The translations under genes and the position numbers were made by a program. The notes beneath the pieces are model-generated. The model made no database searches, was not told the DNA's origin, and saw only the letters and a program-made list of their open reading frames with translations. A stretch of 44,109 nt of DNA, taken from positions 1 through 44,109 of the IMG/VR virus record IMGVR_UViG_3300031539_000087; one strand, given 5' to 3'. The stretch is from a virus. Shown one piece after another: positions 1 to 44,109 of the stretch. Each line of letters begins with the position of its first letter. Positions within the stretch are counted from its first letter, which is position 1.

Positions 1-709
1 GGAACAGATGCCGGTAATCAAACAACGCCTTGGCAGGCTTGAGCGCTCGTAGGATCAACCCGTTGTTGAACTGAAGGATGAAGGGGTCAAGCGGGAATCC
101 CGTCCCGAACTCTCCTTCGATGAGTTCGCCATCGGGACCAGTCCACGTCGTCTTGTCTTCGACGTTGATCTCAAACGTGTGTTGGTCGTTGAGTCCCCAC
201 GCCGAGTTGGGATCGTACTGGAACGCTACCTTCTCCAACACGGTGATCCGAGCATCCGTCAGAAGCTCAAGACCCTCTTCTTGTGTGGGCAGCGTTCCAC
301 CTTGAAGCAACAACTCGATCATGCGCTTCAAAAAGCACCGGAACGTCAGGTCTCCGTCAATAATCGGGAACTGGTTGTTGGACACATCTGGGAACACCAG
401 TGTGCCGACCATCTGCCAGAGGAACTCCGGCCGGGTGAAATCCACATCGCTATCAAGCGAAGCTTCGGTCAGGAGGATCTGGAGATCAGCAAGGGTCTCA
501 GCAGCCGCTTGGAACTGGAGGTAGTAATACGGCCCAGGGATTTGTGCGACGTAGTTGGAAGCAAGTACCCGTCGAAACGTCGTGAGGATCTCATCGACGA
601 TGTTCTGCTTGGTTGTCGTCGTCTGTTGCCCCCGCAGGGTAACGGGAGCCGGGTTCTGCGGGATGGCGTTTGGAAGAAACGGCTTCTTAGGGGTTTTGTC
701 CTTCGCCAT
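1..709 (-). CDS. Baseplate wedge-like structural protein (partial, C-terminus off the left edge)
   Basis: Reading the minus strand from the ATG at 709 gives an uninterrupted frame of 236 codons that runs off the window. It begins MAKDKTPKKPFLPNAIPQNP and ends, at the edge, in a segment containing LKPAKALFDYRHLF. The ATG overlaps the stop of the baseplate-J gene (TAATG), and GAGG lies seven bases upstream, so translation is probably coupled. Position directly after a J-like gene, together with a late 'KPA..L.DYR.LF' segment, suggests a wedge component acting like T4 gp7 or P2 gpI. That assignment is from gene order and a weak motif, not from a recognised domain. The plus-strand frames over this stretch are shadows of this gene. 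Confidence 0.75.
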   Translation of the reverse strand, partial: MAKDKTPKKPFLPNAIPQNPAPVTLRGQQTTTTKQNIVDEILTTFRRVLASNYVAQIPGPYYYLQFQAAAETLADLQILLTEASLDSDVDFTRPEFLWQMVGTLVFPDVSNNQFPIIDGDLTFRCFLKRMIELLLQGGTLPTQEEGLELLTDARITVLEKVAFQYDPNSAWGLNDQHTFEINVEDKTTWTGPDGELIEGEFGTGFPLDPFILQFNNGLILRALKPAKALFDYRHLF

Positions 710-3700
710 TATCCATCCTCAGCCACGGTGAGCACCAAATCACCAAGCGTGAAATACTCCAACTCACCGCCGTTGATGTTCCGTGGACCTTGATTCGCCA
801 CAGACACGACGTATGTGACGGTGTAGGCATGGATTGAAGGACGGTCGTCGTTGGACAACGAAACCAAGATGCGGTTTTGAGTGATCTCCTGGCGCTTCGT
901 TGCGATCTCCGCCGACGTTGCGGTGGGGAACTGGGCTTCTAGCGTGGCATCGTCTGAGAACCCAGGGATCGAAAGCCCCACGTTCCCGATGATGAACGCT
1001 TTGTTTGGAGCAGACTGCAACGAAGCAGGGTCCGCCGTCTGAAGCGTCATCTCCTTCTCATCTTGAAAGACACCTCGGAAATCATTTTCGCGGCCACCAC
1101 CTGTTGTCGTGGCTGCGCTCAACTCGTCCTCAATGAGCCAGACCTTCACAGTCGAAGAGGAGTACGGCTGGTTGTCGGTCCCCAGAAGCATGGTGTTGTC
1201 TCCCTTGCTTGCTGTCGTCAGAGGCTCACGGATAACCACGACGCCTGCATCACGCGCCAGGTTGGTCAGAGGCGTCGTAACGAATGAAACACCATTGGTC
1301 GAATCAATGACCGTGATGATGTCCGACTGACGAATGGATGCCCCCATCGGAAGCCCTCGGAGGAAAGATTCCAAATTGGTCTGCACCCCGGACTGGATCG
1401 CGTTGGTCGGAAACCCCGTCTGCTTGACCACAGTCGCTGAAATGTCGATAGGGGAGGCCACCGCGTCTTTGACAAGGATGTCGTAAGTGACACCCTTGAG
1501 ATTGTCGATGGCGTTTTGAGTCGTAACGATGACTTGGTTGGTCGTGTACTGAACGACGAAGTTCTCGTTGTACGAGTAATCCACCAAAAGAACCTGGCCG
1601 GACGTGATGTTTCCACCAGGGATGCGACGAATCGCTGTCGAGGTCGATTCGGTTCCGGGGATGATGGTGTAGTCGCTGACCCCCGATGGATCGTTGGGAC
1701 CACGGTACTGGATCGTTCGGGTGTTGTTGTAAACTTGGATAGTCAAAACACTGACCCCCAAGTTGTTCAAGTTCTCGTTGAACTCACCAATGATGACGTG
1801 AGACTCCGACGTGATGGGGATCAAGTTCCCCGACGGGACACCCTCCGTCGGCACAATGCGAATGAACGCTCCTGCTTGGGCACTGCGTCCAAGAACGAGT
1901 GGATCAGACACACGCCACAACTGCACGGACGACGCCGGGAGAAGCCCAGACACCTGCCCTGTGACCGACACCACCGAACTGACCGGCTGACGTGGCAACA
2001 CGAAGTCACGACTGATGACGTAACGGTAATCCCCCAGAACCACATCCCCCAAAGAAACGGAGGGCTGTGTGGGCGCCAACTGAATGGTTCGGAAATCGAG
2101 AACCGTGTACCCGTCCAGGTTGAAGTAGCTCCCACTGCTGGCGTTCCGCAACCCAAGCCCAAGGGACTGGAAATCCAACATCTCGGACAGAGGGTTGTCT
2201 TCGGTCAACGACGGGTCGAGCGAACGGAAGATCAAACTCAACGGGTTGCCGATGAGGACGAACTGTACGTCGAATGCTTCTTGGAAAATGAAAGCGAACG
2301 TGTCGGACACTGTGCCCGTAGCGGAGCCACGAATCCAAACATCCGCCTTCCCACCAACATGCACTGAGTTGGTGGGGTCGAAGTCCCGCTGCATGAGCGC
2401 GTTTCCGGCTTCGATGACGTTGGCTTCTTCGACACCGGGTTGATCCGCTGCTGATTGACGGATGCCTTGCTCCGTACCAACATCTACGGATGCCAGGGCG
2501 GAGCGAGCCCGAGTAGCCAATTGGATGTTGGTTTCAACCCCCTCGCCTCCGAACGTGCGGTTCTGGTTGGTAACAGCAAGTCCAGGGACGTTGCTGACAA
2601 TGGAACCGATCTGGCCACGACTGACGTTTCCGGCCGTTCCGGTCTGTTCGGCTTGAACCGGCACATCCACCGAATAGAGCCCGGTCGTTGGATCAAAGAA
2701 GGCCGCCGAGTTCTCAACAGGAATCCGTGAATCCTGCGTTGTGGCATACGTGACGCTGCCACTGGAAACCCGAGTTCCCAAAGGAATGACCAACGTCCTG
2801 GTGGGCGTAGACCTCGTGAAAAAGGTGACGATGCCACGGGCTTGTTTGCCACTGAGACGTGTCTTCCCGTTCCTCGCAGCTAGTTGATCGAAAGTCTGGT
2901 CGATGATGAACTGCGCGTCATCTGGGCGCGAAAGTGCAAACGCAGCTTGAAGGGCTGTCTTGTACGCCGACTGGGTGACGGGGATAGGGTTCCCGGCTGC
3001 CGTCAAACCATCAATGGCGAGCAACGTGTCGAACGACTGCGAACGGTGAAGGAAGTCCGTCAGGAATCGAAGCCGGACAGTCTCCCCAGAAAAGGGGTCC
3101 ACGAACACGTCCCTAATAACCGCTCCTGGTTGCAACGAAACTTCAGGAGTCGTTCGTTGGAGGTCGGTGATTACGTTCTGCTGGATCTGGAGCTGGGAGA
3201 CCGTGGGGAAAGATCCGACAGTCAATGTCACAATGGTCGGGTTGCCGGCTACCTCAATGGAGTTCGGAGATTCGATTTCAGTGAGTGCCTCTTCGTCGTA
3301 AAAAACCGACCGGGCCACATAAAACAACGGCTGATCTGTCGGAAGGCTAGCGAATCCTCCAATGGGAACCGTAGCGGGGGTGTTGGTCGGACCTGCCAGA
3401 CGGTTGTGGTTGAATGAATAGAAGAAGCTCTCAACCACCGTCTCCAACACGTAGCTGGAACGGATACTCGTCGTGCCTTCAGGGACTTCAAACTGCTGTA
3501 CGAAGTCCGTCTTGAGCAAATTCTTTTGCTCGTTCTCTGTGATGGCCGCTGCAAGCTCAGGGGTGAGCGTCACATCTTCAAGGCGCTCAATGATGTCGCC
3601 GCCTTTAGTCTGAGTCTCTTGGACTTTGACGTACAGGGGGTCCGCAGCCACCGTGCCATCGGCGTTCGTGGCAATCGCATTGTCCGATTGAAACGAAGCC

Positions 3701-4239
3701 AGAGTTTGGGCTTCAAATTCGGGAGCACCATCCGCTGCAATGTCGATGTTGATGCGCTGGTATCCGGTGGCGCCACCGCCACTGAACTGAGACGCATAGA
3801 AGTTGATGCCACGAAACCGGGAGTCGTCTACTCCTTGGATACGAAGGACAACGCTGTCGTTGGTGCGCTCGACAGTGAAGTTGGTCGGCACCGTAGCGAT
3901 GACGCCAATGTCCGACTGCTGAACCAACGTGGCCCGGATCTCCGCAGAAGCGGACACCGCTCCTGAAAACGAAATGGAGCGGATACGGATGATGTTCTCA
4001 CCCGAGGCTAGTTCAAGACCATCTGCAAAAGCGGATGGGTTGGGGATCTGAAACTCGGTTCCTTCAAAAACAATGAAGTCCGGGTCGGAAACGAAAGGAC
4101 CCCCACGGATGGAGATCTCCATGTCCACCGTATCGCTGTCTACGACTCCCTTGTAGAACTGGTTGGGGATAGTCGTCGAGTACACCGTGGTGACACGAAG
4201 TACGCCGTCGGGGCCGTAGACTTGTGGTGTGGTGGCCAT
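709..4239 (-). CDS. Baseplate J-like wedge protein (gp6/gpJ family)
   Basis: This 1176-residue protein should be the main wedge subunit that links wedges around the hub and transmits the contraction signal. The baseplate-J signature lies at about residues 490-650: a beta segment with TRTLVIPLGTRVSSG, then VPVQAEQTGTAGNVSRGQIG, then NIQLATRARSALASVDVGTE followed by a segment about pairing residues in successive steps. Residues 1-170 look like beta-sandwich (fibronectin-like) modules preceding it, and residues 700-1176 form a long beta-rich extension. Typical J proteins are 300-660 residues, so this one is about twice as long. It starts three bases after the gp25-like gene ends and overlaps the next gene as TAATG. 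Family assignment is firm; the roles of the flanking extensions are inferred. Confidence 0.9.
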   Translation of the reverse strand: MATTPQVYGPDGVLRVTTVYSTTIPNQFYKGVVDSDTVDMEISIRGGPFVSDPDFIVFEGTEFQIPNPSAFADGLELASGENIIRIRSISFSGAVSASAEIRATLVQQSDIGVIATVPTNFTVERTNDSVVLRIQGVDDSRFRGINFYASQFSGGGATGYQRINIDIAADGAPEFEAQTLASFQSDNAIATNADGTVAADPLYVKVQETQTKGGDIIERLEDVTLTPELAAAITENEQKNLLKTDFVQQFEVPEGTTSIRSSYVLETVVESFFYSFNHNRLAGPTNTPATVPIGGFASLPTDQPLFYVARSVFYDEEALTEIESPNSIEVAGNPTIVTLTVGSFPTVSQLQIQQNVITDLQRTTPEVSLQPGAVIRDVFVDPFSGETVRLRFLTDFLHRSQSFDTLLAIDGLTAAGNPIPVTQSAYKTALQAAFALSRPDDAQFIIDQTFDQLAARNGKTRLSGKQARGIVTFFTRSTPTRTLVIPLGTRVSSGSVTYATTQDSRIPVENSAAFFDPTTGLYSVDVPVQAEQTGTAGNVSRGQIGSIVSNVPGLAVTNQNRTFGGEGVETNIQLATRARSALASVDVGTEQGIRQSAADQPGVEEANVIEAGNALMQRDFDPTNSVHVGGKADVWIRGSATGTVSDTFAFIFQEAFDVQFVLIGNPLSLIFRSLDPSLTEDNPLSEMLDFQSLGLGLRNASSGSYFNLDGYTVLDFRTIQLAPTQPSVSLGDVVLGDYRYVISRDFVLPRQPVSSVVSVTGQVSGLLPASSVQLWRVSDPLVLGRSAQAGAFIRIVPTEGVPSGNLIPITSESHVIIGEFNENLNNLGVSVLTIQVYNNTRTIQYRGPNDPSGVSDYTIIPGTESTSTAIRRIPGGNITSGQVLLVDYSYNENFVVQYTTNQVIVTTQNAIDNLKGVTYDILVKDAVASPIDISATVVKQTGFPTNAIQSGVQTNLESFLRGLPMGASIRQSDIITVIDSTNGVSFVTTPLTNLARDAGVVVIREPLTTASKGDNTMLLGTDNQPYSSSTVKVWLIEDELSAATTTGGGRENDFRGVFQDEKEMTLQTADPASLQSAPNKAFIIGNVGLSIPGFSDDATLEAQFPTATSAEIATKRQEITQNRILVSLSNDDRPSIHAYTVTYVVSVANQGPRNINGGELEYFTLGDLVLTVAEDG

Positions 4240-4241
4240 GT

Positions 4242-5387
4242 TTAGAACCCTGGAATCCCGAGAGGCGCAAGACCCAGTGACAGACCGTTCGTGCCAACCA
4301 ATGCAGCAGCGCCGGGAGCTGCGAAGACTGTGGAGATGAACACCGGCTCGCCTGAAGCGTTCTGAGCAATGATGTTGGTCTGGAAGACCGTTGGATCACT
4401 GGCAGCCGGGTTGGTCGTCACCGAGACGATGTTGTAGAGCCGCTCCTTGAGCGTAATCTCTTGAAGTTTGGCCTTCTGCGTCTGGAGGCGCTGGAAGAAG
4501 GTGACAGCGCGGGTCACATCTTCGTTGATGGACATCCGCACGGCTCCTCCAGCTTTGGACCCAATACGTTCCATCAGCGTCGTGCCAATGCGTGGGTGGA
4601 AAGGGTTGGACCCCTTCCGTGTGATGACCATCTTCAGAACTTCTTGATTGAGCAAATCTTCGTTACGAACGATGAGAGGCTCTCCCGTTGCAGCGAACCG
4701 GATGTCGTTCTCGATCCCCGTAGCACGACATCGACGACATCGTTGGATGTATGTCACATAACTGACCTTGAAGACGGGGTTGCCCTGGATCGGCTCGTTG
4801 AACTTTGGAAACCGAGTCGTGATGACTTTGAGGTCATTGATGTTGGCCAGATTGGTGACTTCCGTGGCTTCCGCCATCCCCCATGAAGGGTAAACCTGAC
4901 GCCCACGAGCCCTGGTTTGGAAATCAAGACCCAAAGTCTTGGCGGCATCCCCGCTCACCACAACACGCGAAGAGGGACCAAGCTCAGATTGGTCTTGGAT
5001 CACCAACACGCCGTCCCGACTCGTCACTGTGATTTTGACGCCGGCCGTCATCAGAGCAGCGTTCAACACCGACACGATACGCTCCGTTGGGAGACGGGGC
5101 CCAATCGGGAGAACGATGCCGGTTACCGACATCGTGCGGTTCCCGATGGTAAGGGTGTTCGCACATTTGTCGATGCTGTAGGGGCCCGACTTCGCTGCCG
5201 TCAAAGTAGCGGCTGAGAAACGACCTTCCGGTGGGATGTTGACGACGTTGTTCGCCGTGATCCTCACCATGTTGGCAGAAGCTACAGGTTGACGCGTAGA
5301 CAAACTTCGCCTGTCCTCACCGAGAGGGACTACCTCTTCAATGGTTAGGTGGCGGCACTCGTGCCCAAGCTGGAAATCGAAACTCAT
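4242..5387 (-). CDS. gp25-like baseplate wedge protein with extra N-terminal domain
   Basis: A 381-residue protein whose C-terminal half (about 210-335) matches the GPW/gp25 style: a CRRC motif (C217, C220), then GIENDIRF, a helix LLNQEVLKMVITRKGSNPF and HPRIGTTLMERIGSKAGG. gp25 joins the wedge to the sheath's first ring in T4-type tails. The N-terminus (HLTIEEVVPLGEDRRSL, RQPVASANMVRI) precedes a separate module at about 91-160 (RLPTERIVSVLNAALMTAG ... VLVIQDQSELG ... TLGLDFQTRARGR). That module resembles the small domain found in flagellar and hook proteins and in phage sheaths. Classical gp25 is about 130 residues, so this is an enlarged form. Start chosen at the first ATG because the leading 40 residues look native to the family. 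GAGG lies only two bases before it, which is close. The stop is followed by the J gene after two bases. Confidence 0.82.
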   Translation of the reverse strand: MSFDFQLGHECRHLTIEEVVPLGEDRRSLSTRQPVASANMVRITANNVVNIPPEGRFSAATLTAAKSGPYSIDKCANTLTIGNRTMSVTGIVLPIGPRLPTERIVSVLNAALMTAGVKITVTSRDGVLVIQDQSELGPSSRVVVSGDAAKTLGLDFQTRARGRQVYPSWGMAEATEVTNLANINDLKVITTRFPKFNEPIQGNPVFKVSYVTYIQRCRRCRATGIENDIRFAATGEPLIVRNEDLLNQEVLKMVITRKGSNPFHPRIGTTLMERIGSKAGGAVRMSINEDVTRAVTFFQRLQTQKAKLQEITLKERLYNIVSVTTNPAASDPTVFQTNIIAQNASGEPVFISTVFAAPGAAALVGTNGLSLGLAPLGIPGF

Positions 5388-5416
5388 GTCCTCAATGGGG
5401 GTGGGGTATAGGCGTT

Positions 5417-6364
5417 CTATGCAGTAGAGAAGATGTCGTCGTCCGGGTCGTCCGCCCAGAGCGTGTCGTACATGGACAACCCCGTAGGGTCCTCACCCGT
5501 TCCGAGATTGACGGAGTTCATGTCCGGGACGCCCTCTTCGTTTTTCACATAAAACACGGCGTCGATGGCTTCGACGATTTTGCACAAATGAAGCTCTCGA
5601 TGGAAAAGCTCAGGGCTAGGTAGTTCAGGCATCCGTCCCACCGTCCCACCTACGGATTGAACAAGAATCGCATCTTGTTCCTCCATAAGCTGTTCCCGTA
5701 AATCCATGAGTTTGATGATCCTCTGCTCCATCAGATTTCGTTTCTCTTGGATAGCTTGCCGTGTCCACCGTCGCGCATAGTCCATTTTGATGACAATGCT
5801 TGCTGCTGCGTCACTGATGTCGATGTCCCGACCGATACGCCGATTGGGATCCCGGCTGAAGGTGGAAAGACCCATCGGGTTGCGGCCTCCGATCCCGTAC
5901 CCCGTCGTGCTTTCCAAACTGATGATGCCGTAATACGGCTGCAAATCCGTGACGCCAGGTACGTGTGCCACCGTGACTTCAGCGTTGGGATCATCGTTCG
6001 GGTTGTCCTCTGGATCGCTACCTCCATCAAAAAACACAGTGTCTGGTTGTAAGAACAACGAAATATCCGTCGGGTTTCCTCCGTTAGCGATATACGCAAT
6101 CAGGAGTTTTTCCAAACTAGATCCGGCACTAACGATAAGCGCTTTTCGCTGCTCCGTTACTTTAGGCACCGTTTCCAAACTCCCGTCCTCATTTCGAACC
6201 ACCGTGGAGGAAGTTTGGTATTTGACAGTGATGCTTCCAATTCGTCTGAGTTCTGCTTTGATGACAGCCAGACGTGGATCAACCGCCTGTCGCTCCTTCA
6301 AGACGAAAGAGCGAAAGAACTTCCACTGAGTCTGGCGGAAAACACCAAGGTACGAAAAAGACAT
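5417..6364 (-). CDS. Structural protein of unknown function, baseplate operon
   Basis: A 315-residue protein I do not recognise. It starts MSFSYLGVFRQTQWKFFRSF and contains a mostly beta central part with an acidic, asparagine-rich loop (DPEDNPNDDPNAE, about 117-129). A charged helix follows at about 195-235 (WTRQAIQEKRNLMEQRIIKL, MDLREQLMEEQD), and the tail is acidic (WADDPDDDIFS). There is no signal peptide or membrane segment. The ATG abuts the stop of the 871-aa gene without a gap, and 29 bases separate its stop from the gp25-like gene. Context makes it a wedge or wedge-associated virion protein. The long charged helix could serve an interaction role, but that is inference. Confidence 0.75.
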   Translation of the reverse strand: MSFSYLGVFRQTQWKFFRSFVLKERQAVDPRLAVIKAELRRIGSITVKYQTSSTVVRNEDGSLETVPKVTEQRKALIVSAGSSLEKLLIAYIANGGNPTDISLFLQPDTVFFDGGSDPEDNPNDDPNAEVTVAHVPGVTDLQPYYGIISLESTTGYGIGGRNPMGLSTFSRDPNRRIGRDIDISDAAASIVIKMDYARRWTRQAIQEKRNLMEQRIIKLMDLREQLMEEQDAILVQSVGGTVGRMPELPSPELFHRELHLCKIVEAIDAVFYVKNEEGVPDMNSVNLGTGEDPTGLSMYDTLWADDPDDDIFSTA

Positions 6365-8980
6365 CTATTCGCTCGATGAGAAAAGAGCCTTGAACAGTTC
6401 AAGGGCAATGGTGGGGAGACCACCAGCCAAAAGGACGACACCACCGCCGTAGGTCTCAGGAGGATCGAAAGGTTTGTTGTCAGCGTTGACGAGAGCGCTC
6501 AGCACCCCATCTGTGCCATTGGCTACAACAACCAATCCTGAAGTCGGAGGAATGGAGATAAACAGGTTGAGGAGCTGTTGAATGATGGCGTTGATGCGGT
6601 TGAGAAACGCCTGCAACTCGATGATGCGGGACTGGAGCATCTCGATGTACTTGTTGATGAGGTCGGCAAGCCCCTGGATGGCTGCTTGGATGGCTTTGAG
6701 CAGAGCAAGGAGCTGGTCGAAAAAACGGTCAATGTCTGGCAGCCCTTGGGGGAACAGCCGAATAGCGATCCAGCCCTCTTCTTGAGGACGTTGGATCGGT
6801 CCAGCGGCTACCTGAAGGGCAAACTGCGCAGCAGCGAACACATCATCGGGAATCAAATTCCTGACGTATTCAACAAAAACGGGGGCATACGGATCTGAAT
6901 TCGTGGCGCTCGTTGCTCGTGAGTAGAGAACAGGAGCGAACTCCACCGAACTGTCACTGGAGCTGTCAGGAGCATTTGGATTTATGAAAAAATGACTCCC
7001 GGCAAAAAGGCGGTCCTTATTCTCGTAAATGTTCCAGCAGGCTTGGGCTACCTGTTTGTCACCGTCGTACCCCAAAGATGCCTGGTTCAGCGCAAGCCCG
7101 TACAGCGTGTTGCTGTCGCTGAGAGCATCGAAGATAGAAAACCCTGTCACTTCACCAGGAGGGGGGTGTACCGGTGGGTTTTCTGCGGAGCCTCCAAATG
7201 TGAAGTTCAGGAGCGGTTCACAACGATCCACCACAGCTTTTAACAACGAAGCTGGAGGGTTGTTTGTCGCAATAAGTTCGTTCGCCAGGTTGAGGCAAGC
7301 TTTGCGAAGTTTCCGACGCCATCCCGCAGGGTTGACTTTGGTACGGTTGAAGTATTTGGCGGATTTACGGCGCCCCGTCAACCGAGGCATCAGAACCTGG
7401 GCCTTGGTTTCCAACTGAGTAGCCCGACGTGCTTTGGGAACAAACCCATTCCAGTTGCTCGGGATAGGGTTCCCATCGGCATCCTTCATCCCCTCTTCTG
7501 GTGGGAAAAAGAGTTCGGTGTCGCCCTCACCCAGAAGGACATCAATGTCCGCACGACACAGAACGAGCAAAGCCAAAGCTTCCGTCACACACTGGAGGTA
7601 CGCTTCGGTGTTGGCGTCGGGGAACGAAATCTCAACCGGGAATGACGGATCTCCGATGTCTCCTTGAGTGACCTCCGGGTTGTCCATCGCAACCGCCGGT
7701 TGAGGTTGCCGAAGAATAGTGTTGTCCACCTTCCAGGCCCGATCCTCCACACTATTGATGGCACGCGAAACGGCTCGGACACGGACAAAGTAAGAAGTAG
7801 GTTTGGTCTTCGGCCCTCGTTTGACTTTGCCGGTGCTTCCGTCTTGCTCCCAATCCGCATCAAACGGAAGATCTTTGGCCAGGATGGTCGTGCCGTATCC
7901 GCGTCCCGGATAGAACAAACTAGCCGAAACCGGGACGTAGAAGGAACGCTGAAGGAAGTAGTCGTTGTCCCTTAGTTGAGCCAGGTCGATGGGGGCCTGG
8001 GACGCAATACTTTTGAACGTATAGACCCGAGCACCGTCCGGTTTGATTTTGCTTTTCGCTACCGCCTGATTGAAGTTGATGAGTCCGGTGGTTTCGATTT
8101 GATCGTAGCCCCCGGTCAACAAGGCAGGGTCTCCGTTGGGATCCGACATGATGCCACCGTTGATTTTGCCTGGCTGCTGAGTCAACTCCAACGTGGGGAG
8201 CCCAACCTGTTGATCGAACCACAAAGGAAGCCCGTCTCGGACGGTCGAGATCTCGATGATGAAACCCTTGGGAGCGAACTGAGCGAAGTTTGTGAGGAAG
8301 TTGCCCGGCACCGGGGCCATCGCCCAGGTCAGATTGACTGCATCAAACGGAGACTGCCCTCCACTCTTGACCGCAGAAAACAAACCCTTCCCAAAAGTGA
8401 GAACGCTTGCGCCATCTAAACCGTATTTGGCTTGGACTTGAGTGACCTGGCCGACGGTCTTCATCTTGGGCGGCTTGCGATTGAAAAGCTGGAGGATGCC
8501 CTGAAGCAATCGGGTGATGCGCTGCACGTTGGAGATATCTGCCCCAACGTAAAGGAACACCGCAATGCAGGCGGAGAAGGGCGAAATGTCCGGGCGGTTG
8601 GGGTCGCGCTTGTCCACCAACCGAGTGATCATGCGCTGCTCGTAGGCTTGAAACCCTCCGCGAAGCTCTTTGAAATCCGGGCCCTTGATGATGTAGAAGT
8701 CGCCGTGGATGTAAAGGCCCGCGTTGCGTAGATCGTTGAGGATCTGCTGAATCAGCGCAAGGATGGCTTCGATGATCGCAATGATGGGGTCAAGGAACGC
8801 CCCGATGAAGACCTTGAGAACCTCCAGAACCGCCAGCAGGATGTTCAGGATGTTGATGAGGATCGAGAAGAAGGTGTTGACCGCATCACGCACCGGCTCC
8901 AAGAAATCCGGCGTGACGAACTCAATGGTTCCCCACGATCCCGATACTTGATCGAGTGGTCCTCCTTCGGGGTTTGGCAC
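6365..8980 (-). CDS. Large baseplate-region protein with amphipathic/hydrophobic helical ends
   Basis: 871 residues, function not recognised. The N-terminal part (about 28-86) and the C-terminal part (about 745-812) are both long runs of Leu/Ile-rich helix, for example FFSILINILNILLAVLEVL and LLALLKAIQAAIQGLADLI. The centre (about 90-740) is beta-rich and includes a fibronectin-like strand pattern near TSYFVRVRAVSRAINSVEDR. The start codon is GTG, supported by a strong ribosome site GGAGG (8988-8992) seven bases upstream and by the TAAGTG junction with the preceding gene. No signal peptide is seen, and the helical ends carry charged residues, so they are more likely interaction helices than ordinary membrane spans. 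A role in anchoring peripheral baseplate parts or in membrane contact during injection is possible but speculative. Confidence 0.75.
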   Translation of the reverse strand: MPNPEGGPLDQVSGSWGTIEFVTPDFLEPVRDAVNTFFSILINILNILLAVLEVLKVFIGAFLDPIIAIIEAILALIQQILNDLRNAGLYIHGDFYIIKGPDFKELRGGFQAYEQRMITRLVDKRDPNRPDISPFSACIAVFLYVGADISNVQRITRLLQGILQLFNRKPPKMKTVGQVTQVQAKYGLDGASVLTFGKGLFSAVKSGGQSPFDAVNLTWAMAPVPGNFLTNFAQFAPKGFIIEISTVRDGLPLWFDQQVGLPTLELTQQPGKINGGIMSDPNGDPALLTGGYDQIETTGLINFNQAVAKSKIKPDGARVYTFKSIASQAPIDLAQLRDNDYFLQRSFYVPVSASLFYPGRGYGTTILAKDLPFDADWEQDGSTGKVKRGPKTKPTSYFVRVRAVSRAINSVEDRAWKVDNTILRQPQPAVAMDNPEVTQGDIGDPSFPVEISFPDANTEAYLQCVTEALALLVLCRADIDVLLGEGDTELFFPPEEGMKDADGNPIPSNWNGFVPKARRATQLETKAQVLMPRLTGRRKSAKYFNRTKVNPAGWRRKLRKACLNLANELIATNNPPASLLKAVVDRCEPLLNFTFGGSAENPPVHPPPGEVTGFSIFDALSDSNTLYGLALNQASLGYDGDKQVAQACWNIYENKDRLFAGSHFFINPNAPDSSSDSSVEFAPVLYSRATSATNSDPYAPVFVEYVRNLIPDDVFAAAQFALQVAAGPIQRPQEEGWIAIRLFPQGLPDIDRFFDQLLALLKAIQAAIQGLADLINKYIEMLQSRIIELQAFLNRINAIIQQLLNLFISIPPTSGLVVVANGTDGVLSALVNADNKPFDPPETYGGGVVLLAGGLPTIALELFKALFSSSE

Positions 8981-9265
8981 TTACCGTCCTCCCCCATGTA
9001 AAAGACGCTGACGTTTCTCCGCCATCGCGTTGATGGTCTTCTGGTCGTCCGCAATCTGCATTCCCAGAAGCTCACCCAACTTCTGCAATAGGAGCGCTTG
9101 CTTCTTGAACGTCGGCAACGTCTTGATGATTGTGTCTTCGTCCTTCTCCGAAGGATTCCAATCCCCCACAGGGAAGCCCATCTCTTTGAGACGACGCTCG
9201 ATCTCCTCCTTCGTCATCTTGGAGACATCGAAGTTGGCTTTGTCGTACTCGTAGTTGATGTTCAT
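8981..9265 (-). CDS. Small helical protein, unknown function
   Basis: 94 residues starting MNINYEYDKANFDVSKMTKE, almost entirely predicted helix, highly charged, with a C-terminal HGGGR. The start at 9265 is chosen because GGAG sits about eight bases upstream and the ATG overlaps the TGA of the giant gene (ATGA). The same frame is open upstream to 9397, but that part lies inside the giant gene and is Arg-rich like a shadow. Its stop is immediately followed by the GTG of the 871-aa gene. Size and place suggest a small assembly partner or linker of the flanking large proteins. No domain is recognised. Confidence 0.75.
   Translation of the reverse strand: MNINYEYDKANFDVSKMTKEEIERRLKEMGFPVGDWNPSEKDEDTIIKTLPTFKKQALLLQKLGELLGMQIADDQKTINAMAEKRQRLLHGGGR
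8988..8992 (-). promoter_or_regulatory. Strong ribosome binding site for a GTG start
   Basis: GGAGG within GGGGGAGG on the minus strand, seven bases before GTG 8980. It decides the start of the 871-aa gene and overlaps the last codons of the 94-aa gene. Confidence 0.75.
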
Positions 9266-12200
9266 TTGATGCTCTCCACGGACTCGGCGAGTCGCATCTG
9301 TTTGAGTTCTTCTCGACGGCGTTTGGGAAGCTCTTTGGCGAATCTCTCGGCCGATTCCAGAGTGCCGGATTCCCGGTTCACCCGGAAATCGAGCCATGCG
9401 AGCCGAAGTTCGCGGAATTGGTCGTTGTTGTTGAGCACGTCGTCAATGAGGTCGGGAAGGACTGGTCGACCATCTCCATCAGGAGCAGAGGGGTTGTTGG
9501 TGTTGCTCTCCAATGTGGAGTAACTGGGGACGCCGGCCTGAAAAGGTGGGAACTCCCCATCAAGGCGAAAGTCATTGACCCAAAACCGACGATCGAGCAC
9601 CGAAAGCCCATCTGAGTTGTTCGCGTAAGGCGAAATGTTGACCAAACCAGCCGCCCCTTCCACAAGAGCGTTGGACATCACACCCAATCCTTCGTCGGGG
9701 ATGGTCGGGTTACCCAGGTCAGAAATGTGCTCATCACGTTGGAAGACGAAGTAGTTGCCGTACTTGTCCCCCCGGAAGAACACCCCGAAGACATCCAAGA
9801 AGCTGAAGATACGCTCACGGTGCATCAGGATGAGGTCGATGGCTTCATCGCTGAACAATCCGCTGGGTCGGAAAATCCGATACGTGAAAGGTGCAATCGA
9901 AAACAGGTTGTCTTTGAACGAGTTGCTGCCCGACCCGTACTCTCCCGCAAACGCCGTAGGTCGTAAGTCCATCTGACCTTCGACTCCTACGATGGGCGGA
10001 GAAGAGAAGGGCGCTCCTGAGTTGGAGATCGTCGGGTACACCGCGTAGATCGCTTCAGAACCCGCCGTGACAAAGCCTGTGGCGATCTCTTGGGAGAACA
10101 GAGTGTCCGAAGACACCACAACCGAATCAGCCAGCACCTCGGTGACTCGATACCAACCACGGTTGTCATCAAGCTCAGCCGGACCACCTGCCTCAAAAGG
10201 AACTTCCTGTCCGGGTTGAGCTGAAGTGCGCTGTGGAACACTGCGGTCCCCAAAAGGACGGAACCCTCGCTCTTGTCCTGTACTGGGAACCCCACCCGGT
10301 CCTTGCACCTCTCCGGCGGGGTCCACAAGGAGGATGTCGCCCACTTGGACACCCAAGGCAGCAAAGTTGATGGACGTGTCAGTGTCTTGAAGACGACGTG
10401 CGTCTGTCGGGTTGGACTCAGTAGGCACCCATCCGCCGTCTTGCGTCAGGTAGTCCGCTGAACGGTCAAAGATGACCTCCTGCGTGATCTGAGAACGAAG
10501 CTGCTCGTTGCTCTGCTCATGTGGGACCGGGACCGTCCGCATGTACACCTCAAACGCTTTGCCAGCCACATCGGAGGCAGCGACCTTGGTGAAGCCAGGC
10601 GACTTGAGGGCCAGAGTCTCACCGTCTTCGATAGCGGCAATCTCCACCTCATCCAACAACGTCCCGTCATCGTCCAAAAGACGGAAGGTGTCTCCGGGGT
10701 TGATGTTCACGTCCTCGCTGTCAAAGTTACCCAGTTGGGTGCCTCCCGTTGCCGTGATGACGTAAGGGTAGACATCCCCGTTGGGCGAAACCGGAGCTGA
10801 CCCAAAAGTCGTCACCGTGCCTCGACGAATCAAGTAAGCGAACTTGAGGGGTTCAAGGATCTCACCAATGCCTGCAAGCTGCTCGTGGTAGCGACGGATT
10901 CGACGAACTTGGTAGGTGACAGGAACTGCTCCTGGCGCATCTCCGAAGTTGGAGCGGAACCCTAGATCAGCCGCTGGCAGCGAATGTGACGCATCGACGA
11001 CTTGGACATCCGGGCCATTGAGATCCTGTGTGGACCTCGGAACGGAAGGCTCAAGGAAGATACCTGCCTGGGCGGAGTACCCGAGCGCGCCCCCTGTGGT
11101 GATGGAGTCGCCGGGCATGAGAGCCAGGATGGCTCCTGCTGGCGAAGTCGTGTGGAGAGTGTTCCAGTCTACTGCGGGGAGGGCCAGCTCCATGTGCTCT
11201 GGGATGCTGTCGTAGACGTAGGCATTTTCGTCATTGACGAAGGTGCCATTCGGGATGGGCGTTGCCGGAGTGACGTTGATCTCCCCACCAACTTCCAGAA
11301 TCTCTCCCGCCGCTGCTGTTTTAAGAACGGAAGTTGCGAGTTTGCTGTTTTCCAATTCAAGGGATGTGAACCCAACCGTTACCGTTCCAGGTATTGTTGC
11401 CAAGCCAACAAGGTTACGAGGCAAGACCTCTTCAGGAGCCTTGTCGAACTGGATGTCCATGAGGTTGAACCCAGCCACGATCGTGGTTCCCGTAGCCAAG
11501 GCATCCAAATCCGCAACCGTAGCCGGAGTCCCTCCGAAGGTCGAAATGGTTGCGGGGTTGATGGTGAACTCCCCCGTGACGGTGTTCACCGCCGTGTAGT
11601 CCATGTAATAGTTGTTGGCCAACCAACCCGTTGCAGGAAGTTCTTGGTCAAATACCGTCAACACGTACAAACGACCTGTCGGGGCAAACGCTGAAGTCAC
11701 TCCGTCGGCCAACAACACGTTGTCTACGGTGATGCGGTTGGTCGCATTTGCGTTGAAAGCTGTGACAACCGGGAAGCGGACTTGGGTGAACCCGACCCCG
11801 GTGTTGAAAGGCAACGTCGTTGTCGTCAACTCCAGCTCACGCGCCCCAGGCACGGTCTCTTCAACAGCGTGCTTGACCAAATGCGTTCCGGCCTTTGACG
11901 AACCCTTGGGAGTAGCGTCCGCCGAACCCCTGATGGTCAGGATGTCACCAGGCAACACCGTCTCGACCGAGAAGCTGGGAGACAGCAAACGGAAGTTCTG
12001 CATCTCGGGGGTAATTCCCGAAATGCCTGCGGTGCCGGTGCCCCCTGAGATCAAACCCGTTTCGTCGCGTGAAGACGAAGGGATGGCCGAAAACGTAATG
12101 TCGTCGCCCGTCACGATGGGAGTGTTCCCATGCCCCTCAAAAGCTGGAACCTTGACCGTGCCCCGGCCCGTTCCGCCTGTGCCAACAGAATCAAACGTGC

Positions 12201-15200
12201 TTCCAGCAAAGGGGTAGAAGTCGCTTTGCCGCAAGAAGGTGAACGGCACACCTCCGTTGACTTCAGCAGGATCGTTGACTGCTAAGACATCCGTAGCTGC
12301 TCCAGTTACCCAGAAGACCTCCAGTTCGGAGAAAACATCTGGGCCACCCGCATCTGGTGAAACCTCATCGCGGGGCAGCATCCCTCGTAGATCAAGAGTT
12401 TCGTCGAAAGTCAGACGGTCAACAGCAATGAAACCCGTCAAGCTGGCTGCGGGGTCGGCAACCGTCGCCGCCGAAGAGGTATCGACATCAACGGTGAACC
12501 ACAACGGTACCGACTGTCCGGGACTCAAAGGGTTCTCAGGCAAATCACCGGGAGCCGGGACAGGAGCGATGGTGAAGATCGGAACTGCCGTGTCCACCGT
12601 CAAGAAGTTGTCGTCTGCTGTCGGCAAACCCACGATGGGGATGAGAGGGCCAGGTGCCGGAACCTGTGTCTGAGCCGTCCAAACACCACCGGACCCTTTG
12701 AGGATGACCGTCTGCAAGTACGGAGAGCCGCCCCCATCATCCGCAGTCCAGACATGGATGGTGATGGCGTTGTCGTTGGCCGGATAAGCGAAAGGAGCGC
12801 CGGGGTTGATGATGTTGTTCAACCCTCCCGTCAAACCACCAGCCGAACCGTCGTTGAAAACAACCAACCCGGACGACACCGACGTGATGTTGAAACGCGT
12901 GACGGTCAACGGTCGGTCAATGACCATGCCCACGGTTGCCGGGGCCGGGATGACGTTCTGATTCACAAACGACATCGCCGTTCGCAGGCGATAGCGGAAC
13001 CTGTCCCCCACAACCGAATGAGTCACAAACCGTGGGGGACTAATGACCGAACCGGAGGCTCCACCTACCACGGAGCCGACGGACAACATCCCTTGCGATC
13101 CGTTGGGAATCCCTGCTTGTCCTGCTTCGACGAACAAAAAGTCATAGGCTCCGACATTCCCGATGCCCGAGTGAGGCGTGTAGGCTCCAGCCGTGATGAC
13201 AGGCTGTGCATCCTGAGAAGTCAGCAGCACTGCGGGAAGGTTGCTACCTGAGAAGGTGCCCAAGATGGTTCCGTCAGAACCCAGGATCTCATCAGGGAAC
13301 ACTGCACTGGGGACCGACGTGTCCGGGGTCAGAAGCTGAAGGAAAGCCGAAGCCGCTTGACCCAAACGGTCAATCTCCGTGTTCTGAGCGTACAGGTACG
13401 GCAGCGTGTAATCGCCGCTGTCATTGGTGAACCCGCCGACCAGTGCTGGAATCGGTGCCGGAGTGATGCTCCCATTGCGGAACTTCACATCCGCGTCGAT
13501 GTAGTCCATCGGCTTGGGAGGGTCTTGTCCAAAGATCTCTTTGAGACCAAAGAGGGAAGGATCGTCGTAAGAGGGCCAAGAGTTGTCTTGGAACTCACCG
13601 TCTGAGCGATCCACCCGTAGATCAAACTGAATACGAAATCCCGGAAGACCGGTGGCGTATTCTTTTTTCTCGGTCTGAGAAGGTGCCGCGTCCACATCCG
13701 AAGCCACTTGAGCATCTGGGGGAGTGACGAACACTGTGTCGCCCTGGAACAGCTCGATGGGTGCGTCGGTCGATGCCGGGTCTTCACTAAGCTCCAAAAC
13801 CGCACCGGGTCCGAGAGGCCCGGAGTTGTCTTGGTCCGTGAACGTGATGACACAACCCAGTGCGACTTCACCAACAAAGACCTTCTTGGTGACCGTGAAA
13901 TCAAGGCCACCAAACGAATAGGAGAAGCTGTCCGACGTGGCCACGTCGATGATGCGACCATCCGGGCGACCGAACGAGACCATCGGTTTACGTGATGCGT
14001 CCGCAATGGTCTCCCACGGAGGGGTGAACAAAGTGGGATCTCCTGTGGACAAGTCCGGTAAGGAGCCACCATTGGCGATGAGCTGCGACAGGTCTGGCAA
14101 CCCGTTGTCTGCAAGCGGGAACTCGCTAAACGGAAGAACCGTGGCAATCACTGCCGGACGGGGGTCATCGGTGAACGTGGGGAAGCCCGCAGCCGCCATG
14201 TCGTCATCCAACTCCGGGAATCCGATGTTGGAGTAAGCGAAGATGCGCGCACGAGGGTATCGAAGGACAACATCTACGGAAGAGACGTTTTCGATTTGAC
14301 CAAGTACGGGGTTCTCGATTTGGCCAATCGCCTTCTTGAAGGTGCTGGCTCGCTTGGGCAACGAGATGCCGCCCTTGAACGACAGTCGGCTGATGCGTTT
14401 GCGGAACGAGTACACGCCCTTCTTGATGGGCGTCGCGTCCAGGTCCGAATTGATGCCTGGATCAAGTTGCGTGAAAGCTTCGGTGCGTTCGGGGAAAACC
14501 CGGGAGAACCGGTTTGGCTCCCCCATTCGACGAAAGCGACCAAACGCTTGGAGTTTGAACGGGAGGAGGCTCTTGATGCGCTTACGGGTTCGCCCAATAA
14601 GCACGATGTCGTCCACATCGTTCTGAACCACCAGACGCTGCTCACCGATGAGGTCCCCAAGGAGGTCGGAGTCGGGGAAGTTTCCTTCGATTTGATCTCC
14701 CGCCAGCACTGCTGATGCGGGATCGACCACCGGGTCGCGGGTCAGGAACCACAACGCTGCGTTGAAAGCCAAAAAGACTTCCGTGAACGCATTACGTTCG
14801 TTGAGATCACCCGTGATGGCGTCTTCGTATCCGGGAGGCGGAATCTCTTTGCCACGCCCAATGAAGAAACGGAACTTCCCATCACGGTCGCCGACGATGT
14901 TGCCCGAGATGGTCTCAAGGATTTGCTCAAACGGGACGATGACTTCGTTGTAGAACTCCAAGAAGACTCGACCTGCTCGGTCTTGGTCTTGGAAATCCCG
15001 AAGTTGAGCTTTGAGTCCAAGTCGTCCTTGGTTGGCGTTGTTCGCCGGAGGGGGAACTGCCGCTGCCGGTCCCTGTGAAGGAAGCCGAGCAGAGATGTCC
15101 CGAGCTACGTTCTCAGCGACTTCACCGATGTACTCAAGGAGAGGCACTGCCCGGTAAAAGAAGGAATCCGGGTTGGAGAAGGTGAACGTCCCTTTGAGGA

Positions 15201-18200
15201 TGCGACCCGCGATGCCATTGTCGTCGGAAGGGACGATGACGTTTGTGTACGAAGCCGTAAACGCCGGGACAATGGTTACGTCGTTGTCGAGAAACGGCGA
15301 CAGGAGAGCGACCTGAATGTGCCGAAGATAGAGCGTCTCCCCTGGGAGGATTGGGCCCTCTGGAGGGTTGAGGTACGCAACCTCCCCTGTGTCTGCGTCA
15401 ATCTCGTAGTCGATGGCCGGACGTAGAACCCTGCCGGGAAGGGGCACACCCGCACTGGTTTCTCCAAACAAGACTGCATCGAACGCCGACCCTGGGAACA
15501 AACCACCTCGGCCCAAGAACTGCGTGGACCCAATCGCGTAGATCGGACGAACCGAGATACGAACGGGGTCGGTACCGAAGCCAAACCCACGAGGGAAAGG
15601 AGCCGACACGTCAATCGTGGTCTTGGTCCCATCATCCGAGAGCGTCGAACCCGTGATGACAAACGGGAGACCTGAGATCTCCAGAATGTGCTCCGTCACA
15701 GCAAGCTGCGTGAAGTCCCCTAGGAAGATGATGTTGACGTACCCACGGTTGACGGGCTGGTATGGGGCCGTGACCTCTTGCCAGAAACCATTGGGAGCGT
15801 CTGGGTTGTAGTCCTTGGCAATAGGGATGCCTGACAACAAAGCAGGAGCTTCATCTCCTGCGTTCCGCGACCCTGCTTCTTGTGTGGTCTCAGGGATGAA
15901 CTCAACGGTCGTGACATCCAGAGCAGCGTCGTAGGTCACAGCCGTCAGATAGAAGGGAGCCGCTCCCAACCGAAGAAGCTGCCCAGGGAGGACATCATCA
16001 GTCCGGTCTTCCGCCAACTCAAAACTGGTCTTGTTGGCTTCAATGAAGAAAGGCGGACGATAGACGGGCTGTTGCGAACAGGTGTACGTCTCTTCGCCAC
16101 CGAAAGCTTCAAGCACGGCGTAGTTGATCTTGACAACCTCAGTCTCAGGAACCGGGATCTTGAAGTTGATTCGGCTTGTCTCAAACTCTGTGATGGACTC
16201 CGGGCTCGACCCGATGTTGGTCAACGTGCCACCGATCCAAACGAGGGTGTCGATGTCCGCTCGGGTGGTTCGTTCCGTGGGGTTGAAGTCCCAATACTGG
16301 ACCTCCCCTGTGGTTGTGGGCGTGGCGACCTCTTCCCGAACAAACAACGGAAGGAACTCAATGATCCTGACCGGCTGTGGTGGAGTCTCGGGGTCGTCAG
16401 GGTTATCGACGAGCTTCAGGGTGCCACTTCCGCTGTTCGCCAAGAAATAATCGACTTCGACGACTTGGAACTCACGAAGGGGCTTGGAGAAGGCAAACGA
16501 TCCCTGGATGGCGTTGATGGTCACATCCTGGTTGTTGGTTGTGATCATCTGTTCGACGAAATACGTCGTCGTTCCGCCATACTGCGCCATGTCGGCTGCG
16601 GAGAAGTTCAACAGCCCATCCGCAGGGTTGTACTCGGTCGTGCCCTGTGGAAGCTCAACTGGGCTCAGGTCGGGATCGAGGAACGCTTGGGCGTACACCG
16701 CATCCGAACCCTCAAACTGCACGAACACGTCAGCACCGAAGTTCAGCAGACCATCGGACTCTTGGACCTCGATAACGTCCCCAGCCAAACTTGGCGTGAT
16801 GGTGGTTACTTTGATGAGATCACCAGCAGCAAACGTGTACGTCCTGGTGTTGACCCGGATGTCGAAGTTGCCGTTCGCAAACCGTTCGGACGACACATTA
16901 GGAACAACCAAAGTGTCATTGGCCAAGGTTCCAAGGACACTTTGCGTCAACCCCACCAAAGAAGAGGTGGGACTCGCATTGGGGAGTCCGAAGCGCATGT
17001 TGATGCTGCGGCCAGAGGACAGCGCATCCGCCATGTACGCGGAAAGACGGGTAGCTGTTTGAGCCGCCGCATCCGCAGGAAGGTCTCCTACGCTGGAGAG
17101 CTGCCGGATACGGAAAGGTTCTTCAGGGAGATGGTTGAAAGCCGAATAGACAACATCAGCCAGGATGCCTGGATCGAAGCTGTCCTTGTCGATGCCCTCA
17201 AACAACTGCCACGGAAGGTTCTCGCCGGAGACCGCAAACGCTGGAGAGACTTCCAGGGAGTTGGTTGCCGTGGCGTCAGCCGTGACGATGTAGACCCCGG
17301 CTGCGTCTCCTCGCTCGATTTCAAGCTGGTAGCCAGCTTTGACCCCCAACGCCACGAAGTCGATGTCCGCACTGGGGTCGGTGAAGGTTGTTCCACCAGC
17401 CGTGAACGATCCTCGGCCGCCCAGGACCACAGAGGTCCCCACGGAGTTGATGAGGTTAGCAAGCCCTGAAGCTCCCCCATCAAGAAGGTCGAAGTCCACC
17501 CCCAGTTGCTTCTCAAGGAACGGTCCCCCTTCAGAGACACGAAGCCCTTTGCCGGGACACTGGAACGAAGTCGGGATGATGCCCGCGTTCCCAAGAGGGA
17601 GCGAAGGCGTTGGTTGTTCGATTTGACCAAAAACCCGAGAGGTCGTGGTCCATGAGAACTTGCCCAACCCGAACTCGTAAAAGACCGTCTCGTAGTCTTT
17701 CAGGAGACGTTGGTTGAAACCGTCTTGGATCGAAAAAAAGACGTTCTCGTCGTACCCGGCCACATCTTCAAGCGGCACTCGTGGCAACAAGACAATAGGA
17801 CTTGCTGGGATCTGACTCTGAAGAACGATGTTGTCGAACCGAGCGATGGAGTTGATATCGCTGATGTCGTCTTTGCTGCCGTTCAGGTTGAGCGGACTGC
17901 GGAAAACACCAAGGTTCGTACCTGAGTCGGGGAGCCAGTTCAGGTCCGGCGGCGGGTTGACTACCGATGGGGAAGTGACCCGGACAATCCAACCCGGCAA
18001 AAAACCCAAAGCCGTGGGGCCAGATAGGTCTTTCTCTCCGTTGGGACCGAAACCGATCTCAATGGTCCCGTAAAACACTCCGTTGGATTGGGAGGCTCCT
18101 TGAAGAACAACCCTGTCTCCAATAACCACCGCCGAACCCGCGTTGGTGATGACCGCATCGAGACTGGTGGCGATGTCCGCGGGCGTGAATGTTCCACCAG

Positions 18201-20142
18201 CAGATGTCGCTACGCCACCTGGATCAGTTGAAGCATCCCAAGTGAAAATGCTGTTGCCGATCCTGAAGACCAACACTTCGGTGCCCACCAGAACAAACTC
18301 CTGACGCACCCGAGAAAAGATCTGTGTCTGGTTGGCCCATACGGCGGGTTCGACACCAGATTGCAAAAAGTAAAGAAGCTCTCCGCTGAACCGCGATTGG
18401 TCTTCTTTGGACAAATAGACACGAGACCCTCCATTCCCCTCACGTAAATCCACAATGGCAACGCCTCGTGGAATGCGGAAAGCGAACTTGGGGATTTCGT
18501 CATCGTCGTCCACCAAACGAATCGTGCGAAACTGCCCCGCCTCACCGAACAGGATCAAGTCCCAAGGACCGCGTACATCCCGCACAAGTCCTGAAGGATT
18601 GGGCCGGATGGAGGGGTCTGTTGTGGTGTTGGGGAGGGTGCCCGTGGTGTCAGGAGTGAACTGCACTCCTGAGATACCAGGAGTGACCACAGGGGCCGCG
18701 TCAGGGATGTATCGAGGGCTGTCCCCAGCAATCTGTGCGGGGTCGCCGTTCCCGTCCACGAGGGCCACAGGGGCTCTCAGGGTGATGGGTCGCTGGGAGA
18801 GGCTCACACCGTCAAAGAAGACTTCAGCGCCCAGGTAGCTTTTGTTGAAAGAAAGCGACTCCGGGTCGGTCTTGGCGATGTCCGCCTCACTGAACTTCAT
18901 ACGCCCAGTGGTCAGGCTGATGGCGACTTGCCCCTCAACGACAACCTGATTCCCCAATGCTGCATCGCTTTCCACCAAAAAGGCTTCCAAAGCATTGCGC
19001 GATCCGATTCGGATGAAGGGGTAGTCGGTTGGCCCAGGGATCGGTGCCACAAACAAGGGCTGCAAATCGGCGGTGCTCAAAGCACCCAACGATTCGACTT
19101 CATCCTGGTCAACGAAACCACGGTACGAATAGAAAACCGTTTGCCCCGCGAACTCGTCAAGGAACGTCGGGTTCCACTGGATCTTGCCGGTGGTGTTTCC
19201 GACAACGCCCGCATCTGTTGGGTTGGTCGAGAAGTCGTACTCTTCATCGGCCTCTTCGTCCGTGACAACAAGCAGACCTCCAAAGCCAGAGCCCGCCACG
19301 GGCTGAGCAACAGGGATCGACGAACTGTCGGGACGAGATCCAATGCGGACCATCGAGTAGCTATCGGCTACCGAGCTGTCCCCTGGAAGGTACTCACCCA
19401 ACGTCACCGTCGGTGCAGGACTCAGGAGATACTCTTCCCCCGAAATCAAGATGCCCAGGTCACGAGGAGGAGTCCCGTTGAGAGGCTCCCATCGTTGGAC
19501 GGCTCCGTTCCATACGAAACGAAGCTCGTAAAGATCGTTCTTGGTCCACCAGAAGGTCGGAGGCGCTACCGAGTATTCGACGCTTTGAAGACGGTCGCCT
19601 CGATCTGAAGAGAACCCACCACCCAGTGCTAGGAGGAGAACGGGGTTGGTCGAAATGTCCAGAACGCCCGTCACCGGGTTGAAAGGAGCAGACGTAACAT
19701 CGACGGCTACTCCGTTATCTCCACGGGTGACGGTGGCCGAAGTCAGAACCGAGATGGTTCGGTTGGCATCATCAACAAGGACGAGACGTGTGGTTCCGTC
19801 AGTGAAAGGCTCGGACGGGTCGTTGGTGTTGGCAACTTCCAGTTCACCTTCAGGGATAGTCCCGGTGCCTTCGTTGGAAATCGTGAAGCTGTCTACGGTT
19901 CCGAGATTGGCGGTGTTGGCAGCCCAGATCAGATACTCGGTCGTAGGGTCGGTACGCAACAAGATGGCCGAGCGATACTGGTCGCTCGCCACGTTGACGT
20001 ACTCCGGTGCCGGGATCGTGTAGACCGGCGGCAAGGACTTGAAGTCCTTGGAAACCCCGTTGGAGGCTTCGTCCGTAGTCGTCGCGTTTGACGGCGCAGT
20101 GCGTGGTGCCCGAAGGACATACCCGTTTGTATTAAGGGCCAT
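9262..20142 (-). CDS. Giant 3626-residue modular structural protein
   Basis: One uninterrupted frame of 10.9 kb, about a quarter of the window. The protein is beta-rich, acidic and cysteine-poor, and looks like a chain of small repeated modules. One recurring pattern is 'TG.h.F..AD....G..V.Y', seen near residues 323, 418, 1181, 1285 and 1588 (for example DGLLNFSAADMAQYGGTTTY). Another is 'F.ALGV..GD.L.I...G.Y.V', seen near 931 and 3261, with related barrel-like segments near 2730 and 3148. The C-terminus is helical and charged (LPKRRREELKQMRLAESVES). There is no signal peptide, membrane span or catalytic motif. The ATG lies three bases after the preceding stop with only a weak ribosome site, so coupling is likely. 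Position between the spike and wedge genes suggests a giant baseplate, skirt or fibre-like element. This is inference; no family was recognised. Confidence 0.85.
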   Translation of the reverse strand: MALNTNGYVLRAPRTAPSNATTTDEASNGVSKDFKSLPPVYTIPAPEYVNVASDQYRSAILLRTDPTTEYLIWAANTANLGTVDSFTISNEGTGTIPEGELEVANTNDPSEPFTDGTTRLVLVDDANRTISVLTSATVTRGDNGVAVDVTSAPFNPVTGVLDISTNPVLLLALGGGFSSDRGDRLQSVEYSVAPPTFWWTKNDLYELRFVWNGAVQRWEPLNGTPPRDLGILISGEEYLLSPAPTVTLGEYLPGDSSVADSYSMVRIGSRPDSSSIPVAQPVAGSGFGGLLVVTDEEADEEYDFSTNPTDAGVVGNTTGKIQWNPTFLDEFAGQTVFYSYRGFVDQDEVESLGALSTADLQPLFVAPIPGPTDYPFIRIGSRNALEAFLVESDAALGNQVVVEGQVAISLTTGRMKFSEADIAKTDPESLSFNKSYLGAEVFFDGVSLSQRPITLRAPVALVDGNGDPAQIAGDSPRYIPDAAPVVTPGISGVQFTPDTTGTLPNTTTDPSIRPNPSGLVRDVRGPWDLILFGEAGQFRTIRLVDDDDEIPKFAFRIPRGVAIVDLREGNGGSRVYLSKEDQSRFSGELLYFLQSGVEPAVWANQTQIFSRVRQEFVLVGTEVLVFRIGNSIFTWDASTDPGGVATSAGGTFTPADIATSLDAVITNAGSAVVIGDRVVLQGASQSNGVFYGTIEIGFGPNGEKDLSGPTALGFLPGWIVRVTSPSVVNPPPDLNWLPDSGTNLGVFRSPLNLNGSKDDISDINSIARFDNIVLQSQIPASPIVLLPRVPLEDVAGYDENVFFSIQDGFNQRLLKDYETVFYEFGLGKFSWTTTSRVFGQIEQPTPSLPLGNAGIIPTSFQCPGKGLRVSEGGPFLEKQLGVDFDLLDGGASGLANLINSVGTSVVLGGRGSFTAGGTTFTDPSADIDFVALGVKAGYQLEIERGDAAGVYIVTADATATNSLEVSPAFAVSGENLPWQLFEGIDKDSFDPGILADVVYSAFNHLPEEPFRIRQLSSVGDLPADAAAQTATRLSAYMADALSSGRSINMRFGLPNASPTSSLVGLTQSVLGTLANDTLVVPNVSSERFANGNFDIRVNTRTYTFAAGDLIKVTTITPSLAGDVIEVQESDGLLNFGADVFVQFEGSDAVYAQAFLDPDLSPVELPQGTTEYNPADGLLNFSAADMAQYGGTTTYFVEQMITTNNQDVTINAIQGSFAFSKPLREFQVVEVDYFLANSGSGTLKLVDNPDDPETPPQPVRIIEFLPLFVREEVATPTTTGEVQYWDFNPTERTTRADIDTLVWIGGTLTNIGSSPESITEFETSRINFKIPVPETEVVKINYAVLEAFGGEETYTCSQQPVYRPPFFIEANKTSFELAEDRTDDVLPGQLLRLGAAPFYLTAVTYDAALDVTTVEFIPETTQEAGSRNAGDEAPALLSGIPIAKDYNPDAPNGFWQEVTAPYQPVNRGYVNIIFLGDFTQLAVTEHILEISGLPFVITGSTLSDDGTKTTIDVSAPFPRGFGFGTDPVRISVRPIYAIGSTQFLGRGGLFPGSAFDAVLFGETSAGVPLPGRVLRPAIDYEIDADTGEVAYLNPPEGPILPGETLYLRHIQVALLSPFLDNDVTIVPAFTASYTNVIVPSDDNGIAGRILKGTFTFSNPDSFFYRAVPLLEYIGEVAENVARDISARLPSQGPAAAVPPPANNANQGRLGLKAQLRDFQDQDRAGRVFLEFYNEVIVPFEQILETISGNIVGDRDGKFRFFIGRGKEIPPPGYEDAITGDLNERNAFTEVFLAFNAALWFLTRDPVVDPASAVLAGDQIEGNFPDSDLLGDLIGEQRLVVQNDVDDIVLIGRTRKRIKSLLPFKLQAFGRFRRMGEPNRFSRVFPERTEAFTQLDPGINSDLDATPIKKGVYSFRKRISRLSFKGGISLPKRASTFKKAIGQIENPVLGQIENVSSVDVVLRYPRARIFAYSNIGFPELDDDMAAAGFPTFTDDPRPAVIATVLPFSEFPLADNGLPDLSQLIANGGSLPDLSTGDPTLFTPPWETIADASRKPMVSFGRPDGRIIDVATSDSFSYSFGGLDFTVTKKVFVGEVALGCVITFTDQDNSGPLGPGAVLELSEDPASTDAPIELFQGDTVFVTPPDAQVASDVDAAPSQTEKKEYATGLPGFRIQFDLRVDRSDGEFQDNSWPSYDDPSLFGLKEIFGQDPPKPMDYIDADVKFRNGSITPAPIPALVGGFTNDSGDYTLPYLYAQNTEIDRLGQAASAFLQLLTPDTSVPSAVFPDEILGSDGTILGTFSGSNLPAVLLTSQDAQPVITAGAYTPHSGIGNVGAYDFLFVEAGQAGIPNGSQGMLSVGSVVGGASGSVISPPRFVTHSVVGDRFRYRLRTAMSFVNQNVIPAPATVGMVIDRPLTVTRFNITSVSSGLVVFNDGSAGGLTGGLNNIINPGAPFAYPANDNAITIHVWTADDGGGSPYLQTVILKGSGGVWTAQTQVPAPGPLIPIVGLPTADDNFLTVDTAVPIFTIAPVPAPGDLPENPLSPGQSVPLWFTVDVDTSSAATVADPAASLTGFIAVDRLTFDETLDLRGMLPRDEVSPDAGGPDVFSELEVFWVTGAATDVLAVNDPAEVNGGVPFTFLRQSDFYPFAGSTFDSVGTGGTGRGTVKVPAFEGHGNTPIVTGDDITFSAIPSSSRDETGLISGGTGTAGISGITPEMQNFRLLSPSFSVETVLPGDILTIRGSADATPKGSSKAGTHLVKHAVEETVPGARELELTTTTLPFNTGVGFTQVRFPVVTAFNANATNRITVDNVLLADGVTSAFAPTGRLYVLTVFDQELPATGWLANNYYMDYTAVNTVTGEFTINPATISTFGGTPATVADLDALATGTTIVAGFNLMDIQFDKAPEEVLPRNLVGLATIPGTVTVGFTSLELENSKLATSVLKTAAAGEILEVGGEINVTPATPIPNGTFVNDENAYVYDSIPEHMELALPAVDWNTLHTTSPAGAILALMPGDSITTGGALGYSAQAGIFLEPSVPRSTQDLNGPDVQVVDASHSLPAADLGFRSNFGDAPGAVPVTYQVRRIRRYHEQLAGIGEILEPLKFAYLIRRGTVTTFGSAPVSPNGDVYPYVITATGGTQLGNFDSEDVNINPGDTFRLLDDDGTLLDEVEIAAIEDGETLALKSPGFTKVAASDVAGKAFEVYMRTVPVPHEQSNEQLRSQITQEVIFDRSADYLTQDGGWVPTESNPTDARRLQDTDTSINFAALGVQVGDILLVDPAGEVQGPGGVPSTGQERGFRPFGDRSVPQRTSAQPGQEVPFEAGGPAELDDNRGWYRVTEVLADSVVVSSDTLFSQEIATGFVTAGSEAIYAVYPTISNSGAPFSSPPIVGVEGQMDLRPTAFAGEYGSGSNSFKDNLFSIAPFTYRIFRPSGLFSDEAIDLILMHRERIFSFLDVFGVFFRGDKYGNYFVFQRDEHISDLGNPTIPDEGLGVMSNALVEGAAGLVNISPYANNSDGLSVLDRRFWVNDFRLDGEFPPFQAGVPSYSTLESNTNNPSAPDGDGRPVLPDLIDDVLNNNDQFRELRLAWLDFRVNRESGTLESAERFAKELPKRRREELKQMRLAESVESIK

Positions 20143-20145
20143 AGC

Positions 20146-20727
20146 TCAAAAGACCACCGAGAGGGAGGTTCCTGCGGCGGGGATGGGAGAGGGAGGACCA
20201 ACTACGCCGCCGAAGCCGTAGCCAGTTGCAACCAGAGTAGCGAGACCGTTTCCGAGCCCGGTTCCAAGTTGAGAAGCAAGCGTCCCGTTGATGCCTGCCG
20301 CCTGAAGGTTGCCGATCAATATACCGATGAGCGTTGCGGAGTTGGCGAAACTGATTTTGGACACATCCGCCCCAACTCCCACACCGATGGAGACCCCCGT
20401 GTACTGCGCAGACGAATTCAAGATGGCTGCCGTCCCGTTTTCGACCGAAGTGCCGATGCCTTGCGAGTTCACTCCGTTGATCCCAGCAGCCTGAAGAGTT
20501 CCGATGGTTGCGCCACTGGGTGTGAAGAACATCTTGCCGTTGACGGAGCCGCCCCCTGCGACACCGATGGTCACGCCTTGGTTCAGCACATTGATGATGA
20601 GGGGTAGCCACGACAGCATGGAGCTGCCAACCGCCGAAGCGATCAGAGGCATGTTCTGAGTTCCAGGGAAGTTCGCATTGGCGATGGCCAGAATCGAACC
20701 TGTGATTGCTGCGGAAGCTACGGCCAT
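20146..20727 (-). CDS. Small Gly/Ala/Ile-rich virion protein with duplicated domain
   Basis: 193 residues built of two tandem copies of a roughly 53-residue unit, at 51-103 and 111-165. Each opens with GV(T/S)IGV and carries the core LQAAGING. Residues 1-50 are hydrophobic (ITGSILAIANANF, LSWLPLIINVLNQGV) and the end is a Pro/Gly-rich tail. Overall the protein is rich in Gly, Ala, Ile and Asn and nearly free of charge, as expected for a packed beta assembly or a membrane-seeking protein. Its ATG overlaps the spike gene stop (TGATG). Placement between the spike and the giant protein suggests a part close to the spike tip or hub. It has no PAAR-type metal-binding histidines or cysteines, so I do not call it a PAAR tip. 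Confidence 0.75.
   Translation of the reverse strand: MAVASAAITGSILAIANANFPGTQNMPLIASAVGSSMLSWLPLIINVLNQGVTIGVAGGGSVNGKMFFTPSGATIGTLQAAGINGVNSQGIGTSVENGTAAILNSSAQYTGVSIGVGVGADVSKISFANSATLIGILIGNLQAAGINGTLASQLGTGLGNGLATLVATGYGFGGVVGPPSPIPAAGTSLSVVF
20233..20577 (-). repeat. Tandem duplicated coding unit in the 193-aa gene
   Basis: The segments 20419-20577 and 20233-20397 encode two copies of one unit (GVTIGVAGGG...LQAAGING and GVSIGVGVGA...LQAAGING). The similarity is clear at protein level; at DNA level it is best around the LQAAGING codons. Confidence 0.8.
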
Positions 20728-23144
20728 CAGACAGTCTTTACTCCAAGACGATGTGTTTTGGAACCGGCTCCAAAAAAGCTGAAGGACTTGCCAGACGTTG
20801 GATCAATGTCCGCCCCGCTCAAAATGCCTGTGCCAGCCGGAGTAATGTTGGGATAGCCAGGGAGTGCTTTGAGCGAAACCATGCTGCCCTTGACCTGCGT
20901 CAACCCGTTTGAGGTCAACGTGGCGGACGCGAGACCAGAGATAGTCGTCGACAAAGTAGAGGTCATACGGATGGTCGTAGCGGAAAACGCTGAAATACCC
21001 GCAGTCGAGCTGACCTTCATCGAGTTGAGTCCCGCTCTGTTTGTGATGGAACCGATGCCAGCCTGATAGTTCTGGCTACCCAAGAAAGTCAGCGTTTCGT
21101 GGTTTCCGATGCCGATCCTCTCCTGCCGGTTGCCGAGGAACATGAAGTATTCATCGGTCTTTCCGCCAATATGTCCCGTCAACGGTGTCCCGATGAACTT
21201 GGTGCTGCGCAACGGGATGTTGGTGGGCAGGAAGTTCTTGGGGCCGGAGTACATCGTCTGCTCCTGGCCTGCGACGGTTCGATCCAACGTAGTCACGTTG
21301 CAAAGGAACTTCGACGAATAGACGTTGAAGCTCTGCTTGGGAGTGCTCGTGACTTCGTTGGTATCCGTAAGCTGGATGGCGTTGGTTCCAACAATCTTGG
21401 CGATACGCCCCGCAATCATGTGGGCGTTCCCACTGGGGGCTTCCATCAACAGGGCCGGGAGCGTGTTTTCTTCAAGAGACTCAGGATTGGTTCGCGCAGC
21501 AAAGCTACCTTCGGTGGTGGCTCCTCCGGCAGAGAGCTTGATGGCGCCTGACTCGGCTTTCACCAAGAACGCCACGTTGGTCTGAGGATCCCCTCCTCGG
21601 AAGTTCATCCCTATCCCGTTAGCGCCGAAGTCAATCCCACCCGCAGCGTCGATTTTGAGATTCCCTGTCAAAGCGACTTCAACGCTGGCCTCTTGGGGGT
21701 CTCCTCCAATGGAAGCTTTGAACTGCCCGCTTTTGGTGAAGCAAGCCCAGGACGGAGAGTCGTTGGTACGAAGCGGAGGCGTGATGCGGAAGAGAGTTGC
21801 CGCATGGTCTCCCAATGGTTTGCCGATGGCGCTCTCCAGCCGTGGGTTGATCCCAAGAGCATCGAAGATGATGGGCACAAGCGGTTTGCCGTACATCATC
21901 CGTCCTGCTTCGGTCGAAGCGTCGTTGCCAACCACGCTTCCGAGCACCCATTCGATGAAGGAACCACCTGCTGCAAGAGGGTTGTCGGAGTCTCCTGCTT
22001 CCGACGGCTGACGGTCTACATCGAAACCGTCGGTCTGCTCAGTGACAGGAAGTGTTCCATCCCAGATGTGCTCAAGCTCGATGCGGTACTCGGTCAGGGT
22101 CTCGACATCATCGAGTTCGACGGCGGTGTTTTCGACATCCGGGGACGGCAAAGACACCCGGAACATGGGCTTACCGCCGTACTCCGCATCAGGGATGGTC
22201 TGGGTGGAGTCGATGACGGCACCATCAGACCCGATGAACAATCCGTTCTTGAGAAAGTTGTACGGATCAAGACTGGACGGGAAACTGACCTTAGAGTCCG
22301 GCGAACCCGAGCCGGGCTCCGCACGAGCGAAAATAGCATGAGGAGTGAGGACGCCTTCAGGACGGGAAGGGTCCACGGCAAGTTCGGAAAAATGAAGAGG
22401 GAACCCTGCTTCATCCACCTGCTGGGGAGCGTCCCATTGGATGCCGTCACTAACCATCGCAGGTTGCAACAACGTGGCATCACGCTGAACCATGCCGCCG
22501 TAGATACGTGCTCCACCCATCGCATGGAACTGCTGAAGGGAGCGCATGACAATGGCTTGATCCTGGTCCCGAAGGCGGAACTCGTTGCCCCTTCGGTTTG
22601 TCAGATACACGCCTTCGTCCAAGATCAGGTCGGAGCCTTGGGCAGACGACGCCATGATGATGCCCGGACGGGCGTGGAGCATCTTGTGACGATGCCGGTT
22701 GTAGATGCCCTCAAGCTCCGCCCGAACCTTGGGTGTCATGTTGAGTTCGGTTGGTCCAAACATCTGAGTGGGCAACCACTCCATGCCTCCAAGGGGACCA
22801 CCAACAAGCCAGCCCACGATAACGGGCTGGCGGGGCGTAGTGGCCAGGTAGCCACAGATGCACATGGCACCGATCTCAGGGACCGCGCCTAGAAAGGCCC
22901 GAGGTCCCGCACCAGGATACGCGATGGGGACCGGAGTCCGGTGGTAGATCTGGTCTTCCCCGGACATAACCATGAGCGAAACCTCATGGGTGGCGTAATC
23001 AACACGCAACACCTTGCAGATGGAAAAACCCCACGCCATCCCCTTCGAAGGAGACTGTTCATCAATCGAAGCGGTGCCGCGCAGCTCCTGGCGCATCTCC
23101 GCTTTGGTGGCCCCTTTGCCTTTGGGTGGTGGTGCTTTACCCAT
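20727..23144 (-). CDS. Baseplate central spike: OB-fold plus beta-helix (gp5/gpV-like)
   Basis: 805 residues. After a basic, proline-containing leader (MGKAPPPKGKGATKAE), residues about 38-120 show the spike OB-fold pattern: GFSICKVLRVDYATHEVSLM, then PIAYPGAGPRAFLGAVPEIG, MCICGYL and QPVIVGWLVGG. The C-terminal third is a Thr/Ser/Gly-rich repeated beta series (ETLTFLGSQNYQAGIGSITN, SATTIRMTSTLSTTISGLAS, GLTQVKGSMVSLKALPG) typical of trimeric spike beta-helices. No lysozyme domain is visible, unlike T4 gp5. Wall digestion may instead lie in the neighbouring hub protein. The stop of the hub gene is eight bases upstream, and the stop here overlaps the next ATG (TGATG). Role: trimeric needle on the hub that pierces the outer membrane. 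Confidence 0.85.
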   Translation of the reverse strand: MGKAPPPKGKGATKAEMRQELRGTASIDEQSPSKGMAWGFSICKVLRVDYATHEVSLMVMSGEDQIYHRTPVPIAYPGAGPRAFLGAVPEIGAMCICGYLATTPRQPVIVGWLVGGPLGGMEWLPTQMFGPTELNMTPKVRAELEGIYNRHRHKMLHARPGIIMASSAQGSDLILDEGVYLTNRRGNEFRLRDQDQAIVMRSLQQFHAMGGARIYGGMVQRDATLLQPAMVSDGIQWDAPQQVDEAGFPLHFSELAVDPSRPEGVLTPHAIFARAEPGSGSPDSKVSFPSSLDPYNFLKNGLFIGSDGAVIDSTQTIPDAEYGGKPMFRVSLPSPDVENTAVELDDVETLTEYRIELEHIWDGTLPVTEQTDGFDVDRQPSEAGDSDNPLAAGGSFIEWVLGSVVGNDASTEAGRMMYGKPLVPIIFDALGINPRLESAIGKPLGDHAATLFRITPPLRTNDSPSWACFTKSGQFKASIGGDPQEASVEVALTGNLKIDAAGGIDFGANGIGMNFRGGDPQTNVAFLVKAESGAIKLSAGGATTEGSFAARTNPESLEENTLPALLMEAPSGNAHMIAGRIAKIVGTNAIQLTDTNEVTSTPKQSFNVYSSKFLCNVTTLDRTVAGQEQTMYSGPKNFLPTNIPLRSTKFIGTPLTGHIGGKTDEYFMFLGNRQERIGIGNHETLTFLGSQNYQAGIGSITNRAGLNSMKVSSTAGISAFSATTIRMTSTLSTTISGLASATLTSNGLTQVKGSMVSLKALPGYPNITPAGTGILSGADIDPTSGKSFSFFGAGSKTHRLGVKTV

Positions 23145-23152
23145 TTTCTACC

Positions 23153-26100
23153 CTACCCCCCGAAAGCCTCTTTGAAATCCCGCTTAATTTTGCGGAACTG
23201 CTCAGGGACCTTTGAAAACTGATCTCCTGTTGAAGTGAAACCGTTACGCACTCCTTCCAAAGTAGTTCCGATCTGACTTTTGAGTTTGTCGAACAACCCT
23301 GCGTCGGGGGTCTGGTTCGGGTTGAGGACTTCGCCTCTAAGGGCCTTCTGCTGGTAGAAGTAATCCACAGACTCATTGATGATCTGCTCCGCCACAAACG
23401 CTTCAGCAGGTGAGCGTTCCTCGTCAATGCCTTCCACTGATGCGAACTGGATTCGTCCGAAGGCGGCCAAAGCAACGTCCGAAGCACTGCCTTTACATGA
23501 GCAAGCCTGCATGTCAGGGTGCTGAAGGTGGTTGGTTAGATCCACCAACCGATAGGCTGCGTTGGTCACGCTCTGTTTGAACGGTCCTGATTTCGTGTAA
23601 CTCGCCGCGAAGTTAGAGAACTTGATCTCCAACTGCGTAGCGTTGACTCCGCCTTCAACGTCGATGACTTCAACACTGCCATCGGGGGCAGGGTTCAACG
23701 ACAACAACTCATTCACCGCCTCTTGCCCGGGACCGTTCATCATCATGTTGCTAAGAGCAAGCCGGAGTTCAGCACGAGACCGAATTTCAGCGTCGAGTTG
23801 TTTTTGAGCCGCTTGTTGTTGTTCAAAAGGAAGTAAAGCGATGGCTCCCTCTCGGTTGAGAGCATCCTCCTCGGCACGAAGCTCGTCTATTTTCTCAACC
23901 AGTTCCCCTTGGGCTCTTTTCTGGGCATCTTTAGCCGCTTTGCCTTTGCCTTTCATCGGAGCCTTAACTCTGGTTAGAGTACGCACCAGATCCTCGGCTG
24001 CTTGGGCTGAAAGCCGCCGGAAGGGATCGTCGCTGTTGTGCAACCAAGCAAAAGAGCCGCCTGATTCGATAGTCAAACCACGGCCATAACGGTAAGAACC
24101 AAAATGCTCGTACCCTTGGTCATCCGAAATAGGACGAACCGGAGAATGGATAGGGTTCCCCGTTTTGCCGAACTTCTCCACTTTGATGGTACGGCGTCCT
24201 TTTTCCGTGGACTTGAAGCCGTCATCGTTCAAAACAGTATTTGCCGCCAGATCGAACGCCCCTGTGAGTTCCGAAAGACGTTGCTCACGATTGGTCGAAG
24301 GCTTCATCGCAAGCTCTTGCAAATCATCAAAAGAGTTGGCGAATTCCGTTGCCAAAACCTCTGCGTAAGCATCCGCCAGTTTTTGGATGGTCGCGTTGAA
24401 CGCTTGGCCTTTTTTGCCTTGCTTGGTTGGCCCCGTAGCTGCGTATTGAGGAGTTTGTCGAAGGTCTTTCAACGAAAACTCAGCAATATGGACTTCTTTG
24501 GTTAGCGTTGGCGGGCGAATCCGGGTGGGGATCACGTCATTAGCGACGACTTGACCGAACCTGTCTCTCTGTCGAACACTAGGCAAGAACAAAGGATCTA
24601 GCTCCTGCTCCTTAAGCTCACCTGTGGTATCGAGCCCTTGACGCTCCAAATAATCGTTGATGTCTTCAAGACCCGATACCGCGTCGGTGGCTGGCAAAGT
24701 GATGGCTGAAACGAGTACGTCTAAAAAATTCGCTGAAAGACCTACCGCAAGGTATTCGTTTTCAAACAAAAGCGCGTCGACCACCGGGTCCGGCGACCTG
24801 TTTTCTGGATCGAAACGGGGAACGGGGACGGCCGCATCCTCTCCACCCGGCGGGTCTTCCGACAACTGCGAAACGATGAGGTCCCACAGCTCTTTAAACA
24901 TATCAAAAGGAGTGGACTCTGCTGTGGGGTTGGACTCTTGCGCGGCATTGAAAAAACGATCAGACATCCGTGTCTTGAACGCTTTGCGCCGAAAACTGTA
25001 TTCGCCTCCATTGGGAGTGTCCCCCGAAATAGACATATCCGTCACCATGCGGAACTGACTCCAACGCATGGTCTGGATCTTGTCCGTCGAAACGACAATA
25101 GGGGTCAGAGAGGGACCTCGTGCGATGATCAACCCTTTTGTGGCCGTGATTTCCCCGATGTCCGCTTCAGGGGGCCGCTGCCTGGGGTCTTCCATCGTTG
25201 GGGGAACAAACGCCGCCACTTTGACGGGGGGCTCCAGGTCAATCTCAATAAGTTTGATGGGAGGCCCGTCGATGGGTTCTGGAGGTGGCGGAGGTGGCGG
25301 AGGCGGTGGCTCCACTGGTGGTGGAGGGGGCGGTGGGGCTGCCTCTTTTGGCGGGGAACCGTTCGCGGGGAACGGTGTAATGCGGTTCCCTTTCCGGGCG
25401 TTGATAGCGTCTTGCCCAGGCCAGTTACTATCCCGAAGGCGCTGCTGCCACCAGCCACAGGGCGATATGCCATTTTCGTCTACAAATCCCGATTTAGGCC
25501 CCCGTGCGGTAATCGTCGTCTCTTGTCCCGTGCCGACGGGCAAGGAGCAGGTCACGTCAAACCCTTCATTGGAGCCTTTTGGAACCCACTGCACCCAACG
25601 ACTAGGGCGTGCTCGCACATCAATATGGATGAAACCGCCTTTGGGGTAAAAACCCACGCCACCAATCAGACCTTCGTTGTACATTATCTGCGCTTCGGCA
25701 ATCAACGCAGAAAACGCAAGAGAAAAAGCCTCTTTGTTTTTGGTGACAGCCTTGATGTCTACGGCTATGCCGAGCGCATGTTGACTTACGCCCGTCCCGC
25801 CTTCTTTTGTACGATCGAAAGGTCGCCAGAAACTCAGAGCGTGTTGACGGACAGGTGCGAGTGCCAACGCTTGAAGCCATTGGGGATTGCCGCCTTGACC
25901 CTTCCCACCCGCGTCGGACAGTAATCGCCGGTTGAGTTCTTGCCCTGCTGCTGCCGTGTTGGCGATGTTGTTCTGGAACTCTTCGGTGAGAGGCGCTGCT
26001 TTGATCTCTTCCGGGGTCTTCGGGTTGGTGTTATCAGGAATCAGTTGACCGAAAGTCGGGTTGGGGACCTTTATTGTTTTTTTGGGGTTGTCGGGGAAGG

Positions 26101-29005
26101 CGGGGTCTTGGACTCTGATTGTCTTTTTGCCGTCGATCGTCATCCCGCCGCGCTTCTGGTATTCAAAAATACGGCTTTCCCCAACCCACTCCACTCCCAG
26201 AGCCTTTAGCTTGGCTTTGAGTGCTTCGGTGGGAGTCAACCCATCAGTGTTGACTTCTTCGACCGGTGTCGGGACGGGAGCTGGCGGGATCGCGGCCGGC
26301 GTGGCTCCGCCTCCCGTGCTGGGGGTCGTTGGTTTTGTCTTCGGCCTCTTCTTGTCAGACATGAAGATGGCCGGCTGCCCTTGCTGATCAGGCTTAGGGT
26401 GTGAAGCCGAGTAGTACCGGTAATAGCCCGGGAGACTTGTGGCGGTGTAAGTTGATTTCAGGTTTTCAAGCAGATCCAACCGGGAAGCTAGCTCATCAGA
26501 ACCAGGGATCCCGTCAACCGTTCGACGATTAGGTTGGCCTCGATGCAACTGGGTCGTTCTCAGAACGATCTGGAACAAGTTACTGTTGGGGACGCCTTCT
26601 GAAGCAATGACGCCGCCTTTGGCATCAACACGACGCCCTCCCCCTAACGTACTTTCGGTGGTAGCTAGTTTTTGCTGTGCTTCGGTGAGTTTTTGTTGCA
26701 ACGCTGTTAACGCAGCGTTCTTCGTCGTTGAAGGGCCTCGCGCTTGCTGAGAATCCAAAAAACGGTCTGCTGCTCTTAGCGCAGACCGTTTGGCTTCAAT
26801 CGCACTCTGACGCGCATCTACTTCTTTACGGGCGTTTTGAAGATCGTTGTATGCCGATGCCAAATCCTCAATGGAGAAAATGATGAATTCGTTTTCGCTG
26901 ACCTGCAATCGGTACTGGGTACTCTGGGATGGGGACTGACTAGGGTCTTGTGCTTGAGAAGCAGGTACTTCTTGGAACACTCCCTCCGATTTCATGTCTT
27001 CCCGAACGAAGTTGAAAAACAACCTCACATCATCTGTGGAATCCAAATGCGGAAGACCTGCTCCAACGGCAAAAAACTTCGGGTTGAGGCGCGTAGGGTC
27101 TAACGCCATGACGACGTTGGGGAACCCAGCAAGGCGAGGGATGCCGTCTTCGTGGATTTGGATGGGGCGCGGAGGTAAGTCCGTGCGATCCAAATGGATG
27201 AGGTCGTTGATGTCTTGTCCTGGGGAAGCAGGCTCGGGGGTGCCTGGCGCAAAAAACTTCCTCCGACGACAGATCAACTGAAGCGTCGTCGTACATTGAG
27301 CGCCGAAACTCAATCCGTGGGCCAACTGACTGATGTAATAAAAACTGTCTTCGAACGCAACGTAAACCGGGATGCCTGGACGCATCTCTGGTCGAAGCGG
27401 GATAGTTAGGGTGGCGGAGTTGATTCCGACGTTGAGAAGGTCCAAACGAGCCATCCCGATCAGGTGACACGCTCGCACATCGGTTGTGTAAGTAACTTCA
27501 AGTGTCGCTCCACCGCGCCATCCAAACTGCGCCAGAAGTTTTGGGTCAGCGTGAATGGCCTCTCGGTTAAGCGAGCCTTCGTTGGACAACATCAACAAGC
27601 CTTTGTTGTACGAAGGCTTTACCTTGATCCAAGTGGCTTCCGGTTCCGAATGAGTGAAATTGATGCTGATGATGTCGATGTCTTCGATGCGGTAGACCCG
27701 ATTTGAAGACGTGTCCAAATTGTAAAACGGCGGTTTGAAAACCAAGTCCCCATCGACATCTTGGTAGAACTCATACCCTGTGGCTTCCGTAACCGCTTGT
27801 GCGATCTGGAGTTTGGTCTCGTATGTCGACTCCCAATGCTGCATCTGACCTATCTGACTCGACTGCTGGGTGTACGCGTACATGTCCAGCATGTTGAGCG
27901 ACGCAGGGCTGTTGTCGTCGAGTCCTGTTGTCTTACCCTTTTCGTCGGGATCGGGGTTGTCGATAGGTCCCCAAATGAAATCGAAACCACTTCGCTCAAA
28001 ACCAAGGGCTTTGGCAACAGCAATGTCCTGAGAGAACGGGTCTTTGACGTTGGAAAGAGTCCCATCCTCAGCAAACTGAACTTGCTTGAGAAGATTTTTT
28101 GTATCGCTTTTACCTCGTTGACCCAGGAAAGCTTGTTGTGCAGCGTTGAACAGATTGCCGTTGACCCCGTACATACGAAGGTTCTGGACTCGATTGCGAA
28201 ACCGTTGCGCCCAGTATTCCGCGATATGTGACCAAACAGTGTAGTTAGGGTCTTTTCGGAGACCATCCATCGGAGCATCGAGATTTGAACCACCGCCAGC
28301 GAAATACTTGACCCCGCCTTGTGCCCCTGCCTGAGAGCGATACAAATCGTAGATCATGCCGAAAGGGTGCGTGTTGTTGTAGTTGATCCCCGTTTGACCA
28401 ACACGTACTTGGGAGTTGTTTCCTCGCGTGGCTTCGGTGGCTCCCTCTGAGTTAAGATTCTGGTACTGCCAAAAATGAAGCAATGACGCGCACGTGACTT
28501 GAGAGTGGTACTCGCCTCCCGAGTATTCGTAAGAGACGTTGGTGACAACGCCGTGAAACACCGGGTAGTAGGGATAAGTCGGGACGTTGCCCCACTCGAT
28601 CTTCCCCCCAAAACCATCCACGGCTCCGTCAGGACCACGCAACCGAATATCTGCCGCTGGTCCGGCTGCACCAAAATACCCAGAAGTCGGGAAGTACCCC
28701 CGCATGTAGATGTGGACCTCTAAACCAGGGGTGAGCTTGTTATAACCATCCCGGAAAAGCTGATCCCCCGAAATTCGGGGCACACTCAACGACAGGCTTG
28801 CCGACAGAGCGCCTGGCTGCGTACCCGCGTCCACGCTCATCGCGGTCACATACCGCTGGATGTCGATACGTCCACGACACCGTTCACATCCCGGGAGAGC
28901 TAGGTCTCCATTGATGAAAACCATTCCGTCCGGCGTATGCCGAACGACCTGGCGCATGTTGTTTTGCCAAGTGCCGGTGTAGGGCCTATCTGAGATATTC
29001 GGCAT
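23153..29005 (-). CDS. Baseplate hub protein fused to an M15-family peptidase
   Basis: 1950 residues. Residues 1-590 look like a gp27-type hub: C40-x-x-C43 then RIDIQRYVT, paired beta domains with FHGVVTNVSYEYSGGEYHSQ, and finally PGIPVYVAFEDSFYYISQLA before TTTLQLICRRRKFF. Coiled-coil-like helices follow (about 718-790). A zinc-peptidase segment of the M15 (D-Ala-D-Ala carboxypeptidase/endolysin) type lies at about 1040-1135: SQHALGIAVDIKA supplies the first His and Asp, and FIHIDVR the last His. A polyproline stretch (about 1223-1243) separates it from 700 further residues with charged helices and a CSC motif. T4 gp27 is 391 residues. The fusion would place a peptidoglycan-cutting enzyme at the hub. 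The start ATG lacks a good ribosome site and lies three bases after the preceding stop. Confidence 0.85.
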   Translation of the reverse strand: MPNISDRPYTGTWQNNMRQVVRHTPDGMVFINGDLALPGCERCRGRIDIQRYVTAMSVDAGTQPGALSASLSLSVPRISGDQLFRDGYNKLTPGLEVHIYMRGYFPTSGYFGAAGPAADIRLRGPDGAVDGFGGKIEWGNVPTYPYYPVFHGVVTNVSYEYSGGEYHSQVTCASLLHFWQYQNLNSEGATEATRGNNSQVRVGQTGINYNNTHPFGMIYDLYRSQAGAQGGVKYFAGGGSNLDAPMDGLRKDPNYTVWSHIAEYWAQRFRNRVQNLRMYGVNGNLFNAAQQAFLGQRGKSDTKNLLKQVQFAEDGTLSNVKDPFSQDIAVAKALGFERSGFDFIWGPIDNPDPDEKGKTTGLDDNSPASLNMLDMYAYTQQSSQIGQMQHWESTYETKLQIAQAVTEATGYEFYQDVDGDLVFKPPFYNLDTSSNRVYRIEDIDIISINFTHSEPEATWIKVKPSYNKGLLMLSNEGSLNREAIHADPKLLAQFGWRGGATLEVTYTTDVRACHLIGMARLDLLNVGINSATLTIPLRPEMRPGIPVYVAFEDSFYYISQLAHGLSFGAQCTTTLQLICRRRKFFAPGTPEPASPGQDINDLIHLDRTDLPPRPIQIHEDGIPRLAGFPNVVMALDPTRLNPKFFAVGAGLPHLDSTDDVRLFFNFVREDMKSEGVFQEVPASQAQDPSQSPSQSTQYRLQVSENEFIIFSIEDLASAYNDLQNARKEVDARQSAIEAKRSALRAADRFLDSQQARGPSTTKNAALTALQQKLTEAQQKLATTESTLGGGRRVDAKGGVIASEGVPNSNLFQIVLRTTQLHRGQPNRRTVDGIPGSDELASRLDLLENLKSTYTATSLPGYYRYYSASHPKPDQQGQPAIFMSDKKRPKTKPTTPSTGGGATPAAIPPAPVPTPVEEVNTDGLTPTEALKAKLKALGVEWVGESRIFEYQKRGGMTIDGKKTIRVQDPAFPDNPKKTIKVPNPTFGQLIPDNTNPKTPEEIKAAPLTEEFQNNIANTAAAGQELNRRLLSDAGGKGQGGNPQWLQALALAPVRQHALSFWRPFDRTKEGGTGVSQHALGIAVDIKAVTKNKEAFSLAFSALIAEAQIMYNEGLIGGVGFYPKGGFIHIDVRARPSRWVQWVPKGSNEGFDVTCSLPVGTGQETTITARGPKSGFVDENGISPCGWWQQRLRDSNWPGQDAINARKGNRITPFPANGSPPKEAAPPPPPPPVEPPPPPPPPPPEPIDGPPIKLIEIDLEPPVKVAAFVPPTMEDPRQRPPEADIGEITATKGLIIARGPSLTPIVVSTDKIQTMRWSQFRMVTDMSISGDTPNGGEYSFRRKAFKTRMSDRFFNAAQESNPTAESTPFDMFKELWDLIVSQLSEDPPGGEDAAVPVPRFDPENRSPDPVVDALLFENEYLAVGLSANFLDVLVSAITLPATDAVSGLEDINDYLERQGLDTTGELKEQELDPLFLPSVRQRDRFGQVVANDVIPTRIRPPTLTKEVHIAEFSLKDLRQTPQYAATGPTKQGKKGQAFNATIQKLADAYAEVLATEFANSFDDLQELAMKPSTNREQRLSELTGAFDLAANTVLNDDGFKSTEKGRRTIKVEKFGKTGNPIHSPVRPISDDQGYEHFGSYRYGRGLTIESGGSFAWLHNSDDPFRRLSAQAAEDLVRTLTRVKAPMKGKGKAAKDAQKRAQGELVEKIDELRAEEDALNREGAIALLPFEQQQAAQKQLDAEIRSRAELRLALSNMMMNGPGQEAVNELLSLNPAPDGSVEVIDVEGGVNATQLEIKFSNFAASYTKSGPFKQSVTNAAYRLVDLTNHLQHPDMQACSCKGSASDVALAAFGRIQFASVEGIDEERSPAEAFVAEQIINESVDYFYQQKALRGEVLNPNQTPDAGLFDKLKSQIGTTLEGVRNGFTSTGDQFSKVPEQFRKIKRDFKEAFGG
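25276..25337 (-). repeat. Polyproline-coding low-complexity tract
   Basis: On the plus strand this is a (GGT/GGC/GGA)-rich run. Read on the minus strand it codes two blocks of prolines divided by VE, which form a stiff linker between the M15 domain and the C-terminal part of the hub protein. Confidence 0.9.
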
Positions 29006-29008
29006 GGC

Positions 29009-30220
29009 TTAGGTGTTGAAAGGGGAAAAAAGACCCGTCGCGTTGGCCCCATTGGACCCTGCGCTAGTAGAGACGCCTGTGGTTGTTGCGTCTTGGAACC
29101 CCGCAACCGTCGCATTCACACGGAAGGCACCTGGACGGGATTGCTGCTGACGCTTTCGTGTCCAAAGAGGGTCACTCGGGCTCGGAGTAGGCGAAGCAAT
29201 AGGAAGAACCTGGAACTCTTGCTGAGCGTTGTCGTAAATGAAATCGGCGATGAACTCAAAAGAGAACTCGATGCCGCCGCCCTGTTTGCCTTCGTCGTAC
29301 TGCCACTCAAAGTTCTCAAAGTGACCAATCCAGGTGTTCTGGTCGTAGTCGATGGCGATCGACCCGATGAACAACATGGCTTCGGTCTGCTCCAAGCTGT
29401 CGTAGATGTACCCGTTGTTGCGATAGAAGGTCAGCAACGACATCAGGTTTTGCCATGAAGCCGAGTCCCGTTTGGATGCCCACTGGACACCCGAGACCGT
29501 TGGGGTCGATGGGATGGCTCCGGCTGCGGGTCCGCCCAGTCCTCCGAAGTTCTGGATTTGGTTCGTGCCTCCAACCAATGATTTCACTCCGGCAATGAAC
29601 GCGCCTGTCTTGCCACTCACGGACAACCGGACTTGCTGTTCGCCCCATCGCTGGAAGATGTAGCCGTAGCGGTTTCGCTCGGAGTAGTTCTGGATCGTCC
29701 CGTAGGAGAAACTGATTTGCTCGGGGTTGATGAGCAACGTCAAAGGCGGCGACTGAAGTGCCCGGTTGAGTTGCAACAGGATGTTGGCTGCTTGGGTGAG
29801 ATCTGAAATCGCCGGGACATTCGCTTGAGACTGTTGAGCGTTGCTTGGATCAAACAACACGCCGTTGAGCGCGATGAGAGACTCCAACTGTTTTAGGTTC
29901 CCGTCGTTCGTCGAAACAAAGTTTGTAGCCCGGAGATTTGCAACACGGTCACGAACATCGCTGAAGTTGTTGGTTTCTCGGAGAGCACTGTTGATGAGCC
30001 GAACCTGAGACTCCCCTGGTGTGGTCGTGAGGGCAGATACCAATGCCTCGGGTGGCATGATCCTGAACGTGAACGGCGACCCATACGTGGGATCTCGCAA
30101 CGCTGCGTTGGACCCGTCGATAGGCACTCCAGGTTGGACCTCGTACTCTCGCTGCCAGTTGGGGCCGGCGCTGAGTTTGGCGTAAATCTGCGCCGAAGGG
30201 ACTTTTTTGAGAGTGCCCAT
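29009..30220 (-). CDS. Tube-initiator/hub-adaptor-like protein, paralogue of the upstream gene
   Basis: 403 residues. A helical N-terminal part (1-155) precedes a domain starting INPEQISFSYGTIQNYSERN (from residue 164), then RWGEQQVRLSVSGKTGAFIA (191-210), LLTFYRNNGYIYD (262-274) and WIGHFENFEW (297-306). The same ordered landmarks occur in the 261-aa neighbour, so the two are paralogues. An 'NPE.h...Y' opening is typical of tube-like domains in contractile systems (T4 gp48/gp54 and related initiator proteins), so a role as a ring between tube and hub is likely. The exact family was not established. The ATG overlaps the stop of the preceding gene (TGATG), and the hub gene follows after three bases. 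Confidence 0.75.
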   Translation of the reverse strand: MGTLKKVPSAQIYAKLSAGPNWQREYEVQPGVPIDGSNAALRDPTYGSPFTFRIMPPEALVSALTTTPGESQVRLINSALRETNNFSDVRDRVANLRATNFVSTNDGNLKQLESLIALNGVLFDPSNAQQSQANVPAISDLTQAANILLQLNRALQSPPLTLLINPEQISFSYGTIQNYSERNRYGYIFQRWGEQQVRLSVSGKTGAFIAGVKSLVGGTNQIQNFGGLGGPAAGAIPSTPTVSGVQWASKRDSASWQNLMSLLTFYRNNGYIYDSLEQTEAMLFIGSIAIDYDQNTWIGHFENFEWQYDEGKQGGGIEFSFEFIADFIYDNAQQEFQVLPIASPTPSPSDPLWTRKRQQQSRPGAFRVNATVAGFQDATTTGVSTSAGSNGANATGLFSPFNT

Positions 30221-31005
30221 CAGCTACTCACTCCTTGGAACACGTTGCCTTGGCGTTCCTCTTCAAACAGGTTGAGGAACGCATCAAAAGGCGTGTTGGC
30301 ACCTGGGATGGTCGCCTGGCCAGGCTCAAACTGCGGGCTGCTGGTTCCCGGTTGGAACAGGTCCGTATCGGTGTTGAGCAAAGTCGTCCGCATGACCATC
30401 TCTTCACGGTCAATGTTGAAGTTGGACGAAAGCTCAAACTGGTAAGGCTTCAAAGCGCTCTCGGTGACGGTGAAATCCCCGTCGAACCAGCCGATGTAGA
30501 CCCCGCCATCGAAAGTGATCTTCATGTAGCCCTGCATGACGATGTTGCCGTTCACATCGTAGATGGAGCCGTTGTTGTGGAACATTGCCAGGAGGTCCAG
30601 GTACTTGTCGTAGGCGATGGTCTCTCGACGCCCCTGAACGGCCGTCACGGCTGGCCCAGTGGACTGAAGGTTCCCTTGGAAGGAACTGCCTGTCTTGCTC
30701 GACAACCCCGCATAGAGGCGCATGAAGCCTCCTGTCGCCATGTTGAAAGAGATACGTTCGGCGGCATCGCCCCAGTGCTGCTCAACGAACCCACCTTTGG
30801 TCTGAATCCGGGTGACGTTCTTTTCGTAGTGCATGGTCATCGTCTTCGGATTGACGTGCAAAACCATACGGAGATCGAGCGGGAGTAAGCTCGTCTCCTG
30901 GTCAGACGACAAGATGTCGATGATCACAGGCTTCTTACCCTGACCGGAGAACTCGTCCCGGAAAGAGTTGAAAGCGCTACGAAAAACTGGCAGGCGATCA
31001 GGCAA
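30220..31005 (-). CDS. Tube-initiator/hub-adaptor-like protein (TTG start)
   Basis: 261 residues, with the landmarks LHVNPKTMTMHYEKN (about 49-63), GGFVEQHWGDAAERISF (71-87), TGGFMRLYAG (91-100), YLDLLAMFHNNGSIYD (135-150) and YIGWFDGDFTV (170-180). The next gene carries the same pattern. It is the first gene after the tape measure, a place usually held by proteins that cap or start the tail tube. The start codon is TTG at 31005, overlapping the tape-measure stop by eight bases. AGAGGA at 31013-31018, seven bases upstream, supports it. The next in-frame ATG is codon 47 and would cut into the conserved domain. Assignment rests on gene order and on the paralogue comparison. Confidence 0.75.
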   Translation of the reverse strand: MPDRLPVFRSAFNSFRDEFSGQGKKPVIIDILSSDQETSLLPLDLRMVLHVNPKTMTMHYEKNVTRIQTKGGFVEQHWGDAAERISFNMATGGFMRLYAGLSSKTGSSFQGNLQSTGPAVTAVQGRRETIAYDKYLDLLAMFHNNGSIYDVNGNIVMQGYMKITFDGGVYIGWFDGDFTVTESALKPYQFELSSNFNIDREEMVMRTTLLNTDTDLFQPGTSSPQFEPGQATIPGANTPFDAFLNLFEEERQGNVFQGVSS

Positions 31006-34000
31006 ACGGTTTTCCTCTCGCTATGTTGATGCCTTCGATGACGGCACGACGGACGAGGGCTTCGTCCCCGGTCCATTTGATGTTGATGGTCACAGGAGAA
31101 CCCCCGCCGCCTCCACGGCCCCCGAGAACGCGGTCGATAGCACCGCCGGGTTTCATGGCGAGCACTTGATCGGCAGAGTTCAATGCAACGGGCCGACCGT
31201 TCGTAGGAACGAACATGTCATTCATTGAGGGTATGACCGGACCCCAATCCGTTTTTCTCCTGTCCTCCCCACTACGATCGTCGGGGATACTAGCCGCACG
31301 CTTACCTTGGTCTTCAAGACCTGCACGGTATTTAGCAATAACGGTATCCATCCCCTCCACCCCACTACCCATAGTGGACATATCCGCTATAAGTGAGGCC
31401 CGGCCCCCTGTTGCAGACTCCCAAACACTCTGTGCTACGGCCCCTGGATCGAACAGCATCGCCGCTTCAGGTTGCACCCCAAACATTACAGGATGGTCTT
31501 GTTCATACTGTCGGAGGTATTTGTCTTTCCAGTAATCGAGGATGATCTGTTTATCAGAGCCAGACATCCCAGTTTCCTGGGCGAACTCTTCGATCTGGGA
31601 TTTGAACGCACTATAACTGTCCGACCCGCTTTCCATACCCGCAGCCCAAGTCGCTGCACCAGTCAAACCATCGTCACCCACCGCTTCCCAGAAAGATTTT
31701 CCGCGGGTTTCTTTTTCCCGGCGCTCCCGGTTCTTTTTTCCCTTCTCTCCCCCAGCGTTTTGATCAAAGCCCGCTTGGGCGTACACCTGTGCTTTGTAGT
31801 TCTCATAGGTGCCGGCCGAAGTAGGGTCTATCGTCCTAGCCTTCTCCCCCAACGCCGCATATTTGTTCACGTCGGCTTGTGCAGCAGAAACTGCGGCTGC
31901 GGTGGCTTTGGTGTCCGCGCCGGGAGTATTCTGTGCTGTCGTATGTGCGTCCTGGGCTTTTTTAAGAGCAGTTTTGGCCTTTTCCTCCTCTGCGGCAAAC
32001 TCCTGAATGAGTTTCTGCCCGGCCCCCCACAATTGGTTCTTTTTCTCGGAACTGCCAAGAAGGAAGTTCAAAATGTCACGCACAACAACGTAGATGTCGT
32101 TGAGAATGGACGCAACATTCTCCTCCAGCACCGTGGCGAGTTTTGCGGTCCTATCCGAAGTGTCCTTGGCAACTTTCTGGTCATGCGTAAGGGCCGCTTT
32201 GGTCATGTGTTCGACCTCATCATTCGATGCCAAAAGAAGTCCCAGCCAGTCTTTGAACACGTCCCCGGAAACTTCTCCCGTAGTCTGGTCCCTACGTCGA
32301 TATGCGCCTTTGCCCGTCCGCGTTACCCCTTGCGCGTTCAACTGATCTTCGGACATGGCCGCGAACTTGTTGAAGTTCGCCATCATCTTACTTTGCATCG
32401 CGCCGAGTTCTTGGAGTTCTTGGGCACTCATCCCAGTCGCGGCTTCGGCGGCTGCCTGTGCCTCCTCGGATCCCGTCATCATAAGAGCACCAAGAGAACT
32501 CTTGACGTTCTTAAACAATATGGGCAATTGCATTTTCATGGCCATTTGTGCAGCAGGACCCAGGAAAGACAGGGCCTCCACCTGCCGTGCCATGTCCCCT
32601 TTGCCTGCTGCGGACTTCGCCACGCCCCTGTCAGCAATATCCGAAATCTCAGAGGCGTCGGAGCCAAGACCCGTTTTGTCCGCAAACAAAGCATCCCTGA
32701 GTTTCTGCCGCTGGCCGGGTTTAATCTTCATAAACTGTTTGACAAACGCATCCATGCCTCCGCCAACATCGAGTCCAAACAGCTTCAGGAGTTCGGTCCC
32801 ATCGAAATTCTTATTGTCTTTAAGCGCTTTGTAAAACGCCCCTGCACTTGCTTTTGCGTCGTCCGTGAAAATGCGTTTTGTAGTCGGACTGTCTTTGCCT
32901 CCGTCCAGAAGGAGTTTCTGGAGCCGTTCCGTGATGCTCATCTGCTCCATGCCAGTTCCATGCTTTTTGATCATCCCACCGGCTTCGCCTTCGCCTGCGA
33001 CTTGACCCACCAGACCCAACAAGTTAGCCGCTTCTTCCAACCGGACGTTGTATGCACCCAAACCCGAAGTCAGTTCCAGAACGGTTGAGTAGAACCGTTT
33101 GGTCGAGAAGCCACTGAGCATGGCTTCTCGGTGTACAGCATGGAGACCCTCTGAAATGACATCGAGACCCACGCCAAACTCGTTTGCCATTTGGGCCATG
33201 TTCTGACCCATCTCTCGACCTTCAACGCCAAGCAGCTTCCCGTAAGCCACGGCTCGGATGGCGTGATCCGCAAAAGAACTCAACCCTTCGATGTTCCCTT
33301 CGATGTTCTTCTCCATCCTTTCAAACGAAAAATTCATTTCGTTCATCGCGCCAAGAATGGCGAACAGGTCTCCGCTGGATTGCCCCCAACCTTGCAGATT
33401 AGGGCCAAACGGGAGCTTGGATACGTCCAAAACGGATTCCCGAACCTCATCAATTCTGGCAGTGAGTTTATCGGCGTCATGCGCGGCCCCTCCAAAACCA
33501 AAATCGGCGGCACCTGCCGTAGACATAAACGAAGCGTTTATGTCCGCCACACGGTCGTGAAGATCAACGAACGCTTTGACGAGGACAGTGAGAATGCCCG
33601 TGACGGCCCCTAAACCCATCAACCCGGTGCCGATTGTGGCCATGGTTTTACCCAGGGTGGCCATCTGTTTGTCACGTTTCGTGGCGTCTGGGTCATTGCC
33701 TTTGAGGATCGCAGCGTCTCCGCGTCGTTGCCCTGCTTGCCCGGCCCCTTTGATCATCCCTGCGATATTAATGTTCCCGGAGAACAAACCACTGATGCCA
33801 CGTTCCAGTTTGCCGGAGAACGCGTCGGCCTGCTCGGCCATCGTTCGGCTCTGTGTCCGGGCAAGATCCGCGTAATTCGCTTTACGACGGTCTGCCAGGA
33901 GTTGCAGATGCTTCATGTCCTTTTTACGTTGGCCCTCTAAGAATTTGGCGTGTTCATTGTCTCCTTTTTCCCATGCCTCTTGAATGCGAGCCGACATGGC

Positions 34001-34231
34001 GTTGGCATCCAACACCTTGTCCAAAAACTCCTTACGAGTTTTTGACCCGTCCATCCCGCGGATACCGGCTTCTGCCGCTACTTTGATGTAGTTCGCGTAC
34101 TCCTTCTGAGCCCGCTTCCCACCCTCGGTGGTCGCTTTCTCTACCCCAGAGGCGAGCGCTGATGTCAGTTTGCCGATACTGTCGCCATCCAGCATCGCCT
34201 CAACGGTAAGTTGAACCTTCTCGTCCGCCAT
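30998..34231 (-). CDS. Tail tape measure protein
   Basis: 1077 residues, helical and rich in Ala, Lys, Glu and Met. The N-terminal 180 residues are charged coiled-coil-like helix. A hydrophobic segment at about 195-220 (MATIGTGLMGLGAVTGILTV) resembles the transmembrane stretch of tape measures. Further helices follow, and after residue 700 there is a long charged helix (LIQEFAAEEEKAKTALKKAQ). The tail is Gly-rich (GGRGGGGGSPVTINIKW). Position after the chaperone-like pair and before hub genes fits. At roughly 1.5 angstrom per residue, the family rule of thumb, tail length would be near 160 nm. The start has AGGAGG upstream with a long spacing of about 12 bases; the previous gene's stop is two bases before. 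No lytic domain was identified inside it. Confidence 0.85.
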   Translation of the reverse strand: MADEKVQLTVEAMLDGDSIGKLTSALASGVEKATTEGGKRAQKEYANYIKVAAEAGIRGMDGSKTRKEFLDKVLDANAMSARIQEAWEKGDNEHAKFLEGQRKKDMKHLQLLADRRKANYADLARTQSRTMAEQADAFSGKLERGISGLFSGNINIAGMIKGAGQAGQRRGDAAILKGNDPDATKRDKQMATLGKTMATIGTGLMGLGAVTGILTVLVKAFVDLHDRVADINASFMSTAGAADFGFGGAAHDADKLTARIDEVRESVLDVSKLPFGPNLQGWGQSSGDLFAILGAMNEMNFSFERMEKNIEGNIEGLSSFADHAIRAVAYGKLLGVEGREMGQNMAQMANEFGVGLDVISEGLHAVHREAMLSGFSTKRFYSTVLELTSGLGAYNVRLEEAANLLGLVGQVAGEGEAGGMIKKHGTGMEQMSITERLQKLLLDGGKDSPTTKRIFTDDAKASAGAFYKALKDNKNFDGTELLKLFGLDVGGGMDAFVKQFMKIKPGQRQKLRDALFADKTGLGSDASEISDIADRGVAKSAAGKGDMARQVEALSFLGPAAQMAMKMQLPILFKNVKSSLGALMMTGSEEAQAAAEAATGMSAQELQELGAMQSKMMANFNKFAAMSEDQLNAQGVTRTGKGAYRRRDQTTGEVSGDVFKDWLGLLLASNDEVEHMTKAALTHDQKVAKDTSDRTAKLATVLEENVASILNDIYVVVRDILNFLLGSSEKKNQLWGAGQKLIQEFAAEEEKAKTALKKAQDAHTTAQNTPGADTKATAAAVSAAQADVNKYAALGEKARTIDPTSAGTYENYKAQVYAQAGFDQNAGGEKGKKNRERREKETRGKSFWEAVGDDGLTGAATWAAGMESGSDSYSAFKSQIEEFAQETGMSGSDKQIILDYWKDKYLRQYEQDHPVMFGVQPEAAMLFDPGAVAQSVWESATGGRASLIADMSTMGSGVEGMDTVIAKYRAGLEDQGKRAASIPDDRSGEDRRKTDWGPVIPSMNDMFVPTNGRPVALNSADQVLAMKPGGAIDRVLGGRGGGGGSPVTINIKWTGDEALVRRAVIEGINIARGKPFA
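31013..31018 (-). promoter_or_regulatory. Ribosome binding site supporting a TTG start
   Basis: AGAGGA on the minus strand, seven bases before TTG 31005, inside the 3' end of the tape-measure gene. It decides the start of the 261-aa gene. Confidence 0.6.
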
Positions 34232-34233
34232 CG

Positions 34234-35478
34234 CTAGCTACCCCCTCCTCGTAGCTTAGCGGCACGAGCCTGGACCTGTTTGTCCAACTCACCTGTCTGG
34301 TTCTTTTGGTCATCTGGTTTGACCAAAAGCCCAAGAAGCGCCTCAGCGTTTTTCACCACCTCTTCGGAAGCTTTGATGTTGCCGTGCTCATCCACACCAA
34401 GGACACCCACATCAGGGTTGTTCTTGATGTATTTGTCGTAGGCGGAGTTGTGGGTGTCGTCATACACGACGGTTGCAACTCGTTTCCCGACCATACGGCG
34501 CTTGACTGCTTCGGCTGCTTCTCCCATGAGCGGTGCGAATGCGGGTTCGTCGATCCCATCCTCCTCTAAAGCAGTTTGTATAGACGCAATACGGGCTTCT
34601 TCCGCTTCACGGCGTCCCTCAACTTCTCCCTTGATCTTGGCTTTGACGAAATCAATTGCCCCGTCGTGGAAATCCTTTTTGCCGGATACCCAGTCAGCCA
34701 TCTCTTGCTCAAGGTCTTGTTTGGTTTCAGCCCGAACCACACCTGTGTGGGTTTTGAGAATCCGGGTCTTCTCCTCATCTCCAATGACGGCGCCCTGGGC
34801 TTTCCAATAAGTCAGGTCCATCAACCGTTGCCGGCGACTCTCCTCGTTCCCCTCTTCGGTCTCTTCTGCTTTGTTGAGTTTCTGGATGCCTTTGGGCGCA
34901 TGAGGCTGAACGATGAATTTGGAAAGGCCCCACCAAAACTTGCGCTCTTGGCGCTTGTCTTCGTACTGGTTGAAGGACACCCAAGACTTCTGGATCGAGT
35001 TCAGTTGAAGCGGGACTGCTCCTGCAAACGGGGGCACGTCGAACATCCGCACCCCTTCCGTGCTCCACATGAACCGAGATTCCTTTTCGTAAAGGAACGA
35101 CTCCAACCGATCCAGCGCCTTATTTACTCGGATCATCAAAGAAGTGAAAATCGAAAACAGATCCTCTCGGAACATTTTAGGGAGACGGGAAACCGTCTCA
35201 TAGATGGAGTGCTGAACACTGGGGCTTCCCATCACGACTTGGCCATCCAAAAGCCAAACCGAAGACGCAATCACCCAGTTCATCCAGTCTTTTGTCACAA
35301 AAGACATCTCGCTGGTACGGTGTCGGAGAAGGAACATGTCCGATTGAGTCAACGTGCGCAATGAAGCACGGACCCCATTCACCGTAACGGCGTGGGTCAA
35401 AAACCCAGGGTAGACCAGTGACCGAAGATCCGTGTAGATCTCAGCGCGCTGCTTCTCCGATGTCTGTCTCAGTTCCAT
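34234..35478 (-). CDS. Tail assembly chaperone / hub-assembly-like protein
   Basis: 414 residues, mostly helical. The N-terminal 170 residues hold aromatic-rich helices (LRHRTSEMSFVTKDWMNWVI, FSIFTSLMIRVNKALDRLES, then LYEKESRFMWST). The C-terminal half is charged, with Glu/Lys helix and a GGGS end. The position just before the tape measure and the 'FLYEKESR.MW' style resemble gp26/gp51-type hub assembly factors or tail assembly chaperones of myophages, which are not part of the finished particle. This is inference from context. The start overlaps the previous stop (TAATG), so the two proteins are probably made in a linked way, but I found no convincing slippery heptamer that would fuse them by frameshifting. 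Confidence 0.7.
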   Translation of the reverse strand: MELRQTSEKQRAEIYTDLRSLVYPGFLTHAVTVNGVRASLRTLTQSDMFLLRHRTSEMSFVTKDWMNWVIASSVWLLDGQVVMGSPSVQHSIYETVSRLPKMFREDLFSIFTSLMIRVNKALDRLESFLYEKESRFMWSTEGVRMFDVPPFAGAVPLQLNSIQKSWVSFNQYEDKRQERKFWWGLSKFIVQPHAPKGIQKLNKAEETEEGNEESRRQRLMDLTYWKAQGAVIGDEEKTRILKTHTGVVRAETKQDLEQEMADWVSGKKDFHDGAIDFVKAKIKGEVEGRREAEEARIASIQTALEEDGIDEPAFAPLMGEAAEAVKRRMVGKRVATVVYDDTHNSAYDKYIKNNPDVGVLGVDEHGNIKASEEVVKNAEALLGLLVKPDDQKNQTGELDKQVQARAAKLRGGGS

Positions 35479-36851
35479 TAGTCTTCGTTGGCGGGTTTGA
35501 ACCTCGGGTTACGGGAAGTGGACCCCGTGTCGATCTGGATCTTGTCCAGTTCCGTCGGAGGCCCTCTTCGCTCCAACGTCGTAGTGGGCTGACGGTACAC
35601 ATCGACGTTCCCCATTTTCCCACTGGGCTTCGGAGTCGTGGGCGTCGGAGCACCTCGCTGGATCTGTTGGTTTGGTGTCGCAACAACAGCGGGCTCCTGA
35701 TTCAAAGGAGCACGCTGGGCCGGTTGACCCACTGAGACCGCTCCCCCTGGAGGTGCCGCTGACGGACGACGTGCCTGCCCTGAGATAAGCGTTTTACCTT
35801 GCTCTGCTGCTTTGGCTTGAGACGCTTCACGCTCCGCCTTCATCGCCGCATCACGTTGAAGCTTCCGACGGTACATCGCTTCTTGCCTGGCGTTTTCCGC
35901 AGCGATGGCGTCATCCCCGTCAGCCGGGTCATAGATGGAGTTTCCATCATACGGATCAGGAATCCGATCCGGGTCTTGCTCTGATGCTCGCTGCTGTGGC
36001 GCGTGCTGTTGGGGCGTCGGGATCGAGGAGCGTCGAACAGGCGGTTGTGTGGGTGATTGGGATTGCTCAGGAGCCGGCTGAGGTGAGGGGCCCGGAAGAT
36101 AGGCTTCTTCCTCCTCTTCGTGCCGCGCCTCTTCCTGTTTCTGAACAGTGTGGTCCGCCAAACGGTCCATTTGACCCGCCGTACCTTGGTTAGCCCGTTC
36201 GGCATTTTTTTGAGCCGTGGGCGGATCCACTTTTGTACGAAGGGCCGGTTCTGCTGCTTTAGCCTTATGAAGCTCCAAATCCGCGAGACGTACCCGAAGT
36301 CGGCGAAGCTCCTCTTCGATATCGGCAGTATCGAACTGAACAAGTTTGGATGCCTTGAGATTGATCTTGTCCATCAGTTCGCTGTAGGTAGCGAACATCT
36401 GAGTGAGAACAGGTCGTGTCCAACGAGTGATCAACCCCCTCACCCAATCTCGTTTTAGAACCGAAACGGAGTTGCCGTTGTCGTCAACTTCACCTGTTTC
36501 CAGATAATCAACGCCTCGGAGATCCTGGCCGTCAATCTCAACAATGGCACAGCCAAGTGTCGCTTGACGAAGCCGGTCTAACCAAATGCGGTGTCGGATG
36601 ATGGCGAGCGGATCGCCGTCGTCGTCATCGTCGTCATCCTTATCGACGGGAACTTCAGGAAGATCAATTTCGAACTCACTGAGATCTGCGGTGTACGCTA
36701 CACGCGCATAAGCATCAATGATCTCCTCTTCCGAAGGAAGGAGGGATCGAAGAACAAGGGCGACTCCGTTCGCTTCGAACGGTAGTTCGTCTTTACCGAC
36801 CTCCTCAATTTTGGCGAGGGATCGTTCTAGGGCTTGTAGGTTGACCTGCAT
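35478..36851 (-). CDS. Tail assembly chaperone-like protein with disordered Pro/Gln-rich tail
   Basis: 457 residues from the ATG at 36851, chosen because GGAG (36858-36861) lies six bases upstream. The frame is open back to a TTG at 36878 but without support. The N-terminal 210 residues are folded and acidic (PSEEEIIDAYARVAY, an Asp run of seven near residue 75, WVRGLITRWTRPVLTQMFAT) and end in a charged helix (IEEELRRLRVRLADLELHKA). Residues 225-457 are low complexity, rich in Pro, Gln, Ala and Arg, and look disordered. Being first of the two genes before the tape measure, it holds the place of a tail assembly chaperone. The long disordered tail is unusual for one. Its stop is shared with the next start (TAATG). 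Confidence 0.7.
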   Translation of the reverse strand: MQVNLQALERSLAKIEEVGKDELPFEANGVALVLRSLLPSEEEIIDAYARVAYTADLSEFEIDLPEVPVDKDDDDDDDGDPLAIIRHRIWLDRLRQATLGCAIVEIDGQDLRGVDYLETGEVDDNGNSVSVLKRDWVRGLITRWTRPVLTQMFATYSELMDKINLKASKLVQFDTADIEEELRRLRVRLADLELHKAKAAEPALRTKVDPPTAQKNAERANQGTAGQMDRLADHTVQKQEEARHEEEEEAYLPGPSPQPAPEQSQSPTQPPVRRSSIPTPQQHAPQQRASEQDPDRIPDPYDGNSIYDPADGDDAIAAENARQEAMYRRKLQRDAAMKAEREASQAKAAEQGKTLISGQARRPSAAPPGGAVSVGQPAQRAPLNQEPAVVATPNQQIQRGAPTPTTPKPSGKMGNVDVYRQPTTTLERRGPPTELDKIQIDTGSTSRNPRFKPANED

Positions 36852-37061
36852 GACTGTCTCCACTGGTGTGCGGAGCAAGTCGGCGGTTTGATTTCACAGC
36901 GCAAAAAGATGCCCATGTATGCGGTTCCATTTCAATTTCAATTTGACCATCCCCGAATCAACGAAACGGGAAGGAGGGGGCACAGCACAAAAGGGTCTAT
37001 CTGTTTGTTTCGATTTACATCTATTTTGCGTGTGAAACGCACCACCGATTGCTCGGTTGGA
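36852..37061. other. AT-richer intergenic stretch between tube terminator and chaperone-like gene
   Basis: No gene is seen. This is the only non-coding gap ahead of the 37-kb gene block to the left, so a promoter is expected here on the minus strand. I see an iterated ATTGAA motif around 36928-36946 (minus strand TTGAAATTGAAATGG), but no pair of -35/-10 boxes with proper spacing. The promoter may be phage-specific. Confidence 0.4.
36858..36861 (-). promoter_or_regulatory. Ribosome binding site of the 457-aa gene
   Basis: GGAG on the minus strand, six bases before ATG 36851. It favours this ATG over the upstream TTG at 36878. Confidence 0.6.
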
Positions 37062-37088
37062 CAAAAACCTTCCTCCAAAAGAAGAAGG
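37062..37088 (-). terminator. Probable rho-independent terminator after the tube gene
   Basis: Minus strand CCTTCTTC - TTTTG - GAGGAAGG followed by TTTTTG. The stem is eight pairs with one mismatch and is directly followed by the T run (37063-37067). It lies 50 bases beyond the tube gene stop. Confidence 0.6.
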
Positions 37089-37099
37089 CACGATGGGCT

Positions 37100-37121
37100 G
37101 GTTTCTGGGGGTCCAGAAACC
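37100..37121 (-). other. Perfect 9-bp hairpin downstream of the tube gene
   Basis: GGTTTCTGG (37100-37108) pairs with CCAGAAACC (37113-37121) around a four-base loop. No T run follows on the minus strand. It may act with the next hairpin as a tandem terminator or protect the abundant tube mRNA from 3' exonucleases. Confidence 0.55.
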
Positions 37122-37137
37122 AAACCCAAGCGCAAAC

Positions 37138-37923
37138 TTAAACGAGGGGCGTGCCGCCGGTTGCCTGGCTGCCCGTGAAACGGACGGAACCAAGCTGTCC
37201 GATGGTTGGATCGTTGCCTGTTGCCAGGAACTCCCCGTAATCAGAACTGAAATCGTGCTGATCGCTGATGATGACGGCGCCACTCTCCATCAACATACCC
37301 GAGTCCTTCGACAACTGGGTGAGCGACCATCCAGTAAACCAGCACGCCTCGTACAACGTGATGATGGCCGTGTGGCCACGAAGGTCTCCTGGGTTGTTGT
37401 TGGGGTCGTTTGTGACCGTGGGGTACTTGATCTCCTTGACACCACCGTCGAACGCGCCACCAGCTCCGTTGAAGCCAACGCCGGACTGACCCGACAACTG
37501 GACATCAGCCAACGTCGAAAAGACCAACTGCATCTCAACATCGAAGGGCCAGCGGTGATGGCGAATGGAGCGCACTGGACCGCTGACACCACCTGCGTAG
37601 CCTGTGGCTTGCCACAAGTTCGCCAGGTAGAGCAGGGCGCGCTCAAAGTCGGCCGTCATCGCGGTCGTGATGCTGGGCACCAACTCCGCGATCTGGTCGC
37701 CGAAACCGATACCACGGTTCTCATCGACAGTACGGGACTCAGTGGGGCTGAAGGAACTCAGCACGCCCATCTGAAGCAGTGTCCCTGCGTCGCTGCCGTA
37801 AGCCGGGGTCAGGATACGGACCTTCTGGCTCACTGCGGTACGAGTCTGGGGGCTTGTCCCATAGTCGTAGACGTAGCTGGAGCCTTGTAGTCCATTACTA
37901 GGATTGAGATCATCATTAGCCAT
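37138..37923 (-). CDS. Tail tube protein
   Basis: 261 residues, beta-rich, with the pattern of contractile-tail tube proteins: ILTPAYGSDAGTLLQMGVLS, then GDQIAELVPSITTAMTADFE, a helix ALLYLANLWQATGY, HHRWPFDVEMQLVFST, and the late strand set YEACWFTGWSLTQLSKDSGM. Tube subunits stack as hexameric rings inside the sheath. T4 gp19 is 163 residues, so the size is generous but ordinary for large phages. AGGAGAG lies upstream of the ATG at a usable distance. It is transcribed as its own unit: an intergenic region with a divergent gene lies upstream, and hairpins with a probable terminator follow. That fits the need for many copies. It is separated from the sheath gene by the accessory island, whereas sheath and tube genes are usually adjacent. 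Confidence 0.85.
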   Translation of the reverse strand: MANDDLNPSNGLQGSSYVYDYGTSPQTRTAVSQKVRILTPAYGSDAGTLLQMGVLSSFSPTESRTVDENRGIGFGDQIAELVPSITTAMTADFERALLYLANLWQATGYAGGVSGPVRSIRHHRWPFDVEMQLVFSTLADVQLSGQSGVGFNGAGGAFDGGVKEIKYPTVTNDPNNNPGDLRGHTAIITLYEACWFTGWSLTQLSKDSGMLMESGAVIISDQHDFSSDYGEFLATGNDPTIGQLGSVRFTGSQATGGTPLV

Positions 37924-38079
37924 GTGGGCAACTCTCCTAGCGGTTGACCCGGAGGCCGAAAACCGCGCAAAATGGGGATCGAAGGATCCCCTCCTACAAT
38001 TCGGGAGGCTATAGAGTGACTACCGGGAACGCGCTACCCCCGCAGGTAGATATCCCTCTGATCCTGTGTAAAAGGTACG
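37924..38079. other. Divergent intergenic region between tube gene and cysteine-rich gene
   Basis: 156 bases that must hold start signals for both directions. I see AAAGG just before the plus-strand ATG 38080 and AGGAGAG before the minus-strand ATG 37923. Plus-strand TACAAT (37995-38000) and TATAGA (38010-38015) resemble -10 boxes, but no matching -35 box is seen, so no promoter is called. Confidence 0.5.
37974..37991 (-). terminator. Hairpin, possible terminator of the minus-strand island gene
   Basis: GGGGATC (37974-37980), loop of four, GATCCCC (37985-37991): a perfect seven-pair stem. On the minus strand it is followed by ATTTTGCG. The short T run makes it a weak terminator. It could stop transcripts coming from the 126-aa gene, or form part of the tube-gene leader. 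Confidence 0.4.
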
Positions 38080-38406
38080 ATGCTGATGTTCACCACAGCC
38101 CTCCTGGTCCTCCAGATGCTCACCGCAGTCGCTTCGCCACTGCCTGGTGTCTATGAGCCCTGCGTCGAAGCTCAAGGATGCTCTGAGGGGCTTCTCTGTG
38201 AAGACGGCGCCTGTACTCCCAATACCTTCTGCTCACAGCACTCAGACTGTCCTGCGGGTCCTGACGGCCACCCAGCGGTCTGCGACCTCGCACCCTCTGA
38301 TGACGGCGATTACGGCTTTTGTCAGGTTGCCCCTACCGCTGAAGGCTGTCCTGATGGCTTCCACCCCTCCAAAGGGTTCGACGGCATCAACATCTGCGTC
38401 CGCTAA
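38080..38406 (+). CDS. Secreted ten-cysteine protein (accessory gene)
   Basis: 108 residues, the only credible plus-strand gene. A signal peptide is clear: a hydrophobic run MFTTALLVLQMLTAVAS and a likely cleavage after AVA or VAS. The mature part has ten cysteines (28, 34, 40, 45, 51, 57, 68, 81, 90, 106), enough for five disulfides, in small loops such as CSEGLLCEDGAC and CSQHSDCPAG. The style resembles disulfide-rich exported proteins common in Myxococcota and in eukaryotes. No enzyme motif is seen. AAAGG lies four bases before ATG 38080 and ten before the alternative ATG 38086. Lying antisense within a tail gene cluster, it looks like an independently expressed accessory (moron-type) gene acting outside the host cytoplasm. 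Its stop overlaps the stop of the convergent gene (CTAA). Function unknown. Confidence 0.75.
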   Translation: MLMFTTALLVLQMLTAVASPLPGVYEPCVEAQGCSEGLLCEDGACTPNTFCSQHSDCPAGPDGHPAVCDLAPSDDGDYGFCQVAPTAEGCPDGFHPSKGFDGINICVR

Positions 38407-38783
38407 GACCAAACCCGTCGTACCCAGTGGGTTGAAGCCGTTTTCACAAAAAAACACTCTCGCAGGAAAGCTTCGACGGGTTTGTAGTCAAACTCGTTGT
38501 GACTAAATATGTCACAAACGAAACGGGACTGACCTCGGAGAACTCGGAAGACCACATGGCCCTCTTGAGCCATTTCCATCCAACGGTATCCCGCGGGTTC
38601 TTCTTTGGCGTCTACGAAGCTGCCATCCATCCAAGTGAGCCCCGCTAGTTTGAGTAACTCGGAGTGTGTGCCTTCGTCCCAACAACTCGTGTCCTCCAGC
38701 CTGTGCGCTTCGGAGGGATCGATGCACGCATCCATCGTGAACATGAACCCCGAAAATAGGTCTTTTCGTTCTATCAGGGGCAC
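38403..38783 (-). CDS. Small protein of unknown function in the accessory island
   Basis: 126 residues from a GTG at 38783; internal ATGs at codons 14 and 17 are alternatives, and no strong ribosome site decides. The sequence has four cysteines and a high Trp/Phe/Glu content, for example WDEGTHSELLKLAGLTWMDG, YRWMEMAQEGHVVFRVLRGQ and FLRECFFVKTAST. It looks like a compact alpha/beta soluble protein without signal peptide. The ORF lies 89 bases after the sheath stop, behind a strong terminator, so it must use read-through or its own unseen promoter. It converges with the cysteine-rich gene, their stops sharing CTAA. I do not recognise a family. The balanced amino-acid composition, unlike the Arg-rich shadows elsewhere, is the main reason to call it real. 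Confidence 0.6.
   Translation of the reverse strand: MPLIERKDLFSGFMFTMDACIDPSEAHRLEDTSCWDEGTHSELLKLAGLTWMDGSFVDAKEEPAGYRWMEMAQEGHVVFRVLRGQSRFVCDIFSHNEFDYKPVEAFLRECFFVKTASTHWVRRVWS
38410..38484. repeat. Inverted repeat with 53-base loop
   Basis: CAAACCCGTCG (38410-38420) and CGACGGGTTTG (38474-38484) are perfect 11-base inverted copies. They lie just beyond the stop of the cysteine-rich gene and inside the 3' end of the 126-aa gene. A smaller palindrome (ACCCAGTGGGT) sits between them. It could slow or stop plus-strand transcription, or be a trace of how the island was inserted. Confidence 0.5.
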
Positions 38784-38803
38784 TCGTCACTTTACCCAGC
38801 CCC

Positions 38804-38847
38804 CACAATAAAACAGGCCCCACGTTCCCGAAGGAACTGGGGCCTGT
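38804..38847 (-). terminator. Strong rho-independent terminator of the sheath gene
   Basis: On the minus strand ACAGGCCCCA pairs with TGGGGCCTGT (38838-38847 with 38813-38822) and GTTCC with GGAAC, closed by a TTCG loop (the very stable C-UUCG-G tetraloop), with a single bulged base. TTTTATT follows. It sits 25 bases after the sheath stop. Confidence 0.9.
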
Positions 38848-38871
38848 GAGCCGTAGCTCAGATCGAATCGA

Positions 38872-41800
38872 CTAGCCGCCCAAGTTGCTGCGCAAGTTGA
38901 ACGTCACGATGATGTACAAAAGTGGGAAAACGGGCTGGTAAAAAGCCTCGACTTCAACTGTTGTCGGGTCATTCGTGGTGCTGGCCTGTACGCCAGTGTA
39001 CGCGGCGATGATTTCCGCGTTCTTCAGTGCCTTCAAGGTGAAAGCAAGCTGACCTTCGATCTCTTGCAGGACACCGGGCAAGAACTTGATACCGATGAAT
39101 CGGTCCAAGGTTGCTCGGGCTTGTCGCTGCACTTCGTCTGCAATGGTGATGACCGTCGGGGTCTTGGTCAGAACATTGTCGATGTTCGTCGCAAGTCCTT
39201 GGCGCACCTGGATGATCGGGTTTCGATCCTCCATGACCGTGACACCTTGTACTGCCACCTGATTCTGCTCGACCGCATCCAAGTTGCGTGCGAGTTGGTC
39301 GAATCCGGTGAGCCGTGCTCGGGTCCACGGAGTAGCAACGTCGATGCTCGGCGTTGCTCGGTTTCCTGACATCGCGGAGGCCAAGTAGGTGCCATCCACA
39401 AGGAACTGCTTTTCGTTGCCCAACGCATCCGTGATCGTGAGGAACACGATGTCCGGGTACACGAGCCGGATGCGCGTGTTGTTGATGGCGTTGGCGATAG
39501 GACCGACATCACTGATCTGCGTGCCCGAAGACACACCGATGATGCCCGTCCGCTCAGCCCGGAACCGGATACTGGACTGGATGTCGCAGTGGCGGCTCAA
39601 GGCTTGGAACAGTTCCAAACTGTCTCCCCGAAGCGGGGTGATGGTGTCAAGGAAGACACCGCCCGGCAACGAGCCCCGTAGATCGTTCAGAGCATCCAGG
39701 TAAGACTGGACACTGGCCTGGTTCGATCCCGGCACCTTCGGAACCTGCTTGGCTCCGAGAAGTACCGAACCGTTGGAAAAGGCCAAGAAGCCAGCCAACG
39801 ACAAAGGGAAGTCAGGGTTGATGGGCCCGTACTCGCGCTCCAGCACTCGTTGGCTGGTGAACAACTTGGTCTCAAAGTCCGCTTCGGTCTTGGAGTAGTT
39901 GTACGTGACGTAGTAGCTGTCACCCACGGCAGGCTCTTGACCATTCTTCTCAATGGTTTCGACCAAAGCCGTGTCCCCAGTCGGGATGGTGGAGCCTTCG
40001 GTGTTGCGCACCGTCAGTTCCAGTCCCGGAATGGAGTTGACCGGGATGTTGGCATCCGTGGTGGTCAGCTTGAGTACGTTGAACGTGAAGTACGCTCCGG
40101 CTCCGGTTGGGTAAATCGCTCCACCCTCACGTTGCAGGATCGTAAACACGAGCCCCGTCTTGGTGTCTCGGTACGACTGACCGATGACACCATCTTGACC
40201 CAACCCGTTGTTGAGGCATGAGGTGTTGGCCGAACCCGAACCGTCGATGGGATCGGACGACAGGACGTAGAACCCTTGGAACCCAGCTTCGCCAGAGGCC
40301 CCATCTCCCGAGACATTGAGAATCCCGGTGCCCGGAAGCAACCAAGAGTCCGATGTCGGCGTCCCCAATGTCACATTGGAGGACGTACCCAGACCAACGA
40401 AGTTGTTGGCCTGAGACTGGATGTACAGGAACTCCGACGCGGACGAGTCCAACTCGACGCCAGCAAGGGCCTGGTCAGCGAAGTAGGTGCTGTCCGGGTT
40501 GCTGTAGTCCAGGTAGATGTCGCTGATCGCCGCGTTGGCGTGAGCCATGAGCGCCGATGCCACAACTTCCGGCTGAACCGTCGTCCTGGTGGACGTGGCC
40601 CCTTCGGAGAACCCGAGTACGTCGTTGGCGTTGCCTGCCTCGATGGTGACAGCCGAGTTGGTGTCATCAAGTTGGCTGACCAAGCGAAGACCCGCACCCT
40701 CAATCTGAACGATGCCGGGTGCAAGACCTTGGGCAACCGCTTCAGCTTGAATCTGAGCCAACACGGTGTTGGGCACAGTGATGGGTCCAAGAGGCACGTT
40801 GGCCGAGCCCCCGATGGGGATACCAACACCCGTCGCATCGGTGAAGACCACCGTGAACGGGATGCCGTCGATGTTCGCTTTGAACACGTTGTTCTGGTTC
40901 TGAACTCCGCCCTGCTGGAAGAACTCAACCTGAATCTGACCATCGCGTGCATCAGCGTAGGTGCCCGTCGGAACCTGACCATCCTTGAATCCGACCTCAC
41001 CAAAGAGTGTTGCCGAAGTGACGGTGGCTTGAGCACCTGCGAGACCGGTACCTCCTGATTGGAGGCCCGTTTGGCTTGCCGCGTTGGTTCCTTCGATTTG
41101 CAACTGAGTCTGGGCGACCTGGGATGCGGGGTGAACCGATCCAGAACCCGGAACCAAGCGGTTTCGGAGGATGAGACGGTCGTAGATCAACCGGCCCGAA
41201 GTACCTGCCACGGAGAACCGACGAACAATGTCTCCCGAGATGAGCTTCGTTTGCTCAAACCCAGGCAACACATCCGACGAGATACCCGCCAAGATGCAGA
41301 AGTCCGACGCCAGAGCTGCTCCGGTGACGAACTCCAGGTAACCACCTCCAAGGCCGACACCACCCGTGAGGGTCGCAGCGGACACCGGAAGACGACCACC
41401 GTTGGAGCTTGCCAGTGTGATGAGGTTCCCGTTGGGTCCGGGCACATCAGCAGTGATGGTGATGGTCGTGGACGTTCCACCCACGTTGTCCGTGGTCACA
41501 GCAACCCCAGCAGCAGGATCGTTGAACGCAGTCACCATGTTGTTCGACACGGGGATGGCCGAGAGGCCGCCTGTGAAGAACCCGCCCGCCGTGACCGGAA
41601 GTCGAACTCCGGTGGACGAAGCAATGGTGTCCGTGTTGCCCGCAACGCCTGGGACAAGATCCCAAACCGTTACCGTGGTGACAGTTCCCCCTGCATTGGC
41701 CGCCGCCACGTCAACGGACAGACCGTTGGCGGGAAGGTTGATGGCCGTAACAAGCGAAGTTGCCACGGTGAGGTTGGTACCGATACCACCCGACATGGTT

Positions 41801-44109
41801 GCTCCCGAAAGAGCTTCCCGAACCGGATCGCTGCTGCTCAGCGCAATGGCGTTTCCGACATTGCCAGGAGTCACCGCCGTCAAGTTGCAAACATTGGCTG
41901 CTTGGACCGACGTGACCGAAGTAAGGGACAAACCAATGGCGGCATCCAAAGAGATAGCTGCCGTCGTGTCTGTTCCTGCTCCGCCTGTGAGAGTGGCGAA
42001 ACCACCCCACGTCAGTCGAGTAGCACCCGTGTTCTCAACCGTGGAGACACCATCCGCAGCGATTCCGGGGGTGATGGCCGTAACCAACACATCCGCCAAA
42101 GTGCCACCAGCGTTGTCCGCGTACAGGTACGTGGCCAAACCGTTGCCGGGATCGTTGAAAGCAGCGACAAGGCTGGAAGCAGCCGAAATGTCGTCACCAA
42201 CACCACCCGTGAGCGTGACACCCGAAATCGTCAAACGACCCGATGCCGAAGGAGGCGTCACAGACAGGGTGATTGAGTCACCCACGAGCCCAGGAGTCAC
42301 CGCGGTCAATGTAACCGTGGTGGTGGTCCCGCCACCGTTGCCTGCGCTGACGATCGTGTCGAACGAGTTGGCCAGGAGGACGATGGCAGCTACCATGTTG
42401 TCGGCGGCTGTTTGATCCGTTCCCACACCACCAGCCATTGCCGCCAACACGATGTCAACTCCGGTAGTGACGAGGGAGATGGAGTCTCCTGCAATACCGG
42501 GGTTCGTCGCGTGGATGGTCACAACTCCGCCCGCTGCGGGATCAGCGAAGATCTGACCAGCGGGGAAGTTGAGGCTATCGTTGATGGCAGCTTCAAGCGA
42601 AGTTGCCGCCGTGGTCTCGTCACCAACACCCGCAACAACCGAACCAAAAGCACCGGCTGTGACCAAAGTAGCGTCGCCAACCACAACCGTCGGCCCGTTG
42701 CCAATGGCTCCGGGTTGGTTGAAGGTCAGTGTGACCACCGTGCCAGCTACGGAAGCCGTAACTGCTGCCGCCAGGACACCGCCGAAGTTGGTCGCATCGT
42801 TGATGGCATCACGGATGTTCGTGGCAATCGCCGAAGGATCAACGCCTGCTGGATCACCACCGTAGGTTCCGGGGGTGTTGCTGGGAGTTGCGTTGGCAGT
42901 CAGGACAAACGGCCCACCAGAACCAGCCCAATCAATCGTGATCGAGGCAGTTGCGGGGTCAGTGATGACCGAGATGGTCGTCGTGGCCTGCGTTCCCGCT
43001 TCCCACGTCAGGGTTCCTGCACCACCGCCCGTTCCGTTTACTTGGGCGGTAAGAGTCACGCCGTCGATGACAACCGTGTCGTTCTCTTTGGTTCCAACAA
43101 CCGGGGCACCCAGAGCGTAAACACTCTGAGTGATGGAGCCCGTGGAGCGGGTTCCTGCGTCGTATTCATCCACTGCCGGTGCACCTTCAACAGCCGTCAA
43201 AGGGACGCCGTTGATGAGCAGCACATCTGCCGGGTTGGCAAGGTAAGCCGGACGAACTCCCAAAAGAGTCACCGTTCCAGTCGAAGCCGTACCTGCGTTG
43301 AAATCCAACCCACCAGGGAGTTGGGAAGTCGAAGCTGTCAGGGTGACAGGACCGCCTCCGATGGCCGTCGTGTTGACCGTGACAGTATCTCCGTACTGAA
43401 CTGCCGCCAAAGTGGCAGTACCAGCCGAACGAGTACCTGCGTCGAACTCACCAGCAGCGGGAGCGCCCTCAACAGCCGTGAGAGTCACGCCGTCAATGAT
43501 GATGGTGTCTGCAACCGGAACGACCGACCCCAAGATGGGGAGAGGCCCGTTGAGGGTGATGTCCCCCGTGGCCCGGACTCCGCAATCGAAGAATCCGGGA
43601 GGAGCCACACCTTCAGCAGCGGTCAGAACAACGGGTCCTGATCCACCATCAAGGGTGATGGTATCTCCAGGCTGAACCCCACTGGGGATGGCGGTGGAGC
43701 GTGCTTGACCCGTATCCCAGGTCAACGACCCAGGAGCTTGGGTGAGAGCACCTGTCCAATCCACGCCTCCGATGGAAACGGTATCGCCAAGGATGCCGCC
43801 CGTGGAGTTGATGACCGTGCCCGAAGCGAAGGTACCCAGGTCGCCGTCTGCCGCGCAGAGGGAGAACTGAAGTTGACCGTTCGCGTTGGCCGTGACTTCG
43901 ACATCCAAACCGTCGAACGCTGCCGGAAGGGCAGAAACTGCGGTGCCTGTTGCAGTGTTGACCGCCGCAGCGAAGGACGCCGGGGAGACATACACGCCAG
44001 CAGGAACCACCACAGTGACAGGGCCGGAAGCTCCAGCCGTCACACCCGTGTAGTTCATCACAAAAGTGTCGTACTCACCTGCGGTGATGACCGTGGTTGC
44101 GATGAAGCG
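38872..44109 (-). CDS. Giant tail sheath protein with repeat insertions (partial, N-terminus off the right edge)
   Basis: The frame is open to the window edge: 16 more codons precede the GTG at 44061 (ending GEYDTF), so the true start is outside and at least 1745 residues are present. Numbering from GTG 44061: the C-terminal sheath domain is at about 1560-1729 (DVATPWTRARLTGFDQLARN, LDRFIGIKFLPGVLQEIEGQ, then a PLLYIIVTFNL end). It is preceded by a sheath core at about 1350-1560 (FETKLFTSQRVLEREYGPIN, SNGSVLLGAKQVP). Residues about 110-398 hold six repeats of one type and about 410-900 seven of another. Residues 17-100 and about 1085-1140 resemble small flagellin/hook-like modules. T4 gp18 is 659 residues. 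The sheath contracts to drive the tube; the repeats probably decorate the outside of the tail. The usual initiation region is not visible. Confidence 0.88.
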   Translation of the reverse strand, partial: RFIATTVITAGEYDTFVMNYTGVTAGASGPVTVVVPAGVYVSPASFAAAVNTATGTAVSALPAAFDGLDVEVTANANGQLQFSLCAADGDLGTFASGTVINSTGGILGDTVSIGGVDWTGALTQAPGSLTWDTGQARSTAIPSGVQPGDTITLDGGSGPVVLTAAEGVAPPGFFDCGVRATGDITLNGPLPILGSVVPVADTIIIDGVTLTAVEGAPAAGEFDAGTRSAGTATLAAVQYGDTVTVNTTAIGGGPVTLTASTSQLPGGLDFNAGTASTGTVTLLGVRPAYLANPADVLLINGVPLTAVEGAPAVDEYDAGTRSTGSITQSVYALGAPVVGTKENDTVVIDGVTLTAQVNGTGGGAGTLTWEAGTQATTTISVITDPATASITIDWAGSGGPFVLTANATPSNTPGTYGGDPAGVDPSAIATNIRDAINDATNFGGVLAAAVTASVAGTVVTLTFNQPGAIGNGPTVVVGDATLVTAGAFGSVVAGVGDETTAATSLEAAINDSLNFPAGQIFADPAAGGVVTIHATNPGIAGDSISLVTTGVDIVLAAMAGGVGTDQTAADNMVAAIVLLANSFDTIVSAGNGGGTTTTVTLTAVTPGLVGDSITLSVTPPSASGRLTISGVTLTGGVGDDISAASSLVAAFNDPGNGLATYLYADNAGGTLADVLVTAITPGIAADGVSTVENTGATRLTWGGFATLTGGAGTDTTAAISLDAAIGLSLTSVTSVQAANVCNLTAVTPGNVGNAIALSSSDPVREALSGATMSGGIGTNLTVATSLVTAINLPANGLSVDVAAANAGGTVTTVTVWDLVPGVAGNTDTIASSTGVRLPVTAGGFFTGGLSAIPVSNNMVTAFNDPAAGVAVTTDNVGGTSTTITITADVPGPNGNLITLASSNGGRLPVSAATLTGGVGLGGGYLEFVTGAALASDFCILAGISSDVLPGFEQTKLISGDIVRRFSVAGTSGRLIYDRLILRNRLVPGSGSVHPASQVAQTQLQIEGTNAASQTGLQSGGTGLAGAQATVTSATLFGEVGFKDGQVPTGTYADARDGQIQVEFFQQGGVQNQNNVFKANIDGIPFTVVFTDATGVGIPIGGSANVPLGPITVPNTVLAQIQAEAVAQGLAPGIVQIEGAGLRLVSQLDDTNSAVTIEAGNANDVLGFSEGATSTRTTVQPEVVASALMAHANAAISDIYLDYSNPDSTYFADQALAGVELDSSASEFLYIQSQANNFVGLGTSSNVTLGTPTSDSWLLPGTGILNVSGDGASGEAGFQGFYVLSSDPIDGSGSANTSCLNNGLGQDGVIGQSYRDTKTGLVFTILQREGGAIYPTGAGAYFTFNVLKLTTTDANIPVNSIPGLELTVRNTEGSTIPTGDTALVETIEKNGQEPAVGDSYYVTYNYSKTEADFETKLFTSQRVLEREYGPINPDFPLSLAGFLAFSNGSVLLGAKQVPKVPGSNQASVQSYLDALNDLRGSLPGGVFLDTITPLRGDSLELFQALSRHCDIQSSIRFRAERTGIIGVSSGTQISDVGPIANAINNTRIRLVYPDIVFLTITDALGNEKQFLVDGTYLASAMSGNRATPSIDVATPWTRARLTGFDQLARNLDAVEQNQVAVQGVTVMEDRNPIIQVRQGLATNIDNVLTKTPTVITIADEVQRQARATLDRFIGIKFLPGVLQEIEGQLAFTLKALKNAEIIAAYTGVQASTTNDPTTVEVEAFYQPVFPLLYIIVTFNLRSNLGG
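41360..42832 (-). repeat. Seven coding repeats of about 70 residues in the sheath (type B)
   Basis: Each unit follows 'SLV.AINDP.NGL.V...NAGGT.T.VT.TA.TPG..GN.I.L.S....L....LTGGVG'. Clear examples: SLVTAINLPANGLSVDVAAA, NMVTAFNDPAAGVAVTTDNV and SLVAAFNDPGNGLATYLYAD. Copies are diverged, which indicates old duplications. Confidence 0.85.
42870..43735 (-). repeat. Six coding repeats of about 45-50 residues in the sheath (type A)
   Basis: Units follow '(E)(F/Y)DAGTRS.GT.TL...GDTV.IDGV.LTAVEGAPA'. Examples: EFDAGTRSAGTATLAAVQYG, EYDAGTRSTGSITQSVYALG and DTIIIDGVTLTAVEGAPAAG. At DNA level the segments near 43140-43210 and 43430-43500 are visibly alike. Confidence 0.85.

Follow-up and report, generated by a model that had tools for sequence, protein, structure and literature searches.

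A 44,109-base virus record, analyzed here over its whole length and referred to below as the window, raises the question of what a protein of 3,626 residues might do in a phage tail. The first-pass annotation had placed this open reading frame at 9262-20142 and described it as the largest gene of the window. Both statements proved exact: the frame lies on the minus strand, with its ATG at 20142 and its TGA at 9264-9262, no other ORF in the window is as long, and the plus strand of the same stretch carries stops throughout. The encoded protein has an acidic, soluble composition. Searches of Pfam and PHROGs matched it to no family, and in these two databases no enzyme, fiber or chaperone domain was recognized, in agreement with the earlier reading. 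A profile built from the giant family likewise matched no PDB sequence, so a known family with some other role, which the first-pass annotation had allowed for, did not emerge from any of the three. Judged by these searches, the family is new to Pfam, PHROGs and the PDB sequences. Giant baseplate proteins as a class are already known; what is new is the family itself.

By sequence comparison the giant gene sits inside a contractile-tail baseplate cluster, as had been proposed, since its neighbors are gpJ-, gp25-, spike- and hub-like. Genes on the same strand run 5' to 3' as tape-measure-like, hub, spike-like, 193 aa, giant, 94 aa, 871 aa, 315 aa, gp25-like and gpJ/gp6-like (Table 1), which puts the giant gene on the upstream side, ~3.9 kb from the gp25-like gene and ~5 kb from the gpJ-like gene. 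The gpJ assignment is strong, the gp25 assignment moderate and the spike assignment weak. The 193-aa gene is kept between the spike and giant genes in 41 relatives, with a median identity of 40.5%.

Several neighbors have features of their own. The 193-aa protein is nearly uncharged (1% acidic and 1% basic residues) and contains two internal repeats. The 871-aa protein, conserved in 43 relatives, has amphipathic or hydrophobic helical segments at both ends and a weak match to tape-measure-type PHROGs (E 0.006). Among relatives the hub-like protein ranges from ~1,270 to 1,950 aa, and the genes around it are constant in size. At the edge of the window, an ORF at 38872-44109 (minus strand, at least 1,745 aa, its 5' end cut by the end of the record) resembles the tail-sheath C-terminal domain in its C-terminal ~300 residues and consists of ~100-aa repeats in its N-terminal ~900; it had no Pfam or PDB match and no meaningful PHROGs match, and it is possibly a giant, repeat-decorated tail sheath. 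A 126-aa ORF at 38403-38783 (minus strand) had weak similarity, below the cut-off, to S-adenosylmethionine decarboxylase (E 0.0015).

Table 1. Features of the giant-gene locus in the window, with the evidence for each.
Feature	Coordinates	Strand	Evidence
gpJ/gp6-like baseplate wedge protein	709..4239	-	PF04865 E 5.8e-24; phrog_6 E 7.7e-31; PDB Baseplate J E 2.6e-8
gp25-like baseplate protein	4242..5387	-	phrog_975 E 5.6e-6; phrog_2669
871-aa baseplate-cluster protein	6365..8980	-	synteny; 43 relatives
94-aa helical partner gene	8981..9265	-	ATG overlaps giant TGA (ATGA)
Giant protein, probably of the baseplate, 3,626 aa (P0001)	9262..20142	-	ORF; full-length relatives; single copy in all nine long records searched
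Charged C-terminal helices, residues 3562-3625	9268..9459	-	model; block 3501-3600 conservation 0.57
B-type module, residues ~3241-3290	10273..10422	-	HMM-seed self-matches
Predicted small beta-barrel, residues 3096-3210, including the B-type copy near 3152	10513..10857	-	AlphaFold model
Fastest-evolving island, residues ~2750-3000	11143..11895	-	closest-pair identity; family profile
B-type module, residues ~2701-2750	11893..12042	-	matches ~3268 in 31/46 sequences
Most conserved block, residues 1701-1800, with long helix 1707-1746	14743..15042	-	conservation 0.64; model
Predicted small beta-barrel, residues 1454-1530	15553..15783	-	only domain whose fold is clearly matched
A-type beta modules, residues ~1126-1190	16573..16767	-	hhalign and HMM-seed self-matches
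B-type module, residues ~920-981, 'FVALGVKAGYQLEI..GVYIV'	17200..17385	-	seeds 931-980 match ~3335 in 40/46
A-type beta module, residues ~390-440	18823..18975	-	profile self-match to ~1141-1190
A-type beta module, residues ~301-350	19093..19242	-	seed 1111-1160 matches ~327 in 33/46 sequences
193-aa Gly/Ala-rich protein, upstream of giant gene, 3-nt gap	20146..20727	-	
Spike-like protein, 805 aa	20727..23144	-	Phage_base_V E 0.018 (weak); synteny
Hub-like protein with M15 peptidase region, 1,950 aa	23153..29005	-	phrog_894 E 2.5e-5
Tape-measure-like gene	30998-34231	-	our own reading of the sequence

Relatives of the giant protein proved numerous among uncultured viruses. Six close loci in IMG/VR were followed by at least 185 stretches encoding relatives, and 75 loci were kept. 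Contigs of 618, 536, 497 and 436 kb were among those carrying them, and three further contigs were filed under prokaryote MAGs (L079, L080 and L081; uncultured bacterium, Terriglobia and Altiarchaeales). Megablast against phage records found nothing, and the sole tblastn match in a collection of 50,697 phage records was LR745208.1, a 485-kb uncultured huge phage that encodes a relative. Complete members measure 3,444-4,164 aa, and the lowest pairwise identity among 46 non-redundant members is 29%. The gene order around them, in aa, is 1270-1950 / ~805 / ~190 / giant / small / ~800-1020 / ~300 / ~390 / ~1170, and in nearly all relatives with flanking sequence the giant gene lies between the spike and the gp25/gpJ genes.

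Each of nine long records searched whole contains exactly one giant copy. Of 44 gpJ loci that could be tested, 32 have the giant gene ~5 kb upstream. We checked whether it is missing from some relatives by searching whole nine gpJ contigs with no giant gene nearby: all four of at least 89 kb have it at another site, and none was seen in the other five, possibly fragmentary contigs of 39-68 kb. In some members gpJ is tens of kb from the giant gene (L078, L129/L053, L143/L076); in L078 the giant, small and ~870-aa (867-aa) genes stay together, while the remaining cluster has moved and the upstream neighbors have changed.

The gene immediately downstream appears to be a dedicated partner. Of 46 members, 42 have a homologue of the 94-aa gene (E<=6e-9) directly after the giant gene; the 94-aa gene was absent from the first-pass gene listing. 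The homologues are 67-134 aa long, share the motif 'mT.EEl...Lk..Gi.pg.W ... RLkhGGG' and, in 28 of 43 cases, start at -3 or 0 relative to the giant stop; LR745208.1 keeps the partner after the giant gene despite a rearranged surrounding operon. Defining the unit as a full-length homologue followed by a gene of ~67-134 aa, we found that the window locus fits it. The stop/start coupling suggests that synthesis of the two proteins is matched, and we infer that the small one may serve as a structural clip or a chaperone.

We then considered how sequence change is distributed along the chain. Over the 46 members the majority-residue fraction stays between 0.35 and 0.64 per 100-residue block for the whole chain, with peaks at 1701-1800 and 3401-3600 and a minimum at ~2401-3000. 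Between the two closest members (72% identical), residues 2700-3000 fall to 44-54% identity versus 66-87% elsewhere, and residues 2750-3000 are likely, on this pattern, to form an exposed surface. Apart from this one modest island, no hypervariable or length-variable distal part was seen across the 46 members. Median identity to relatives is 35.5% for the giant protein, 35.2% for the hub, 38.1% for the spike, 41.2% for gpJ and 31.0% for the 871-aa protein. Receptor-binding fibers normally diverge faster and vary in length, and appendages normally combine variable length with variable tips. Because the divergence of the giant protein falls among the hub, spike and gpJ values, unlike that of fast-diverging, length-variable fibers, these data argue for a core structural role.

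This pattern bears on two alternatives. The first-pass annotation had suggested a tether, a skirt or an extended whisker attached by its C-terminus, that is, an appendage anchored at one end and projecting from the baseplate. Although a long chain of small beta domains with an acidic, soluble composition and a helical C-terminus that could act as an anchor would suit a whisker, a tether or a flexible skirt, the even conservation, the narrow length range and the lack of a free variable end do not; nor were collagen, collar, fibritin, fiber or chaperone domains recognized in Pfam or PHROGs. We therefore consider an appendage unlikely, and a free tether or whisker in particular was not borne out, given even conservation, a nearly fixed length and divergence like that of hub and spike. 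The skirt fared differently: as a peripheral ring or 'skirt' scaffold it is compatible with our data and overlaps the explanation preferred below, whereas its free-appendage form is less likely. A receptor-binding or host-recognition protein, for its part, could account for the faster island at 2750-3000 and for a module that resembles the barrel of a capsule lyase tailspike (7w1d), but conservation equals that of hub and spike, a single copy is common to very diverse phages, and no adhesin, depolymerase or fiber domain was recognized (Pfam, PHROGs), which makes such a function very improbable.

The first-pass annotation had described recurring beta modules and had proposed internal repeat detection to confirm them. 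BLASTP of the protein against itself found no repeat at E<=1; the modules are too diverged for this comparison, and profiles were therefore needed. In a profile self-comparison built on the 46 non-redundant homologues, residues 314-423 aligned with 1126-1186 at an hhalign probability of 91%. Fifty-residue HMM seeds gave 159 off-diagonal matches that recurred consistently, each in at least 8 sequences, versus 13 on reversed sequences, and the best seed matches had positive mean bits in 20-43 of the 46 homologues, while none were positive in the reversed control. Copies of one module class, A, were located near ~327, 411, 555, 586, 1141 and 1174, and those of a second class, B, near ~929-960, 2733, 3152, 3268 and 3335, with a third pair near ~1390/1490; classes A and B correspond to the two motifs originally read from the sequence. 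The pairing of the B-type module at ~920-981 with 3140-3200 is weak (hhalign 37%). On this profile evidence the modules recur above chance, though they are highly diverged.

Segmented structure prediction, also suggested at the outset, agreed with this architecture. AlphaFold2 models with 45-sequence alignments covered residues 1250-2449 (pLDDT 76.5, pTM 0.50) and 2427-3626 (pLDDT 81.5, pTM 0.71), and both are strings of beta domains. Helices were predicted near 1668-1746 and at 3562-3573, 3576-3588 and 3594-3625, the last three matching the charged helical C-terminus that had been anticipated; this conserved terminus could be a docking element. The predicted barrel at 1454-1530 aligned with a domain of capsule-lyase tailspike 7w1d (VIA Z 10.6, rmsd 1.9 A, 74 aligned residues) and, at lower scores, with the Mystique tail tube (9n71_A, Z 8.8), the JBD30 baseplate (8rk3_D, Z 8.6) and T5 pb9 (Z 7.7). 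In the model it is a common small fold that decorates tail proteins and implies no specific function. The barrel at 3096-3210 showed weak similarity (VIA Z <=6.9) to EF-Tu domain 2-like and lambda tail-tip barrels.

The C-terminal model as a whole gave middling VIA scores (Z <=7.0), and a Foldseek search of the PDB with the C-terminal 1,200 residues found no match at E<=1e-3. Helicases and a norovirus P domain that appeared as top Foldseek rows were rejected, having TM-scores of ~0.06. For the modeled residues 1250-3626, no fold match in the PDB comparisons spans the whole chain and none is to a wedge protein, a result that is not evidence of absence. In BFVD, the predicted structure matched a cyanophage 'baseplate wedge initiator', a VrlC-like protein of phiM9, an S-CBWM1 wedge protein and phage G gp211, weak matches (TM ~0.07) that we treat as leads only.

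The barrel also brings up the idea that the giant protein is a hub-side component, enclosing the central spike and tube as an adaptor or sleeve. The spike and 193-aa genes adjoin it in almost every relative, and T5 pb9 (Dit) and domains that decorate tail tubes are among the matches of the barrel module; yet 3.6 kresidues is far above any such adaptor known to us, and the spike linkage is not absolute, the L078 gene having stayed with the small and 867-aa genes after its upstream neighbors changed. We regard this possibility as improbable, more so than an appendage. Least credible of all is an assembly scaffold or other non-virion protein: the case for presence in the virion is built on gene position and sequence, but a protein this large, built of beta modules and encoded in a baseplate operon, has the marks of a structural one.

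Taken together, these observations lead us to favor, with slightly better than even confidence, a core virion protein that forms an outer-baseplate scaffold in huge contractile-tailed phages and works in the manner of T4 gp7. Several lines of evidence point to this role: the fixed position between the spike and gp25/gpJ genes; one copy per long record, including the four in which gpJ is unlinked; full-length homology within a narrow length range and with no hypervariable tip; divergence on a par with hub and spike; a barrel module resembling tail tube, distal-tail and baseplate barrels; and precedents in the Bellamy protein, for size and operon, and in VrlC. One very long chain of beta domains would wrap or span the baseplate wedge, linking the conserved center (hub, spike, gp25-like, gpJ/gp6-like) to the periphery, much as T4 gp7 does with six copies per tail but on a much larger scale. 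The C-terminal helices and the long-helix block at ~1700-1750 would be the likely docking elements, the beta modules would act as spacers and protein-protein contact domains, residues 2750-3000 would face outward, and the ~75-95-aa helical protein would be an obligate assembly or structural partner. Against the giant protein in the gp7 role, a gene of ~430-460 aa found after gpJ could be the true gp7/TssG equivalent.

A bolder version, which we put forward tentatively and hold to be rather doubtful, is an undescribed lineage-wide design in which a ~3,600-aa chain and its coupled ~10-kDa helical protein stand in for several separate peripheral wedge proteins (gp7/gp8/gp10-like); six copies of one chain would then make up most of the outer baseplate. 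Huge phages are widespread and, to our knowledge, tail-machine structures have been solved for few of them; the giant protein is among the biggest unexplained pieces of such a machine. What makes the family of interest is its great size, its tight conservation, its small partner gene and the fact that no long record tested lacks it. The gene thus offers a ready lineage marker and, with its partner, a defined two-protein unit for expression and structure solution.

Among known systems, single sequences gave chance scores against the family HMM for Bellamy gp111, the phiM9 gp7-like protein, phage G gp189 and phiM9 VrlC (-9.4 bits; the sole VrlC compared), as did the baseplate regions of phage G, Tunturi_5 and HyRo, which were chosen for their related gpJ. 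Since homology to gp7, VrlC and the Bellamy protein went undetected with single sequences, we claim membership in none of these groups, and the role proposed above is one that we infer. Large proteins of up to 7,694 aa, some tentatively structural, have been reported in huge phages by Al-Shayeb et al. 2020, whose text does not single out or characterize the giant family (PMC7162821). T5 pb9, the lambda and Chi tail-tip barrels and tail-tube decoration domains have a fold in common with one or two giant modules, but the pb9-type likeness covers only ~75 of 3,626 residues and the small fold is widespread.

In cyano- and pelagimyophages, the place of T4 gp7 is reportedly taken by VrlC (PMC7029224). 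Like the VrlC-type proteins of cyano-, pelagi- and rhizobial myophages, the giant protein is a large, beta-rich baseplate protein, with weak Foldseek similarity to them; phiM9 VrlC (1,737 aa), however, is half its size, and its gene has different neighbors, lying after gp8 in phiM9. T4 gp7 itself (119 kDa) is a multidomain monomer present in six copies per tail at the wedge periphery (PMC3004832). The giant protein would share with it the part of a multidomain peripheral wedge scaffold contacting gp6, but gp7 is about three times smaller and its specific domain was not found in the giant protein. Whereas gp7 genes follow gp6, the giant gene lies upstream of gp25/gpJ, so that the gp7-type trait of adjoining gp25/gp6-type genes is present, but on the upstream side. 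In Synechococcus phage Bellamy, the gp25-/gp6-type genes are followed immediately by gene 111 (ASR76156.1), whose 4,067-aa product carries the annotation 'baseplate wedge initiator'. Its role comes from annotation only, its sequence is not similar to ours, and it follows gp6 whereas the giant gene precedes gp25; pieces of the protein nevertheless showed a weak whole-chain Foldseek similarity to the giant chain (E 3.6e-4, TM ~0.07), and the two are alike in giant size, in a baseplate operon adjoining gp25/gp6 and in belonging to large phages.
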